This document shows positions 1 to 64,000 of a stretch of DNA of 64,000 bases, piece by piece (position 1 is the stretch's first letter; each line of letters starts with the position of its first letter). The stretch comes from Lebetimonas natsushimae (GTDB lineage Bacteria; Campylobacterota; Campylobacteria; Campylobacterales; Nautiliaceae): positions 1-64,000 of the forward strand of contig NZ_BDME01000002.1 of the NCBI RefSeq assembly GCF_002335445.1, in the 5' to 3' direction. Position numbers and translations under genes: made by a program. The notes under the pieces were generated by a model. It made no database searches and was not told the DNA's origin. It was given only the letters and a program-made list of their open reading frames with translations.

Positions 1-75
1 ACCAGGAAGTTAAGCCCTCCAGCGCTGATGATACTGCACCTTTCGGGTGTGGGAAAGTAGGTCCCCGCTAAGCTT
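1..75 (+). rRNA. rrf: 5S ribosomal RNA, 3' part (partial)
   Basis: The window opens inside a 5S rRNA gene. The segment holds the conserved loop with AGGAAGTTAAG, the loop D/helix IV stretch around GATGATACTGC, the hairpin CACCTTTCGGGTGTGG and the GAAAGTAGGTC 3' arm. The 5' half lies outside the window, so the mature 3' end is only estimated to within a few bases. It is presumably the last gene of a 16S-23S-5S operon read rightward; it converges on the HupE-like gene. Confidence 0.9.
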
Positions 76-448
76 TTATATGTTAACTTTATTATTAATT
101 AAAGGTGTCTGGCGCTATTTGTTTCATTTGTCTTTTTTCTTTTATCTTTTTATTATTTCTTCGTTGCTCTTATGCTGGTTTTTTTCTATTTAATTTTATA
201 TTCATAATAAATATGTGTCTTTTTCAGATATTTTCTTCACTCATTTTCTTTTTTAATTAACAATTGTTTTATGTATTAAAATTTACAATTCTTTTTATAT
301 TAATCTTTTTAAAGGATTGCATATTAAATTTTATTTTATAACAAGTAAAATATTTAATGAAGAATAGAATGAATTAAAAATAGTAAATTATAAAATCCTT
401 TTTATTTTAAATTATTATTAATTTATATTTTTATTATATAAGTATTTA
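76..448. other. Intergenic, no gene seen
   Basis: AT-rich spacer between the 5S rRNA gene and the convergent HupE-like gene. It has several T-runs just after the rRNA end that may help termination, but I find no convincing hairpin, tRNA or open reading frame in it. The many stops in all frames argue against a missed protein gene. Confidence 0.6.
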
Positions 449-3683
<3,235 letters not shown>

Positions 3684-3687
<4 letters not shown>

Positions 3688-4433
3688 AAATAGCAATTAT
3701 GCAACCAACATATAATCCTTGGCTAGGGTATTTTGATTTGATGGATAAAGTAGATATATTTGTTTATTTAGATGATGTGAAATTAGTAAAAGGTAGCTGG
3801 CATGTAAGAAATAGAATTAAGGCTTCAAATAGTGAAATGTTTCTTACTATACCTATCAATATAAAAACAAGTAGCAAAAAGACTTTAATAAATAATGCTG
3901 AAATAAAAGAGACTAATTGGAGAAAAAAGCATATAAAATCTATTGAACAAAATTATAGAAAATCTAAATTTTATGATATTGTGTTTCCTTTTGTAAAGAA
4001 ATTAATTTTAAATGATTTTAATGTTTTAGGAAATTTTAATATTAATTTTATTGAAAATATAAAAGAAATTATAGGAATAACAACTAAAACTATAAAAAGT
4101 TCTGAACTAAATGTTTTAGGACAAAAAGATGAAAGGTTAGTAAAAATATGTAAAAAGTTAAATGCAAATATTTATCTTTCACCACAAGGTTCTGCAGAGT
4201 ATATTGAAGCTAAGACTCCCGGAGGTGAATTTATAAAAAATGGAATAAAACTTTTTTATCACAATTATGAGCATCCTATTTATAATCAATTATATGGTGA
4301 ATTTTTACCATATATGGGAATAATTGATTTGCTTTTTAATGAAGGATTTGAAAATGCTCTTGAAATAATAAGAAGTGGTAGGAAAAAAGATTTTGATTAT
4401 AAAGAATTTAGAAAAATTAAAGGTATAGAATGA
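3684..4433 (+). CDS. WbqC-family protein in the pse operon
   Basis: A 249-residue protein of the WbqC-like family, recognised by the N-terminal IAIMQPTYNPWLGYFDLMD, the VYLDDVKLVKGSWHVRNRIK block and the C-terminal half with YLSPQGSAEYIE. WbqC proteins occur in O-antigen and glycan clusters and have no agreed activity. The gene starts with GTG overlapping pseC and its end overlaps pseF, so it is inside the operon. It sits where many pse clusters carry the N-acetyltransferase pseH, which is not seen anywhere in this window. It may modify the pseudaminic acid precursor, but that is inference from position only. Confidence 0.8.
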
Positions 4434-5116
4434 ATTTATGCATAATACCGGCAAGGGGAGGGAGTAAAAGGATTCCTAAGAAAAATATAAAGATTTTTTG
4501 TGGAGAGCCTTTAATCAGTTATTCTATAAAGAAAGCCAAAGATAGTAATTTATTTGAAAAAATTGTTGTTTCTACCGATAATAAAGAAATTGCTGAAATT
4601 TCTAAAATATATGGAGCTGAAATTTTATGGCGTCCAAAAGAACTTGCAGATGATTATGCAGGGAGCGATGAAGTTTTTGAACATGCAATAAATGAACTTA
4701 ACAAAAACGGAAAATATAAATATGCCTGTATGATATATCCAACAGCCCCAATGCTCGAAATAAAATATTTAAAAGAAGCTTATGAAAAATTAAAAAACAG
4801 TGATGCCTGTTATGCATTTAGTGCTACAACTTTTGATTATCCAATATGGAGGAGTTTTAGAATTACAAATAATAGATGTGAAATGTTTTGGCCTGAAAAT
4901 TATTCTAAAAGAAGTCAGGATTTAGAAGAAGCATATCATGATGCAGGACAGTTTTATTGGAAAAAATTAAGATGTAAAAGTAATGAAATATTTTTTGGAA
5001 AAGATTCTATTCCCATAATAATACCAAGATATTTAGTCCAGGATATTGATACTATAGAGGATTTTATAAGGGCTGAGCTTATGTATAAGGTTTACTGTGA
5101 CAATTTTAAGAGTTGA
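4430..5116 (+). CDS. pseF: Pseudaminic acid cytidylyltransferase, PseF
   Basis: Activates pseudaminic acid with CTP to CMP-Pse. The N-terminal nucleotide-binding motif IIPARGGSKRIPKKN, the VVSTDN segment and YPTAPML are typical of the CMP-sialic acid synthetase family, and the LEEAYHDAGQFYW motif is characteristic of the pseudaminic branch. It is 228 residues, the usual length. It overlaps the WbqC-family stop codon by ATGA and the start of pseG by 20 bases, so expression is tightly coupled. Confidence 0.92.
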   Translation: MNLCIIPARGGSKRIPKKNIKIFCGEPLISYSIKKAKDSNLFEKIVVSTDNKEIAEISKIYGAEILWRPKELADDYAGSDEVFEHAINELNKNGKYKYACMIYPTAPMLEIKYLKEAYEKLKNSDACYAFSATTFDYPIWRSFRITNNRCEMFWPENYSKRSQDLEEAYHDAGQFYWKKLRCKSNEIFFGKDSIPIIIPRYLVQDIDTIEDFIRAELMYKVYCDNFKS

Positions 5117-5930
5117 TTTTTCAAGTGAGATAGGGCTTGGTCATTTAAAAAGGATAGAAGTATTTGTCCAAAGATATAATATAGAAAATCCTTTGATTGT
5201 TTGTAAAAAGTGTGATGAAAATCTAACAAAATTATCAACTCTGAAAGTATCTTCGGAAGAAGAGTTTTTTAAACAGGTAAAAAAAATTAATCCCGAATGG
5301 GTTATTATTGATAACTATAATTTTACTTATGAAAATGAAAAAGAATTTAAAAAATTATTTCCCCAAATAAAACTTTCTGTGTTTGATGATTTTTATGCAA
5401 AACATTTTTGTGACGAAGTTTTAAATCATAATTTAGGAGTAAAAATAGAAAAATATGAAAAACCAGAAATTGTAAAAATTATAAAACCATTAATCAGAAA
5501 AGAATTTTTTGTTGCTAAAAAAAAGAGATTAAAAAAAGAGGGTATTTTTATTTCACTAGGGGGAAGTGATGCTAAAGAATTAACGTTAAAAATTTTAAAA
5601 ATTTTAAAAATTAAAAAACTTACTGTAAATTTGTATATCACTTCTGCAAATAAAAATATAGAAAAAATAAAAAAATTTTGTAAAGTAAACAAATGGGTCA
5701 AACTTCATATAAATGAGGACGTTGCAATGGGCATGTCGAAAAGTAAATTTGGAATAATTACGCCAAGTGGAATTAGTTATGAGGCGCTTTTTATGAATTT
5801 ACCTTTTGTTGCAATTGAAGTTGCCGATAATCAAAAAGAACTTGTAAAATATTTAAAAAGAAAACATATTAAAATTTTAAAACCGAATGAAATAAGAAAA
5901 ATTTTATATTTAATTAAAGGAAAAATATGA
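5097..5930 (+). CDS. pseG: UDP-sugar hydrolase PseG
   Basis: Removes UDP from UDP-2,4-diacetamido-2,4,6-trideoxy-L-altrose, giving the free sugar condensed by PseI. The GT-B-like fold is suggested by the N-terminal SSEIGLGHLKR (catalytic-loop His), FISLGGSD at the start of the second domain and the C-terminal TPSGISYEALFMNLPF nucleotide-binding segment. Translation probably starts at GTG inside the pseF reading frame. At 277 residues it matches the family. The stop codon overlaps the pseI start by four bases. Confidence 0.9.
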   Translation: MTILRVDFSSEIGLGHLKRIEVFVQRYNIENPLIVCKKCDENLTKLSTLKVSSEEEFFKQVKKINPEWVIIDNYNFTYENEKEFKKLFPQIKLSVFDDFYAKHFCDEVLNHNLGVKIEKYEKPEIVKIIKPLIRKEFFVAKKKRLKKEGIFISLGGSDAKELTLKILKILKIKKLTVNLYITSANKNIEKIKKFCKVNKWVKLHINEDVAMGMSKSKFGIITPSGISYEALFMNLPFVAIEVADNQKELVKYLKRKHIKILKPNEIRKILYLIKGKI

Positions 5931-6949
5931 AAATAGGAAAAATTGATACCCAAAAAAAAGTTTTTATAATAGCAGAACTTTCAGCAAATCATGATCATTC
6001 CTTACAAACAGCAAAAGATACAGTTTATGCAGCAAAAGAATCAGGGGCTGATGCCATTAAACTTCAGACATATACACCTGATTGGATGACAATAAACTCT
6101 AAAAAAAACGATTTTTTAATTAAAGGTGGGACTTTATGGGATGGTAAAAATTTATATGAATTATATAAAGAGGCAATGACTCCTCTCGAATGGCATGAAG
6201 AACTTTTTAATTATGCAAGAAGTTTGAATTTGGAAATATTCAGCTCTCCTTTTAGTAAAGAGGCGGTTGATTTTTTGGAACAGTTTAATCCATCTGCTTA
6301 TAAAATAGCATCATTTGAAATAACTGATTATGAATTAGTGGAATATGCTGCGAGTAAAGGTAAGCCTATAATTGTTTCAACCGGAATCGCTGAATTTGAA
6401 GATATTCAAAATGCAGTTGATATGGCTCAAAAATATAATATTGATATAGCTTTGCTTAAATGTACTTCTGCATATCCTGCACCAAGAAGCGAAGTAAATT
6501 TAAAAACTATTCCTGCTTTAAAAGAAATTTTTGATGTTATTGTCGGATTTTCAGACCATACCCTTGGTATTTCAGCACCGGTTGCTGCGGTTACGCTTGG
6601 GGCCAGGATAGTTGAGAAGCATTTTATTTTGGATAAATCTATTGATTCGCCTGATAAAGAATTTAGTCTGACTCCAAAAGAATTTAGAGAAATGGTAAAA
6701 GCCATAAGGGAAGTTGAAGAGATGATAGGAGTTGTCGATTTTAAGCCTAAAAAAGGAAAAGAATTTGCAAGAAGTTTATATGTTGTAAAGGATATAAAAA
6801 AAGGTGAAAGGTTTACAAAAGATAATATTCGTGCAATTAGGCCAGGATACGGGCTTCATCCAAAATATCTGCCTCAAATTCTTGGAAAAAAAGCCTGCAA
6901 AGATTTGGAAAGAGGGGAAAGACTTACTTGGGAAATGATAGGAGATTAA
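5927..6949 (+). CDS. pseI: Pseudaminic acid synthase, PseI
   Basis: NeuB-family enzyme that condenses phosphoenolpyruvate with the diacetamido-trideoxy-altrose to give pseudaminic acid. The first 270 residues form a TIM barrel with [30 protein letters not shown]-like [21 protein letters not shown] and VEKHFILD; the last 60 residues form the antifreeze-like SAF domain ([15 protein letters not shown]). It is the last gene of the operon and ends in a shared TTAA with the convergent aminotransferase gene. Confidence 0.94.
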
Positions 6950-8031
6950 TATTTATTGATAGTTTCAATTATAAAATCGACTTCTTCTTTTTCTAAATGT
7001 TCTCCTATTGGAATTGAAACTAAATATTTATTTTCTTTGCATGCTTTATAATTTGTACAGTCAAAATTTAAATATTTGTAGGCTTTTAGTTTAGGTAATG
7101 CTATAGGATAATGAATACCAGTTTGAATATTGTTCTTTTTCATATAATTAATAAATTCTTTTCGATTTTCAACTTGTATTACAAAAAGATGCCAAGCGTG
7201 TTTTATATTATTTATTACTTTGGGAAGTTTTATTTTAGGATTTTTGATTTCATTTAAATATCTTTTGGCAATTTGATTTCTTTTTTCAATCCAGTTATCT
7301 AAATATTTTAGTTTTACATTTAAAACTGCAGCCTGAATTCCATCAAGACGAGAATTTCTACCCTCAAATTCATGTAAATATTTTTCACTTCTTCCATGGT
7401 TTGAATACATTCTTATTTTTTTTGCTAAATCTTCATTATTTGTAACAATACAGCCGCCATCTCCATAGGCTCCAAGATTTTTTCCAGGATAAAAACTAAA
7501 TGTAGCTACATCGCTAAAATTTCCAACTTTAATGCCGTCTAATTCAGCTCCGTGAGCTTGGGCACAGTCTTCAATGACTTTTAAATTATGTTTTTTAGCA
7601 ATTTCTTGAATTTTTTTCATATTTGCAGGATGTCCGTATAAATGAACAGCAATTATTGCTGAGGTGTTTTTGGTAATATTTTCTTCAACTGATTTAGTAT
7701 TAATTTGATAATATTTATTGCAATCTACAAATTTAACTCTTAAGTTATTTCTGGTAACAGACTCGGCCGTTGCTATAAAAGTATTAGCTGGGATCAAAAC
7801 CTCCGAATTTTTTGGTAAATTAAGAGCCCATAAAGCAATTTCAAGTGCATCTGTTCCGTTTCCTACACCGAGTGCATGCTTAATTCCAATATATTTAGCA
7901 AAATTTTGTTCAAATTCTTGCGTATATTTTCCACCTACAAACGCGGAATCTTCAATTACTTTAAAAATGGCATTATCAATTTCATTTTTTATTGTATTAT
8001 ATTGTTTTTTTAGATCCAAAAATTTAATCAT
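6946..8031 (-). CDS. DegT/DnrJ/EryC1 sugar 3-aminotransferase
   Basis: A 361-residue PLP aminotransferase with [24 protein letters not shown] and the lysine in [16 protein letters not shown]. This motif set is that of enzymes acting on 3-keto sugars (WbpE/WlbC for UDP-GlcNAc3NA, or FdtB/QdtB for dTDP-3-keto sugars). With the neighbouring Gfo/Idh oxidoreductases and the hexapeptide acyltransferase it fits a WbpB-WbpE-WbpD-like 3-acylamino uronate route, although the initiating UDP-GlcNAc 6-dehydrogenase (WbpA) is not in the window. It is the last gene of the leftward glycan operon; one base separates it from the gene upstream. The exact substrate cannot be settled from sequence reading. Confidence 0.82.
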
Positions 8032-8032
8032 T

Positions 8033-8986
8033 TTACACCTTGCTTATAATTTCTAATGCTTCAATAACAGGTAAAATAGATTTTTTATCTGTTATTGGAG
8101 TTTTATTATTTTTTACACAATCTATAAAATGGCTTATTGCATTTGATAAACTCATTTTATTTGGTAAATTTGGTATTTCTATATCGCCATAATTATATTT
8201 TACTAAATATTTCATTGCTTCGTATTTACTTGTTTCAAGCATTACTCCAGCATTAAAGAGTTTTATTTTTTTCTCTGCTGTATCATCGTATAAAGCCGTT
8301 TTTTTTGTCCCCCCAATTATCATTTCTCTAACTTTAACAGGACTTAGCCAAGAAACATTTATTCCTATTAAAATATCGTTTTTTAATTCTAAATTTATGT
8401 TTGCAATTGCTTCATTTGGAAAATTTTTATATTTTTTCTTAAATACATTAACTTTTTTTATATCTAATCCTACTAAATAATCAATTATGCTTAAATCATG
8501 TACTGCCAAATCCCAAATAACATCAGTTGCATATTGAAAGAGTCCAAGATTTATTCTTCTTGAATTTATATAAAAAATGTCTCCAAAAGAAGCTAGATTG
8601 TTTTTTAAAAATTTTACAGGCTCAGAATAAATGAAAACATGATCTACCATATATTTTAGATTTTTCTTTTCAGCAATTTCAATTAATTCGTAAGCTTCTT
8701 TTAGATTTAATGTAAAAGGTTTTTCTACAAAAATATGGGTATTAAATTCAAGTGCTTTTTTTGCTATTATATAATGAGTTGATGGAGGGGTTGCTATAAA
8801 AACAATATTAGAATTTTTTAAAATTTCTTCTAAAGAAGAATATTCTTTGAATTTATAAAGTTTTTTAGCTTCATTTATTTGATTTTTGTCCAAATCAAAA
8901 ATTGTTTCTATTTTAATATCTAATTCTTTTAAAGTCCTCGCAATGTTTCTTCCCCAATAACCGTAACCTATGAGAGATATTTTCAT
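8033..8986 (-). CDS. Gfo/Idh/MocA-family sugar oxidoreductase
   Basis: A 317-residue NAD(P)-dependent oxidoreductase with the Rossmann motif [15 protein letters not shown], the [10 protein letters not shown] strand and the catalytic-site [11 protein letters not shown] (EKP signature), then a C-terminal alpha/beta sheet domain with [16 protein letters not shown], where the histidine is likely functional. Such proteins oxidise the C3 hydroxyl of a nucleotide sugar ahead of a DegT aminotransferase, and the next gene downstream is exactly that. It is one of three Gfo/Idh genes in the operon. The 50-base gap to the upstream acyltransferase carries a short purine-rich ribosome site. Confidence 0.85.
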
Positions 8987-9036
8987 GTTTTCTCCTAAAA
9001 TAACAACTACTTATTTCAGAATCTTTAAAAGATTCT

Positions 9037-9495
9037 TTATAAATTCCTTATTTTTTTTGCAGGATTTCCTGCATATATGCCACTTTCTGTTATATCTTTT
9101 GTAACTACACTTCCTGCGCCTATTACTACATTTGAACAGATTTTAACAGGTAAAATTGTTGCATTACTTCCAATTGATACATTATCTTCAATAATGGTTT
9201 TTTTCCATAATTTAGGATCTCCTGCAGGTTTTCCTTCTTTAAATAAATCGTTTACAAACATTACTCCATGACCAACAAAACAATTTTTTCCAATAGTCAC
9301 TAATTCGCAGATAAAGCTGTGAGATTGAATTCTCGTATTTTTACCTATTTTTACACCTTTTTGAATTTCACAAAAAGGGCCAACAAACACATTATCTTCT
9401 AAAATACATTCATAAAGATTTGAAGGCTCTATTATTGTAACATTTTCTCCGATAATAATGTCTCTTATTTGAGAATTATATACATTTATTTTCAT
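9037..9495 (-). CDS. Hexapeptide-repeat sugar N-acyltransferase
   Basis: A 152-residue left-handed beta-helix protein with repeated [LIV]-G-x4 hexads (VFVGPFCEIQKGVKIGKNTRI, split over residues 32-55) and the closing IGAGSVVTKDI and YAGNPAKKIR segments. This architecture is that of WbpD/WlbB/QdtC-type N-acetyltransferases acting on UDP- or dTDP-3-amino sugars. It overlaps the DUF354 gene by 20 bases and precedes the oxidoreductase/aminotransferase pair, so it probably acylates their amino-sugar product using acetyl-CoA. Whether the acyl group is acetyl, and whether it could instead act on the Fuc4N made by WecE, is open. Confidence 0.82.
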   Translation of the reverse strand: MKINVYNSQIRDIIIGENVTIIEPSNLYECILEDNVFVGPFCEIQKGVKIGKNTRIQSHSFICELVTIGKNCFVGHGVMFVNDLFKEGKPAGDPKLWKKTIIEDNVSIGSNATILPVKICSNVVIGAGSVVTKDITESGIYAGNPAKKIRNL

Positions 9496-10534
9496 AAAAT
9501 TCCTTTATTTGATTCGCAATTTTTTCTAAACTGCATTTTTCTTTACAAAAATATTTTTTATTATTAAATTTTTTATTGATATTTTTTTTAATATATTTAT
9601 AAGCCTCATTTATATCATTTGTCCAAAACATTAAATTATTATCTATTAAATATTTATCATGAATAAGCCAAATGGATCTCATTGAAATAGTAGGAATTCC
9701 ATAATAAACCGCTTCAAGTGTCATAGTCCCACCGCCACCAATAAAAAAATCTATAAAAGGATAAAATTCTTCAGGTTTTAATTTTTCTTCAATCGTATAA
9801 GCAAAAGGAAATTCTTTTTTTAAATAATCACTTTCGTATCGTGGAATAATTACAATATTAAAATTTTCATTCTGTAGTTGTTTAATTAAATTATAAATAA
9901 AATCTTTTTTTTCTTTTACATAATGGGCTTTATATTCTTCTTCTCTTATTAATATTGTAGGTTTATTTTTAGGAATATTGAATTTATCTCTAAAATCATT
10001 TTTTTCTTCTTTTTTTATCTCTTTCATCCATAAACATATATCAATAAAATTATAACTTATTGCATTTTTGGCACAAATAAATAACTCTTTTGGTAATACA
10101 AAAGGATAATATACTATATCGCTAAATGGAATTGTAAGTCTCGAAACAGGTGTTAAATCATTATGTATTGTTTTATAATTCGGTTGTAGGGAAATTGGAG
10201 TATCATTAAAATTTATAATTTTTATACCTAAGCCATAAGCCAATTGAGTACTGTCAACTACACTTCCACTAATTAGTAATTTAGGATAACCTATTTTTTC
10301 AAATAAATCTAAAAATGCTTTTTGTCTTTTTGTTCTTGCTAAAAATTTTTCTTTTTTACTACTTCCACCATAATTTCCTGTTAAATAGTATTCTAAATTA
10401 TAATTATCTAAAATTTCTTTTACTTCTATATAATTTGCAGAATATCTTGCAGTAATTAATACATCATTTAAATATGGGATTAATCTTGCAAAAAAATGAG
10501 CATATTTTGGAGTTGCAATATCAATCCAAATCAT
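9476..10534 (-). CDS. DUF354-family protein (epimerase/GT-B-like)
   Basis: A 352-residue protein of the DUF354 family, which resembles the UDP-GlcNAc 2-epimerase/GT-B fold. Visible are the N-terminal MIWIDIATPKYAHFFARL, where families of this type bind substrate, NFNDTPI in the middle and the C-terminal FFIGGGGTMTLEAVYYGIP, the nucleotide-binding loop. DUF354 proteins are frequent in archaeal and bacterial glycan loci but uncharacterised. In WlbABCD-type pathways a 2-epimerase finishes the sugar, so an epimerase or glycosyltransferase role is possible; no catalytic assignment is made. Confidence 0.75.
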   Translation of the reverse strand: MIWIDIATPKYAHFFARLIPYLNDVLITARYSANYIEVKEILDNYNLEYYLTGNYGGSSKKEKFLARTKRQKAFLDLFEKIGYPKLLISGSVVDSTQLAYGLGIKIINFNDTPISLQPNYKTIHNDLTPVSRLTIPFSDIVYYPFVLPKELFICAKNAISYNFIDICLWMKEIKKEEKNDFRDKFNIPKNKPTILIREEEYKAHYVKEKKDFIYNLIKQLQNENFNIVIIPRYESDYLKKEFPFAYTIEEKLKPEEFYPFIDFFIGGGGTMTLEAVYYGIPTISMRSIWLIHDKYLIDNNLMFWTNDINEAYKYIKKNINKKFNNKKYFCKEKCSLEKIANQIKEFYENKCI

Positions 10535-11544
10535 TTACCAATCTTTGCTTTTTCCAATTTTAAATTATCAATAAAAATTTCTTTATTGGTTGCAATGCTT
10601 TCATACATTGCATTCATAACTTTAATGGATTTTATTCCCTCTTCCATTTCACATATACCTTTTTTATTATCTTCAATTGATTCAATAACATCTTTATAAA
10701 ATTCCATGTGTCCAAATCCATAAACATTTTCAGGATTTTGAGAATATTTTTTTATATCTATTTGTTCATCTAGTTCCCATTTTACAATTTTATTAGCCGC
10801 AAATCCACCGATTTCCACCATTCCTTTATTTCCAAGCAATGAAATACTGCCTTCAATATCTTTTGGTCTTGTAGCGGTTGTAGCTTCAAATGTACCAACA
10901 GCTCCATTTTTAAATTTTAATGTAGCGACCGCAGTATCTTCTGTTTCAATTTTTGCAAAAGCATTAATACTTTTAGCATACACACTTTCTATATCTCCCA
11001 CAAGATAAATTAATAAATCCAAATGATGTATCGCTTGATTTGAAATTACACCTCCATCATATTCCCAAGTTCCTCTCCAGTTGTCCATATTGTAATATTC
11101 TTGTGTTCTTGACCATCTAACTCTTGTCGTGGCTAAAAAAATTTTACCTAATTTATTTTTACTTTCTTTGATTTTTTTTATGGGTAAGTTAAAACGGTTT
11201 TGTTTTACAGTAAAAAGTTTTGTACCCACTTTTTTAGCTAGTTTTACTAAATTTTCAGCTTCAAAATATCTTAAGGTCATTGGTTTTTCTATTATTAAGT
11301 GTTTTTTATGTTCTATTACATCAAGAGCATGTTTATAATGCATTCCACTTGGAGTTAAAATTGAAACAATATCTATTTTTTCTTTTTTGAGCATTTCATT
11401 ATAATCTTTATAATAAGGAACTCCTATTTTTTTTGCTTTGTTTAAGTCAATATCACAAACTGCAACTAAATTCAAATTATTTTTTTTAATAGCTTCTATA
11501 TGTTTTTTACTAATACGACCACAGCCTATTAATGCAATATTCAT
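10531..11544 (-). CDS. WlbA/WbpB-like Gfo/Idh oxidoreductase
   Basis: A 337-residue NAD-dependent oxidoreductase. After the Rossmann core (LIGCGRISKKHIEAI) and EKP motif (LIIEKPMTLRY) come blocks very like WlbA, the UDP-GlcNAcA 3-oxidase: FTVKQNRFNLP, WRGTWEYDGGVISNQ, IHHLDLLIYLVGD, IETEDTA and VEIGGFAANKIVKW. It therefore likely oxidises C3 of a UDP-N-acetylglucuronate-type sugar. It overlaps the DUF354 gene by four bases. The supply of UDP-GlcNAcA needs a 6-dehydrogenase that is not seen here and may be encoded elsewhere. Confidence 0.85.
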   Translation of the reverse strand: MNIALIGCGRISKKHIEAIKKNNLNLVAVCDIDLNKAKKIGVPYYKDYNEMLKKEKIDIVSILTPSGMHYKHALDVIEHKKHLIIEKPMTLRYFEAENLVKLAKKVGTKLFTVKQNRFNLPIKKIKESKNKLGKIFLATTRVRWSRTQEYYNMDNWRGTWEYDGGVISNQAIHHLDLLIYLVGDIESVYAKSINAFAKIETEDTAVATLKFKNGAVGTFEATTATRPKDIEGSISLLGNKGMVEIGGFAANKIVKWELDEQIDIKKYSQNPENVYGFGHMEFYKDVIESIEDNKKGICEMEEGIKSIKVMNAMYESIATNKEIFIDNLKLEKAKIGK

Positions 11545-11576
11545 TAGTTAATGCCTTATTTATTTAAATATTAAAA

Positions 11577-12716
11577 TTATATAAAAAATTTTTTAATAGT
11601 ATTGATTATATATGATATTTCTTTTTCTTTTAATCCATAAAATAAGGGTAATCTAATAATTTTTTCACTTTCTTTTGTAGTATATATATCTTTTCCTCCA
11701 AATTTACCGTATTTTTTACCTGCAGGAGAAGAATGTAGAGGTATGTAATGAAAAGTAGCAAAAATCCCTCTTTCTTTAAAAAATTTTAAAAGTTTTGTTC
11801 TGATTTTTAAATCTTTAGTCTTAATATAAAACATATGGGCATTATGATTACATTCTTTTGGGACAATAGGTAACTGAATATAACCTTTTTTTTCCAATTC
11901 TTTTAATCCGTCATAATATTTTTGCCAAATTTTTAATCTATAATTATTTATTTCATTAGCTTTTTCAAGCTGGGCATATAAATATGCAGCACTAATTTCA
12001 TTCATTAAATAACTACTTCCAATATCGATCCAGGTATATTTATCAACTTCACCTCTAAAAAATGCATTTCTATTTGTTCCTTTTTCTCTAATAATTTCAG
12101 CTCTTTTTATAAATTTTTCGTCATTGATAATTAAAAGTCCACCTTCTCCTCCACTTGTATAATTTTTTGTTTCATGAAAACTATAACACCCTAAGTGCCC
12201 AATTGTTCCCAGAGGTTTATTTTTATAATTACTCATCATTCCCTGAGCTGCATCTTCTATTACAAACAAATTATATTTATCAGCAATTTTCATTATAATA
12301 TCCATTTCACAACCAACTCCAGCATAATGAACAGGTACTATAGCTTTCGTTTTTTCTGTAATTGATGCCTCTATTTTAGTTTCATCTATATTCATAGTAT
12401 CAGGTCTAATATCAACAAAGACTATTTTTGCGCCTCTTAATACAAAAGCATTGGCAGTAGAAACAAAAGTATATGATGGTATAATAACTTCATCGCCGGG
12501 TTTTATATCTATGAGAATTGCGGCCATTTCAAGTGCATGAGTGCATGATGGAGTTAATAAAGCTTTTTTACATTTAAGCTTTTCCTCAAACCATTTTTGA
12601 CACTTTTTAGAAAATTTCCCATCTCCAGAAATTTTATTACTTTTTATAGCTTCTAAAATATATTTATCTTCGTTTCCTGTATAGCAAGGTTTATTAAATG
12701 GTATTTGATAGCTCAT
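11577..12716 (-). CDS. wecE: dTDP-4-amino-4,6-dideoxygalactose transaminase, WecE/RffA
   Basis: A 379-residue DegT aminotransferase strikingly close to enterobacterial WecE/RffA, sharing KALLTPSCTHALEMAA, PSYTFVSTANAFVLRG, VDIRPDTMNIDE, PVHYAGVGCEMD, FHETKNYTSGGEGG (PLP lysine) and IREKGTNRNAFFRG. It aminates dTDP-4-keto-6-deoxyglucose, the product of RfbA and RfbB encoded in the same operon, to dTDP-Fuc4N. In enteric bacteria WecD then acetylates and WecF transfers the sugar; a WecF-like gene is present here but no WecD. The start codon abuts the stop of the ATP-grasp gene with no gap. Confidence 0.93.
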   Translation of the reverse strand: MSYQIPFNKPCYTGNEDKYILEAIKSNKISGDGKFSKKCQKWFEEKLKCKKALLTPSCTHALEMAAILIDIKPGDEVIIPSYTFVSTANAFVLRGAKIVFVDIRPDTMNIDETKIEASITEKTKAIVPVHYAGVGCEMDIIMKIADKYNLFVIEDAAQGMMSNYKNKPLGTIGHLGCYSFHETKNYTSGGEGGLLIINDEKFIKRAEIIREKGTNRNAFFRGEVDKYTWIDIGSSYLMNEISAAYLYAQLEKANEINNYRLKIWQKYYDGLKELEKKGYIQLPIVPKECNHNAHMFYIKTKDLKIRTKLLKFFKERGIFATFHYIPLHSSPAGKKYGKFGGKDIYTTKESEKIIRLPLFYGLKEKEISYIINTIKKFFI

Positions 12717-13895
12717 TTATTTTACTTTTAATTTTATTAAGTCATAAATTATATTAATTTTTTCTTTCATTTCTTCTTTTGTTTTATATTTTAAAAACAC
12801 TATTCCAGCTTTATATGTTAAATAATCGTTAATAATATCCCCTTTTTTACCCCATATGAATTTTTTTATTATATTTTTTTTTATGGTTTTATCAAATATA
12901 ATATCTGCTAATATTCCATTTTTATTAGTCATTAAACAATGGCGAGTAATTAAATTATTATTTTTATTTACTGGATTATTAATTTTTTTGCCTATAAAAC
13001 TTTTTAAAATTAATTCAGCGTAATTTATATCTGTTGCATATTCAACTAATTCAAGATATAAATCGCCAGGAATTCTCCTACAAACTTCTATTATATAGAT
13101 TTCGTCATTTTTTAAAATAAACTGAGTATGAATAATTCCATCTTTTAAGTTTAATAATTTTGCAATTTTTTCAATATTGGTAATTAATTGTCTTGTTATT
13201 TTGCGGTTTATTGTTAAAGAAGTAGAAGCCCCTGCTACTAAATATTTATTTTTATAATAATATTCATCATCACAAAAATAAAAAATTATTTTTTTGTTTT
13301 TTATAATAGCTGTAAAACCATGATTTGTACCTTCAATAAATTCTTCAATAATAATTCTTTTTGCTTTTGATTTGTTAAAAGCTTCTTCTAAAGATTTTTT
13401 AATTTCTTTTATATTAAATTTATCAATTTTTGTAACACCTTTTCCACCACTTAGATCTACAGGTTTTATTATTATAGGGAATTTGAAATTTTTTATTTCA
13501 TTTATTGCTGAATTAAAATTAGAAAAACCTTTTGCTTTTGGAATAGGTATATTGTTTTCATTTGCAAATTTTTTAAAAAGATCTTTATTATGAATAATTT
13601 GAGAAACTTTATAATTATCAAAATTGCCTATATTTAATTTATCTGAAATATATGAAGCCGATAAAGCTGCAAAATCATTACTTCCAGGACATATCTCATC
13701 TATTTTTAAATTTTTAACTAAATTTAACATAGCTTCTTTATTGGAGTAATCTTCTTTTATATATTTATCAGAAAATTTATGTCCGATATCGGTTTCTTTG
13801 TTACCGGTTGTAATAACAAAATAACCTAATTCTTTTGCTACTTGAATTATAGGAATTTCAGCATGACTTCCACCCAAAATTAACATTTTTTTCAT
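12717..13895 (-). CDS. ATP-grasp carboxylate-amine ligase-like protein
   Basis: A 392-residue ATP-grasp protein of the PurK/CarB-like group. The N-terminal pre-ATP-grasp Rossmann subdomain shows LILGGSHAEIPIIQVA; the ATP-binding part has FPIIIKPVDLSGGKGV (phosphate loop), RIIIEEFIEGTNHG and, near residue 280, the metal-binding IYIIEVCRRIPGD. Such enzymes join a carboxylate to an amine through an acyl-phosphate. It lies between wecE, which makes an amino sugar, and the radical-SAM fusion, and overlaps the latter by four bases. A plausible role is attaching an amino or hydroxy acid to the free 4-amino group of Fuc4N, an inference from context only. Confidence 0.82.
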   Translation of the reverse strand: MKKMLILGGSHAEIPIIQVAKELGYFVITTGNKETDIGHKFSDKYIKEDYSNKEAMLNLVKNLKIDEICPGSNDFAALSASYISDKLNIGNFDNYKVSQIIHNKDLFKKFANENNIPIPKAKGFSNFNSAINEIKNFKFPIIIKPVDLSGGKGVTKIDKFNIKEIKKSLEEAFNKSKAKRIIIEEFIEGTNHGFTAIIKNKKIIFYFCDDEYYYKNKYLVAGASTSLTINRKITRQLITNIEKIAKLLNLKDGIIHTQFILKNDEIYIIEVCRRIPGDLYLELVEYATDINYAELILKSFIGKKINNPVNKNNNLITRHCLMTNKNGILADIIFDKTIKKNIIKKFIWGKKGDIINDYLTYKAGIVFLKYKTKEEMKEKINIIYDLIKLKVK

Positions 13896-16195
13896 ATGAT
13901 AACTTTTTCAATTAATCTATTTTTATTTATTCCCAATTTATTAAATTTTTTTATAATTAAAGGCGTATTTTGAGAAGCTGAAATAATTATTGGATAATTG
14001 TCGTCTACTAACTTATTTGAACTATAAACGGGATATCCGAAAAAATTTTTACCAATTTTTGATGAAGTGTCATCAACAATATATGCTATTTCTGTTTTTT
14101 TTATCAAATATGAATTTGTTAATAATTGTTTTGTTTGTACTCCTGCTCCCCATATAATTACTTTTTTATATAAATTAGGGTTGAATAAAAACTCATCATA
14201 ACCATAGTTTTTTAATTTTTTAATTAATTCATTATATTTATTATCATCAATTTTTAATCGTTGTCTTAAAAGATCATCTAAAAATACTATATTAGCTCCA
14301 TGTTGTTTTAATAGAGTATATAAAATAATTATAGCTACAATCGAATCAATATCAACAATTTCTTTTTTAAAATTAAAACTAATTTGAAAGTTATTTTTTA
14401 TTAAATTATATTTATTTATTAAGTTTACAAAATTTTTTATATTATTTAAATCTTTGTTTTCATCTAGGATGATATATTTTATAGTTATATTTCCATCGTT
14501 ATCGCATTTACTATATTTTTGTAAATTATTAAAAATTTTATAAAAAGATTTACTATTTCTAATATAAAAAAATGTTTTTTCTATTCCAGCATCAATGCTT
14601 GTAGTAATTCGTATTTTATTTTCTTTTAGAAAATTACAAATTTCTGGTACATATTTAGTTGCATTTGTGATAATTATTGGTTTAATTTTAGGAAATTTTT
14701 TTATAATAAAATTTAAAATTTCTAAAAAATTTTTATCTAATGTAGGCTCTCCACCGCCCCAAACTATTGATTTTATCTTTTTTAAAGAATTATTTTCATA
14801 TAGTCCTTGTATTAATTGTTTAACATTATATTTTGGTTTTTCTCCACCGTAATAAATTTCACTGCAATATATACATTTCATATTACAAATTGAATGATAT
14901 TCTAATGATAAATGTTCAACATTTAATTTATCAATATATCCCCACTCTTTAAATTCTAAAAATGGGCAATTTTTACATTCTTCAGCTTCATCTCGATTTA
15001 TTTTATAATATAAATTTTGTTTAGCTTTTAAAATATTCTCAGGAGTAATATTTTCTTTGTTTGCATTTAATAAGACAATATCCCCTTTCATTTTTCCATT
15101 ATCAAAAAATCTTTTACAGCATGTTCTTATTTCATTGTAAGATAAAAATAATGAATTATGCAGGTCATAACAACTCCAACTTTTTTTAGAAATATCTTTT
15201 AGAAATTTATTTATTTTTGTTATTTGCTTATCAATGTTATTTAAAAAATAATTTACAATCATAAAATATTTTGTATTTTTGTGTATTGTTTGTATTTTCT
15301 TTTTCAAATTTATAGATAATAAAGATTCAACTTGCAGTATTTTTTCATATAAATATTTATAAAGTTTTATTTGTTCTGTTTCTTTAACACAATTTCTGTA
15401 TATATTTAAAATTTCTACTGCTATTATATTAATTATGCCTATAATATAATGTTTTTTTATATTTTGTGAAAAAATTTTTTCTTTTTTTAGAAATTCATAT
15501 ATTTTTATAAATGATTTAAAATAGTCATCAATATGTTTTTTTGAAATTGTATTAATAATAGAGTTGCTTCTATTGAACTTTTTGTATATTTTTTTATCTA
15601 AAATATGTATTTTTTGCGCTTTTACATATGCTTGAAATATAAAATAAATATCTTCATGATATCCATTTTCAAATTTAATGTTATTGTACTTTAATAAATA
15701 GGTTGGAAATAATGTATAAATAACTGATCCATCCATACCCAATGAGATAAAATCTTTAATTAATTCAATTTTTTCTTTTTTTAAACTATTAAAATCATAT
15801 CGTCCTTCAAATTTTTGAATATTTTTATTAATAAATTTCCAATTATAAGCAATAATATCGTTATTTTTTAGATTATTTTCTTTTATAAAATTATGTAATT
15901 CAGAAATAGCAAAATTTTCTAATTCATCGTCACTGTCTAAAAATAATATCCAATCTCCTTCAGATTTTTCTATTCCAATATTTCTTGCAATACCAGGACC
16001 TGAATTTATGTTGGTTTTATAAATTTTTATTCTATAATCTTTTATATTTTTTACTATATTTAAAGTATTATCGATTGAACAATCATCAACTATTATTATT
16101 TCTAAGTTATTATATGTTTGATTTAAAACACTAATTATACTTCTAGCAATAGTTTTTTCAGAATTATATGTTGGAATAATTATAGAAAATTTCAT
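13892..16195 (-). CDS. GT2 glycosyltransferase-radical SAM-Rossmann fusion protein
   Basis: A 767-residue three-part protein. Residues 1 to about 230 are a family-2 glycosyltransferase (SIIIPTYNSEKTIARSI, IIIVDDCSIDNT, ILFLDSDDE; a later HEDIYF). A helical linker and a Cys-rich segment (CYDLHN, RTCCKRFF, ECKNCPF) follow. Residues 430-640 form a radical SAM domain with the 4Fe-4S ligands CNMKCIYC at 437-444 and the SAM-binding VWGGGEPTLD. The last 92 residues are a Rossmann-like domain (VIIWGAGVQTKQLL, PIIISASQNT). The ATG at 16195 is chosen because it makes an ATGA overlap with the upstream gene; an ATG at 16210 lacks a ribosome site. I know no characterised protein of this layout. Confidence 0.85.
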   Translation of the reverse strand: MKFSIIIPTYNSEKTIARSIISVLNQTYNNLEIIIVDDCSIDNTLNIVKNIKDYRIKIYKTNINSGPGIARNIGIEKSEGDWILFLDSDDELENFAISELHNFIKENNLKNNDIIAYNWKFINKNIQKFEGRYDFNSLKKEKIELIKDFISLGMDGSVIYTLFPTYLLKYNNIKFENGYHEDIYFIFQAYVKAQKIHILDKKIYKKFNRSNSIINTISKKHIDDYFKSFIKIYEFLKKEKIFSQNIKKHYIIGIINIIAVEILNIYRNCVKETEQIKLYKYLYEKILQVESLLSINLKKKIQTIHKNTKYFMIVNYFLNNIDKQITKINKFLKDISKKSWSCYDLHNSLFLSYNEIRTCCKRFFDNGKMKGDIVLLNANKENITPENILKAKQNLYYKINRDEAEECKNCPFLEFKEWGYIDKLNVEHLSLEYHSICNMKCIYCSEIYYGGEKPKYNVKQLIQGLYENNSLKKIKSIVWGGGEPTLDKNFLEILNFIIKKFPKIKPIIITNATKYVPEICNFLKENKIRITTSIDAGIEKTFFYIRNSKSFYKIFNNLQKYSKCDNDGNITIKYIILDENKDLNNIKNFVNLINKYNLIKNNFQISFNFKKEIVDIDSIVAIIILYTLLKQHGANIVFLDDLLRQRLKIDDNKYNELIKKLKNYGYDEFLFNPNLYKKVIIWGAGVQTKQLLTNSYLIKKTEIAYIVDDTSSKIGKNFFGYPVYSSNKLVDDNYPIIISASQNTPLIIKKFNKLGINKNRLIEKVII

Positions 16196-17286
16196 TGTAT
16201 ATTTTCCCATTTTTTATTTTTACTTGATTTATTCATAGCAGTTAATAATTTAAGCCCTTCAATAGCTTCCTCTATTCCAAAAACATATTCGTTCAATTGA
16301 TTATGTAATATTGAATCATAAATATCGCAATAATAATTTGCAAAAGCTTCTATAAATCCAATAGGATGACCTGCTTTGAATCTGTTGTATCTCTTTTTTT
16401 TAGAAATTATTGCATTTGGACTTTCTCTATCAATAATAAATTTATTTCCTGTATTATCGCAAAAATATAAATTTTCAGGTTTCATTTGATACCATGTTGC
16501 AGAACCTTTTTCTCCATATACCCTTACTTTTAGACCATTTCTATGACCAATAGCTGATTTACTAAACCAAATATTTGAAACGACATTACCAGTATAATTA
16601 ATTATAGCTATAGTATTATCTATAACATTAAAATTGCCGAAGTTATTATTAATTGCAATAATTTCTAAAGGTTTTTCTTCTATTAAAAAATATATAATAT
16701 TGTGTATATGACTTGCTAAATCTAAATATATTGTAGGTAAAATATAATCTTTAAGGCGCCAATCTTGAGGGTTTTTATTTAATTTAATAAAACTTTCTTG
16801 AGGCATTTCGATATGTATTTGATTAATTTTGCCTAATTTATTATTTTTTATCATATGTTTTAATTCTCGTAACATTGGATAACCAGTATAATTATATATT
16901 ACAGCTAAAAAACCATTATTTCTTTTTAAAGCTTTTTTTATTTCTGATGCTTCTTCCACTGATAAAGCAATAGCTTTTTCACAAATTACTTTTATGTTAT
17001 TATCTAAACATTTTATTATTTCATTTTTGTGGTTTGGTATTGGAGTTAATATTGATATTGCATCAATATTATTTTTTTCATATTTAATTAACTCTTCTAA
17101 ACTGTTATAACATCTCTTAATATCAATATCATAAATTTTTGCTGTTTGTAAATTTATTTTTTCATTTTTACTAAAGCATCCTGCTACCAATTCAAATTTT
17201 TTATCCATTTCAACTGCAATTCTGTGAACTTGACCTACTGCTGAATTTATGCCTCCTCCTAAAAATGCTATTTTTAATTTTTTCAT
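16192..17286 (-). CDS. Gfo/Idh/MocA-family oxidoreductase
   Basis: A 364-residue NAD(P)-dependent oxidoreductase. The N terminus IAFLGGGINSAVGQVHRIA is a dinucleotide-binding loop; ISILTPIPNHK and VICEKAIALSVEE replace the common EKP by EKA. The C-terminal domain shows IYLDLASHIHNIIYFL, AIGHRNGLKVRVYGEKGSATW and RFKAGHPIGFIEAF, seen in the inositol/sugar dehydrogenase subgroup whose members often act on UDP- or dTDP-sugars. It overlaps the GT2/radical-SAM gene by ATGA, suggesting the two work on the same sugar. Its substrate is unknown. Confidence 0.83.
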   Translation of the reverse strand: MKKLKIAFLGGGINSAVGQVHRIAVEMDKKFELVAGCFSKNEKINLQTAKIYDIDIKRCYNSLEELIKYEKNNIDAISILTPIPNHKNEIIKCLDNNIKVICEKAIALSVEEASEIKKALKRNNGFLAVIYNYTGYPMLRELKHMIKNNKLGKINQIHIEMPQESFIKLNKNPQDWRLKDYILPTIYLDLASHIHNIIYFLIEEKPLEIIAINNNFGNFNVIDNTIAIINYTGNVVSNIWFSKSAIGHRNGLKVRVYGEKGSATWYQMKPENLYFCDNTGNKFIIDRESPNAIISKKKRYNRFKAGHPIGFIEAFANYYCDIYDSILHNQLNEYVFGIEEAIEGLKLLTAMNKSSKNKKWENIQ

Positions 17287-17299
17287 ACATTGCCTTTTT

Positions 17300-18295
17300 T
17301 TAAATTATAAAAATATTTTCCCATTGCGCTTTTAAATTTTCAATGGAAAAATAAAATTTAATTATTTCTACATTTTTAGATAAATCTTTTTTTTCAAATA
17401 ATGTATTTTCTAAATTATTGTAATCATACACAATTATCTCTTTTTCTTGAAAGTATTTCCATAAACTGTTATTAGGTTTTAAATAGATTTTTTTACCCAT
17501 TCCTAATAAAGTAATAATATTGCCAAATGCTTGTTGCCTTTCATGAGCAAATATAGCTATATCAATGTTGCTTAAAAAGTTTAAATAATTTTTTAAAGGT
17601 ATAATTTTTTTAATGGGTATAAATTTATTTTTCATAAGATTTTTACCGTATTTTATAATTTTTTCAGCATATATTGTATCTCCATAAGATAAAGGAGCAT
17701 ATACTCTAATATTTTTATTTTTATATTTATAAAGTTTATTTAATATATCTTTATGATTATTAGTAGGATCTGCAGAATTTCCAATTTGAATATTTATAAT
17801 AGATTTTTTTTTTAATCTGGTATTTATTTCTTTGTAAATATTAGAAGGATAAGCAAAACAATTTATTCTTTTTCCTTTAATAGAATATTTATTAATTAAA
17901 TATTTATAATCCCATTTGTTTTCTGTAACAAAAAATTTTATATGTTTAATGGTTTCTTTTTTTATTTCACTTTGCTTTTCAGGAAAATAAAAATCTCCTC
18001 CCCACATTACCCAATAAGTTTTTTCAAAAAATTTTTCATTATTTAAAAGTATTTCGCAAAGTTTATCATACCAAAGACCATGGAGTATAATTTGTTTTGC
18101 TTTTTTCATATTTTTAATAAAAAATTCTTCTTGTGTAAAAATATCTTTTGTAATTGCATTTTCAAATTTTGAAATATTTTTTTCAGCACTACAAAGAATA
18201 AAAAAATGCTCATTTTTATCAAAATGATTATTAACAAATTCGATAAAAGGATAATTTATATGTTTTGAACTATCAGCCATTATATGAAGTATCAT
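17300..18295 (-). CDS. WecF-like GT56 4-acetamido-4,6-dideoxygalactosyltransferase
   Basis: A 331-residue protein of glycosyltransferase family 56, the family of WecF/RffT, which transfers Fuc4NAc from dTDP-Fuc4NAc to lipid-linked sugar. Recognisable blocks are HGLWYDKL, VMWGGDFYFP, the conserved INIQIGNSADPTNNHKDIL, VYAPLSYGD and the C-terminal FAHERQQAFGNIITLLGMGKK. Its presence with rfbA, rfbB and wecE argues that Fuc4N or a derivative is the donor. It is cytoplasmic or membrane-peripheral, with no obvious membrane helices. The four-base overlap with rfbB couples them. Confidence 0.85.
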   Translation of the reverse strand: MILHIMADSSKHINYPFIEFVNNHFDKNEHFFILCSAEKNISKFENAITKDIFTQEEFFIKNMKKAKQIILHGLWYDKLCEILLNNEKFFEKTYWVMWGGDFYFPEKQSEIKKETIKHIKFFVTENKWDYKYLINKYSIKGKRINCFAYPSNIYKEINTRLKKKSIINIQIGNSADPTNNHKDILNKLYKYKNKNIRVYAPLSYGDTIYAEKIIKYGKNLMKNKFIPIKKIIPLKNYLNFLSNIDIAIFAHERQQAFGNIITLLGMGKKIYLKPNNSLWKYFQEKEIIVYDYNNLENTLFEKKDLSKNVEIIKFYFSIENLKAQWENIFII

Positions 18296-19344
18296 TTATA
18301 TTTTTCCAAATACCACCTAACAGTCTTAACAATACCACTTTCAAAATTTTCATCTGCTCTCCAGCCAAGTTCATTTTCTATTTTACTTGCATCTATTGCA
18401 TATCTTCTATCATGTCCAGGTCTGTCAGATACAAAAGTTATAAGTTCCTTATAACTTTTTAGTTTTGAATGTTGAGTGTTAAGTTTTGAATTTTTTTTTA
18501 TAGGATATAATTCATCTAATATCTCACATATTTTATTTGCTATATAAATATTAGTTCTCTCATTTCTTCCACCAATATTATATGTGTCTCCATTTTTACC
18601 TTTATGATAAGCTAAATCTATTCCTTTACAGTGATCTAACACATAAAGCCAATCTCTTATATTTTTACCATCTCCGTATATAGGTATAGGGTTGCCTTGC
18701 AGGGCATTTCTTATAATTGTAGGTATCAGTTTTTCATCATGTTGTTTTGGTCCATAATTGTTTGAACAATTTGTAATAATTGTATTCATTCCGTATGTGT
18801 GATGATAACTTCTGATAATCATATCAGAACTTGCTTTACTAGCACTGTATGGTGAATTTGGAGCATAAGGTGTTTTTTCAGTAAAGAGTATATTAGGATC
18901 TTCCGGCAAAGTTCCATATACTTCATCAGTGGAAATATGGTGAAACCTGCAATCTTCATATCCTTCTTTATATTTAAAAGGTCCATCCATCCAATATTTA
19001 TAAGCCACATCTATTAATGTATAAGTACCATTTACATTTGTCTCTACAAAAACACCAGGATTTTTAATAGAATTATCTACATGAGATTCTGCCGCAAAAT
19101 GAATTACACTTTTTATATCAAATTCATCAAAAATGAATTCTACTAATTCCCTGTTGCAAATATCACCTTTTATAAATTTATATCTTGGATTATTTTTCAC
19201 TTCTTTTAAATTTTCTAAATTTCCCGCATATGTTAGTTTATCTAAATTGATTATTTTATATTCAGGATATTTTTCCAAAAAATACGGAATAAAATTGCTT
19301 CCTATAAACCCAGCCCCACCTGTTATAAGAATGTTTTTCAACAT
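18292..19344 (-). CDS. rfbB: dTDP-glucose 4,6-dehydratase, RfbB
   Basis: Converts dTDP-glucose to dTDP-4-keto-6-deoxyglucose. The extended SDR shows ITGGAGFIGSNFIPY, HFAAESHVDNSI, the catalytic STDEVYG and YSASKASSD, and DRPGHDRRYAID. It is 350 residues. Near residue 285 it carries an unusual stretch (YPIKKNSKLNTQHSKLKSYK region) coded by a low-complexity DNA repeat that lengthens the loop before the conserved ELITF. The gene abuts rfbA (one-base overlap) and supplies the substrate of WecE. Confidence 0.94.
   Translation of the reverse strand: MLKNILITGGAGFIGSNFIPYFLEKYPEYKIINLDKLTYAGNLENLKEVKNNPRYKFIKGDICNRELVEFIFDEFDIKSVIHFAAESHVDNSIKNPGVFVETNVNGTYTLIDVAYKYWMDGPFKYKEGYEDCRFHHISTDEVYGTLPEDPNILFTEKTPYAPNSPYSASKASSDMIIRSYHHTYGMNTIITNCSNNYGPKQHDEKLIPTIIRNALQGNPIPIYGDGKNIRDWLYVLDHCKGIDLAYHKGKNGDTYNIGGRNERTNIYIANKICEILDELYPIKKNSKLNTQHSKLKSYKELITFVSDRPGHDRRYAIDASKIENELGWRADENFESGIVKTVRWYLEKYK
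18433..18491. repeat. Palindrome plus direct repeats inside rfbB
   Basis: Two kinds of repeat sit side by side in the rfbB coding sequence. Positions 18433-18444 and 18448-18459 are perfect 12-base inverted arms (AAAAGTTATAAG / CTTATAACTTTT) with a three-base loop. Next to them AGTTTTGAAT occurs twice, at 18461-18470 and 18482-18491, separated by 11 bases. The direct repeats code for the extra loop residues in RfbB and keep the reading frame. Confidence 0.75.
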
Positions 19345-20216
19345 TAATCTCCTGCGATTTCCATTAAATATTTTCCATATTCAGTTTTTTCAAATTTTTT
19401 AGCTAATTTTTGAAGTTGATTTCTATCTATCCATTTATTATTGTAAGCAATTTCTTCTATACAAGCAACTTTTAAACCTGTTCTTTTTTCAATGGTTCTT
19501 ATAAAATTAGATGCATCAAGTAAACTGTCATGTGTTCCTGTATCAAACCATGCATATCCTCTGCCCAGAAGTTCTACTTTTAATCTGTTTTCTTTTAAAT
19601 ACATTTCATTTATTGAAGTAATTTCTAATTCACCTCTGGCACTTGGTTTGACATTGTAAGCTTTTTTAATAACATCATTTGGATAAAAATAAAGCCCTAC
19701 TACCGCATAATTACTTTTTGGATTTTTTGGCTTTTCTTCTATGCTTATTACTTTTCCGTTTTTATCAAATTCTACTATTCCATATTCCTGTGGGTTGTTT
19801 ACATTGTATCCAAAAATTACTGAATTGTTTTTTTTAACATTTTTTTTTGCATTATTTAATAAATCTATTAAACCGTGACCGTAAATAATATTATCACCTA
19901 ATACTAAACATACATTTTTATTTTCTATAAATTGCTCACCTAAAATAAATGCTTCTGCTATACCTTTTGCTTCTTCCTGAACTGCATATTTAATTTTTAA
20001 TCCCAATTGACTGCCATCTTTAAAGATTCTTTTGTAATTTTTTATATATTCATAATTTGAAATAATTAATATTTCTTTGATCTTACTTAACATTAATATG
20101 GAAAGTGGATAATATATCATTGGTTTATTATAAAGAGGAAGTAAATGTTTGGATATTCCTTTTGTTATAGGATATAGTCTTGTTCCTTTTCCTCCAGCTA
20201 GAATTATCCCTTTCAT
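19344..20216 (-). CDS. rfbA: Glucose-1-phosphate thymidylyltransferase, RfbA
   Basis: Makes dTDP-glucose from dTTP and glucose-1-phosphate. The nucleotidyltransferase signature [16 protein letters not shown], the metal-binding [30 protein letters not shown] and [18 protein letters not shown] are all present. At 290 residues it matches the standard enzyme. It overlaps the upstream glycosyltransferase by four bases and rfbB by one, so donor-sugar synthesis is co-expressed with the transferases. Confidence 0.95.
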
Positions 20217-21988
20217 TTGTTAATAATTTTTAAAAAAATATTTTTTTTATTTTCATACCATTGTTTATATTCTAAATTTCCTATTTCCTCTCTTTTTTTG
20301 GCATTTTTAATTAAAGCGGTAACCATTTCTATATATTCTTTATCGTCATTTGCTATAAAAACTTTATTTTTTTTATTACTTTTTATTTTTCTTTTTATAT
20401 GAAAAATCACGGGTCGTTTTTTTGCAATAAATTCATCTTTACTTTTTCCTTGACCCAGTGGAAAACTGTCAGGCCAAATATCAATTACCCAACCATATAC
20501 ATGAGGATTTACCATACCGTTGAAAATAAATCTTTTTTTATCAATATTATATTTTTTCAATTTTTCTTTTATGCTGTTTTCATTTCCGTGTCCACACGCT
20601 AGATAAATTGTATTTGGATTTTGTTTCATAATTTCAGCAATTAATTTAATATATTCGTTACTGTCTATTTTTACAAATCTTCCAATAGTTCCAAGTATGA
20701 CAGTATCTTTTCCAAATTTTTTCAACAGTTTTTCTTTAATTTTTTTTGCTTCAATTTGATTCTGTTGTGATCCTATTAAAAATTCTTCATCTATCTGAAT
20801 ATCAAAAATTTTCCAATCATAATTTTTACATTCTTGGGGGAAATGACTAATTCTTAAATCTATATTTTCAATTTCACTTGTGCAATTTCCGTGAGACCAA
20901 AATATTTGTTTAGGGGCTGTTCGTGTAGAAAATAAAAAATTGGGAATTGCATATCCGAAAAAAGATATTAATATATCAATTTTATCTTTTAAAATCTGTT
21001 CTCTTAAATCAAGGGCTTTTTCTAAATGATTATAAAAATAACCGTCTTGATAAAATTTATATTGAGGGGTATAAACAGTAATTCCTAATTTTTTTAATTC
21101 TTCAATCCATAATTTATCATCTGGTTGTTTTTCAACATAATTCATTGAATAAACAAAAATTTCATAATTTTCTCTAAATTCATTATTTTTCATTAAAGTT
21201 TTCCATAATGAATATTCAACTATTAAAGGAGAAGTAGTTACTAATCTATCGATTAAAAAAGCAATTCTTTTTTTGTTGTTATTGTAATTATATGGTTTTG
21301 GTAATTTATGTTCTGATCCCCAGTTTTTAAAATATTGACTAAGAGGTTTTTCAATCATTTCATTAAATTTTTCCCATTCTTTTATAGTTTGGGATGAATT
21401 TCCATAAAAATGATAAATATAAAATTCAATATACATTATATCTTCAATATAATTCTGTTTCATTGCAAAATCTAATAATTTTTTAAAAATAGGAAGCTGT
21501 TCCAGCCAAAAAAGTTTTACAAAGATATTTGGATTGTGCCAAATATATAATATGTTTATAAAAACGCTTCTTCTTCTGTTGGCTTCTAAAGAAAAAAAAT
21601 ATTGAGGTTCGAGTATTTCTTTTAAAACTTCGATTAATAAATCCGGAGATAAGGCGGAAGGACTGTTTTTAAAAAAATCCAACGCATAATATATATCTTT
21701 TGTATTTAGTTTTTTATGATTAAAAAGCAGCGTTCTAAATAAAAAATCTTTTAGAGCATCTTTTTTCGAATTAAATATTTCTAAAATGAAAATTACATTG
21801 TTTATAATTGCCTTTTCTTCTTCTGTTGCATCATTGTAATAATTTTTAAGAGCGTTAATATTTTTTTGTAAAAAAGAATCTTTTTGAAATTTAATATTTC
21901 TTACTTTATCAAAATAATTTATATAATCATATGATGGAATGTCACCTTTTTTTAATATATTTATTATGTTTTCCCTAATTTTTACCAT
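20213..21988 (-). CDS. Large GT-B-type glycosyltransferase next to flagellin
   Basis: A 591-residue protein with an all-helical N-terminal half (about 230 residues, TPR-like in character) and a C-terminal GT-B-type transferase half: [20 protein letters not shown] begins the catalytic part, [13 protein letters not shown] starts the nucleotide-binding domain, and [20 protein letters not shown] resembles the UDP-binding loop of GT41/HMW1C-type protein glycosyltransferases. It is the first gene of the leftward operon and is divergent from flaA with only 101 bases between. A role in glycosylating flagellin or building the flagellar glycan is likely but unproven. Confidence 0.65.
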
Positions 21989-22007
21989 TTCTTACTTTTT
22001 TTTAAAA

Positions 22008-22037
22008 ATTATATCAAAAAAATTTTTTTAATGTCGA
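22008..22037 (-). promoter_or_regulatory. Sigma70-type promoter of the leftward glycan operon
   Basis: On the minus strand TCGACA (22037-22032) is followed after 18 bases by TATAAT (22013-22008), with the extended TTGATATAAT context seen at other promoters in this window. The predicted transcript begins about 12 bases before the ATG of the 591-residue glycosyltransferase. The -35 hexamer lies inside the -10 element of the flaA promoter on the opposite strand. Confidence 0.6.
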
Positions 22038-22040
22038 TAT
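22014..22040 (+). promoter_or_regulatory. Sigma28 (FliA) promoter of flaA
   Basis: TCAA at 22014-22017, a 15-base spacer and GTCGATAT at 22033-22040 match the FliA consensus TAAA-N15-GCCGATAA, and the CGATAT core matches the Campylobacter flaA -10. Transcription should begin near 22047, giving a leader of about 43 bases. This places the first flagellin gene in the late flagellar class. Confidence 0.8.
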
Positions 22041-22048
22041 ACCTTTAA

Positions 22049-22066
22049 GATGGCAAGGAAGCCATC
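22049..22066 (+). promoter_or_regulatory. flaA leader hairpin with CsrA-type loop
   Basis: GATGGC (22049-22054) and GCCATC (22061-22066) form a perfect six-base stem whose loop is AAGGAA, carrying the ANGGA core bound by CsrA. A second GGA lies in the ribosome site AAAAGGAG (22076-22083), the usual two-site arrangement of CsrA-repressed leaders. The hairpin would be at the very 5' end of the sigma28 transcript. Confidence 0.65.
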
Positions 22067-22089
22067 AGAAAATTTAAAAGGAGTTAAAA

Positions 22090-23601
22090 ATGGGATTTAG
22101 AATTAGGACAAATGTAGCTGCATTAAATGCTCATGCTTCAGTAATGGTTACAAATAGAAATTTAAACAATTCATTAGAAAAATTAAGTACAGGTTTAAGA
22201 ATCAATAAAGCAGCGGATGATGCTTCAGGACTTCAAATTGCAGATGCTTTAAGAGACCAGGCAGACAGTTTGGGCCAGGCAATCAGAAATGCAAACGATG
22301 CTATCGGAGTTATGCAAATTGCGGATAAAGCAATGGATGAACAGGTTAAAATACTTAATACAATTAAAGTAAAGGCTACTCAGGCTGCACAGGACGGACA
22401 GACAACAGATACAAGAAAAGCGCTTCAAGAAGATATAGTAAGACTTATGGAAGAGCTTGACAATATTGCTCAAACAACATCATATAACGGTAAAAAATTA
22501 CTTAGCGGTAGTTTTACAAATCAAAAATTCCAAATAGGCGCATATTCTAATGAGACTATTACAGCAAGTATCGGTGCTACTTCTTCAGATAAAATAGGAA
22601 ATACAAGATTTGAAACAACAGCAAATTTAAAAGTTTCAACAACTGATGCATTAACAACAGTTGATTTAAAATTTACAAAAGTAGACGGAAAAAAAGATGT
22701 TCAATTAGAAGAAGTTGTAATATCAACAAGTGCGGGAACAGGATTAGGAGTATTAGCAGAAGTTATAAACAAAAACTCTGATTTAACAGGGGTTAGGGCT
22801 TCATGGCAGGTACAAGGTACGGCATCAAAAGCTGTGCAATCAGGGACAATTCACGGATTAAAAATCAATGGAGTGGAAATAGGGGATTTAACAGTACAAC
22901 ACGCAGACAGAGACGGTACATTAGTAGCGGCGATAAATGCAGTAAAAGACCAAACAGGTGTGGAAGCATTTATAGATGAGGAAGGAAAATTAAATTTAAG
23001 AAGTTTGGATGGAAGGGCTATTCAAGTATCAACAAGTTCAGCTTCAACAGTGCTTGGAGGAGGAAACTTTACAAAGGCTTCAGGAACAGACACAATAGTA
23101 GGAAGATTGACATTTGTCAGACTTGATGCCAGAGATATAAAAATTTCCGGAACAAATGTAAGTAAAATCGGTGTAACAAGCAATATGGCTCAGGCTACTA
23201 TCAATTTAAGATCAATTAAAGATTCATTTGGGGCAGATGAGGCAAGTGCGATTGGTGTGCATGCTAATTCAAATGTAGCACATTATACAGAAAGTGTTGG
23301 AGCAGGTGTTACAACCCTAAAAGGCGCAATGGCTGTTATGGATATTGCTGATAGTGCTATGAAATTACTTGATAAAATCAGAGCTGACATTGGTTCAGTA
23401 CAGAATCAATTAGTAAGTACAATAAACAACATTTCAGTAACACAGGTAAATGTAAAAGCGGCTGAAAGTCAAATCAGAGATGTGGATTTTGCAGCTGAAA
23501 CAGCTAATTTCCAAAAATGGAATCTATTAGCACAATCAGGTAGTTATGCTTTATCTCAGGCTAATACTGTTCAACAAAATGTTATGAGATTACTTCAATA
23601 A
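22090..23601 (+). CDS. flaA: Flagellin (major, FlaA type)
   Basis: A 503-residue flagellin, the filament subunit exported by the flagellar type III apparatus. The D0/D1 N terminus ([51 protein letters not shown]) and C terminus ([32 protein letters not shown]) are intact. A long central surface domain holds a flagellin hook-IN-like segment ([16 protein letters not shown]). It starts at the ATG seven bases after AAAAGGAG and is read from a sigma28 promoter. It shares a DNA-identical central block with flaB. The nearby pse genes and Maf suggest its Ser/Thr residues carry pseudaminic acid. Confidence 0.96.
22684..23128 (+). repeat. Identical 445-bp block, copy 1 (flaA)
   Basis: By eye this segment is base-for-base identical to 24319-24763 in flaB, including all silent positions. 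It encodes the central, surface-exposed part of flagellin. The flanking coding sequence diverges in both directions. Confidence 0.85.
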
Positions 23602-23602
23602 T

Positions 23603-23630
23603 AAAAGGCTTTTTGCCTTTTTCTTCTTTT
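23603..23630 (+). terminator. Rho-independent terminator after flaA
   Basis: AAAAGGC (23603-23609) pairs with GCCTTTT (23615-23621) across a five-T loop and is followed by a T-rich tract. It begins just after the flaA stop codon and separates flaA from the independently promoted flaB. Confidence 0.75.
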
Positions 23631-23676
23631 TTAATTTATTACCTTCAAATTTATGTTATTCGTTTTTTTTATTGTT

Positions 23677-23693
23677 TTGGAACACCTTTTGCT
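23677..23693 (+). promoter_or_regulatory. Sigma54 (RpoN) promoter of flaB
   Basis: TTGGAAC-N5-TTGCT with GG at 23679-23680 and GC at 23691-23692 exactly ten bases apart is a near-consensus -24/-12 element. It lies 32 bases before the second flagellin's ATG, after the flaA terminator. Sigma54 control of a second flagellin mirrors Campylobacter flaB. Confidence 0.82.
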
Positions 23694-23724
23694 TCTCCTT
23701 TTTAAAATAATAAGGAGATAAACA

Positions 23725-25239
23725 ATGGGGTTTAGGATAAATACTAATATAGCTGCCCTTACTGCACATACGGCAGCAGTTGCAAATAATAGGGAACTTA
23801 GCAGTTCATTAGAAAAATTAAGTACAGGTTTAAGAATCAATAAAGCAGCGGATGATGCTTCAGGACTTCAAATTGCAGATAGTTTAAGAGACCAGGCAGA
23901 CAGTTTGGGCCAGGCAATCAGAAATGCAAACGATGCTATCGGTGTGTTTCAAATTGCGGATAAAGCAATGGATGAACAGGTTAAAATTCTTGATACGATT
24001 AAAGTAAAGGCTACTCAGGCTGCACAGGACGGACAGACAACAGATACAAGAAAAGCGCTTCAAGAAGATATAGTAAGACTTATGGAAGAGCTTGACAATA
24101 TTGCTCAAACAACATCATATAACGGTAAAAAATTACTTAGCGGTAGTTTTACAAATCAAAAATTCCAAATAGGCGCATATTCTAATGAAACAGTACAAGC
24201 AAGTATCGGTGCTACTTCTTCAGATAAAATAGGAAATACAAGATTTGAAACAACAGCAAATTTAAAAGTTTCAACAACTGATGCATTAACAACAGTTGAT
24301 TTAAAATTCAAATCAGTTGACGGAAAAAAAGATGTTCAATTAGAAGAAGTTGTAATATCAACAAGTGCGGGAACAGGATTAGGAGTATTAGCAGAAGTTA
24401 TAAACAAAAACTCTGATTTAACAGGGGTTAGGGCTTCATGGCAGGTACAAGGTACGGCATCAAAAGCTGTGCAATCAGGGACAATTCACGGATTAAAAAT
24501 CAATGGAGTGGAAATAGGGGATTTAACAGTACAACACGCAGACAGAGACGGTACATTAGTAGCGGCGATAAATGCAGTAAAAGACCAAACAGGTGTGGAA
24601 GCATTTATAGATGAGGAAGGAAAATTAAATTTAAGAAGTTTGGATGGAAGGGCTATTCAAGTATCAACAAGTTCAGCTTCAACAGTGCTTGGAGGAGGAA
24701 ACTTTACAAAGGCTTCAGGAACAGACACAATAGTAGGAAGATTGACATTTGTCAGACTTGATGGAAGAGATATAAAAATTTCCGGAACAAATGCAAGTAA
24801 AATCGGTGTAACAAGCAATATGGCTCAGGCAAGTATTAATTTAAGAACAATTAAAGGGTCATTTAATGCAGATCAGGCGAGTGCAATCGGAGCAAATGCC
24901 AATACTATAATAGCAACAGAAAATAATAGTGGAATTGGAGCAGGTGTTACAACCATAAAAGGTGCAATGGCTGTTATGGATATTGCCCAAAGTGCTCAAA
25001 GACTACTTGATAAAATCAGAGCTGACATTGGTTCAGTACAGAATCAATTGGTAAGCACAATAAACAACATTTCAGTAACACAGGTAAATGTAAAAGCGGC
25101 TGAAAGTCAAATCAGAGATGTGGATTTTGCAGCTGAAACAGCTAATTTCCAAAAACATAATATTCTAGCACAATCAGGTAGTTATGCTTTATCTCAGGCT
25201 AATGCTATTCAACAAAACGTCCTAAAATTATTACAATAA
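23725..25239 (+). CDS. flaB: Flagellin (second copy, FlaB type)
   Basis: A 504-residue flagellin paralogous to flaA. The N terminus ([24 protein letters not shown]) and the stretch before the C-terminal D1 helix differ from flaA, while the central domain is the same at DNA level. The ends needed for export and polymerisation are intact ([35 protein letters not shown]). It has its own sigma54 promoter and an AAGGAG ribosome site, and lacks the leader hairpin of flaA. In Campylobacter the sigma54 copy is the minor, hook-proximal subunit; here that is inferred from promoter class only. Confidence 0.95.
24319..24763 (+). repeat. Identical 445-bp block, copy 2 (flaB)
   Basis: Second copy of the block at 22684-23128, offset by 1635 bases, the distance between the two start codons. 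High similarity extends further upstream, to about position 23808, with scattered differences. Confidence 0.85.
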
Positions 25240-25268
25240 TTTAAAAACGTTTTTTAAATGATTTTTTT

Positions 25269-25294
25269 AGAAGCTGTTTTTGCAGCTTCTTTTT
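25269..25294 (+). terminator. Rho-independent terminator after flaB
   Basis: AGAAGCTG (25269-25276) pairs with CAGCTTCT (25283-25290) over a six-base loop and runs straight into a T-tract. It lies 30 bases after the flaB stop, between flaB and the convergent maf gene. Confidence 0.85.
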
Positions 25295-25309
25295 ATAATA
25301 AAGAGGAAA

Positions 25310-27217
25310 TTATTTTTGAGTTATTTGTAGTTCTTTTTCAATGAAAGGCAATGCTCTTTGAATTGTAATAATTTGTGCATTTATACTGCCTGCTAAATTA
25401 AATAACCATTCTTTGTGATTCATTATCCAGTCTATCAATTTTGCTTTTTTTTCAATATCTGTTTGAGAATTTTGAACTTGTATTTTAGCTAAATCTGTTT
25501 CTTTATTGACTAAGTATGAAATTATTGTTTCTCCATAGCACTGCATAAAAGTTTTTGATTCTATTTTTTCTTTAATTTTATCTATTTTTTTTGATAATCT
25601 TTTTAATTTATTAAAATCTATTTTTTCAAGTTGATTGTTTTTATTTAAATTTACTAATTCATCAAATGTTTCAGATACTTCAACAAAAACTTTTTCTGTT
25701 TCATTTTTTACTTTTTCTCCAATTTTTATCATTTTTAATATTTTTTTATAAGCTTTTTGTAAATTTTTAATATATCCATCTTTTCTTGGTTTTCTAAGTT
25801 TAATTTTAGTTTTTGGAGTTTTTGTTACATATTTATTAATAACTTCAATAAACGGCATTTCAATACTACCTTCAATTCTGGCACCACCTTCTGTGGCATT
25901 TATTGTTATTATACCTTCAAGAGATGTTTCATAAATATCTTTTTCAAAAAAATTTTTAAACATAAGCCAAGTTTGAGAAGTCCTTATAGTACCTTCTCCC
26001 CCATATTTTGTAACATATTCATCTGTTTCTTTAAATTTTATTTCTTTTTCTCCATATACATGTCCTTTAGCATGACTTGTACCATCTTCACTATATGCCA
26101 AATCTTGCCCAATTAATACTATTTTTTTAAATCCGAGTAAATATGCAAGTTCATAAGCCATATTTGCAGCACTCATTCCAATCCCGAGATAGCCATATTT
26201 TTTTAGACCGAAATATCTATTATATTGGAAACCTCTCATTGATAAAATTCTTGGTCCGTAAGAATTTTTCAATACTTCTTCATGTTGAAGCGAAGCATGT
26301 ATAGTGATAAATTTTTCTTGGAATTTTTTAGAAGTTTTTTTAAAAAATTTTGCTGTATCTTTTACTCTTTCTAGACTTGTTACAAAATCAGGCACTATTT
26401 CCCATTTTTCAAGTATTGGCATTGAAGCGTCAACACTAATTATTGTTACATAATCTTGTATTTTTTTTAATAATGGTAATTGTTTAGTTAAAGATGGACC
26501 GGTAGAAACTATAATTGCTATATCAGAGTTTTTTTTGCCGATTATTGATTGAATTGGTGGATTTTTAAGCATTTCTGGAAAATTTCTAATAGAGTGTTCT
26601 ATTCCTATTAAAGTATCAATTGTATCATTCCCAAAATTTATAATTGATTGTTTTATTGCTTGGGCAAAAATTCTATTAACATTTATTATTTCTTCAGAAT
26701 ATAGTTTTTCATAATATTTTGTATTTATTTGTAACTCATATGTTTTAACAAATAGCACTATATCAGAATTGGACATAATTTTTATAGCTTCAGGATAGTT
26801 AAATTGAGATAATTTATAAAGAATTAGTTTATTTTCTTCAATTTCCTTTGCAAAATCTATTAAGTTTAAAACAATAAATAAAATTTGAGTATCAGGTTCT
26901 ATAACAATTATCTTTTTTCTTATTGGATTATTTAATAAAAGTTTTATTAAAATTCCATTTCCAATTCCAAAGAAAAATAAAACGGGATATCTTATATATT
27001 TTTTGTCAAATAATTTTTTTTGAGATTCTATTTCATCTAATGGTTTGGTCTCATAAAGAGGTAATTTTTTTTCTTTATCTATTAGATTTATATTGGCTGG
27101 GTCGTCGCCATGTTGGAAAATTTCGAATTTGGTATTACGCAAGCCAAAAAGTTCAGTGGCAAGATTTGGATTTTTATCAAATAAAGCTTTTATGTTTTTT
27201 TCAAAAATTGAAGACAT
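25310..27217 (-). CDS. maf: Maf-type flagellin glycosyltransferase (DUF115)
   Basis: A 635-residue motility accessory factor. The central DUF115/MptE-like domain is seen in IAIIVSTGPSLTKQLPLL (nucleotide-sugar site), IISVDASMPILEKW, the TSLERV segment, MSAANMAYELAYLLGFKKIVLIGQDLAYS and the SHAKGHVYGE motif. Maf proteins of Campylobacter, Helicobacter and Aeromonas transfer pseudaminic acid to Ser/Thr of flagellin in the cytoplasm before export. The gene faces flaB and has an AAAAGGGG ribosome site and a sigma28-like promoter upstream, consistent with expression alongside flagellin. Confidence 0.9.
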   Translation of the reverse strand: MSSIFEKNIKALFDKNPNLATELFGLRNTKFEIFQHGDDPANINLIDKEKKLPLYETKPLDEIESQKKLFDKKYIRYPVLFFFGIGNGILIKLLLNNPIRKKIIVIEPDTQILFIVLNLIDFAKEIEENKLILYKLSQFNYPEAIKIMSNSDIVLFVKTYELQINTKYYEKLYSEEIINVNRIFAQAIKQSIINFGNDTIDTLIGIEHSIRNFPEMLKNPPIQSIIGKKNSDIAIIVSTGPSLTKQLPLLKKIQDYVTIISVDASMPILEKWEIVPDFVTSLERVKDTAKFFKKTSKKFQEKFITIHASLQHEEVLKNSYGPRILSMRGFQYNRYFGLKKYGYLGIGMSAANMAYELAYLLGFKKIVLIGQDLAYSEDGTSHAKGHVYGEKEIKFKETDEYVTKYGGEGTIRTSQTWLMFKNFFEKDIYETSLEGIITINATEGGARIEGSIEMPFIEVINKYVTKTPKTKIKLRKPRKDGYIKNLQKAYKKILKMIKIGEKVKNETEKVFVEVSETFDELVNLNKNNQLEKIDFNKLKRLSKKIDKIKEKIESKTFMQCYGETIISYLVNKETDLAKIQVQNSQTDIEKKAKLIDWIMNHKEWLFNLAGSINAQIITIQRALPFIEKELQITQK

Positions 27218-27246
27218 TTTTCCCCTTTTGTGATATATTTAAGCGT

Positions 27247-27273
27247 ATATCGGTATTTTTGATAAAATTATAA
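27247..27273 (-). promoter_or_regulatory. Possible sigma28 promoter of maf
   Basis: On the minus strand ACCGATAT (27254-27247) closely fits the FliA -10 GCCGATAA; the -35 is poor (TTAT or TATA at 14-15 bases spacing). It lies 30 bases before the maf start codon. The -10 core is the same CGATAT as at flaA. Confidence 0.5.
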
Positions 27274-27285
27274 CAAAGGAGCGAA

Positions 27286-27648
27286 ATGTTTAATTTTTTA
27301 AAAAAAAACAAGCAGGTAAAAGTTGAATTAAAAAAAGACCCTTTTCCTGATTATAATGATGTAAAGACAAGAACAATTATAGATATAAGAGATCCTGAAG
27401 ATGTGGAATTTTATGGAAAACTCCCAAATTCTGTAAATATTCCTTTCGATGAATATTTTGCAAGTAAACTATTAATGCTTGATAAAAGTAAAAAATATGC
27501 GATTATGGATGACAGAGGAATTTTGTCAAATTTAAATAAAGCTGTTGAGGTTGCCAAAAATTTAGGTCTCGATGTGGTGGGACTTAGAGGCGGATTTTTT
27601 TATATTACAGAAGTATTGAATGTTAAACCGATTAAGGAGAATGAATGA
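27286..27648 (+). CDS. Rhodanese-like domain protein lacking the catalytic Cys
   Basis: A 120-residue single rhodanese domain: TRTIIDIRDPEDVEFYGKLP, SVNIPFDEYF and the C-terminal VVGLRGGFFYI. The active-site loop that normally carries the sulfur-transferring cysteine reads YAIMDDRGILSN, and there is no cysteine in the entire protein. It is therefore probably a non-catalytic, binding or regulatory member. It overlaps the ArsC/Spx-family gene by four bases and begins an operon of four small genes. Confidence 0.8.
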   Translation: MFNFLKKNKQVKVELKKDPFPDYNDVKTRTIIDIRDPEDVEFYGKLPNSVNIPFDEYFASKLLMLDKSKKYAIMDDRGILSNLNKAVEVAKNLGLDVVGLRGGFFYITEVLNVKPIKENE

Positions 27649-27986
27649 AAATATATGGAATTAAAACATGCGGAAGTGTGAAAAAAGCTCTTAAATTTTT
27701 TAATGACAGGAATATTAAATATGAATTTCATGATTTAAAAAAAGAACCGGTAGGATGTGAGAAAATAGAAAAGTGGCTTAAAAAGGTTGATATAAATACT
27801 CTTTTTAATAAAAGGGGTACAAAATACAGACAGTTGAAATTAAAAGAATATAATCTTAACGAAGAGGCAATGTTAGAATGGTTGTGTAAAGAGAATCTAC
27901 TTATTAAAAGGCCTGTGATTGAACAAGACAGTGGTGATGTTATTGTCGGATTTGATGAAGAAAAATATAAGGAAATATTTGAATGA
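27645..27986 (+). CDS. ArsC/Spx (YffB-like) family protein
   Basis: A 113-residue thioredoxin-fold protein. The N terminus IYGIKTCGSVKKALKFF has a CGSV active site with one cysteine, as in YffB and not the CX2C of Spx. LFNKRGTKYRQL and NLLIKRPVI, with its substrate-binding RPV-type segment, are typical of the ArsC/YffB group. The biological substrate is unknown; glutathione-dependent reductase activity has been suggested for relatives. It is coupled at both ends (four-base overlaps). Confidence 0.85.
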   Translation: MKIYGIKTCGSVKKALKFFNDRNIKYEFHDLKKEPVGCEKIEKWLKKVDINTLFNKRGTKYRQLKLKEYNLNEEAMLEWLCKENLLIKRPVIEQDSGDVIVGFDEEKYKEIFE

Positions 27987-28699
27987 AACTTCAAATTTTA
28001 GCTGCTAGTGTCGGAATAGGGGCAATTATAGGATATGTAACTAATTATGTTGCAATAAAACTTCTTTTTAGGCCTTATAAATCTCTAAAATTAAAGAATG
28101 TCACTGTTTTCCCTCAGGGGGTAATTCCAAGGGAAAAAGCCACTCTTGCAAGGAAAGTGGGAGAAGTTGTAAAAAATTATATTTTAAGTGAAGAAGAGAT
28201 TAAAAAAATTGTTACAAACGATGAAGTTAAAAAAGAAATTGATAAATTTTTAGATAAAGAAATAGAAAATTTTTTAGCCCAGGATATTACTGAACTTACT
28301 CCAAAAGAAATACTTGCCAAAAATCTTGCGGGATGGATTGATAATCTGATTAAAACAAAATTTCCTATGTTTGCTTCATTTATAGACACTGCTTCAATTG
28401 AGAGACTACTTAGCGAAATAAATTTGGGAATTACACTTAACAAATTTGTAAACAAAGATAAGATAAAAGAAAAACTGTTAAATGAAATTTATATTTTTTT
28501 GGAAAACGAGCTTCCTACAATTTTAGTTAAAGCCAATATTGAAAAGATTGTAGAAGATAAAATAAATTCGTTTGATGAAAAGCGTCTTGAAGATATGCTT
28601 TTTGTTTTAATGAAAAAACATTTTGGTTTTATCAATTTTGCAGGAGCGGTGCTTGGTGGAATTATAGGGTTTGTACAGTATTTTGTTATTCAAATGTAA
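27983..28699 (+). CDS. DUF445-family membrane protein
   Basis: A 238-residue protein of the DUF445/YheB group. An N-terminal membrane helix (AASVGIGAIIGYVTNYVAIKLLF) with the conserved NxxAIKLLFRPY motif is followed by PQGVIPREKATLARKVGEVV, a long amphipathic helical region and a C-terminal hydrophobic tail (FAGAVLGGIIGFVQYFV). No function is established for the family. It overlaps the ArsC/Spx-family gene by four bases. Confidence 0.85.
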   Translation: MKLQILAASVGIGAIIGYVTNYVAIKLLFRPYKSLKLKNVTVFPQGVIPREKATLARKVGEVVKNYILSEEEIKKIVTNDEVKKEIDKFLDKEIENFLAQDITELTPKEILAKNLAGWIDNLIKTKFPMFASFIDTASIERLLSEINLGITLNKFVNKDKIKEKLLNEIYIFLENELPTILVKANIEKIVEDKINSFDEKRLEDMLFVLMKKHFGFINFAGAVLGGIIGFVQYFVIQM

Positions 28700-28735
28700 T
28701 TTTGTTTTAGCATAATTCCACAAAAAAGGGGAATT

Positions 28736-29092
28736 GTGCAACATGTTGAAATTATAATAGCTTCAATTCTTTTTTTATTTCTTTTAATTTTTCATTATGA
28801 TTTTTATCATTTGGTAAGTTTGATTTTAGAATATATCGTAATTATAGAAGTGGTGCAGATGCTTTTTGTTTTTTTTAAAAGACAAAGGATTAAACTCAGA
28901 TATATGATTGATGCGGCTATAATATTTTTTATAAGGGAAATTTTTATTTTGGTTACAAATCATAAAGATAAAAAAGAAATTTTTTTGTTTGTGGTTTTAA
29001 TAGGAGTGTTTTTCTTGTTTAGATATTTGGCTATTAATATTACATATAAAACTGATAAAACACAAAAAAAAATTAAACTAATAAAAAATTAA
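28736..29092 (+). CDS. PsiE-family membrane protein
   Basis: A 118-residue protein with four predicted membrane helices matching the phosphate-starvation-inducible PsiE family (HYDFYHLVSLILEYIVIIEVVQM, RYMIDAAIIFFIREI). It begins with GTG, four bases after an AAAAAGGGG ribosome site. The function is unknown. Its TAA stop shares a TTAA with the stop of the convergent epimerase-like gene. Confidence 0.75.
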   Translation: MQHVEIIIASILFLFLLIFHYDFYHLVSLILEYIVIIEVVQMLFVFFKRQRIKLRYMIDAAIIFFIREIFILVTNHKDKKEIFLFVVLIGVFFLFRYLAINITYKTDKTQKKIKLIKN

Positions 29093-29913
29093 TTATTTTT
29101 GCAAAGTAAATGATTTAATGATTTTTTTATTGTAGGATATTTAAATTCAAATCCTTCTTTTAAAATCCTTTTTGGATAAATTTCTTTTGAAGAGGTTAAA
29201 ACTTTTGCCCCTTCACTATATTTCAAATAAAGTAAAAATTCCGGGATTTTAAAAATAGCAGGTCGATTTAATGTTTTTGCTAGAGTTTTTGTAAATTCTG
29301 TGTTTGTAACGGAATAAGGAGCTGTTGCGTTAAAAATGCCTGTGAGATGATTTTTAATAATAAATTGATACATTCTGATTAAATCGTCAATATCAATCCA
29401 CGACATTTTCATCTCTCCATTACCTATAATACCGCCAAAGCCAAATTTAAAAGGTAAAAGTATTTCTTTAAGTGCGCCCCCGTTTCCTAAAACGACTCCT
29501 AGCCTAAAAATGGCAGTCGGTTTATTTGATTTTAACGCTTCTTCTTCCCATTTTTTTGCCAAATTTCCAAGAAAATTATCTGCTAAATTTGTGCAACTCT
29601 CATCACAGGGAGTATTATCAGGATAAATTCCAATAGCCGAAGTTGAGATGAAATGCTTAATACTACTTTTATTTATTGCATTTACCAGCTTTTTTGTCGT
29701 TTGAATTCTACTTGAGACAAGTGTTTTTTTATAATTTTCATTCCATCTTTTTAAAATAGTGGCTCCAGCTAAATTAAAAACAACATCTACATTTTCCAGT
29801 TTTTTTAAAATATCTTTTTCTGAATCATTTCTATTAATTGTAATATAATTTGGAAATTTTTTAATTATATTTGAAGCTATAAATCCGTTCGCACCAGTTA
29901 GGGCTATTTTCAT
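29089..29913 (-). CDS. TIGR01777-type NAD-dependent epimerase-like protein
   Basis: A 274-residue atypical SDR of the YfcH/SDR39U1 type: IALTGANGFIASNIIKKF at the N terminus, VDVVFNLAGATI, FISTSAIGIYPD, FRLGVVLGNGGALKE, MSWIDIDDLIRM and a C-terminal YPKRILKEGFEFKYPTIKKSL of the DUF1731 domain. Relatives bind NADP but their substrate is unknown; some are linked to septum or heme functions. It lies downstream of acnB, with only 15 bases between, and may be cotranscribed. Confidence 0.87.
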   Translation of the reverse strand: MKIALTGANGFIASNIIKKFPNYITINRNDSEKDILKKLENVDVVFNLAGATILKRWNENYKKTLVSSRIQTTKKLVNAINKSSIKHFISTSAIGIYPDNTPCDESCTNLADNFLGNLAKKWEEEALKSNKPTAIFRLGVVLGNGGALKEILLPFKFGFGGIIGNGEMKMSWIDIDDLIRMYQFIIKNHLTGIFNATAPYSVTNTEFTKTLAKTLNRPAIFKIPEFLLYLKYSEGAKVLTSSKEIYPKRILKEGFEFKYPTIKKSLNHLLCKNN

Positions 29914-29928
29914 AAGGAAAGAAGAAGA

Positions 29929-32526
29929 TTAAAGGATTGTAAGGTTTAGCATATGTTTAACTTCTTCTTCTGGCATTTTATGGAAGTATAGATAATTGTA
30001 AACTTTATCTTCTTTTCCGGCAAGTTTTCTTTCATAAATTTCTTTATATTCTTCCGGAGTTGGGATTCTGCCAAGCAGTGCAATTACAGCGGCAAGTTCT
30101 GCACTTCCGAGATAAACTTTAGCACCTTTACCCATTCTGTTGTCAAAGTTTCTTGTAGAAGTTGAGAATACATTTGCATAATCTCTTACTCTTGCCTGGT
30201 TACCCATACATAAACTACATCCAGGAATTTCTATTCTTGCACCTGCCTGACCGAATACGGCGTAATATCCTTCTTCTGTAAGTTTTTCTTTATCCATTTT
30301 GGTAGGAGGTGCAATCCAGAGTCTAACAGGTACCTGTCCTTCACCTCTAAGTATTTCTGCAGCCGCTCTGTAGTGACCTATATTTGTCATACAGCTTCCG
30401 ATAAATACCTCATCGATTTTATGCGGTCTTTTTTCATCTGCCAATACTTCAGAAATTGTTGCCACATCATCAGGGTCATTTGGACATGCCACGATTGGCT
30501 CGGTGATTTCATTTAAGTCAATTTCAATTACAGCCGCATATTCGGCATTTTCATCACGTCTAAGAAGTTTAGGATTTTCAAGCCATTCTTTCATTTTGTC
30601 AATTCTTCTTTGAAGTGTTCTTTTATCTTCATATCCGGCTTCAATCATAGCTTCAAGCATTTTGATGTTTGATTTAAGATATTCTGCAACCTGCTCTTCG
30701 CTTACATCTACAGTACATGCCGCAGCACTTCTTTCAGCTGATGCGTCGGCAAGTTCAAATGCCTGTTCAATTGTTAGGTTTCTAATAATATCACCTTCAA
30801 TTTCTAAAATTCTTCCGTTAAATACATTCTTTTTGTTTTTCTTCTCAACTGTAAGCAAGCCTTGTTTAATTGCAAAGTATGGAATTGCATTTACCAAGTC
30901 TCTTAAAGTAATTCCAGGTTGAAGCTCTCCTTTAAATCTAACAAGTACACTCTCAGGTACATTAAGCGGCATTGAACCTGTTACTGCTGCAAATGCAACG
31001 AGTCCGCTACCTGCAGGAAAACTTATACCCATTGGAAATCTTGTATGGCTATCCCCTCCGGTTCCAAGGGTATCCGGCAGTATCATTCTGTTTAGCCAGG
31101 AATGTATAACACCATCACCTGGTCTTAGAGCTACACCGCCTCTGCTTGTAATAAATGCCGGAAGTGTGTGGTGAAGTTCCACATCTGCAGGTTTTGGATA
31201 AGCCGCTGTATGACAGAAAGTTTGAAGTACTAAATCGGCATTAAATCCAAGGGCTGCAAGTTCTTTTATCTCATCTCTTGTCATTGCCCCTGTTGTATCC
31301 TGGCTACCTACAGTTGTGGCGGTAGGTTCTACATACATACCAGGTCTAACACCTTCCATTCCGCAGGCTTTTCCGATAATTTTTTGAGCAAGAGTATATC
31401 CTACTCCTTCTTTTCCTTCTGGCTGTTCCGGTCTTATGAAAATATCACTTTCCGGTTCCATTCCAAGAGATTCTCTTGCTTTTTTTGTAAGATTTTTACC
31501 GATAATTAACGGAACCCTACCACCTGCTCTTACTTCATCTGGAAGTGTGTTTGGTTTTAGTTTGAATTCGCTTACAACTTCTCCGTTTTTAAGAATTTTT
31601 CCTTCATATGGTCTGATTTCAATTTCATCACCTGTTTCAAGACTGCTGACATCTGCGCCTTCAATAGGCATTGCTCCGGAATCTTCAAGTGTGTTAAAGA
31701 AAATAGGAGCAATAACGCTTCCTATTACAATACCGCCCCTTCTTTTATTTGGAACATATGGAATATCCTCACCGATATGCCAGATAAGAGAGTTTGCGGC
31801 AGATTTTCTACTACTTCCAGTCCCCACTACATCACCAACAAATGCAACAGGCAACCCTTTTTGTTTAAGTTCGGCAATTTTATCAAGAGCATCCGGCATT
31901 TTGGCTTTTAGCATACTTGTAGCGTGAAGTGGAATATCGCTTCTTGTAAATGCTTCACTTGCAGGAGACAAATCGTCTGTATTTGTTTCACCCGGTACTT
32001 TAAATACCACTGCTTTGATTGATTCAGGTAATGGGTTTTTAGAAGTAAACCACTGGGCATTTGCCCAAGATTCAAGTACCTCTTTTGCGTATTTGTTTCC
32101 TGCTTTTGCAAGTTCTTCCACATCATGGAATGCATCATAAACCAATAAAATATTTTTAAGCTGATTTGCAGCTTCTTTGGCAATTTCTTCATCTTTATGA
32201 GAAAGGGCGTCAATTAAAGGTTTTACATTGTATCCTCCAAGCATTGTTCCTAAGATTTCAACCGCTCTTTTTGGAGAAATTGCAGGGCTTGATGCTTTTC
32301 CCTGAACAATATCGTTTAAAAATGCAGCTTTTACATAAGCGGCATCATCAACACCCGGATTTATATGGTTTAAGAATAGATCCATTAAATATTCTTCTTC
32401 AGGAATAGGTACCATTTTTAGCAGTTCTACCAGTTCGGCAGCTTGTTTTGCTGTTAATGGAAGCGGTGGAATACCAAGTTTTGCTCTTTCCTCAGTGTGT
32501 TTTTTATATTCTTCAATAAAGCTCAT
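29929..32526 (-). CDS. acnB: Aconitate hydratase B, AcnB
   Basis: A 4Fe-4S enzyme interconverting citrate and isocitrate, and also 2-methylisocitrate, in the oxidative or reductive TCA cycle. The HEAT-like domain ([13 protein letters not shown]) is first, then the swivel domain ([19 protein letters not shown]) and the catalytic domains with the cluster cysteines in [14 protein letters not shown] and [13 protein letters not shown]. The second ATG is chosen because AAGGA is six bases upstream; the first ATG at 32532 directly abuts it. At 865 residues it is full length. It is divergent from kdsD. Confidence 0.96.
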
Positions 32527-32656
32527 AACCATTCCTTTTTTATTGTAATTATATGCTTTTTTTACAAATTGTTACATTTTTATGCATAATAAAAAATATT
32601 AATGTGAAATATTGTAACAGATAATTTTTGATATAATTTTAATAAAAAGGAAATAA

Positions 32657-33601
32657 GTGGATTTTGAAAAAATTGCAAAAGAAGTTTTGCAGACAGAAGC
32701 AAATGAACTTTTAAATGCAGATGTAAGCGGAATAGAAAAAGCTGTTGAAATTGCCTTTAATACTAAAGGTAAAGTTATAGTTACCGGTGTGGGAAAATCA
32801 GGTCTTATTGGCGGAAAAATTGCAGCCACTCTTGCAAGTACTGGAACTCCGAGTTTTTTTATTCATCCAACAGAGGCTCTCCATGGCGACCTTGGAATGA
32901 TAGGCAAAGACGACAGTGTAATTGCCATCAGTTATTCAGGTGAGAGTGAAGAGCTTATTAAAATTTTGCCCCATATAAAAAGATTTGAAGTACCTTTAAT
33001 AGCAATGACGGGAGATAAAACTTCAACCTTAGCAAGATATGCGGATGTGGTTTTGAATATTCACGTAAATAAAGAAGCGTGTCCTCTTAATGTAGCGCCT
33101 ACCTCTTCTACAACCCTTACACTTGCTATGGGGGATGCCCTGGCGGTTTGCCTTATGAAAAAAAGAAACTTCACAAAAGAGGATTTTGCTTCTTTTCATC
33201 CGGGAGGCTCTCTTGGAAAAAGGCTTTTTATAAAAGTTAAAGATTTGATGAAAAAAGATTTTCCTGTTGCTGATGAAAAAGAGAGTTTAAAAGAAGCCAT
33301 TATTAAAATGACAGAAGGTAAACTTGGACATATTTTGTTTTTGAATAATAAAAAAGTCAAAGCGGTTTTAAGCGATGGTGATTTAAGACGTGCTATGATG
33401 AGTAATGATTTTGATTTGAATAAAAAAGCTATTGATTTTGCTACAAAAAATCCGAAAACCATAAGTGAAAATGTTCTGGCAAGTGATGCGCTTAAATTTA
33501 TGGAGGATAATAAAATTCAGCTTTTACCTGTGGTAAATGATAATAATGAAGTTGTTGGGGTTATACATATTCATCAATTGGTGGAAGCTGGGATTAAATA
33601 A
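32657..33601 (+). CDS. kdsD: Arabinose-5-phosphate isomerase, KdsD
   Basis: Isomerises ribulose-5-phosphate to arabinose-5-phosphate, the first step of Kdo synthesis for lipopolysaccharide. An N-terminal SIS domain shows VTGVGKSGLIGGKIAATLAS, FFIHPTEALHGDLGMI, SYSGESEE and FHPGGSLGKRL; two C-terminal CBS domains follow. The GTG start is preceded by AAAAGGA. A TATAAT at 32632-32637 provides the probable -10. It is the first of a rightward run through the KefB-like antiporter. Confidence 0.94.
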   Translation: MDFEKIAKEVLQTEANELLNADVSGIEKAVEIAFNTKGKVIVTGVGKSGLIGGKIAATLASTGTPSFFIHPTEALHGDLGMIGKDDSVIAISYSGESEELIKILPHIKRFEVPLIAMTGDKTSTLARYADVVLNIHVNKEACPLNVAPTSSTTLTLAMGDALAVCLMKKRNFTKEDFASFHPGGSLGKRLFIKVKDLMKKDFPVADEKESLKEAIIKMTEGKLGHILFLNNKKVKAVLSDGDLRRAMMSNDFDLNKKAIDFATKNPKTISENVLASDALKFMEDNKIQLLPVVNDNNEVVGVIHIHQLVEAGIK

Positions 33602-33624
33602 TGGATAATGGAAAATGGATAATG
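33601..33624. repeat. Short tandem-like repeat ATGGATAATG x2
   Basis: ATGGATAATG occurs at 33601-33610 and 33615-33624, just after the kdsD stop. A third copy stands alone at 41704-41713 downstream of tRNA-Asn. They are low-complexity intergenic repeats without coding capacity here. Confidence 0.7.
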
Positions 33625-33637
33625 TAAAAGGAATTAA

Positions 33638-34399
33638 ATGAGATTAAATAAATTTATAAGCCATCATACGACTTATTCAAGAAGGGAAGCCGACAGGCTT
33701 ATATTTGATGGCAGGGTTAAAGTAAATAAGCAGATTGTTACAAATCCGGCTTATGATGTAGAAGATGGTGACAGGGTTTTTGTAAATGGAAAGCCTGTTA
33801 AAAGAAGTACAAAATATACATGTATTGTATATAACAAGCCAAAAGGGGAGCTGGTTACAAAAAAAGACCCTCAGGGTAGAAAAACTATATATGATTCTCT
33901 TCCAAAAAGGTTTAAGCATTTTATTCCGGTTGGGAGGCTTGATTTTGCAACTGAGGGACTTTTGATTTTAACAGATTCGCCAAGAGTTGCAGAAGCACTT
34001 ATGAAATCGGATCTGCCAAGAGTTTACAAGCTGAGAATCAAAGGCGATATAACAGAAGAGATGATAAAAGCTATGCAGGAAGGAGTTGAGGTCGGGATAG
34101 AAGGGGCGCATAAAAATACAGATTTTAAAAAAATTACACTAAAACCTTTTATAAGTGCCCAGATAATTAAAAACTCCCCTAAATTTTCAACTTTAAAGGT
34201 TGCCATAAGTGAGGGTAAAAACAGGGAATTAAGACGTTTTTTTGCCCATTTCGGAAGAGATGTAATGGATTTAAAAAGACTCTCTTACGGATGGGTGAGT
34301 CTTAACGCCCTGCCTGTTGGAAAAACCAGGTATTTTGATAAAAAAGAGTATAAAATTTTAAAAGAATTTTTAAAAAAGGAGAGAAATGATAACGCTTAG
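33638..34399 (+). CDS. rluB: 23S rRNA pseudouridine synthase, RluB-like
   Basis: Makes a pseudouridine in helix 80 of 23S rRNA (position 2605 in E. coli numbering). The N-terminal S4 RNA-binding domain (RLNKFISHHTTYSRREADRL) is followed by the RsuA/RluB catalytic core: YNKPKGELVT, the catalytic VGRLDFATEGLLILT, and EGKNRELRRFF. It is 253 residues. The stop overlaps the YjbQ gene by 14 bases. Confidence 0.9.
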   Translation: MRLNKFISHHTTYSRREADRLIFDGRVKVNKQIVTNPAYDVEDGDRVFVNGKPVKRSTKYTCIVYNKPKGELVTKKDPQGRKTIYDSLPKRFKHFIPVGRLDFATEGLLILTDSPRVAEALMKSDLPRVYKLRIKGDITEEMIKAMQEGVEVGIEGAHKNTDFKKITLKPFISAQIIKNSPKFSTLKVAISEGKNRELRRFFAHFGRDVMDLKRLSYGWVSLNALPVGKTRYFDKKEYKILKEFLKKERNDNA

Positions 34400-34772
34400 A
34401 TTTGAAACTGACCATAAATCACAGATGATTGATATTACAAAAGAGATAAAAGAAGCCGTTATAAAAAGTGGTGTAAAAAATGGTATTGTTACAGTTTTTT
34501 GTCCTCATTCAACTGCAAATGTTGTTATCTTTGAAAAGAGCGACCCTAGTTTGAGAAGGGAACTTTTAGGAATGCTTAAAGATATTGTCCCGCATAAGGA
34601 TTATAGTCATTCAAATGCAAGAGCTCATTTAAAAGCGGCTTTTTTTAGAACAAGTCTAACACTCATTATTGAAAATGCGGATATTGTTTTAGGTGAGTGG
34701 CAAAGTGTTTTTTTAGTTGAATTTGACGGTCCAAGAGAGAGAAAGGTGTATTTAAAGGTAATTGGTGATTAG
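34386..34772 (+). CDS. YjbQ/UPF0047-family protein
   Basis: A 128-residue YjbQ-like protein with the family core VTVFCPHSTANVVIFE, HSNARAHLKAAFF and VLGEWQSVFLVEFDGPRERKVYL, whose histidines form a metal-like site. Some members show weak thiamine-phosphate synthase activity; the physiological role is unknown. It overlaps rluB at its start and the antiporter gene at its end. Confidence 0.88.
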   Translation: MITLRFETDHKSQMIDITKEIKEAVIKSGVKNGIVTVFCPHSTANVVIFEKSDPSLRRELLGMLKDIVPHKDYSHSNARAHLKAAFFRTSLTLIIENADIVLGEWQSVFLVEFDGPRERKVYLKVIGD

Positions 34773-36369
34773 TCCTATTTTAATAGTTATAGTATTACTT
34801 TTTATTGCACTTTTATTTAATATTCCTTTAGCTAAATTTAAAGTGCCTCCTATTATAGGATATATTTTCACCGGGATAATAATTACAAATTTATTTCATA
34901 TAGATCACAAGACAATAGAATTAGTTGCAGAAATCGGTATTGTATTTTTAATGTTTTTAATAGGGCTTGAATTTTCTCCTGAAAAATTAAAAAGTATGAA
35001 AAAAGAGGTTTTTTTATACGGTTTTTTGGAAATGAGTTTAGTTGGAATATTTTTTGGAGTTTTTTTTTGGATTGTTTTAGATGTGGATTTAAGGGTTTCA
35101 TTTATTTTAGGAAGTGCAATTGCACTTAGTTCTACGGCTATTATTTTAAAGCTTTTAAATGAATCCCATGAGATATCAAAGCCCTACGGTAAGTTGTCTC
35201 TTGGAATTTTACTTTTTCAGGATATTGCAGTTATTCCTATTTTAATTGCAATTTCGATTATAGTAAATAAAGACACACCGTTTTTACCCCTTGTACTTAA
35301 AACAGTTGAAGGTTTTATAGGTCTAGGACTTTTTATTTACATTTTCGGTAAGTATATTGCCCCTTTTATAATTACACAGGCTACCAAAACAAAATCTGAT
35401 GAGATTTTTTTGGCAACTGTTTTACTTGTTGTTTTAACAGCGGCGGAAACAGCTCATTTTTTTGGTCTCAGTTATTCACTTGGTGCGTTTTTAGCGGGTA
35501 TGATTTTAAGTGAAACGAAATACAAGTATCAAATTGAGGCTGATTTGGTGCCTTTTAGGGATTTACTACTCGGGATATTTTTTGTATCAGTCGGATTGAT
35601 GGTTGATATTCATTTTGTTATTCACAATTTGTTCTCTATACTGTTAATAACCATTACGTTTATGTTATCAAAAGCTTTTTTAATTTATTTGATGTTATTT
35701 GTTTTTGTAAGGCATAAAAGGGTAGCAATAAAATCGGCTTTTATTCTCTCACAAATAGGTGAATTTGCATTTGTAATATTTGCTCTTTTAGGCAGGTACT
35801 TTTTAGTTGATGAAAGTTTGCTTCAGAAATTAATTGTTGCGACGGTTATTTCAATGATTTTAACGCCTTTTATTGTTAAATATATTTATAAAATTGCTGA
35901 TTTGTTTGATAAAAATATTCAAGGTTTTGAAGAATACGAAATAAAATCAGCTGGTGCAAACGGCCATATAATTTTGATAGGTTACGATAAAATAGGTCAG
36001 AGAATCGCAAGAAAACTTAATAATCAGTTAATTCCGTATGTAGCGATTGATAAACAGATTGAGCTTGTAAAAGAAGGGTTGAAAAAAGGTGATAATGTAA
36101 TTTTTGGAAATGCAGCTAATAAAAGGGTACTTGAGAGTTTAGATATTGAAAATGCCTGTGCCGTAATTATTACTACTCAAAACGAAGAACATACCCATAT
36201 GATTGTGGAAAATATTTTAGATATCAATCCCAATTTAAATATCATTGTTTTAAGCGATGATGAAAATGAAGTAAATTATTATAAAGAAAAAAATATTTAT
36301 GTAGTAGACAAAAGTAAGGAACTTGCGGAAAAACTTATAAGTTTAGCATTGAAATGTGAATTGAAATGA
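34765..36369 (+). CDS. KefB-type cation:proton antiporter with TrkA-N domain
   Basis: A CPA2-family membrane protein of about 534 residues. Twelve or so helices (IIGYIFTGIIITNLFHID, FLMFLIGLEFSPEKL, ALSSTAIILKLL, ILLFQDIAVIPI) are followed from about residue 395 by a TrkA-N/RCK domain (HIILIGYDKIGQRIARKL, VIFGNAANKRVLESL) that binds a nucleotide and gates transport. It probably exchanges K+ or Na+ for H+. The GTG at 34765 has AAAGG at a good spacing; a TTG just before is too close to it. Confidence 0.9.
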   Translation: MISPILIVIVLLFIALLFNIPLAKFKVPPIIGYIFTGIIITNLFHIDHKTIELVAEIGIVFLMFLIGLEFSPEKLKSMKKEVFLYGFLEMSLVGIFFGVFFWIVLDVDLRVSFILGSAIALSSTAIILKLLNESHEISKPYGKLSLGILLFQDIAVIPILIAISIIVNKDTPFLPLVLKTVEGFIGLGLFIYIFGKYIAPFIITQATKTKSDEIFLATVLLVVLTAAETAHFFGLSYSLGAFLAGMILSETKYKYQIEADLVPFRDLLLGIFFVSVGLMVDIHFVIHNLFSILLITITFMLSKAFLIYLMLFVFVRHKRVAIKSAFILSQIGEFAFVIFALLGRYFLVDESLLQKLIVATVISMILTPFIVKYIYKIADLFDKNIQGFEEYEIKSAGANGHIILIGYDKIGQRIARKLNNQLIPYVAIDKQIELVKEGLKKGDNVIFGNAANKRVLESLDIENACAVIITTQNEEHTHMIVENILDINPNLNIIVLSDDENEVNYYKEKNIYVVDKSKELAEKLISLALKCELK

Positions 36370-36376
36370 CTTTTGG

Positions 36377-36382
36377 TATAAT
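36377..36382 (+). promoter_or_regulatory. -10 element before dapD
   Basis: TATAAT in a GGTATAATTTT context lies 20 bases before the dapD ATG and just after the antiporter stop. No clear -35 is seen, as is common for the A/T-rich promoters of Campylobacterota. Confidence 0.55.
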
Positions 36383-36401
36383 TTTGCAAAAAAGGATTTA
36401 G

Positions 36402-37565
36402 ATGTTTGAAAAGTTAGTGGAAAATATAAAAGATTACAGAAAGCCGCTTGCTTTTGGAATAGCAAGGGTAGATCTCGGGCAGTTAAACCATGATAAAGTT
36501 CTGCAGGCGACATATCCTGTAATCAACTGGAATGAAAATTTTGGAAGCGCCGCCGTGTTTATCAGAAGTTTAATTGAGTGCGGGGTTGATGTTAATTTTA
36601 ACGATTCAGAGTTTGTAGCACCTATAAATAAATCTTTTGTGGACAGGGCACTTGAATTTTTTGGGGAAGATCTTATTGCTGAAGCAGTCGGCGATAAACA
36701 TAAAAATATTCAGGTTTTAAAAGTATTAAAAGATATTTTTGAAGAAGAACTTTATGATAATTATAGAATCTGCTTTTTATTTGAAGATGCCGCTCCAAAA
36801 TCAGTAGAATCAGTTTATTTAAAATTATATGCTTTATCTACTAGAAAAGTACCTCTTAGAAGTATTAATTTAAATGGAGCTTTTGGAGTGTTACACAATG
36901 TAGCGTGGGTAGGCAATGTTCCAATTGAACTTGAATATTTAAAAGCTCATGAAATTGAAATGAAACTTAGAGATTCTTTTCCTGAAATTGAGTATGTTGA
37001 TAAATTTCCAAGATACCTCTCTCATATCATTCCAGAAGAAAATATAAGAATCCTTGATACAAGTAAAGTCAGATTCGGTGCTCAGATTGCACCAGGCACT
37101 ACTGTGATGCCGGGAGCTAGTTATATTAATTTTAATGCTGGAACCGAGGGACCTGTAATGGTTGAGGGTAGAATCAGCTCATCCGCAGTGGTGAAAGAAG
37201 GTGCAGATGTTGGCGGAGGTGCGAGTATTTTGGGAGTGCTTAGCGGAACTAACGGAAATCCTATTACAATCGGTAGAAATACACTGCTTGGCGCCAATTC
37301 GGTAACTGGAATACCTCTGGGGGATGGATGTATAGTTGATGCGGGAATTGCAGTACTTGAGGGTACAAAAATCTGGATTAGCGAAGATGAGTTTAATAAA
37401 ATAAAAGAGGTAAATCCAAGCTGGAATGCGGAATATAAAGAATATTTTAAAGGTTTGGAGTTAGCCGGGCTTAATGGAATTCATTACAGATTTGATACAA
37501 CTAAAGGTAAAATGGTGGCGTTTAGAAGCAGAAGGGAAGTAAAACTTAATGAGGAATTGCACTGA
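36402..37565 (+). CDS. dapD: Tetrahydrodipicolinate N-succinyltransferase, DapD
   Basis: Catalyses succinylation of tetrahydrodipicolinate in lysine and meso-diaminopimelate synthesis. At 387 residues it is the long form found in Campylobacterota, with an extended N-terminal domain. The C-terminal half is a left-handed beta-helix: PGTTVMPGASYINFNAGTEG, MVEGRISSSAVVKEGADVGG and GRNTLLGANSVTGIPLGDG. The start ATG is preceded by AAAAGGA. Confidence 0.92.
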   Translation: MFEKLVENIKDYRKPLAFGIARVDLGQLNHDKVLQATYPVINWNENFGSAAVFIRSLIECGVDVNFNDSEFVAPINKSFVDRALEFFGEDLIAEAVGDKHKNIQVLKVLKDIFEEELYDNYRICFLFEDAAPKSVESVYLKLYALSTRKVPLRSINLNGAFGVLHNVAWVGNVPIELEYLKAHEIEMKLRDSFPEIEYVDKFPRYLSHIIPEENIRILDTSKVRFGAQIAPGTTVMPGASYINFNAGTEGPVMVEGRISSSAVVKEGADVGGGASILGVLSGTNGNPITIGRNTLLGANSVTGIPLGDGCIVDAGIAVLEGTKIWISEDEFNKIKEVNPSWNAEYKEYFKGLELAGLNGIHYRFDTTKGKMVAFRSRREVKLNEELH

Positions 37566-37613
37566 TTCCTTTTTTTAAGGAAAAAATAAAATTTAAATAA
37601 ATTAAATTTTTGA

Positions 37614-37619
37614 TATAAT
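37614..37619 (+). promoter_or_regulatory. -10 element before rpmB
   Basis: TATAAT in the extended TTGATATAATTT context, 31 bases before the rpmB start codon. It is followed by the ribosome site AAAAAGGA. Confidence 0.6.
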
Positions 37620-37650
37620 TTCAAACTCAAATAAAGAAAAAGGATATTAA

Positions 37651-37836
37651 ATGGCAAGAAAATGCGAAATTTGTGGAAAAGGTCCTCAATTTGGAAACAG
37701 AGTGAGCCATTCAAATAGAAAAACAAGACATAAATTTAATCCAAATATTCAAAACGTTAGAATTAAGATCAACGGTGTATCAAGAAGAATCAGAATTTGT
37801 ACAAGTTGTCTTAGAAATTTAAAGAAATCAGTATAA
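37651..37836 (+). CDS. rpmB: 50S ribosomal protein L28
   Basis: A 61-residue L28. The N terminus ARKCEICGKGPQFGNRVSHS has the zinc-ribbon pair CEIC, and the C-terminal RICTSCLRNL supplies the other CTSC pair, so this is the four-cysteine zinc-binding form. SNRKTRHKFNPNIQ is the typical L28 core. It is transcribed alone from its own -10 element and ends at a strong hairpin terminator. Confidence 0.96.
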   Translation: MARKCEICGKGPQFGNRVSHSNRKTRHKFNPNIQNVRIKINGVSRRIRICTSCLRNLKKSV

Positions 37837-37841
37837 ATTTT

Positions 37842-37861
37842 CCCCAATTTATGGGGTTTTT
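37842..37861 (+). terminator. Terminator between rpmB and the K+ channel gene
   Basis: CCCCA (37842-37846) pairs with TGGGG (37852-37856) over a five-base loop, followed by TTTTT. The last T touches the ATG of the potassium-channel gene at 37862, so the GGGG of the stem is also the only purine run near that start. Confidence 0.75.
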
Positions 37862-38989
37862 ATGACTTTTAAGGGAAAATTATCTAAATTTTTTCATTGG
37901 GAAATTTCCAGAAAACCCGAAGTTGACTTATCTTCTGAAATCTGGTCTGAATTAAAACCGTTCAGAGCTCCCCTTATTCTTACTATTTTAATCGAATTGT
38001 TTGGTACGCTTGGTTATATATTTATTGATCATTTTTCTTTAATGGATGCTATTTATCAAACAGGCATTACTTTTACAACTGTCGGTTTTGGTGAAATTGC
38101 TCCGATTTCTCCTATGGGAAGACTTTTTACTATATTTTTGATTGTCGCCGGATTTGCTGTGTTTTCTTATGCAGTGGGAATTTTGGTTGATGTAATTAAT
38201 AAAGGGCGTCTTTTATCGCTACTTAAGGAGAATAGAATGCTTTATAAAATTGCAAGACTTAAAAACCATTATGTTGTATGTTTTCATAATGAATATACAA
38301 TGGATTTGACAAAAGAACTTAGACGCGCCCATATTCCGTTTGTGGTAATTGACAATAATGAAAATTTGGAAGAAATTGCAAAAAAATATAAATATCCTTT
38401 TTTCGTAAAGGGCGACCCTCATACAACACTCGCACTTAAAAAAGCCTCCTTAAGTAGTGCAAAAGGCGTAATATCTCTGTCTAAAAATGTAGCAGACAAT
38501 ATTGCATTAATCAGTAGTGTAAAACTTTATGAAAAAGAACTTAACCGTCATCCTTATTATATTCTTTCAGTCGCCCAAACAGAAGAAGATATTGAAAAAC
38601 TAACAAAACTTGGGGCTCATGAAGTTTTATCCCCTAACAAATTAGTTGCCAAAAGAATGACTGCAATTGCAGTAAAACCTGATGTAAAGAATATTTTGGA
38701 AGAGTTTGTATATTCAACAGACACCCCGCTTGATTTGGAAGAAATTACTGTTAGTAAGAAATCTTGGGTGGCGTACAAAAAGTTAAAAGATACTCATTTA
38801 AGAGAACTTTTTAATGTAAGTGTTATTGGTGTCCAGGAAGCAAGTGGAAAATTTATACCTATTCCAAAAGGTGAATATATATTAAAGCCAGGAGACAAAT
38901 TATTAGTAGTCGGTACTTCAAAAGATATGCCAAAAGCAAGATTTGTGATAAGAAGTACTAAAAAACCAAAAAATATAGATTTTATTTAA
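37862..38989 (+). CDS. Potassium channel with RCK (TrkA) domain
   Basis: A 375-residue ligand-gated K+ channel subunit. Two membrane helices (about residues 36-57 and 90-110) flank the pore loop with the selectivity filter TVGFGE at 73-78. A TrkA-N domain (YVVCFHNEYTMDLTKELRRA, FFVKGDPHTTLALKKA) and a TrkA-C domain (KDTHLRELFNVSVIGVQE, LKPGDKLLVVGT) follow. Architecture is that of MthK/Kch channels gated by nucleotide or ions. No ordinary ribosome site is visible; the start lies directly after the rpmB terminator. Confidence 0.9.
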   Translation: MTFKGKLSKFFHWEISRKPEVDLSSEIWSELKPFRAPLILTILIELFGTLGYIFIDHFSLMDAIYQTGITFTTVGFGEIAPISPMGRLFTIFLIVAGFAVFSYAVGILVDVINKGRLLSLLKENRMLYKIARLKNHYVVCFHNEYTMDLTKELRRAHIPFVVIDNNENLEEIAKKYKYPFFVKGDPHTTLALKKASLSSAKGVISLSKNVADNIALISSVKLYEKELNRHPYYILSVAQTEEDIEKLTKLGAHEVLSPNKLVAKRMTAIAVKPDVKNILEEFVYSTDTPLDLEEITVSKKSWVAYKKLKDTHLRELFNVSVIGVQEASGKFIPIPKGEYILKPGDKLLVVGTSKDMPKARFVIRSTKKPKNIDFI

Positions 38990-38999
38990 AGGATAAATG

Positions 39000-40175
39000 A
39001 TGTTTAGAATCACACCTGTAAAAAACGGACTTTGCAGTATTGATGGTATTTATGCGGACGGAGTAAATGGAGGATTTAAAAAAGAGGGGTTTGATGTCGG
39101 ATTTATAAGAAGTGAAAAAGAAATGGATGTTGTTTATCTTTTTACCACAAATAAATTTCAGGCGGCACCTATTAAATATGTTTTAAGGGAAAATATTAAA
39201 AAAACAAATTTTGTTCTAGCAAATTCAAAAAATGCAAATGCCCTCACAGGAGAAGAGGGAATAAATGACATAAAAGAGATTTTAAATTATTTATCTCAAA
39301 AAACAAATGTGGTAAATCCTATAATGAGTTCAACCGGGGTAATCGGAGTTAGGATAGATAAAGAAAAAATAAAAAATGCTATTGATAAATTTGATTTTAA
39401 TGCCAAAAATTCAGAAAACTTTGCAAAAGCAATAATGACTACGGATTCTTTTCATAAAGAAATAGCTTTTGAAGTGGAAGGCAAATTTGGAAAATTTAAA
39501 ATTGCGGGTGTTGCAAAAGGTGCTGGGATGATAAATCCGGCAATGGCTACGATGCTTTGCTTTATTGTAACTGATGCCAATATTCCAGAAAATGAAATGA
39601 GAGAAATTTTAAAAGAAGTTAATGAGAATACATTTAATGCAATCAGTGTTGACGGGGACACTTCCACAAATGACAGCGTGTTTTTAATGACTACAAGAGA
39701 TGGTGGTTATGAAAAAGAGGCTTTTAAGCAGGCTCTAAATCATGTAATGCTTAAACTTGCAACAGATATTGTAAGAGACGGGGAGGGTGCAAATAAACTC
39801 GTAGCATTTGAAGTAAAAGGTGCTAAAAACAGAAATGAAGCCAAAATAGCTGCAAAAGCGCTTACCAATTCACTTCTTGTAAAAACAGCGATTTTCGGGG
39901 AAGACCCGAACTGGGGAAGAATTGCTTCAACAATTGGTGCAAGCGGAGTGGAATGTGATGAAAATGCTTTATCTATTAAAATAGGTGATGTTTTGGTTTA
40001 TGAGAGGGGTAAAATTTATTTTGACAAAGTCACAGAAGAAAAAGCCCATAATGTAATGAAAAAAGATTCTTTTAAAATAGAAGTTGATTTGGGAATGGGT
40101 GATGGTGAATTCAGGGCTTTTGGGTGTGATTTGAGTTATGATTATGTAAAAATCAATGCGGAATACAGAACTTAA
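39000..40175 (+). CDS. argJ: Bifunctional ornithine acetyltransferase/NAG synthase, ArgJ
   Basis: Recycles the acetyl group from N-acetylornithine to glutamate and may also make N-acetylglutamate from acetyl-CoA, in arginine synthesis. The precursor self-cleaves before the threonine in KGAGMINPAMATMLCF into alpha and beta chains; AGMI and NSKNANALTG are further family motifs, and EDPNWGRIASTIGASG marks the beta chain. Two adjacent ATGs occur; the second (39000) has better spacing from AAAGGA. The stop shares a TTAA with the convergent modB. Confidence 0.93.
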   Translation: MFRITPVKNGLCSIDGIYADGVNGGFKKEGFDVGFIRSEKEMDVVYLFTTNKFQAAPIKYVLRENIKKTNFVLANSKNANALTGEEGINDIKEILNYLSQKTNVVNPIMSSTGVIGVRIDKEKIKNAIDKFDFNAKNSENFAKAIMTTDSFHKEIAFEVEGKFGKFKIAGVAKGAGMINPAMATMLCFIVTDANIPENEMREILKEVNENTFNAISVDGDTSTNDSVFLMTTRDGGYEKEAFKQALNHVMLKLATDIVRDGEGANKLVAFEVKGAKNRNEAKIAAKALTNSLLVKTAIFGEDPNWGRIASTIGASGVECDENALSIKIGDVLVYERGKIYFDKVTEEKAHNVMKKDSFKIEVDLGMGDGEFRAFGCDLSYDYVKINAEYRT

Positions 40176-40185
40176 CGTTCTTTTT
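40167..40185 (+). terminator. Possible terminator over the argJ/modB junction
   Basis: AGAAC (40167-40171) pairs with GTTCT (40177-40181) across TTAAC and is followed by TTTT. The stem is only five base pairs and lies over the shared stop codons of argJ and modB, so support is modest. Confidence 0.4.
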
Positions 40186-40837
40186 CCAAAATTTTTAAAA
40201 TTATAAAGAATATTAATGAAATTATAAACATAATAATACTTAAATTAAAAGCGGTATTTAAATCTCCGTTAAATACACTTGTAAATATTTCAAGAGAAAT
40301 GGTGTTTGTTTTAAAAGGAATGTTTCCTCCAAGCATTAAAGAAATTCCTATTTCTGAAAAAATTCTAGTTATAGATAATATTATGGATACTAAAAAAGTT
40401 TTTTTTATTCCGGGAAGAATTACGAACATAAATGTATTTAATTTGCTTTTTCCGCTTATATAAGCCGCTTCTTTTACATTCACAGGATAGTTTTTTATAG
40501 CTGAAATTAGCGGTTTTGAATACCATGGGAGAGATGCAATAAAACCGGCTAAAACCAAGGAATAAAAATTAAAAATTAGATTAATATGCATTTTTGATAA
40601 TATCTGTCCCAAAGAACTGTTTTGTGAAAGAAAATATAAAAGTAAAAAACCCGTTACAATAGGAGGTAGGGCAAGAGGTAAATCCAATATAAAAGAGATA
40701 ATTTTGGCATAAATTGAATTGGATTCCGCCAAATAAAAGGATATAATATTTCCTGCAATAATAAGCAGTAACAAATCTGCTGCTAAAACTTTAAGGGATA
40801 AAATTATTGAAAAAACAGCTTCCTGATTTAAAAACAT
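40172..40837 (-). CDS. modB: Molybdate/tungstate ABC transporter permease, ModB-like
   Basis: A 221-residue inner-membrane permease with about five helices. FILDLPLALPPIVTGFLLLYFL is the classic ModB signature region, and the EAA-loop motif that contacts the ATPase reads VKEAAYISGKSKLNTFMFVILPG. It should import oxyanion delivered by the binding protein encoded just upstream (10-base overlap). No ModC ATPase gene adjoins, so the transporter needs an ATPase from elsewhere. An operator of ModE type upstream of modA supports the oxyanion assignment. Confidence 0.87.
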   Translation of the reverse strand: MFLNQEAVFSIILSLKVLAADLLLLIIAGNIISFYLAESNSIYAKIISFILDLPLALPPIVTGFLLLYFLSQNSSLGQILSKMHINLIFNFYSLVLAGFIASLPWYSKPLISAIKNYPVNVKEAAYISGKSKLNTFMFVILPGIKKTFLVSIILSITRIFSEIGISLMLGGNIPFKTNTISLEIFTSVFNGDLNTAFNLSIIMFIISLIFFIILKILEKER

Positions 40838-41484
40838 ATTCCCTTACTTTTTAAATATTTTTTTATTTTCTCAGATTTTAAAAAATGAATAAAATTATTG
40901 CAGGGCTTATTGTTTTTAATTTCGGCAAAGCCCAATATTATAGGGTTGTAATTATTTTTAATTTCTAAATACCTATATTTGTTTTTGAAAAAAATCGCCA
41001 TTGCTTTGTTAGCTACTGCACACTCAACAAGATTCATTTGTAAATAATTGATTCCCTGAGGCATCATAGATACAGTTAATATGTGTTTAGGATTAATTTT
41101 TGAATTGTTAAAAAATTCTTTTGCCCTTTCGCCGTAAATTGTCCCTTTTGGATTTGGAACTGCTAATTTTAAATTGTTTAATTTATTTATAATTATTTGT
41201 TTTTTACAGATTATTGTTAATCTGTCTTTTCCAATGGGTATAAAATTTTTAAAATTATTTTCTTTTAAAGTTTCTTTTTCTCCAAAAATCATGGCAATGT
41301 TTTTAAATTTAGCGTTGGCAATAAGTGTACCTAATGGTCCATATATTACATTTATTTTTTCTTTATGTATTGAATTGTATTGTTTTAATAAAGGTTTAAA
41401 GATTTCTTTATATCCGCCGGTAATTCCAATAATGCAGTTTGCAAAAATTTTTACTGAAATAATTAGTAAAATAATTTTTTTCAT
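40828..41484 (-). CDS. Periplasmic oxyanion-binding protein, ModA-like
   Basis: A 218-residue secreted binding protein with a signal peptide (MKKIILLIISVKIFANC) and a type II periplasmic fold: CIIGITGGYKEIFKPLL, INVIYGPLGTLIANAK, DRLTIICKK, LKLAVPNPKGTIYGERA and the hinge VECAVANKAMAIFF. It is divergent from the classical ModA and may prefer molybdate or tungstate; nothing here decides which. It is shorter than most ModA (about 250). It is transcribed with modB from a promoter overlapped by a ModE-like palindrome. Confidence 0.72.
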   Translation of the reverse strand: MKKIILLIISVKIFANCIIGITGGYKEIFKPLLKQYNSIHKEKINVIYGPLGTLIANAKFKNIAMIFGEKETLKENNFKNFIPIGKDRLTIICKKQIIINKLNNLKLAVPNPKGTIYGERAKEFFNNSKINPKHILTVSMMPQGINYLQMNLVECAVANKAMAIFFKNKYRYLEIKNNYNPIILGFAEIKNNKPCNNFIHFLKSEKIKKYLKSKGICF

Positions 41485-41497
41485 TTTATTCCTTATA

Positions 41498-41521
41498 CGT
41501 TATATAAAAAAATATATAACG
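41498..41521. promoter_or_regulatory. ModE-type operator upstream of modA
   Basis: Perfect nine-base inverted repeat, CGTTATATA (41498-41506) and TATATAACG (41513-41521), separated by six A. The arms match the binding consensus of the molybdate-responsive regulator ModE. It covers the predicted transcription start of modAB, a position expected to repress when molybdate or tungstate is plentiful. Confidence 0.85.
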
Positions 41522-41522
41522 A

Positions 41523-41551
41523 ATTGTACAATTTTTATTTTTTCTTGTCAA
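41523..41551 (-). promoter_or_regulatory. modAB promoter
   Basis: On the minus strand TTGACA (41551-41546) and TACAAT (41528-41523) are 17 bases apart, a near-perfect sigma70 promoter and unusually strong for this window. The ModE-like palindrome begins two bases downstream of the -10. Confidence 0.75.
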
Positions 41552-41566
41552 TTTTTTTAAATTATA

Positions 41567-41594
41567 TTGAAATTTAAAAATTTTTTGTTATAAT
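41567..41594 (+). promoter_or_regulatory. tRNA-Asn promoter
   Basis: TTGAAA at 41567-41572 and TATAAT at 41589-41594 with a 16-base spacer. The -10 ends 11 bases before the first base of the tRNA, as expected for a lone tRNA gene. Confidence 0.75.
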
Positions 41595-41605
41595 TTCAAC
41601 GTCAA

Positions 41606-41681
41606 TCCGGCGTAGCTCAGTCGGTAGAGCAGACGGCTGTTAACCGTCGGGTCAGAGGTTCGAGTCCTCTCGCCGGAGCCA
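41606..41681 (+). tRNA. tRNA-Asn (GTT)
   Basis: A 76-base cloverleaf. Acceptor arms TCCGGCG (41606-41612) and CGCCGGA (41671-41677) pair fully; the discriminator G and an encoded CCA end at 41681. The anticodon stem GACGG/CCGTC frames the loop CTGTTAA with anticodon GTT at 41639-41641. The T arm shows the standard GGTTCGAGTCC. It stands alone with its own promoter between modA and the lytic transglycosylase. Confidence 0.97.
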
Positions 41682-41844
41682 CCATGTAAATGTAAAATTA
41701 AAAATGGATAATGAGAAGATTAATTCTTTATTTATAATAAAGTGTCTGTCACTATAAAGCTGCAATATTTTTACTACAATATTTTTATTTTATATTTAGT
41801 TAGTGCCTATTTATCTTTTATTCTATAAATTTTCTAATTTTTAA

Positions 41845-41850
41845 TATAAT
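41845..41850 (+). promoter_or_regulatory. -10 element abutting the lytic transglycosylase start
   Basis: TATAAT ends only seven bases before the ATG at 41858, and there is no purine-rich ribosome site between. Transcription would begin at or within a base or two of the start codon, suggesting a leaderless message. Confidence 0.5.
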
Positions 41851-41857
41851 TTTATTT

Positions 41858-43006
41858 ATGAAAAAAATATTTTTAATTTTATTATTCCTTTTAACTGGAT
41901 GCAGTGTTGGTGATTATCAAAATATAGCTTCTATTGCAGTTTCCAAAAATCCAAAAACGGCATTAAAAAGTTATTTAATTAGAAAAAAAAATTATTATAT
42001 AACTCATCCAAATGCACTTGCAAAAGATATAAAAAATTTTATTTATCATTTTAATTTAGAAGTTAAAAAATTTACAAAAGCAATTTCAATTTGGCAAAAT
42101 CCTAAAAAACCTACAACAAAAAAATTAGTTAAATATTCAAGTCATTACAGGGCCAGGGCTATTATTGATTTTGACAGGGGATTTGTAAAAGTTGAAACGA
42201 TAGATAAAAATTATAAAAATGTTTTGAAAACGGCTCTTGTTAACACTATGCTTATGCCGGAAGACCCGAGAAGTGTTGATTTATTCAGTGATAAGATTGT
42301 TTTAAAAGGCAAACCTTTTTTAGCCGGGCAGGTTTATGATAATGAAGGAAAACTTGTTTTATATAAGTGGAGGGCAAACAGATATGCTGATTATCTTATA
42401 AAACATAAATTAAGGAATTATATTTACAGGGGACAGAGGATTTATAATGTCACTTTTCCTCTTGCGAAAAACAGTGAAATAGTAAGGGCTAAAAAATATT
42501 TGCCTTATGTAAAAGAATATTCTAAAAAGTACTATATTTCTAAAAGTTTAATTTTGGGAATTATTAAAACCGAGAGTGATTTTAACCCTTATGCAGTAAG
42601 TTATGTGCCGGCTTTTGGGCTTATGCAGATAGTCCCTACTACTGCGGGAGTGGAAGGTTATGAAAGGGCTTACGGATATAAACATATTCCAAGTAAGGAA
42701 TTTTTGTTTGTACCTAAAAACAATATCCATATAGGTTCCGCTTATTTGAATTTATTATATTATAGATATCTCTCTAAAATAAAAAATCCTGTGAGTCGAG
42801 AATATATGATGATAGCAGCATACAACAGCGGAATAGGGAATGTTTTAAGAGTTTTTAACATAAGAAGGGACAGGGCAATAGCTATCGTTAATTCTTTGAG
42901 CCCAAAAGAAGTTTATTACAGATTGGTTCACAGACTTCCTACAAGCGAAGGAAGGCGTTATCTTCCAAAAGTGCTTAAAAACAGAAACAGGTTTGTGTCT
43001 TTGTAA
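41858..43006 (+). CDS. mltC: Membrane-bound lytic murein transglycosylase (MltC-like lipoprotein)
   Basis: A 382-residue lipoprotein that cleaves peptidoglycan glycan strands from the periplasmic side of the membrane. The signal peptide ends in a lipobox (LLTGC, Cys at residue 15). An MltC-type N-terminal domain (about residues 60-200) is followed by the SLT domain: ILGIIKTESDFNPYAVSYVP with catalytic Glu, AFGLMQIVPTTAG, IGSAYLNLLYYRY and MMIAAYNSGIGNVLRVF. No normal ribosome site precedes the start, but the signal peptide confirms it. Confidence 0.9.
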   Translation: MKKIFLILLFLLTGCSVGDYQNIASIAVSKNPKTALKSYLIRKKNYYITHPNALAKDIKNFIYHFNLEVKKFTKAISIWQNPKKPTTKKLVKYSSHYRARAIIDFDRGFVKVETIDKNYKNVLKTALVNTMLMPEDPRSVDLFSDKIVLKGKPFLAGQVYDNEGKLVLYKWRANRYADYLIKHKLRNYIYRGQRIYNVTFPLAKNSEIVRAKKYLPYVKEYSKKYYISKSLILGIIKTESDFNPYAVSYVPAFGLMQIVPTTAGVEGYERAYGYKHIPSKEFLFVPKNNIHIGSAYLNLLYYRYLSKIKNPVSREYMMIAAYNSGIGNVLRVFNIRRDRAIAIVNSLSPKEVYYRLVHRLPTSEGRRYLPKVLKNRNRFVSL

Positions 43007-43414
43007 TATTAAAAAGGAATTTATATAGGAATTGAAATAACCAACTTAATATTTCTTGTAATATTTTATAACTAGTATTTTAGTTAGCTGTAATGGATGT
43101 TTGATTGATATTTGGGGTTTGAAATCATTTACTCTCCGAATCTTTCAAAAGAATTAGTTTATTGTGTTTTTTAGCGTTTTTTATTTTTTATCGGCTCTGC
43201 ATCTGAAATCGGATGATTTAAGAAGATATTTTTTGGTTATTTTGCTATTGTACTTTCTGGTGTTATCTTTTTATTGTAACAGTTTTTGTTTTTGTAGTAT
43301 TTTTTGATGTGAGATGTTTTTATTGCTGTATATAAAAAATTAGCTGAGGATATTGATGCTGAAATTTTTGAAATAGAAAATGAGTTGTGATATAATGAAA
43401 AAAAAGGATGAAAA
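43007..43414. other. Intergenic region with possible gene remnants
   Basis: A 408-base stretch without an intact gene. One frame has stop-free fragments, one ending at the TGA at 43387-43389 and reading ...AVYKKLAEDIDAEIF, which looks protein-like with acidic-basic alternation, and another around 43150-43290. They could be the remains of a lost gene, but no family is recognisable. A TATAAT at 43391-43396 near the right end probably drives the ElaB-like gene. Confidence 0.45.
43391..43396 (+). promoter_or_regulatory. -10 element before the ElaB-like gene
   Basis: TATAAT in a TTGTGATATAATG context, 18 bases before the ATG at 43415 and followed by an AAAAGGA ribosome site. Confidence 0.55.
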
Positions 43415-43669
43415 ATGGAAAAAATAAATCAGACTTTAAATAATCTTGAAAATGCGGTTAAAAACAGTGATGAACAAAAAGCTTCAGATATTTTAAATGA
43501 ACTTAAAAATAGTTTAAATTTAAAACTTGATAATGAAGAAGCAAAAGAAATAAAAGCAAAACTTGAGGAAATATTGGAAGAAACTAAAAAACAAGCACTT
43601 GAACACCCTCTGTTCGCAATAGCAGTGGCAGGTATTATAGGATTTTTACTTGGCAGACTTAGCAAATGA
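43415..43669 (+). CDS. ElaB/YqjD-type (DUF883) membrane-anchored protein
   Basis: An 84-residue protein with a charged helical body that may form a coiled coil (LNNLENAVKNSDEQKAS to ETKKQALE) and a single C-terminal membrane anchor HPLFAIAVAGIIGFLLGRLS ending in Lys. This is the layout of ElaB/YqjD/YgaM tail-anchored proteins, some of which bind ribosomes in stationary phase in E. coli. It overlaps the next gene by four bases; the pair resembles yqjD-yqjE of enteric bacteria. Confidence 0.75.
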   Translation: MEKINQTLNNLENAVKNSDEQKASDILNELKNSLNLKLDNEEAKEIKAKLEEILEETKKQALEHPLFAIAVAGIIGFLLGRLSK

Positions 43670-43974
43670 ATGATAAAAGAGGTAATATAATTATTTCGAT
43701 TTTAGAAGTTGTTTTGTTGTTAATAAGAAGTAATTTATTGTTTTCGTTTAAAGAAGAGATAAAAAAAGATACTTCTAAATATTTAAAGATTTTGTTTTTG
43801 GGGACAGTTGGGCTAATATTTTTTATTTTATTTTTAATTTTTATAAGTTTTGGGGTTTATGAATTCTTAAAACTTTATATGAAGAGTTATTATGCCTTTT
43901 TGATTATAGGAGGGATTTATTTTTTTATATTTTTATATTTTATTTTTATTATAAAAAAACACCTCAGAGGCTGA
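43666..43974 (+). CDS. YqjE-like (DUF1469) two-helix membrane protein
   Basis: A 102-residue protein with two hydrophobic helices (about residues 42-66 and 75-98) in a basic context, resembling YqjE/holin-superfamily III proteins that accompany YqjD. The start overlaps the ElaB-like stop. The final codons lie in the arm of a terminator hairpin and overlap the end of the convergent cysteine-synthase gene by 11 bases. Function unknown. Confidence 0.65.
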   Translation: MNDKRGNIIISILEVVLLLIRSNLLFSFKEEIKKDTSKYLKILFLGTVGLIFFILFLIFISFGVYEFLKLYMKSYYAFLIIGGIYFFIFLYFIFIIKKHLRG

Positions 43975-43985
43975 GGTATTTTTCT
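43961..43985. terminator. Bidirectional terminator within two overlapping genes
   Basis: ACCTCAG (43961-43967) pairs with CTGAGGT (43971-43977) over an AGG loop. T-runs follow on both strands (ATTTTT to the right; a run of seven T to the left), so it can stop both convergent transcripts. Both reading frames end inside the hairpin. Confidence 0.8.
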
Positions 43986-44782
43986 ATCCCGTCCGGTGCT
44001 ACTGTGACTATGTTTCCGTTCAGTTCTTTTGCAGCTAAAATATTTGCAGCTGTTGAAATACCTCCTGTTATTCCTAAATTCGGTAATTTTTTCATATATT
44101 CCACCGCTTGAATGCTGTCAATTAATATTACATCATCGATTAAACTTAAATCCACAATTTTTGGAATAAATCCGGCACCTATTCCCTGGATATTGTGTTT
44201 GTTTATAGGCAGGTTTTTATTTTTTAGTTTATTATAAATTACCGGGGTTTCTTTTGGTTCAACCGCAATAATTTTTACTCCTAAAGGTTTTAATACTTTT
44301 GCGATTCCCGTGATTGTTCCCCCGCTTCCAACACCGGCTACAAAATATTCGATTTTTTCAATCTGGTTTAAAATTTCAAATGCTGTTGAATATTCATGGG
44401 AAAGTGAATTTAGGGGGTTTTCGAATTGATTAGTATAATAAGCATTATGTTTTTTTATATATTCTTTGGCTTCATTTATGGCATCAGTTATATTTCCATC
44501 GGTTAAAATAAGATTTGCCCCATACATTCTAAGTAGTTTTTGCCTTTCTATTGAAAAGCTTTTTGGCATAAAAATTGTGGGTTTAATACCAAATTTTTTT
44601 GCATAAAAACTTAAAGCGATTCCTGTATTCCCGCTTGTAACTTCCACAATTTCACTAAAACCTTTTGAAAAAGCATCTTTTAGCATAAATAGGGCCGGCC
44701 TATCTTTAATACTTCCGGCCGGGTTTTTGTATTCGAGTTTGACTGAAATATTGTTTAGCTGAAAAATTGGTGTATTAAACAT
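43964..44782 (-). CDS. Cysteine synthase family protein (CysM/CysK-like)
   Basis: A 272-residue PLP enzyme of the O-acetylserine sulfhydrylase family. LEYKNPAGSIKDRPALFML holds the cofactor lysine, EVTSGNTGIALSFYAKK the substrate loop, AGVGSGGTITGIAKVLK the phosphate-binding loop, and ITGGISTAAN the serine that contacts PLP. It is about 20-30 residues shorter than typical CysM, mainly at the ends. NPAGSIKDR is more CysM-like than CysK. It overlaps the flippase-like gene by eight bases. Confidence 0.88.
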   Translation of the reverse strand: MFNTPIFQLNNISVKLEYKNPAGSIKDRPALFMLKDAFSKGFSEIVEVTSGNTGIALSFYAKKFGIKPTIFMPKSFSIERQKLLRMYGANLILTDGNITDAINEAKEYIKKHNAYYTNQFENPLNSLSHEYSTAFEILNQIEKIEYFVAGVGSGGTITGIAKVLKPLGVKIIAVEPKETPVIYNKLKNKNLPINKHNIQGIGAGFIPKIVDLSLIDDVILIDSIQAVEYMKKLPNLGITGGISTAANILAAKELNGNIVTVAPDGIEKYLSL

Positions 44783-45623
44783 GTTTGCTCCTAATAAATA
44801 AAATTCCTATACTTGATGATATTAAAGTTATAATAAAAAATAAAAATGCTGAGAGTATTCCGGCTTCAGCATTTATATTAAAATATTTGGCCGCATAAAG
44901 AAAAGTCAGCTCTCTTAGTCCAACTCCCCCGATAGATATTGGTATTACGCTGATAATTGATGAAATTAAAAATAAAATTCCGTAATCGATTAGATTTTCT
45001 TTTACATTAAACGCAAATAAAATTAAAATAAATGTAATTAACTGAAGTGACTGAATTATTAAAGAAAAAATAAATGTTTTAAAAAAACTTTTTTTAAATT
45101 CAAAAAATAAATATTTGTGAATAAAATATAAAACAAAAGGGGAAATAAGCAAAAGAGACGAAGCATAAACTAAAAAAACTTTAAAACTGCTGAAAAAAAC
45201 TAAAACGGAAATAATTACAAAGATGGCGAAAAGTCCGGAAAATCTGTCTATTAAAAGAGCTTTTATAATTTTTTTGTAACCAACTTCAAATTTTTTTTGA
45301 AATTTATATGCTTTATATGCATCTCCCCCGATTCCTCCAGGAAGCAGAATATTATAAAACATTCCGAGATAATAAAGCATCAGCTGGGTTTTAAAAGAGG
45401 GTGTCACCTTTATGTTTTTTAGATAATTATGGACTCTTAGGGCCGAAATTATCTGAGAGATATTAAAGGTGATAAATGCCAAAAATAAAAAAGAAGGATA
45501 AATTAATTTTATTTCTTTTAATTTATTAATATCGATTTTATTGATAATTATAAAAAAAGCTGAAAAAATAAAAAGAATTTTGATTAAAAGTTTTATCTTT
45601 TTTTTGAATTTTACATTTCCCAT
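44775..45623 (-). CDS. UPF0104/AglD-type flippase-like membrane protein
   Basis: A 282-residue polytopic protein of the lysylphosphatidylglycerol synthase transmembrane region family (UPF0104). It has about eight helices and the family motif YYLGMFYNILLPGGIGGDAYKAY split over residues 84-107, and LLIDRFSGLFAIF. ISVIPISIGGVGLRELTFLY is the second typical block. These proteins are thought to move or modify lipid-linked substrates. It follows a DPM1-like glycosyltransferase in the same operon, hinting at a shared lipid-sugar pathway. Confidence 0.82.
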   Translation of the reverse strand: MGNVKFKKKIKLLIKILFIFSAFFIIINKIDINKLKEIKLIYPSFLFLAFITFNISQIISALRVHNYLKNIKVTPSFKTQLMLYYLGMFYNILLPGGIGGDAYKAYKFQKKFEVGYKKIIKALLIDRFSGLFAIFVIISVLVFFSSFKVFLVYASSLLLISPFVLYFIHKYLFFEFKKSFFKTFIFSLIIQSLQLITFILILFAFNVKENLIDYGILFLISSIISVIPISIGGVGLRELTFLYAAKYFNINAEAGILSAFLFFIITLISSSIGILFIRSKHV

Positions 45624-45628
45624 TTCAA

Positions 45629-46558
45629 TTATCCGTTTTTAGTGACTATCTCTTTTATAATGTAAGGTTTTTTGTTTTGGGATTCATAATAAGTCCTAAT
45701 CATAATTTCTGCCAAAAATCCCGTGGTAATTAACTGAATACCTCCAATTATAAAAAGGGTGCCAAGTGTAAGAAGGGGTCTGTTGCCGATACTCTCTCCA
45801 AACAGTTTTAAAATAAAAAGATATAAATCAATCAAAGCTCCAAGACTAAACATTATAAATCCCACCGTTCCAAAAAAATGCATTGGTTTTTGTCCGAATC
45901 TCTGCATAAAAACAAGATACATCAAATCACTTATTACTTTAAAGATTCTGTTAAAACCGTATTTACTTTTTCCAAATTTTCTTTCATGGTGTTTTACAGG
46001 GACTTCCGTTATTTTAGCTCCGTATATTTTGGCAAGAATTGGTATAAATCTGTGAAGTTCACCGTATAATTGAAGATTTTTGGCAACGTCTTTTTTAAAC
46101 ACTTTCAAAGTGCATCCATAATCGGTAATGTGAACACCTGTAATTTTTCTTATTATTTTATTTGCAATTTTGCTTAAAAATTTTCTTACGGGCTCGTCCT
46201 GTCTTTTTGCCCTGATGCCTGCAACCACATCATAACCTTCGTTTAATTTTTCTATCATCATTGGAATATCGCTTGGATCGTTTTGCAAATCTCCGTCGAT
46301 TGTTACAATAATGTCTCCCTGGGCAACTTCAATGCCGGCAGCCATGGCAGAAGTTTGTCCGTAATTTCTATTTAAAATTATAAGTTTTGTTTTATCATTC
46401 ATATATTTTTTTATTTCTTCAACTGTATTGTCAGTGCTTCCGTCATCTACTAAAATAAGTTCATAATCAAAATTTTTAAGCGCTTTTTCCACTTCTTCTA
46501 TTAAATATTTTATATTGTCTTCTTCATTCATTAATGGAACTACTACAGAAATTTTCAT
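45629..46558 (-). CDS. DPM1/GtrB-type family-2 glycosyltransferase
   Basis: Transfers a sugar from a nucleotide donor to polyprenyl phosphate at the inner membrane. The cytoplasmic GT2 domain shows ISVVVPLMNEEDNI, LILVDDGSTDNT, VTIDGDLQNDPSDIP (catalytic metal site) and VKHHERKFGKSKYG; two C-terminal helices (about 225-250 and 265-290) anchor it. The start MKISVVVP at 46558 is chosen because AAGGA lies five bases upstream, immediately after the flavoprotein stop. It is a GtrB/ArnC-like enzyme; the sugar is unknown. Confidence 0.88.
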   Translation of the reverse strand: MKISVVVPLMNEEDNIKYLIEEVEKALKNFDYELILVDDGSTDNTVEEIKKYMNDKTKLIILNRNYGQTSAMAAGIEVAQGDIIVTIDGDLQNDPSDIPMMIEKLNEGYDVVAGIRAKRQDEPVRKFLSKIANKIIRKITGVHITDYGCTLKVFKKDVAKNLQLYGELHRFIPILAKIYGAKITEVPVKHHERKFGKSKYGFNRIFKVISDLMYLVFMQRFGQKPMHFFGTVGFIMFSLGALIDLYLFILKLFGESIGNRPLLTLGTLFIIGGIQLITTGFLAEIMIRTYYESQNKKPYIIKEIVTKNG

Positions 46559-46559
46559 T

Positions 46560-47543
46560 TTAATCCTTTTTAAATTTTTTTCCAAGCCAGAGAGAAACGC
46601 TAAAATTTCTCATTTTTTTAAGTTTATGCAGTTTTATCATTAAGTTTTTTAATTTTGTCTGGTTTATTCTTTCGATTAATTTCATAAATTTAAACTGTTT
46701 ATAAAATCTTTTATTCCATTCTTTTTCATAATCCAAGTTATATATAATGGAATTGGCAAGAATTTCAGCAGAATGAACTGCATAATAAATTCCTTCAAAA
46801 CTCATAGGCATAACCTGACCCGCAGCATCACCGACAAAAAAAATATTATCTTTTTTTATAATTATTCCTTCTTCCCATGTAGGGATAAAATATCCCTTGG
46901 CTTTTACGTTTACATTTAAATATTTACAGAAATTATTAAAGCTGTTTTTGTCCACACTTCCTATATGGGTTTTATTTACATGAGGAAATTCCCATGCATA
47001 ATATTTTCCGCCCAGTTCTTCATCAAAATAAAATTTACAGGTGTCTGTTTTTTTATCTATTCTTGCATAATGTGTTATGGTTTTTGGTACAGGTGGGAGG
47101 TTCAGTACTTTTCTAACAGTGGAATTAACTCCGTCAGCCCCTATTAATATGTCATAATCAAATAATAATTTTTCTTTGTTTATTTCAATTAAGGCTTTTT
47201 TATCTTCAAATTTTTTAAATTTTCCGTAATAAAGTTTTGCGCCGTTTTTTACCGCTAAATCCCTTAAAGTTTTGTCAAATTCTTTTCTTAAAACAATTGA
47301 AAGGTTTTCTCCTTTTAAATCAATTTTTATTTTTTCTTTTTTATAACACATATAAACATAGCTTAATTTATGTTTTATTAAATTTTTTGGAATATCCATT
47401 TCATCAAAAATTTTTGTTTTTGTGCCTCCTCCGCATGGTTTGTCCCAGTTTTTGTCCTGAATGAGGGTAACATCAAATTTTTTAGCAAGAAGCCTTGCTG
47501 CAGTAGCCCCAGCCGGTCCTCCGCCAATAACTAAGATTTTCAA
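46560..47543 (-). CDS. Geranylgeranyl reductase-family FAD oxidoreductase
   Basis: A 327-residue flavoprotein: VIGGGPAGATAARLLAKK binds ADP of FAD, WDKPCGGGTKTKIFDEM is the characteristic CGGG motif of the geranylgeranyl reductase family, LIGADGVNSTVRKVL the DG motif, and NIFFVGDAAGQVMPMSFEGIYYAVHS the GD motif. Members reduce double bonds of isoprenoid chains in lipids or quinones. Beside a polyprenyl-phosphate glycosyltransferase it may act on an isoprenoid carrier or menaquinone, which is inference. Confidence 0.88.
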   Translation of the reverse strand: MKILVIGGGPAGATAARLLAKKFDVTLIQDKNWDKPCGGGTKTKIFDEMDIPKNLIKHKLSYVYMCYKKEKIKIDLKGENLSIVLRKEFDKTLRDLAVKNGAKLYYGKFKKFEDKKALIEINKEKLLFDYDILIGADGVNSTVRKVLNLPPVPKTITHYARIDKKTDTCKFYFDEELGGKYYAWEFPHVNKTHIGSVDKNSFNNFCKYLNVNVKAKGYFIPTWEEGIIIKKDNIFFVGDAAGQVMPMSFEGIYYAVHSAEILANSIIYNLDYEKEWNKRFYKQFKFMKLIERINQTKLKNLMIKLHKLKKMRNFSVSLWLGKKFKKD

Positions 47544-47999
47544 TTAAAAATTCCTCTGTTTTTTATAATTAAACGGATTTATATGGTTATATTTAGTTTT
47601 TTTAATTACCACAAATACCGAATTTTTATATAAAAGTTTATAATCTTTAATTTTTGCGAGATTATCAACTGTTGTAAAAATCGCATTTTTTTCTTTTGCA
47701 ATGTTTTTTGCTTTAAAATAAGGTATTAAATAATAAGAAACACCAAGATAAAGATAAAAAAATAAAATATATAAAATTCCGGTAATTACGGCAAACCTTG
47801 AATATTTTTTATTAAAACTTAAAAATAAAAACAAGATCAAAAAACCGTAATAAATAATATTCATTTTTGGATAAACAACCAAAAACAGTGCTTTCAAAAA
47901 AGGAGAAAAATCAGAATAAAAAAAAGTTATAAACATTGGAATTAAAAATGCAATTGTAAAAAGTATGTAAAATAACCTTTTTAATTTTTCACTTTTCAT
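47544..47999 (-). CDS. Hypothetical membrane protein
   Basis: A 151-residue protein with three or four predicted helices (about residues 8-28, 33-48, 50-62 and 68-95) and a basic soluble tail. I do not recognise a family. It starts in a purine-rich low-complexity stretch (repeated GTGAAAA/ATGAAAA units around 48000) and ends directly against the flavoprotein start, so it is likely in the same operon. Confidence 0.7.
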   Translation of the reverse strand: MKSEKLKRLFYILFTIAFLIPMFITFFYSDFSPFLKALFLVVYPKMNIIYYGFLILFLFLSFNKKYSRFAVITGILYILFFYLYLGVSYYLIPYFKAKNIAKEKNAIFTTVDNLAKIKDYKLLYKNSVFVVIKKTKYNHINPFNYKKQRNF

Positions 48000-48015
48000 T
48001 TTTCATTTTCACTTT

Positions 48016-48285
48016 TTATATAGGGAATACTCTTATCTTATCAGTATCAAGTCTTTTTCTCAGTGTTTCTTCTATTGCAAAAAGAGTCGCCCCGCCTGCA
48101 GAAGAGCATGCGGCACAGGCTCCGCCGTATCTTATATATACATGGGTTTCACCGTTATTTTCTCTCACATCTAAAACTTCCGCCATTCCACCGTCAAATG
48201 CAAGCATTGGTAAAATATCTTTTTTGATTACTTCTTCAATAGCCTCAATTTTTTCTTTTAAATTCATTTCTTCAAATTTTTTCAT
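48016..48285 (-). CDS. NifU-like iron-sulfur scaffold domain protein
   Basis: An 89-residue stand-alone NifU C-terminal domain. LPMLAFDGGMAEVLDV and YIRYGGACAACSSAGGATLF carry the CxxC pair (Cys57, Cys60) that holds a transient 4Fe-4S cluster for delivery to target proteins. The length matches single-domain Nfu proteins. The ATG is preceded by AAAAAAGGA. It probably heads the leftward run of five to six genes down to the cysteine synthase gene. Confidence 0.92.
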   Translation of the reverse strand: MKKFEEMNLKEKIEAIEEVIKKDILPMLAFDGGMAEVLDVRENNGETHVYIRYGGACAACSSAGGATLFAIEETLRKRLDTDKIRVFPI

Positions 48286-48338
48286 TTGTTTCCTTTTTTA
48301 TAGAATATATCAAAAAATATCCGTTAAACAAAATTTAG

Positions 48339-48357
48339 TATAATTTTATCAAAAAGG
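48339..48357 (+). promoter_or_regulatory. Promoter -10 and ribosome site of the nucleosidase gene
   Basis: TATAAT (48339-48344) is followed, at the expected transcription start, by the ribosome site AAAAAGG (48351-48357). Seven bases further on, no ATG, GTG or TTG is present; the only start-like codon in frame at good spacing is ATT at 48365. Confidence 0.55.
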
Positions 48358-48364
48358 CGTTAAA

Positions 48365-49099
48365 ATTACAGGAATAGTCTGCAGTTATTTAAAAGAAGCC
48401 AAATTATTAATCGAATGGTTAAATTTAAAAAGGGTAAATGATAAGTTTTTAATTTATGAAAATGAGAAATATTCTTTAATTGTTTCAAACCAGGGGAAAA
48501 TAAATTCGGCTATTGCAACAACTTATCTTCTCTCAACCCGAAGAATTTTGAACATAATAAATTTTGGAATAGCCGGAAGCAGCAATCACAAAATAGGTGA
48601 AATATTTTTAATAAATAAAATTAATAACAAATTTTTTCCTGATATTTTGATAAATCATCCTTTCAGGGAAAGTGAAATAATCTGCGTAGATGAGGTAGTA
48701 ACGGATGGAAATTATAATTTAGTTGATATGGAGAGTGTCGGATTTTTTCAGGCTGCAACTAAATTTTTAAAAGCACACAATATTTTTTTAATTAAAATTG
48801 TAAGCGATAATTTAGTCTGTTTCAGACCTACCGATGAATTTATGAGAGATTTAATAACGCCTCATAAAGAAAAGATTTTGAGATTTTTAGATGGTTTGAA
48901 AGAAAAAGAGGAGATTGATTTTAGTGAAGTTGAAAAATTAGTTAAAAAATATAACCTCTCTTTTTCGCAGAAAGAAAAATTAAAAGATTTTCTTATCTAT
49001 TACAAACTTAATAATTTAGAATTTCCCAAGTTTAATTTTGAAAAAACAAACAGAAAAAAAGATTTTGAAAGAATTGTAAATGAACTTAAAAAATTTTAG
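48365..49099 (+). CDS. MTA/SAH-nucleosidase-like protein with non-canonical start
   Basis: Read in frame from 48359 the protein begins VKITGIVCSYLKEAKLLIEW and continues with SLIVSNQGKINSAIATTYLL and IINFGIAGSSNHKIGEIFL, the order of blocks in MTA/SAH nucleosidases, then LVDMESVGFFQAA with the substrate-binding ME and IVSDNL near the catalytic Asp. The first TTG at 48548 would delete the N-terminal third of the fold. A C-terminal extension of about 60 charged residues is unusual. An ATT start is proposed from the promoter and ribosome site; a lost start (decaying gene) is the alternative. It overlaps the SPL-like gene by 20 bases. Confidence 0.65.
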   Translation: MTGIVCSYLKEAKLLIEWLNLKRVNDKFLIYENEKYSLIVSNQGKINSAIATTYLLSTRRILNIINFGIAGSSNHKIGEIFLINKINNKFFPDILINHPFRESEIICVDEVVTDGNYNLVDMESVGFFQAATKFLKAHNIFLIKIVSDNLVCFRPTDEFMRDLITPHKEKILRFLDGLKEKEEIDFSEVEKLVKKYNLSFSQKEKLKDFLIYYKLNNLEFPKFNFEKTNRKKDFERIVNELKKF

Positions 49100-50036
49100 T
49101 CATATTTATGTTGAAAAAAGGGTTTTAAATTATCCTTATGTAAAAAAAATTCTTGAAAAATTTAAAGACGGCGAAATTATTGAAATAAATCACTATAAAG
49201 ACAGATTTAACCCATATTATCAGTCATTCAGGGCGCAGAAAAATTCTCAAAAATTGATTTTGGCTAAAAAAGAACCTCCTTTTTTATATGAAGCAAGTGA
49301 TTTGATTCAAAAGCAAGATACTAATTTTTTTTATACCACTCCTATGCTTAACTGTATTTATGACTGTCATTACTGTTTTTTGCAGGGAATGTATCCAAGC
49401 GCCAATGTAGTTTTGTTTGTAAATTTTGAGGATTTTTTTGAAGAGGTTGAAAGAACTTATAAAAAACTGGGAAATATGTTTTTATCCATCTCATACGATA
49501 CAGATGTTTTAGCTGTTGAAAAGCTTTTTGGCGTGGCTAAAATTTGGGCCGATTTTGTAAAAGGTAAAAACATAAAACTTGAACTTCGCACGAAATCTGT
49601 AAATGTAAATTTTCCTTATCAGGAGAATCTGGTGTTTGCCTTTTCACTCTCTCCTGATACTGTAATTCAAAAATACGAAAAATTTACTCCTTCTCTTTTT
49701 GCCAGAATCAATGCAGTAAAAAAAATAATTAAAAAAGGCTACAAACCTGTAATTGTATTTGATCCAATCATAAAAGTGCCTGATTTTAAGAAAGTTTATA
49801 AAGAGTTTATGGATAAAGTATTCAGTGAAATTGATTACAAAAATATTTCAGCCGTTGTGTATGGTACTTTTAGGATGAGTTCAAATCAATTTAAATTGAT
49901 TAAAAAGGAAATGTTTAGTGACTTATATTTCTCCCCATATAGCGTAAAAAATGGAATTGTTGAATATGAAGATAAAAAAGAAATAATTGAATTTATTGAA
50001 AGTTTGTTGCCTGACGTGAAAAAATTCAAAGCCTAA
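49080..50036 (+). CDS. SPL-family radical SAM protein
   Basis: A 318-residue radical SAM protein of the spore photoproduct lyase-like group (COG1533). The 4Fe-4S ligands are in MLNCIYDCHYCFLQG (Cys92, Cys96, Cys99). ISYDTDVLAVEKLFG and LELRTKSVNV match SplB-type blocks. SplB repairs thymine dimers in spores, but this organism type makes no spores, so the substrate is unknown. Its coupling to a nucleosidase gene suggests the two share a nucleoside or SAM-by-product role, which is inference. Confidence 0.85.
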   Translation: MNLKNFSHIYVEKRVLNYPYVKKILEKFKDGEIIEINHYKDRFNPYYQSFRAQKNSQKLILAKKEPPFLYEASDLIQKQDTNFFYTTPMLNCIYDCHYCFLQGMYPSANVVLFVNFEDFFEEVERTYKKLGNMFLSISYDTDVLAVEKLFGVAKIWADFVKGKNIKLELRTKSVNVNFPYQENLVFAFSLSPDTVIQKYEKFTPSLFARINAVKKIIKKGYKPVIVFDPIIKVPDFKKVYKEFMDKVFSEIDYKNISAVVYGTFRMSSNQFKLIKKEMFSDLYFSPYSVKNGIVEYEDKKEIIEFIESLLPDVKKFKA

Positions 50037-50044
50037 AAAAAGGC

Positions 50045-53000
50045 TTAATCCATATCGTTTGGATCGAGAGGTGGGCGGTTGTCTTTTGGAGTTACAAGCC
50101 AGAAGTGTCTCACTTCACTTCTGAAGTTGTCTAAAATGAATTTAGCTTTTTTGCTTCCTGTTGCATTGTAATATTCAATGAGTCTTTTTTTAAGATAAAG
50201 TTTTGGTTTTTCATTTTCATCAATATCAATTCTTCTAATTTCAATTAATTCAGGATTTATTTTATCTACAAAATTATGTTTTTTATCATAAACAAACGCA
50301 ACCCCGCCTGTCATACCTGCACCAAAGTTGATACCAGTCTCGCCTAGGATAATTACTTCACCGCCTGTCATATATTCACACGGATGGTCTCCCGTACCTT
50401 CAACAATTGCCACAGCCCCTGAGTTTCTAACGGCAAATCTTTCTCCTACAACTCCTGCAATAAACAGTTTTCCGGCAGTTGCTCCGTATAAACATGTATT
50501 TCCGGCTGCGGCCCCCTCTTTTTTAGGAGTGATTATAATTTTTCCTCCGGCCATTCCTTTACCTACATAATCGTTTGCAACTCCTTTTAGTTTTAGGGTT
50601 ACCCCTTTACTTAAAAACACACCGAAACTCTGACCAGCAACTCCTTCAAGTTCAATGATGATTGAATCGTCCGCAAGTCCTGCATCTCCATAATATTTGG
50701 CAATCATACCGCTTATTCTTGCTCCAAAACTTCTGTTTAAGTTAATAATATTGGCTTTTACTACAGATTTATGATTTGGATTTTTAATTGTTTCCATTAC
50801 TTTATTTAGGATTTCTTTTTCAAATTCATTTTTATCAAACGGTACATTTTCTTTTTGTTTGGTGTTAACACCTTCAACATGTCTAACCAGTGCTGAAAAA
50901 TCGAATTTTTTAGCTTGAGGAATGTCTTTTACAGTAATTAAATCGTTTCTACCGATAATTTCGTCTAAACTTTTATATCCCATTTTAGCGAGATATTCTC
51001 TTACATCTTCAGCGACATTCAGCATATATTTTTTAACCTTATCAACATTTCCTCTGAATTTTTCCCTGTATTCAGGATCTTGTGTGGTAATTCCCACAGG
51101 ACATTTATTTGTCTGACAGCTTCTGCAGAATATACAGTCAACCGCCATTAAAAGGGATGTACCAAATGCATAATATTCAGCTCCAAAAAGTGCTCCAAAA
51201 ATTACGTCTCTCCCAACTTTAAGTGCCCCGTCTGTTTCAAGTGCCACAAACTCTCTTAAATGATTTTCCTTAAGTGCATTGTGGGCTTCTATAAGTCCAA
51301 GTTCCCAAGGATTTCCCGCATGACGGATTGAAGTAACCGGTGCCGCACCGGTTCCTCCTTCGCTTCCGCTTATTACAATCTGGTCCGCATATGCTTTTGC
51401 AACACCTGCCGCGATTGTTCCAACTCCTGCGGTTGAGACCAGTTTTACGCTTATAGTTGCAGTCGGATTTATCTGTTTTAAGTCAAAAATAAGCTGTGCT
51501 AAATCCTCAATTGAATAAATGTCATGATGAGGAGGTGGTGAAATCAATGTTTTTCCAGGGGTTGTATGTCTTAATTTTGCAATATAAGTTGTTACTTTAA
51601 ATCCAGGTAGCTGTCCGCCTTCACCCGGTTTTGCACCTTGGGCAACTTTAATTTGAATTTCTTCCGCATTTACTAGATATTCAGGGGTTACACCAAATCT
51701 TCCAGATGCAACCTGGCGGATTTTACTTCTTTTAATTGTTTTATTTCTGACAGGGTCTTCCCCTCCTTCACCCGAATTGCTTTTGGCTCCAAGTTCGTTC
51801 ATTGCCTGGGCAATTATTTCATGGGCTTCAGGACTTAAAGCCCCGATACTCATAGCAGCACCCACAAATCTTTTTACAATGCTTTCAGCACTTTCAACTT
51901 CATCTATTGAAATAGGTTTTCTGTCACTTTTGATATCAAGAAAATCTCTAATGTAAGTAGGCCTTCTGTTTTCTACCAATTTTTTAAATTCTTCATAATC
52001 TTTTTTGTCTCCGCTTAACATTTTTTTGAATGTTTTAACAACTTCCGGAGTAATTTCATGTGTTTCGCTGTTTCTTCTGTATTTTATAACACCGCCGTTA
52101 TCAAGTTTGTCGCTTTCAAATGTTTTTTCATGTCGGATATTGATTCTTTCTTCAATGTCTTCATATGTAAGTCCCGGAAGAAGAGCCTTGCTTCCTATAA
52201 AACATTCATCAGTTACTTCTTTGCTAAGACCGATAATGTCCATTAATGCTGAATTTCTATAACTTGCAATAGTAGAAATTCCCATTTTTGACATAATTTT
52301 TAAGATACCTTTATTTAATGCAGAATGAACATTAAATAAGGCAGTTTCTCTGTTTATGTTTTCTTCTTCTGCAATTTGAACTACTGTTTTAAATAATAAA
52401 TACGGATAAATCGCACTTGCGCCGTATGCTATCAGTACCGCAGCATCATGAGGGTTTGTAACTTCTCCTGTAATTGCCACAATACTTGTTAAATGTCTTA
52501 ATTTATTATCAATCAGTTTTTTATGAAGTCTTCCTATTACCATAGACATAGGAATTAATTTATGGTCTTTATCTAAATTTCTGTCATCAAGAAAAATAAT
52601 TCTAATGCCACCTCTTACATCTTCAACTATTTCATCTGTGAGTTTTTCAAGAGATTCTTTTAAATTTTCTTTAAATACAGTTGAATATGTCTTATTTTTA
52701 TAATCTTTTTCAAATCTCGGAGATTCCTCGTCACCAAAACTTTTTAAAACTTTAAGTTTTGTCTGAGTTAGAATTGGTGAAGTTGTTTTTATTCTTCTTG
52801 CGTGTTCCGGAGCTTCATCTAATATATTGTGAATTTCTCCAAATCCAGTATTTAAACTCATTACAATTTTTTCTCTGAGTGAATCAATAGGAGGATTTGT
52901 GACCTGGGCAAATTTTTGTCTGAAGAAATCATTAAAACTTCTAAACGGATAATCACTGAAACATGCAAGCGGAGTGTCATCTCCCATAGAACCGGTCGGT

Positions 53001-54418
53001 TCTTTTGCATCTTTCATCATAGGTTTAATCATTAAATTAATAGTCTCTTTTGTAATTCCGGCATATCTTTGTTTGTAAATTAAATCATTTAATTTTATAT
53101 TTTCATCTATTGAGTAAGGATTTTCTATATATTCCTGAAGATAAATCATATTTTCATTTAGCCATTTTGTATAAGGATTACTTGATTTTAGATATTCATC
53201 AATATCTTTATTTTTTAGAACTACTCCAAATTTTGTATCAACTCCTATCATCTGACCGGATTGAAGTCTTCCTCTCTCAACGATTTCATTATCATCCAAA
53301 TCAAGTACCCCGTATTCGCTTGCTATCAAAATTCTGTCATCTTTTGTAATTGCATATTTTGCCGGCCTTAGTCCGTTTCTATCAAGAACTACCGCAATAT
53401 ATCTTCCATCACTCACACTGACAGCAGCAGGTCCATCCCAAGCTTCAAATCTGGTCGAAAAATATTCATAAAACGCTTTAAGCTCACTGTCAAGATACGG
53501 TGCATTCTGCCAAGGCATTGGAATAAGAGATCTTACAGCTTTAAAAAAGTCCATTCCGTTCATAATTAAAAATTCAATCATTCTATCAAGACTGCTTGAA
53601 TCGCTTTCATCAAATCTGACAATAGGAAGTAATCTCTCAAGTTCTTCTTTTGTAAATACTTCTGATTTAATAGATTCTGTTTTTATTAAAGAATTTATTC
53701 TGTTTGCCTGGATTGAATTGATTTCCCCGTTATGTGCTATAAATCTAAATGGCTGGGCAAGTCTCCACTCAGGCAGGGTGTTTGTTGAAAATCTCTGATG
53801 AAACAGGGCAAAGTACACTTCAAAATCTTTATCTGCTAAATCCGGATAGAATTCTTTTAAATGATTTGGCATTAAAAGGCCTTTATAGGCTACTTTTTTA
53901 GAAGAGAATGTCGGAATGTAAAAATCTTTATCGTCTATAAAATTTTCAATTTCTTTTCTTGTTAAATATAAAAGTTCTTCAAATCTTTTAATTGCAATAA
54001 TTGAATTTGGGACTATAAATGCATGATAAATTTTAGGTAAAGTATTTAGGGCAAATTCTCCCAGCGCTTCTGTATTAACAGGTACTTCCCTCCATAAAAC
54101 CACTTTTAAATCGTTTTTTTCACAAAATTCTTCCACTGTGGCTTTTTGATTTTCATTTTTTAGGAAAATTACACCTATTCCGAAATTTTCAGGTAAATCG
54201 ATTCCCTTTTCTTTTGCCACTTTTCTAAAAAATTTTTTAGGCATTGAAAAAAGTAGACCGCTTCCGTCTCCACTTTTTCCATCAGCCGCAATTGCACCCC
54301 TGTGCATCATTCTCTCAAGTGCTTTCAGGGCGTCATTTACCAAGCTGTGGCTTGCTTTTCCCTTAATATTGGCTATTACACCAAAACCGCAGTTATCTTT
54401 AAATTCTAATCCACTCAT
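50045..54418 (-). CDS. gltB: Glutamate synthase large subunit, GltB
   Basis: Transfers the amide nitrogen of glutamine to 2-oxoglutarate. The class II amidotransferase domain begins with the nucleophile after a nine-residue propeptide (KDNCGFGVIAN), followed by the central domain, the FMN-binding synthase domain (SNSGEGGEDPVRN, GAKPGEGGQLPGFKVT, CRSCQTNKCPVGITTQD with 3Fe-4S ligands) and the GXGXG beta-helix domain (GMAGGKIIITP, GAGMTGGVAFVYD). At 1457 residues it is full length. No gltD small-subunit gene adjoins on either side. Confidence 0.97.
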   Translation of the reverse strand: MSGLEFKDNCGFGVIANIKGKASHSLVNDALKALERMMHRGAIAADGKSGDGSGLLFSMPKKFFRKVAKEKGIDLPENFGIGVIFLKNENQKATVEEFCEKNDLKVVLWREVPVNTEALGEFALNTLPKIYHAFIVPNSIIAIKRFEELLYLTRKEIENFIDDKDFYIPTFSSKKVAYKGLLMPNHLKEFYPDLADKDFEVYFALFHQRFSTNTLPEWRLAQPFRFIAHNGEINSIQANRINSLIKTESIKSEVFTKEELERLLPIVRFDESDSSSLDRMIEFLIMNGMDFFKAVRSLIPMPWQNAPYLDSELKAFYEYFSTRFEAWDGPAAVSVSDGRYIAVVLDRNGLRPAKYAITKDDRILIASEYGVLDLDDNEIVERGRLQSGQMIGVDTKFGVVLKNKDIDEYLKSSNPYTKWLNENMIYLQEYIENPYSIDENIKLNDLIYKQRYAGITKETINLMIKPMMKDAKEPTGSMGDDTPLACFSDYPFRSFNDFFRQKFAQVTNPPIDSLREKIVMSLNTGFGEIHNILDEAPEHARRIKTTSPILTQTKLKVLKSFGDEESPRFEKDYKNKTYSTVFKENLKESLEKLTDEIVEDVRGGIRIIFLDDRNLDKDHKLIPMSMVIGRLHKKLIDNKLRHLTSIVAITGEVTNPHDAAVLIAYGASAIYPYLLFKTVVQIAEEENINRETALFNVHSALNKGILKIMSKMGISTIASYRNSALMDIIGLSKEVTDECFIGSKALLPGLTYEDIEERINIRHEKTFESDKLDNGGVIKYRRNSETHEITPEVVKTFKKMLSGDKKDYEEFKKLVENRRPTYIRDFLDIKSDRKPISIDEVESAESIVKRFVGAAMSIGALSPEAHEIIAQAMNELGAKSNSGEGGEDPVRNKTIKRSKIRQVASGRFGVTPEYLVNAEEIQIKVAQGAKPGEGGQLPGFKVTTYIAKLRHTTPGKTLISPPPHHDIYSIEDLAQLIFDLKQINPTATISVKLVSTAGVGTIAAGVAKAYADQIVISGSEGGTGAAPVTSIRHAGNPWELGLIEAHNALKENHLREFVALETDGALKVGRDVIFGALFGAEYYAFGTSLLMAVDCIFCRSCQTNKCPVGITTQDPEYREKFRGNVDKVKKYMLNVAEDVREYLAKMGYKSLDEIIGRNDLITVKDIPQAKKFDFSALVRHVEGVNTKQKENVPFDKNEFEKEILNKVMETIKNPNHKSVVKANIINLNRSFGARISGMIAKYYGDAGLADDSIIIELEGVAGQSFGVFLSKGVTLKLKGVANDYVGKGMAGGKIIITPKKEGAAAGNTCLYGATAGKLFIAGVVGERFAVRNSGAVAIVEGTGDHPCEYMTGGEVIILGETGINFGAGMTGGVAFVYDKKHNFVDKINPELIEIRRIDIDENEKPKLYLKKRLIEYYNATGSKKAKFILDNFRSEVRHFWLVTPKDNRPPLDPNDMD

Positions 54419-54465
54419 AAATTTGTCCTTTTAAGAGGTTATTTATCCTAATTTTATAATTTCTA

Positions 54466-54471
54466 ATTATA
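54466..54471 (-). promoter_or_regulatory. gltB -10 element
   Basis: TATAAT on the minus strand, about 48 bases before the gltB start; AAAAGGA lies seven bases before the ATG. It is back to back with the recO -10 at 54491, only 19 bases away. Confidence 0.5.
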
Positions 54472-54490
54472 GCAAAAAAAAGTTATTTGA

Positions 54491-54496
54491 TATAAT
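54491..54496 (+). promoter_or_regulatory. recO -10 element, six bases before the start codon
   Basis: TATAAT in the extended TTGATATAATTTT context. Only six bases separate it from the recO ATG, so transcription should start at or next to the A of the start codon. There is no Shine-Dalgarno sequence. Confidence 0.6.
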
Positions 54497-54502
54497 TTTC
54501 AC

Positions 54503-55120
54503 ATGAAAGGCTTAATATTAAACACCATAAGGGTCCGGGACGAGGATTTAATTGTAAGAATTCTTACAAAAAATGAAGTATTGACTTTATACAGGTTTTA
54601 TGGGGCCAGGCATTCATATATAAATGTTGGTTTTTTTATAGATTTTGTAGTTGAAGAAAGTTATAAAACCACAATAAAAAGACTCAGAAATGTAACTCAA
54701 ATACCTTTTTCTTTTTTGTTTGAGAGGGAAAAAGTGATTTATTTTAATGAATATATAAGACTTTTAAATGCTCATTTTATTGACGTAAGCAGGGTGGATA
54801 GTTTTTATTACGAAAGTTTATACAAACTGGCTAAAACTTTACATGAACGGGATGTAAAAAGGGCTGTAATTGAGCATTATGTAAGTTTGCTTGAAAAAGA
54901 GGGTAGGCTTCACAGGGATAAAATATGTTTTTTGTGTGAAAAAAAAATAGAAAATAAAATAGCTCTTGCAAGAAGTTTCCTGCCGGCCCATGAAAAATGT
55001 ATCTATTCAGCCGGATTTGACGAGGAAAAAATCGATACGCTTTTTAATGAGAAAAAGACTATTCTTTTCAGTGATGAAGAAATTGAAAAGCTTTGGAAGA
55101 TATTGAATTTAGGGATATGA
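54503..55120 (+). CDS. recO: DNA repair protein RecO (short Campylobacterota form)
   Basis: Helps load RecA at gaps in the RecFOR pathway. An N-terminal OB fold (MKGLILNTIRVRDEDLIVRIL, LTLYRFYGARHS) is followed by a helical domain with the zinc-site cysteines CFLCEKK and HEKC. At 205 residues it is shorter than E. coli RecO (242) but usual for the group. The start is fixed by KGLILNTIRV; the message looks leaderless. Confidence 0.85.
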   Translation: MKGLILNTIRVRDEDLIVRILTKNEVLTLYRFYGARHSYINVGFFIDFVVEESYKTTIKRLRNVTQIPFSFLFEREKVIYFNEYIRLLNAHFIDVSRVDSFYYESLYKLAKTLHERDVKRAVIEHYVSLLEKEGRLHRDKICFLCEKKIENKIALARSFLPAHEKCIYSAGFDEEKIDTLFNEKKTILFSDEEIEKLWKILNLGI

Positions 55121-55178
55121 AAAAGTAAAAAAATAAATTAAATAAAAACGGAATTATTATATTTTGAAAGGATGAAAA

Positions 55179-57410
55179 GTGATTAAAGAAATTATAATTA
55201 AAAATATAGCGACTTATGACTCAAAAGGTATTGTTATTGATAATTTATCAAAAGTGAATTTTATTTATGGTGCTAATGGAACAGGTAAAACTACAATATC
55301 TAATTATTTAGCTGACAATTCTATTTGTAATAAATGTCAAATTAAATGGGTTAGTGAACCTTTAGAAGTATTAGTTTATAATAAAAAATTTAAAGATAAA
55401 AACTTTTATTCAGAAAAACTAAAAGGGATATATACTTTTGGTGAGAAGAATAAAGATATAATTCAAAATATTGAAGAGTTAAAAAATAAATTAGAAAATA
55501 TAAAACAAAAAGGTGCTGGGATTAAATCTAAAAAAGAGGAGTTAGAAAAAAATGTCAAAGAATTAGAAAAAGATTTAAGTGAATATATTTGGAAAAATTT
55601 ATATAAAAAATATGAAATAGATTTAAAACAAATATACTATGGGAATATTTCAAGTAAACCTGTTTTTAAAAATTTTATTTTGCAATTAGTGGATAAATTT
55701 AATGATGAAAATAATATTATATTAAATTTAGATGAAATAAAAAAAGAATATAAATTATTATTCGCAGAGAATCTATCTAAATTAGAAAAAATAGATATAA
55801 ATTTACAACAATTATTAAAAGAAATTATTACAATAGAATCAAATTCAATTTTTAATAAGAAAATTATTGGGAAAGAAGATTTAGAAATTTCTAAGCTAAT
55901 AAATAGTTTAAATATGGCTGATTGGGTTTATAAGGGCAAAGAATATTTAAATTATACAAATGACAAATGTCCATTTTGTCAAAAACCAACCATAGATGAA
56001 AATTTTAAAAAACAAATTGAAGAATATTTTGATGAAGAATATGAAAATGATTTAGAAACACTAATAAACTTAGAAAATAAATATTCTTTAATGGTTAAAA
56101 ATATAAAAATACAAATTAATAATATTATTAATAAAATTAAACAAAATAAAGTTTATATGAGTTATGTAAATATAAAAGATTTAGAAAGTATATTTAAAAT
56201 TTTACAAGAAAAATTTACTATTAATATGCAAAAAATCAAGGAAAAAATTAAAGAGCCAAGTAGAAGTATATATTTAAAAAATAACTCTGAAATTTTAAAT
56301 AAGTTTATTCATCTAATTGGAGATTTAAATAAAAAAATTGAGGAATATAATGAGAAAGTGGAAAAAAGAGAACAATTAAAAGAGCAATTAAAAGAACAAT
56401 TTTTTACTTATTTAATTTTTTTATATAAGGATGAAATAAATTTAAGATTAAGAAAAATAAAAGGAATGAAAAAAGGAATAAAAAATTTAGATAAACAACT
56501 AAATAGTTTAAGAAATAAATATCAAGAAATTAATAAAAAAATAAAATTTTTAAATGCTACTTTAACAAATATTTCTTCTAGTGTAGAGAAAATTAATAAT
56601 TTATTAGAAAAATTTGGGTTTAATAATTTTAAACTTGAAATAGTTGATAATAATTATTATATAATTGTTAGAGAAAATGGAGAAATTGCCAAGGATACTT
56701 TGAGTGAAGGTGAAACAACATTTATAACTTTTTTGTATTTTTTGCAATTAGTCGAAGGCTCTTTTGAAAAAGAAAATGTAAAAAATAGTAAAGTTTTAGT
56801 GATTGATGATCCTATTTCAAGTTTAGATAGTCAAGTTTTATTTATTGTAAGTACTTTAATTAAAGAATATATTCTAAAAATTAGAAAAGAACATAATTAT
56901 TTTATAAAACAAATAATTATTTTAACTCACAATGTATATTTTCATAAAGAAATTAGTTTTATTTCTCAAAGGGAACAATCTAGTAATAGAAAGGATACAA
57001 GTTATTATATTTTAAGAAAATATAATAATATCTCTTTTATAAATTATTTTAAAGAAAATCCAATACAAAGTTCTTATGAATTATTATGGAAAGATTTAAC
57101 AAATGCTATAACTAATGGCAATTCTTGTAAAACAACAATTCAAAATATTATGAGGAAAATATTAGAAAATTATTTTAAAATTTTTGGAGGTGTAAGTGAG
57201 GATGAAATTATTAATATGTTTCAAAATCCAGAAGAAAAATATATATGTAAATCATTAATATCTTGGATTAACGAGGGATCTCATACAATTCCAGATGATT
57301 TTGAAATTCAAAGTCCCGATTATGAAATAGAAAAATATAATAAAGTTTTTAAAGAAATATTTTTTAAAATGGGCCACGAAGCTCATTATAAAATGATGAT
57401 GAAAATTTGA
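55179..57410 (+). CDS. rloC: RloC-like anticodon nuclease (COG4694 ABC-type ATPase)
   Basis: A 743-residue ABC/SMC-like protein. Walker A is GANGTGKTT (31-39); two coiled-coil arms flank a zinc-hook motif CPFC (264-267); the ABC signature is LSEGETT (from 508); Walker B is KVLVIDDPISSLDSQ; the H-loop is ILTHN. The C-terminal region has R659-x3-E663 (MRKILENYF) and H702 (NEGSHTI), an Arg-Glu-His set like that of PrrC/RloC anticodon nucleases, which excise the wobble nucleotide of tRNA during phage or DNA-damage stress. GTG start with AAGGA six bases upstream. It stands alone between housekeeping genes. Confidence 0.82.
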   Translation: MIKEIIIKNIATYDSKGIVIDNLSKVNFIYGANGTGKTTISNYLADNSICNKCQIKWVSEPLEVLVYNKKFKDKNFYSEKLKGIYTFGEKNKDIIQNIEELKNKLENIKQKGAGIKSKKEELEKNVKELEKDLSEYIWKNLYKKYEIDLKQIYYGNISSKPVFKNFILQLVDKFNDENNIILNLDEIKKEYKLLFAENLSKLEKIDINLQQLLKEIITIESNSIFNKKIIGKEDLEISKLINSLNMADWVYKGKEYLNYTNDKCPFCQKPTIDENFKKQIEEYFDEEYENDLETLINLENKYSLMVKNIKIQINNIINKIKQNKVYMSYVNIKDLESIFKILQEKFTINMQKIKEKIKEPSRSIYLKNNSEILNKFIHLIGDLNKKIEEYNEKVEKREQLKEQLKEQFFTYLIFLYKDEINLRLRKIKGMKKGIKNLDKQLNSLRNKYQEINKKIKFLNATLTNISSSVEKINNLLEKFGFNNFKLEIVDNNYYIIVRENGEIAKDTLSEGETTFITFLYFLQLVEGSFEKENVKNSKVLVIDDPISSLDSQVLFIVSTLIKEYILKIRKEHNYFIKQIIILTHNVYFHKEISFISQREQSSNRKDTSYYILRKYNNISFINYFKENPIQSSYELLWKDLTNAITNGNSCKTTIQNIMRKILENYFKIFGGVSEDEIINMFQNPEEKYICKSLISWINEGSHTIPDDFEIQSPDYEIEKYNKVFKEIFFKMGHEAHYKMMMKI

Positions 57411-57456
57411 AGTTAATAAATTTAATATTTTAATTTTAAATAATAAAAGGCAATAA

Positions 57457-58620
57457 ATGAAAATTTTAGTAGTCGGTGCCGGAATTATTGGTATGAGTTT
57501 AGCGTATGAAATAAGAAAAAAATATCCTGAATTTGAAATAATGATTATTGATAAAGAAGCTCACGAAGCATTTCACGCAAGCGGAAAAAACAGCGGAATT
57601 TTACACGCCGGCTTTTATTATAGTGCTGATTCACTCAAAGCTAAGCTTACAGCCAGGGGCAATAAACTGATGAAAGAGTTTTGTTATAAAAATAATATTA
57701 AAGTAAATGAAACGGGTAAGCTTGTAGTAGCCAAAAATGAAGAAGAAGTAGAAACTCTTTTTGAGCTAGAGCGAAGAAGTAAAGTTAATAATGCCGGGGC
57801 TTATATAATTACTGAGGAGGAAGCTGAAAAAATTGACCCAAACGCAAAAACTGTAAAATATGCTCTTTATTCTCCAAATACAGCAAGTGTAAATCCCAGA
57901 GAGGTTTGCAGGATTTTGAGAAAAGAGCTTGAAAGACAAGATGTTAAATTTATTTTTAATATGCCTTTTGAAAAATATGAAGAAAGCTATGATTTTTTAA
58001 TAAATGCGGCAGGGCTTTATGCCGATAAAATTGCTCATAAATTTAACATGGGGCTTGAATATACAATGCTGCCGTTTAAAGGCCTTTATAGGAAATATTT
58101 GGGTGAGGATAAAATTAAAACCCAAATCTATCCCGTGCCAAATATTAAAAATCCGTTTTTAGGGGTACATTTTACGCTTATGGCTGATAATACCATTAAA
58201 ATAGGACCTACTGCAATTCCTGCATTTTGGAGGGAAAATTATGTTGGGTTTGATAGGTTTAATTTAAGCGAATTTATTGAAATTTTAAGCCTTGAAGCAA
58301 AACTTTTTATTAAAAACGCTTTTGGTTTCAGGGATTTGGCTTTGTGGGAGATGAGGTATTACAATCCTAAATATTTAATCGAAGAAGCTAAAAAACTTGT
58401 TAAAAAACTAAGGGGCGATTTTAAACCTTATCCTCCCGGAATCAGGGCACAGCTACTTAATAAAAAAACAAATGAGCTTATTATGGACTTTTTGGTTGAA
58501 AAAAATGAAAATCAAATACATATTTTAAATGCGGTATCACCTGCATTTACGGCAAGTTTTGCATTTGCCGAATATGTAATAAAGGAATATTTTGATAGGT
58601 ATTTTATTCAAAAACAATAA
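57457..58620 (+). CDS. lhgO: L-2-hydroxyglutarate oxidase, LhgO
   Basis: FAD-dependent enzyme oxidising L-2-hydroxyglutarate to 2-oxoglutarate, at the membrane and feeding quinone. VVGAGIIGMSLAYEIRKKYP binds FAD; EAFHASGKNSGILHAGFYY, with its substrate-site His, and GLYADKIAHKF are family blocks; the C-terminal YPPGIRAQLLNKK segment is typical. It is 387 residues. It overlaps a small unknown gene by 29 bases. Confidence 0.92.
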   Translation: MKILVVGAGIIGMSLAYEIRKKYPEFEIMIIDKEAHEAFHASGKNSGILHAGFYYSADSLKAKLTARGNKLMKEFCYKNNIKVNETGKLVVAKNEEEVETLFELERRSKVNNAGAYIITEEEAEKIDPNAKTVKYALYSPNTASVNPREVCRILRKELERQDVKFIFNMPFEKYEESYDFLINAAGLYADKIAHKFNMGLEYTMLPFKGLYRKYLGEDKIKTQIYPVPNIKNPFLGVHFTLMADNTIKIGPTAIPAFWRENYVGFDRFNLSEFIEILSLEAKLFIKNAFGFRDLALWEMRYYNPKYLIEEAKKLVKKLRGDFKPYPPGIRAQLLNKKTNELIMDFLVEKNENQIHILNAVSPAFTASFAFAEYVIKEYFDRYFIQKQ

Positions 58621-58864
58621 ACTCTCTTCATATCCAGCAGAGATTTTGGTAGATGAAAAGATTTATAAAAATATTGATGAAGTGGATGTAAACGTGATTG
58701 CCGGTCTTTCTATGCCAAGTGAGATGATAGAAAAGCTTAGAAAAAAAGGTATTATGTTTTTAAAAATAAAATCTCTTGATGAATTGAAAGATTTAAATAT
58801 TGATATTAATGTGCCAAAAGAATGGCAAAAAAGAGGGTGGAAGTGTGGCAAGAAAGGTTTTTGA
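58592..58864 (+). CDS. Small hypothetical protein
   Basis: A 90-residue protein, not recognised. The TTG start at 58592 has AAGGA five bases upstream, inside lhgO. It has alternating beta/alpha character (EILVDEKIYKNIDEVDVNVIAGLS) and a C-terminal basic tail with KRGWKCGKKGF. Codon usage is like its neighbours and it is probably co-translated with lhgO. Confidence 0.65.
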   Translation: MIGILFKNNKLSSYPAEILVDEKIYKNIDEVDVNVIAGLSMPSEMIEKLRKKGIMFLKIKSLDELKDLNIDINVPKEWQKRGWKCGKKGF

Positions 58865-59032
58865 TTATAAATTTTTTGTTTTGAAAATTAAAATTAAATA
58901 TAGTAATTTTGTTACTTTTTGTAAATTTTTTTCAAATTAATTTAATTTTTATAAAAGTAGGGGTTAAAAAATTAAGGTTTGCAACACTATATAAATATAG
59001 GGGGACTATTAAATTTTAATAAAAGGGATAAA

Positions 59033-59764
59033 ATGCAAAACAGATATGTAGGAGATATTGGAGATTACAGTAAATTTGTTTTAATTAAAAATTTATTTAA
59101 TGGAAAATGTGGAATTATTTGGTATTTATATCCAAATGAGGGACATAATAATGATGGTAAATTTAGAAATTATGAAAAATTTGAATTGCAAGATAAAGAA
59201 ATAGTTGAAATTATGAGCTATTTTTCTAAACACAAAGAAAGTGAAAGAAGTGTTCAGGAATTAGAAAAAATTTTAATTAATAATGGATTTGATTTAACTT
59301 TTTTTAGTAATTGTATAGAATGTAACTGTAAATGTCTTTTTTCTAATGTAAATGAACGATTAGAGTATAGAAAAAGTTGGTTTGATAAAGCTTTAAATAA
59401 AATGAAAAATTGTAATATTGTTTTTGCTGACCCTGATAATGGTATAGAGGTTAAAAGTTGTCCTTTAGGAGATGTAAAAAGTGGAAAATATATTTATTTT
59501 GATGAAATTAGTAAACTTTTAAAAAATCATAAAACAGTTGTAATTTATCAACATTTTGAAAGGTCTAAAACACATAGAGTACTTGTAGACGAAAAAGTTA
59601 AAAAACTATATGAAAAAATAGGTAATAATTTTAATTTCTATGCTGTTAAATTTAAAAAAGTATCTCCAAGGGCTTATTTTATTTTAAGTAAAGAAAATTT
59701 AGAAAATAAAATTAGAGAATTTTGCGATGAATTTAAAAATGAATTTGAACTTTTAAAAGGGTGA
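59033..59764 (+). CDS. Conserved hypothetical protein (FADPDNG motif)
   Basis: A 243-residue protein without signal peptide or membrane helices. The ATG at 59033 follows AAAAGGGA; an upstream GTG/TTG extension has no support. Conserved-looking blocks are NRYVGDIGDYSKFVLIK at the N terminus, IIWYLYPNEGHNNDGK, VFADPDNGIEVK near the middle and VVIYQHFERSK. I recall related uncharacterised proteins with a DPDNG(L/I)E motif, often in accessory DNA, with a Rossmann-like pattern. It is four bases from the next gene and probably forms a two-gene unit. No function is proposed. Confidence 0.7.
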   Translation: MQNRYVGDIGDYSKFVLIKNLFNGKCGIIWYLYPNEGHNNDGKFRNYEKFELQDKEIVEIMSYFSKHKESERSVQELEKILINNGFDLTFFSNCIECNCKCLFSNVNERLEYRKSWFDKALNKMKNCNIVFADPDNGIEVKSCPLGDVKSGKYIYFDEISKLLKNHKTVVIYQHFERSKTHRVLVDEKVKKLYEKIGNNFNFYAVKFKKVSPRAYFILSKENLENKIREFCDEFKNEFELLKG

Positions 59765-59768
59765 TAAA

Positions 59769-60443
59769 ATGCAGTTTAAAAAAATGACATTAAAAGAATG
59801 GAATGAAAAATTTGACTGCGGTTTGATAACTTCTTATAGGAGATTTAATAATTGCGGATTTGAAAAAAACATTCCTTGTGAAATTGATGAATTTGGACAA
59901 GTAGTTAAAGAAAAACCAAGAGTTTTAACAGATGAAGAAATAAAAAACAGCAAAAGAAATAGAGCTTTGCTAATAGAACTTTTAAGGCTTAGATATAATT
60001 TATTATCCGCTTCTTTAAACTCAGAAGATGAAAAAATAAAAGCAATTTTTGTTGTAGATGTCAATAATAAAGGCACATTAAAAAAAGATTTGGCAAAATT
60101 GGGAGTTAAATATAAGCAAGATAGTGTGTTGTTTTTACCAAAAGGGACTTTAAATTTTGAGAATAAATTAAAGGCTTATTTAATAGGGACTAATAAATGT
60201 TGTAATAATCTTTTAAAATTTGGAGAAATTAAATTGCTTGAGAAAAAAATTTTTATGATTATAAATACTAAAGAATTTTTTTTAGAAGATATTTTGGAAA
60301 AACCAAATTTTTTAAAGGTATTTTCAAGCGGCTCCCAAGCTATGGGAGCAAATTTTATAGTTAAATCTTATGAAAAAACAATACCTTTGGAATTAATAAA
60401 AGAATTACAAAAAAATATTATTCAATTAATTTCAAAAAGATAA
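59769..60443 (+). CDS. Hypothetical protein, DUF3293-like
   Basis: A 224-residue soluble protein. ITSYRRFNNCGFEKN, then NSKRNRALLIELLRLRYNLL, FVVDVNNKG and KYKQDSVLFLPKG recall the order of blocks in DUF3293 proteins (Tyr/Asn start, RN..L helix, Gln-D-S/A-V strand), though the resemblance is weak. A C-terminal third (SSGSQAMGANFIVKSYEK) is unlike DUF3293. It follows the FADPDNG gene by four bases with GGGTGA as ribosome site. A weak hairpin with TTTTT follows the stop. Confidence 0.65.
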   Translation: MQFKKMTLKEWNEKFDCGLITSYRRFNNCGFEKNIPCEIDEFGQVVKEKPRVLTDEEIKNSKRNRALLIELLRLRYNLLSASLNSEDEKIKAIFVVDVNNKGTLKKDLAKLGVKYKQDSVLFLPKGTLNFENKLKAYLIGTNKCCNNLLKFGEIKLLEKKIFMIINTKEFFLEDILEKPNFLKVFSSGSQAMGANFIVKSYEKTIPLELIKELQKNIIQLISKR

Positions 60444-60660
60444 ATCCCATTATTAATAGGGTTTTTCAAAAAGTACAATATTTTTTGCTTTGATTTTATT
60501 ACAAAATTTTAAATAAAGATTTGAATTGTATTTAATAAATAATGCATAGCTTTTATTGGGATTTAATTTTAAATTGTTAACGTGAAAATATTTTTTAAGA
60601 ATTTATAAATTATTTCACTATAAGAAGAAAAAAAGTGCCGATTGGCAGGTAATTTTTATT

Positions 60661-62136
60661 TTATCTAATTATAATAGTTTTAATTTCAGTCATATCCTCG
60701 ATTGCAAATTTAGGTCCTTCCCTTCCGATTCCCGAGAGTTTTACTCCTCCGTAAGGCTGAATGTCAAATCTTAAAGTTGGAATATCATTTACAATAACTC
60801 CTCCGGCTTCAAAATCGTCAATCGCTTTTTGCATTAAATCAATTCTGTTTGTAAAGATTGAATATTGGAGTCCATATGGAGAATTATTCATTTTTTCAAC
60901 TGCTTCTTCATAGCCGTTAACTTTTACAAGGCTTACAATCGGGGCAAATACTTCTTCGCATACTATATTCATATCATCCGTTACATCAGCTAAAATTGTA
61001 GGATAAAGGATGTTTCCTTCTCTTTTTCCGCCTGCAATTACTCTGGCACCCTCATTTACAGCCGAATTTATCCAGTTTTCAGCCCTGATTGCCGCCTCTT
61101 CGTTAATTAACGGTCCCATAAATGTATCTTCATCAAAAGGACTTCCGACTTTAAGTTTACTTGCTTCTTCACCAAGTTTAGCTGCGAAATCATTATAAAT
61201 TTTGCTGTCCACATAAATTCTCTGAAGAGAAATACAAACCTGCCCTGAATTTGCAAACGCTCCAACTGCACATCTTTTTGCCGCCCAGTCAAGGTCTGCG
61301 CTGTTTTCTACAAAAGTAGCCGCATTTCCGCCAAGTTCAAGTGTTATTTTTTTAATTCCAGCATTTTGAGTAATTATTTTTCCAACAGCTACACTTCCTG
61401 TAAAACTGATTTTTCTAGGAATAGGACTTTTTACGAGAGTGCTTCCGACTTCTGCATCTCCATAAACAACACTTAAAGCATCATCAATTGCGTATTTGCT
61501 TTCAATAAAAAGTTTTGCAAAAGCATAGGCTGTGTATGGGGCTTCTGGAGTTGGCTTTAATACGACGCTATTTCCTGCAACAAGAGCTGGTCCTATTTTA
61601 TGTGCTACAAGATTTAGTGGGAAATTAAAAGGAGTTATTGCAACTACTACTCCAAGGGGAACTCTTTTATAAAAAGATGTGGTTTTTGCACCGCTTGGCG
61701 TTGCATCTGTTGGAATGGTTTCTCCCACAATATCATAAGCCGCGGCTGCTGTTATTTTTAGGTTTTCTATACATCTTTGAACTTCCACTCTTGATTGGCT
61801 TATCGGTTTTGCAACCTCAAGGGTTATGCATTTTGCAAATTCCTCTTTTCGCTCTTCTAGTTTTTTAGCTACATCTTCTATCCATGCAATCCTTTGTGCT
61901 AGAGTTGAATTTTTAGTTTTCTTAAATGCTTTTTTTGCAGTTTCAAGTGCTCTTTTTGCATCTTCAGGAGTGCATTTTACATAACGGGTTGTTGTCTCTT
62001 TTGTGTAAGGATTTATAATTTCACCAAGCTCTCCATCTTCTTCATTTGAGCCTATCAGTTTTTTAGCCACTAAATCTTTTAATTCTTTTTTTTGATTTTC
62101 TTTGAATATATCTATAAATTTTTTGAAAAATTCCAT
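60661..62136 (-). CDS. NAD(P)-dependent aldehyde dehydrogenase
   Basis: A 491-residue ALDH-superfamily enzyme: GVVVAITPFNFPLNL and SVVLKPTPEAPYTA form the cofactor site, ISFTGSVAVGK the NAD loop, ITLELGGNAATF the general-base Glu and SGQVCISLQR the catalytic Cys. It resembles the broad group with non-phosphorylating glyceraldehyde-3-phosphate and succinate-semialdehyde dehydrogenases; the substrate is not decided. The ATG at 62136 is chosen, with AAAAAAGGA upstream; an ATG at 62154 places that site inside the coding region. Confidence 0.9.
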   Translation of the reverse strand: MEFFKKFIDIFKENQKKELKDLVAKKLIGSNEEDGELGEIINPYTKETTTRYVKCTPEDAKRALETAKKAFKKTKNSTLAQRIAWIEDVAKKLEERKEEFAKCITLEVAKPISQSRVEVQRCIENLKITAAAAYDIVGETIPTDATPSGAKTTSFYKRVPLGVVVAITPFNFPLNLVAHKIGPALVAGNSVVLKPTPEAPYTAYAFAKLFIESKYAIDDALSVVYGDAEVGSTLVKSPIPRKISFTGSVAVGKIITQNAGIKKITLELGGNAATFVENSADLDWAAKRCAVGAFANSGQVCISLQRIYVDSKIYNDFAAKLGEEASKLKVGSPFDEDTFMGPLINEEAAIRAENWINSAVNEGARVIAGGKREGNILYPTILADVTDDMNIVCEEVFAPIVSLVKVNGYEEAVEKMNNSPYGLQYSIFTNRIDLMQKAIDDFEAGGVIVNDIPTLRFDIQPYGGVKLSGIGREGPKFAIEDMTEIKTIIIR

Positions 62137-62201
62137 AAATTTTCCTTTTTTCATTAATTATATCAAATTTATGATAAAATTGCTTTTAAAAAAGGCTAAG
62201 A

Positions 62202-63122
62202 ATGAATGAGGCTAAATATATTTGGATGGATGGAAATTTTGTTCCTTGGCATGAGGCAAAAGTTCATATTTTAACTCATACACTTCATTACGGAAACGGT
62301 GTGTTTGAAGGGACCAGGGCTTATCAGACTGAAGACGGGCTTGCAATTTTTAGACTTCAAGATCATACAAAAAGACTTTTAAATTCAGCAAAAATTGTAA
62401 AAATTGATGTACCTTTTAACCAGGAGGAACTTGAAAGAGCCCAGGTTGAATTACTTAGAAAAAACGAATTTAAAGGAAATGTATACATCAGACCTTTAAT
62501 TTTCTTGGGTTATGGGAAAATGGGTCTTTATCATATAGGAGCTCCTGTGCACGTGGCAATTGCGGCATGGGAGTGGGGTGCCTATCTTGGTGAAGAAGGA
62601 TTGGAAAAAGGAATCAGGGTAAAAATTTCTTCTATTGTAAGAAATCCTGTAAAATCAACTTTTGGAAAAGCAAAAGCCGTTGCAAATTATCTGAATTCTC
62701 AAATGGCAAAATATGAAGCGATTGAATGCGGATATGAAGAAGCTTTAATGCTTGATGAAGAAGGATTTGTGGCTGAGGGAAGCGGGGAGTGCTTTTTTAT
62801 TGTAAGAGACGGGGTTTTAATTACTCCTCCAAATGATAATTCACTTGAAAGTATTACACAGTCAACCGTTATTGAAATTGCAAAAGAGAGGGATATTCCG
62901 GTTGAGAGGAGAAGAATAACAAGAGATGAAGTTTATATTGCAGATGAAGCGTTTTTTACAGGTACCGCAGCCGAGGTTACACCTGTTAGGGAAGTTGACG
63001 GAAGAATTATAGGTGATGGTAAAAGAGGAGAAATTACAAAAGAATTGCAGGAAGCTTATTTTGACGTGGTTTATGGAAGAGACAAAGGCTATAAACACTA
63101 TTTAACGTACATTGAAGGATAA
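62202..63122 (+). CDS. ilvE: Branched-chain amino acid aminotransferase, IlvE
   Basis: PLP enzyme (fold type IV) making leucine, isoleucine and valine from their keto acids. YIWMDGNFVPWHEAKVHIL, HYGNGVFEGTRAY, FGKAKAVANYLNSQMAK (catalytic lysine K159 region), EALMLDEEGFVAEGSGECFF and AFFTGTAAEVTPVREVD are all standard. It is 306 residues. A GATAAAAT -10-like element lies about 25 bases upstream. Confidence 0.95.
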   Translation: MNEAKYIWMDGNFVPWHEAKVHILTHTLHYGNGVFEGTRAYQTEDGLAIFRLQDHTKRLLNSAKIVKIDVPFNQEELERAQVELLRKNEFKGNVYIRPLIFLGYGKMGLYHIGAPVHVAIAAWEWGAYLGEEGLEKGIRVKISSIVRNPVKSTFGKAKAVANYLNSQMAKYEAIECGYEEALMLDEEGFVAEGSGECFFIVRDGVLITPPNDNSLESITQSTVIEIAKERDIPVERRRITRDEVYIADEAFFTGTAAEVTPVREVDGRIIGDGKRGEITKELQEAYFDVVYGRDKGYKHYLTYIEG

Positions 63123-63124
63123 TT

Positions 63125-64000
63125 ATGCCAGCAGACTTAAACGAATGGATGAATAAAAACAGTAATAATGACAATAAACCGAAATTCGAACCTCCAAAGT
63201 TCGAACCTCCTAAATTTATAAAAGGCTCTAACGGATTTTTATTAGTAATAATTGCAATAATTTTTGTATTCGGGCTTTTATTTAAGCCTTGGGTGATAAT
63301 TAACGAAGGTGAAATCGGTATTTTAGCTACAACGGGAAAATTTGCAAAAGAACCTCTGTATCCGGGAATGCACTTTTATATACCTTTAATTCAAAAAGTT
63401 ATTATTGTTGATACCAAGGTTCATATGATAAGTTATAAAAGACTTCAGGAAGTAGGTTCCATGCCTGATAGATACGGAACGATTAAGGTTTATCCTGCAA
63501 TTAATGTACTTGATGCAAGAGGACTTCCTATCACGGTTGAATTGTCTGTCAGTTACAGGTTAAATCCAAATGAGGCCGCTTATACCATTAAAACATACGG
63601 ATTAAACTGGGAAGATAAAATAATTAATCCAATTGTCAGGGATGTTGTAAGAAATGTAATCGGAAAATACCCTGCTGAAGATTTACCTGTTAAAAGAAAT
63701 GAGATTGCTATGCAGATAGAAAATCAAATAAGAGATACTTTAAGTAAAATAGAGCATAAACCGGTAATGTTTGAGAGTTTTCAATTAAGGGATATCATTT
63801 TGCCGGAAAATATAAGAAGACAGATTGAAAGAGTCCAGATTGCAAAACAGGAAGCGGAAAGAGCAAAATATGAAGTTTTAAGAGCCAAACAAGAAGCTCA
63901 AAAAGAAGCGGCAATTGCTCAGGGTAAGGCAAATGCAGCTAAAATTGAAGCTCAGGGTAAAGCGGATGCAAAACTTATTGAAGCAAGCGCAGAAGCGAAA
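63125..64000 (+). CDS. SPFH/prohibitin-family protein (HflK-like), partial
   Basis: Open reading frame running off the right edge of the window (292 codons seen). After a short polar N terminus rich in Asn and Pro (EPPKFEPPKF), a single membrane helix (FLLVIIAIIFVFGLLF) leads to the SPFH domain (INEGEIGILATTGKFAKEPL, VELSVSYRLNPNEAAY) and an Ala/Glu/Gln-rich coiled-coil (EAQKEAAIAQGKANAA). Prohibitin and HflK proteins scaffold membrane proteases such as FtsH. It starts two bases after ilvE. Confidence 0.85.
   Translation, partial: MPADLNEWMNKNSNNDNKPKFEPPKFEPPKFIKGSNGFLLVIIAIIFVFGLLFKPWVIINEGEIGILATTGKFAKEPLYPGMHFYIPLIQKVIIVDTKVHMISYKRLQEVGSMPDRYGTIKVYPAINVLDARGLPITVELSVSYRLNPNEAAYTIKTYGLNWEDKIINPIVRDVVRNVIGKYPAEDLPVKRNEIAMQIENQIRDTLSKIEHKPVMFESFQLRDIILPENIRRQIERVQIAKQEAERAKYEVLRAKQEAQKEAAIAQGKANAAKIEAQGKADAKLIEASAEAK

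Follow-up and report, generated by a model that had tools for sequence, protein, structure and literature searches.

A single gene of Lebetimonas natsushimae encodes a family-2 glycosyltransferase (GT2) joined to a radical SAM (rSAM) half and a C-terminal Rossmann-like domain, and there can be hardly any doubt that this bifunctional protein is real. It was found in a window of 64,000 nucleotides, i.e., the whole stretch of DNA that was analysed (Table 1). The reading preferred here, to which a probability of about one half may be assigned, is that of a bifunctional glycan-tailoring enzyme of a locus for flagellin or another surface glycan, where transfer of a sugar would be combined with radical tailoring and with steps of a Gfo/Idh oxidoreductase and a ligase. 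Residue numbers of domains are counted from the ATG at 16210.

Table 1. Coordinates of the fusion gene, its domains and neighbouring genes in the window
Feature	Position	Strand	Evidence or remarks
GT2-twitch-rSAM-Rossmann fusion gene	13892..16195	(-)	preferred start ATG 16195; ATG 16210 also open
GT2 (GT-A) glycosyltransferase domain and helical tail, residues 6-340	15191..16195	(-)	PF00535
Putative twitch-like auxiliary-cluster domain, residues 343-423 (C347, C364, C365, C412, C415)	14942..15184	(-)	
Radical SAM barrel, residues 430-650	14261..14923	(-)	PF04055, AF2, Foldseek
CNMKCIYC, CxxxCxxC [4Fe-4S]/SAM motif (C442/C446/C449)	14864..14887	(-)	invariant in 14/14 sequences
GGGEP, SAM-binding GGE-type motif	14744..14758	(-)	conserved across the fusion family
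Rossmann-like domain, C-terminal, residues 677-772	13895..14182	(-)	CoA_binding, 22.3 bits
Gfo/Idh/MocA oxidoreductase	16192..17286	(-)	Pfam
ATP-grasp ligase, amidoligase type	12717..13895	(-)	Pfam; PDB 4dim, 3vot
WecE-type dTDP-4-amino-4,6-dideoxyhexose transaminase	11577..12716	(-)	TIGR02379, 693 bits (cut-off 435)
WecF-like (GT56) glycosyltransferase	17300..18295	(-)	PF07429; PRK02797.1-5, 335 bits (below cut-off 457)
RmlB dTDP-glucose 4,6-dehydratase	18292..19344	(-)	TIGR01181, 478 bits (cut-off 365)
RmlA glucose-1-phosphate thymidylyltransferase	19344..20216	(-)	TIGR01207, 444 bits (cut-off 361)
Two tandem flagellin genes, 91% identical	22090..25239	(+)	PF00669/PF00700, blastp
Maf-type flagellin glycosyltransferase	25310..27217	(-)	PF01973, 151 bits; PF20157
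NeuB-type gene	5927-6949		

The open reading frame (13892..16210, minus strand) contains 772 codons and zero internal stops; together with the Pfam matches this agrees with the original prediction, in which one gene was thought to comprise a GT2 domain, a Cys-rich segment with a radical SAM core and a C-terminal Rossmann domain. The ATG at 16195 corresponds to the second Met (MKFSIIIP), and the equivalent residue is the start in several homologues. At both ends of the fusion gene a start and a stop codon overlap in the form ATGA, its ATG at 16195 with the TGA of Gfo/Idh and its TGA with the ATG of the ATP-grasp gene; overlaps with these two neighbours had been foreseen. The motif GGGEP is present, and CNMKCIYC had been placed correctly at residues 437–444 in the numbering from 16195 (442–449 from ATG 16210).

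Since the same full-length fusion was read in 12 other, widely separated genomes from many phyla (34–46% identity, with Cys spacing kept), chance, sequencing error, frameshift or an artefact of assembly could be excluded; an erroneous joining of two genes, which had been named as a possible objection, was not found. GT2 and radical SAM are separate, adjacent genes in Prochlorococcus. A wider sampling of genomes for further members recovered only the seed genomes, and viral contigs, phages and plasmids contained no match, so that a phage or plasmid gene was ruled out. No curated family spans the whole protein, and literature on radical SAM enzymes and glycosyltransferases with flagellin, LPS, capsule or O-antigen yielded nothing on the fusion family. 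A gene at 11662–14286 of locus L018, which matched the fusion by blastp, was rejected as a second gene of this type, since its Pfam matches were GT2 and TPR only.

The GT2 domain (PF00535, 118 bits; cut-off 23.3) is predicted from its sequence to transfer a sugar. Its GT-A metal and base motifs VDD, DSDD and HED (D42/D43, D92/D94/D95 and H185-E186-D187) are invariant in 13 sequences. The nearest solved structures are those of TarS, TarP, CgT and RmlT; TarS, TarP and RmlT share the GT-A domain fold with the fusion but act on wall teichoic acid and do not possess a radical SAM domain. GT2 and radical SAM halves share their history, as the distances of the two are correlated (Mantel r 0.78, P 2e-4).

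The radical SAM core, which had been recognized from its motifs, scored 56 bits with PF04055 (cut-off 29.5), and this family was matched in all 13 fusions. An incomplete barrel would have spoken against the prediction; the AlphaFold2 (AF2) model contains an intact one, with strands and helices complete in (beta/alpha)6 order (pLDDT 86–88 and pTM 0.88 for the twitch-rSAM-Rossmann half). Because the best 50 Foldseek matches of the full-length model were all GT2 proteins, a separate model of the second half was made and used for a new search, which gave SkfB, SuiB, CteB, anSME and BlsE; by sequence and fold taken together, the half resembles MoaA, BtrN, SkfB, anSME and BlsE. A fused domain may in principle lose its catalytic function, and the radical SAM half might then only support or regulate the glycosyltransferase, as a scaffold without activity of its own. 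This appears very improbable: in 14 diverged sequences none of the three radical SAM Cys or of the auxiliary Cys varies, and the half is better conserved (mean identity 43%) than the GT2 half (33%).

The Cys-rich segment of the original prediction proved to be real, with a correction: judged from sequence and model, it is an auxiliary-cluster domain resembling a twitch, which has been permuted so as to precede the barrel. In the twitch topology one Cys precedes a hairpin, one follows it and two come after a helix (PMC6231123). AF2 predicts a hairpin and then a helix between the Cys, and the order C347, hairpin, C364-C365, helix, C412 and C415 fits the auxiliary-cluster pattern. These five residues are invariant (14/14 sequences), with a near-constant spacing of 17-1-(47..51)-3; ligation of a candidate cluster by four of them is assumed, as the ligand may be either C364 or C365. 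Some features deviate from the SPASM/twitch group: the domain stands before the barrel and not C-terminal to it, PF13186 is absent from the Pfam matches of all 13 fusion members, and the Gly of CX9-15GX4C is replaced, the residue five before C364 being N in the Lebetimonas protein, while most homologues have D, N or S. Within this group the reaction is not predictable from sequence similarity (PMC6231123). NF033640 (N_Twi_rSAM) is similar by its family name, i.e., an N-terminal twitch followed by a radical SAM core; its model of 398 positions lacks GT2 and Rossmann domains, unlike the fusion, and it reached 52.6 bits (cut-off 170) over model positions 101–317 only, which are the radical SAM core.

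BtrN, the dehydrogenase of butirosin biosynthesis, is another enzyme for comparison, and its sequence match is weak: it also has a radical SAM barrel with one twitch-type site, in an amino-sugar-like setting, whereas the fusion has its twitch N-terminal to the barrel, plus GT2 and Rossmann domains. BtrN oxidises an aminocyclitol, and its four-Cys auxiliary cluster was proposed as electron acceptor, while MoaA-type twitch enzymes are redox-neutral (PMC9012708). Enough conserved Cys for a putative BtrN-type cluster occur in the right order in the 14 sequences. By this analogy a two-electron oxidation coupled to Gfo/Idh, rather than another type of radical reaction, is suggested tentatively as the likeliest chemistry. 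A different reaction could be an epimerisation of the NeoN type, in which H is abstracted from a ring carbon and a Cys returns H on the other face; NeoN was reported to epimerise an aminoglycoside sugar in this way, with a donor Cys (PMC10991966). Thirteen of 14 homologues have a candidate Cys at the last barrel strand, in the column of residue 606, but the Lebetimonas protein has Asn there, and therefore no essential H-donor Cys is present at this position. Epimerisation alone would also leave the dedicated Gfo/Idh partner unexplained, and we regard it as unlikely.

The locus, in which genes for sugar biosynthesis stand beside those for flagellins and Maf, is an island for flagellin glycosylation. 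Matches to RmlA, RmlB, WecE and a WecF-like protein bear out the dTDP-amino-sugar operon that had been postulated. The flagellin and Maf setting had been left unmentioned. With flagellin genes nearby, and with peptide-modifying SPASM/twitch enzymes as the best fold matches, the radical SAM half could modify flagellin itself, in the manner of the protein maturases anSME, SkfB and SuiB. This has very little probability in view of the distribution of the family: flagellin was undetected in one Prochlorococcus and one Verrucomicrobiota genome which carry it, and in the two other Campylobacterota the gene is located away from the flagellin genes.

Flagellins lie within 20 kb at 5 fusion loci. The fusion is usually found within gene sets for unusual amino-sugar coats, in many cases those of flagella, and a DegT transaminase occurs at 11 of 14 loci. 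A Gfo/Idh orthologue (42–54% identity) is present at 11/14 loci; about 10 kb on each side of the Colwellia, Poribacteria and Prochlorococcus genes contained none. Thirteen of the 14 loci have a ligase, either ATP-grasp (8/14) or AMP-ligase, the latter often with an acyltransferase. Distances of the radical SAM half are correlated with those of Gfo/Idh (Mantel r 0.65, P 2e-4), and with those of ATP-grasp r is only 0.13. Together with a co-evolving Gfo/Idh and an ATP-grasp or AMP-ligase, the fusion forms part of a mobile module, and we are confident that the protein acts in an amino-sugar/acyl glycan pathway.

The near-constant ligase also suggests a target outside the sugar ring: the radical SAM half may alter an acyl or aminoacyl group of the amino sugar (hydroxy acid or amino acid), and GT2 would then place the residue. 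In two relatives the same Gfo/Idh adjoins AAC(3)-like and DUF4910/DUF2172 genes, and the aminopeptidase-like Cj1295 of C. jejuni is required for di-O-methylglyceroyl pseudaminic acid (PMC3068675). A DUF4910-family gene was absent from the Lebetimonas genome itself. The divergence of ATP-grasp does not track the radical SAM half, and the ligase is replaced by an unrelated type; thus, one particular acyl group is less likely as the substrate, and this explanation is rather doubtful.

Relatives that lack the fusion have the same Gfo/Idh near a Rossmann-FkbM methyltransferase at 10/13 loci. These proteins of other Campylobacterota occupy the same slot near Gfo/Idh and ATP-grasp and contain a related Rossmann-like domain (hhalign 94.5%, E 8e-8), which is N-terminal and carries a methyltransferase head, whereas in the fusion it is C-terminal and the head is radical SAM. 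The Rossmann-like domain of the fusion scored exactly the Pfam cut-off for CoA_binding (22.3 bits) and matched PDB 3nkl with a profile E value of 8e-5. It probably docks a shared substrate or a partner, since methyltransferases in the same slot elsewhere carry the same kind of domain.

Glycosyltransferase–methyltransferase fusions (GT41, GT2-30) were described from enterobacterial flagellin islands (PMC4875605), and the type B flagellin locus of C. difficile encodes a GT2-methyltransferase with ATP-grasp and FdtB (PMC5207246, PMC5207245). Like the present protein, these enzymes of flagellin islands combine a glycosyltransferase with a tailoring domain that depends on SAM, and the C. difficile locus, like that of Lebetimonas, also has a sugar transaminase (there FdtB) and an ATP-grasp; the head, however, is a methyltransferase instead of radical SAM/twitch with a Gfo/Idh partner, and Pfam revealed no methyltransferase domain in the fusion chain. 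The type B cluster was rejected as a direct homologue, since it shares the ATP-grasp and amino-sugar logic but neither paper mentions a radical enzyme. The combination is therefore less isolated than had been stated originally: glycosyltransferases with an ordinary methyltransferase in place of the radical SAM head have been described from flagellin islands (PMC5207246, PMC4875605).

For the preferred glycan-tailoring enzyme, three steps can be envisaged. From its domain and conserved residues, GT2 would move an NDP-activated sugar onto the growing glycan, the donor in Lebetimonas possibly coming from the dTDP-4-amino-4,6-dideoxyhexose pool of RmlA, RmlB and WecE. Secondly, as the Cys pattern and the fold suggest, a 5'-deoxyadenosyl radical would take H from the transferred residue or its N-acyl or aminoacyl group, and a second electron would pass to the twitch-type cluster, the outcome being an overall two-electron oxidation like that by BtrN. 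Thirdly, Gfo/Idh, by its co-occurrence and correlated divergence, may reduce or further oxidise the carbonyl, and the acyl or aminoacyl group may be installed by ATP-grasp or, at other loci, by an AMP-ligase that is often accompanied by an acyltransferase. Modification of the sugar during its transfer, as first suggested, is plausible, and an acyl or aminoacyl group attached to the amino sugar is an equally good candidate for the target. Since the joined gene recurs in 12 other bacteria, usually in gene sets for amino-sugar coats, the sugar or a side group is probably altered on attachment.

Radical SAM enzymes which act on sugars have been known mainly from antibiotic pathways, for example, BtrN and NeoN. 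The exchangeable module contains a SAM enzyme which is mostly a methyltransferase in other Campylobacterota and radical SAM in Lebetimonas. The chances appear about even that the fusion represents a family, undescribed until now and spread by lateral transfer, of radical SAM enzymes coupled to glycosyltransferases, which would perform radical C-H chemistry on nascent flagellin or surface glycans as the radical head of this module (Gfo/Idh, acyl ligase and Rossmann-linked SAM enzyme) and give rise to an unseen glycan residue. If this is true, radical chemistry would also shape bacterial surface glycans, and a specific, checkable change in glycan mass is predicted; the Gfo/Idh-ligase-Rossmann module could then serve as a marker for other undescribed glycan modifications.

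The start of the fusion gene is likelier ATG 16195 than ATG 16210, since several homologues begin there and the gene then shares 4 bases (ATGA) with Gfo/Idh; residue numbers given here count from ATG 16210. An overlap of the same kind links the stop of the gene to the start of ATP-grasp, and therefore translation of the three genes is probably coupled. In Pfam searches the protein matched GT2 (118 bits) and Radical_SAM (56 bits), while the match to a CoA_binding Rossmann domain was borderline, lying at the cut-off with 22.3 bits; among the matches listed, none to NCBIfam models reached the cut-off. The Lebetimonas natsushimae genome has a single fusion copy and 18 radical SAM matches in all.

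Positions of features, each in the coordinates of its own locus (L numbers: compared loci from other genomes)
Locus	Feature	Position	Strand	Remark
Window	DegT transaminase, two Gfo/Idh, hexapeptide acyltransferase, DUF354 (second sugar set)	6946-11544	-	same operon as fusion
Window	ATP-grasp	12717-13895	-	flanks fusion
Window	fusion gene	13892-16210	-	longest ORF; second in-frame ATG at 16195
Window	Gfo/Idh	16192-17286	-	flanks fusion
Window	591-aa protein	20213-21988	-	
L043	relative of 591-aa protein	10393-12204		island of same-family genome
L014	acyltransferase-type pair	5236-5934; 14631-15284		
L021	B12-binding radical SAM protein	14478-16325		fusion locus
L035	second SPASM radical SAM gene	8113-9160		in two frames
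L039	second SPASM radical SAM gene	837-1908		in two frames

The original prediction of one genuine gene, not two joined by an error, was borne out by the same fusion in other genomes. It occurred in 3 of 397 Campylobacterota genomes, including two further families (ORFs of 769 and 790 codons, second-half identities 47% and 42%). Across 84,980 species genomes, 12 loci were detected, from Colwellia, Accumulibacter, Rhodocyclales, Acidobacteria, Helicobacter sp. 11S02596-1 (already found in the Campylobacterota search), a beta-proteobacterium, Verrucomicrobiota, Methylophaga, an alpha-proteobacterium, Poribacteria, Rhizobium and Prochlorococcus. Together with the window and the Campylobacterota loci, 14 loci were obtained, 13 of them fused; the exception is Prochlorococcus, which has separate genes for GT2 (327 aa) and radical SAM (437 aa) next to each other, 6 bases apart. 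Further genome samples (369, 250, 250 and 21) contained no fusion beyond the seed genome. From this sparse distribution we infer lateral spread. GT-methyltransferase fusions in flagellin islands are already published, as is an ATP-grasp in a flagellin glycosylation locus (S. oneidensis sfmE, PMC3765264); among the open-licence papers searched, none describing a GT2-radical SAM fusion was found.

The GT2 half, nearest to TarS, TarP, CgT and RmlT and with motif residues invariant across the aligned homologues, would transfer a sugar. In the second half, eight cysteines at almost fixed spacing are invariant in 14 sequences (C347, C364, C365, C412, C415 and C442/C446/C449, the last three forming CxxxCxxC). 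The AlphaFold2 model of the full protein (13 aligned sequences) had pLDDT 86, and that of the second half alone (14 sequences) pLDDT 88 and pTM 0.88; the radical SAM core noted originally is predicted as a complete barrel, with strands and helices in (beta/alpha)6 order. The CxxxCxxC loop had low confidence, as expected for a model without the cluster. Upstream of the barrel stand, from the N-terminal side onwards, C347, a hairpin region, C364/C365, a helix, and C412 with C415, which is the layout of twitch domains (PMC6231123), although here N-terminal to the barrel. Since PF13186 was not matched and the twitch motif glycine is absent, the domain is a putative twitch on structural grounds. 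Foldseek retrieved SkfB, SuiB, CteB, anSME and BlsE for the second half, and sequence profiles matched MoaA, SkfB, Cfr and BtrN.

Domain order, its conservation and the partner genes are observed; beyond these, the barrel would form a radical and the cysteine domain would hold an auxiliary cluster. A BtrN-like two-electron oxidation is favoured, because BtrN has one four-cysteine twitch cluster, the proposed electron acceptor, and an aminocyclitol substrate (PMC9012708), and because such an oxidation would supply a carbonyl for the dedicated NAD(P)-type Gfo/Idh to act on. Epimerisation as by NeoN appears less likely, since the only near-invariant extra barrel cysteine is Asn in the window protein.

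A Gfo/Idh orthologue (42–54% identical) was present at 11 of the 14 loci, ATP-grasp at 8, and an AMP-ligase of one group at 6, four with a related hexapeptide acyltransferase; DegT transaminases occurred at 12 when that of the window is included (11 if only one is required outside Alphaproteobacteria, Poribacteria and Prochlorococcus). In these small samples, radical SAM distances, uncorrected for species ancestry, correlated with those of GT2 (r 0.78) and Gfo/Idh (r 0.65), and were uncorrelated with those of ATP-grasp (r 0.13). At one fusion locus a B12-binding radical SAM protein directly follows Gfo/Idh.

Searched alone, Gfo/Idh was found in 16 of 397 Campylobacterota, of which 13 lack the fusion. 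Ten of the latter have an FkbM methyltransferase next to Gfo/Idh or a few genes off, often followed by the same ATP-grasp. The N-terminal Rossmann-like segments of these methyltransferases, delimited by eye, are related to the C-terminal domain of the fusion (hhalign 94.5%, E 8e-8). We read this as one module with a seemingly exchangeable SAM-dependent head. Helicobacter-group loci (L014, L035-L039) show a further involvement of radical SAM in glycan loci: one or two SPASM radical SAM genes stand on their own beside the Gfo/Idh-FkbM-ATP-grasp module. In L035 and L039 the second of these genes is split over two frames, which could reflect phase variation or sequencing error. The L014 acyltransferase-type pair has nearly identical N-terminal halves and different remainders, suggesting gene conversion or modular recombination.

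In two relatives Gfo/Idh adjoins AAC(3)-like and DUF4910/DUF2172 genes; Cj1295, from its aminopeptidase-like description, is presumably of the latter type. As C. jejuni requires Cj1295 for di-O-methylglyceroyl pseudaminic acid (PMC3068675), these neighbours hint that the module handles acylated amino sugars. Action of the radical SAM half on an acyl group is the strongest rival to the favoured oxidation.

The operon comprises RmlA, RmlB, a WecF-like glycosyltransferase, Gfo/Idh, the fusion, ATP-grasp, WecE and the second sugar set, which resembles a pathway to a UDP-2,3-diamino sugar; one of its Gfo/Idh proteins scored 116 bits, below cut-off, with the UDP-GlcNAc 3-dehydrogenase model. With two flagellins and a Maf glycosyltransferase at one end and a cytidylyltransferase and NeuB-type gene at the other, the locus is, by gene content, a flagellin glycosylation island. 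The 591-aa protein had no family matches above cut-off; it is 49% identical to its L043 relative, weakly similar to glycosyltransferases of two other loci (L024, L025), and possibly an undescribed flagellin glycosyltransferase. Colwellia, Methylophaga, Accumulibacter and the Rhodocyclales bin likewise have flagellin genes less than 20 kb from the fusion; none were within 20 kb of the two other Campylobacterota fusions, and no flagellin was detected in the genomes from Prochlorococcus and Verrucomicrobiota that carry the family. Therefore, the family would appear to serve surface glycans generally, and flagellin often.
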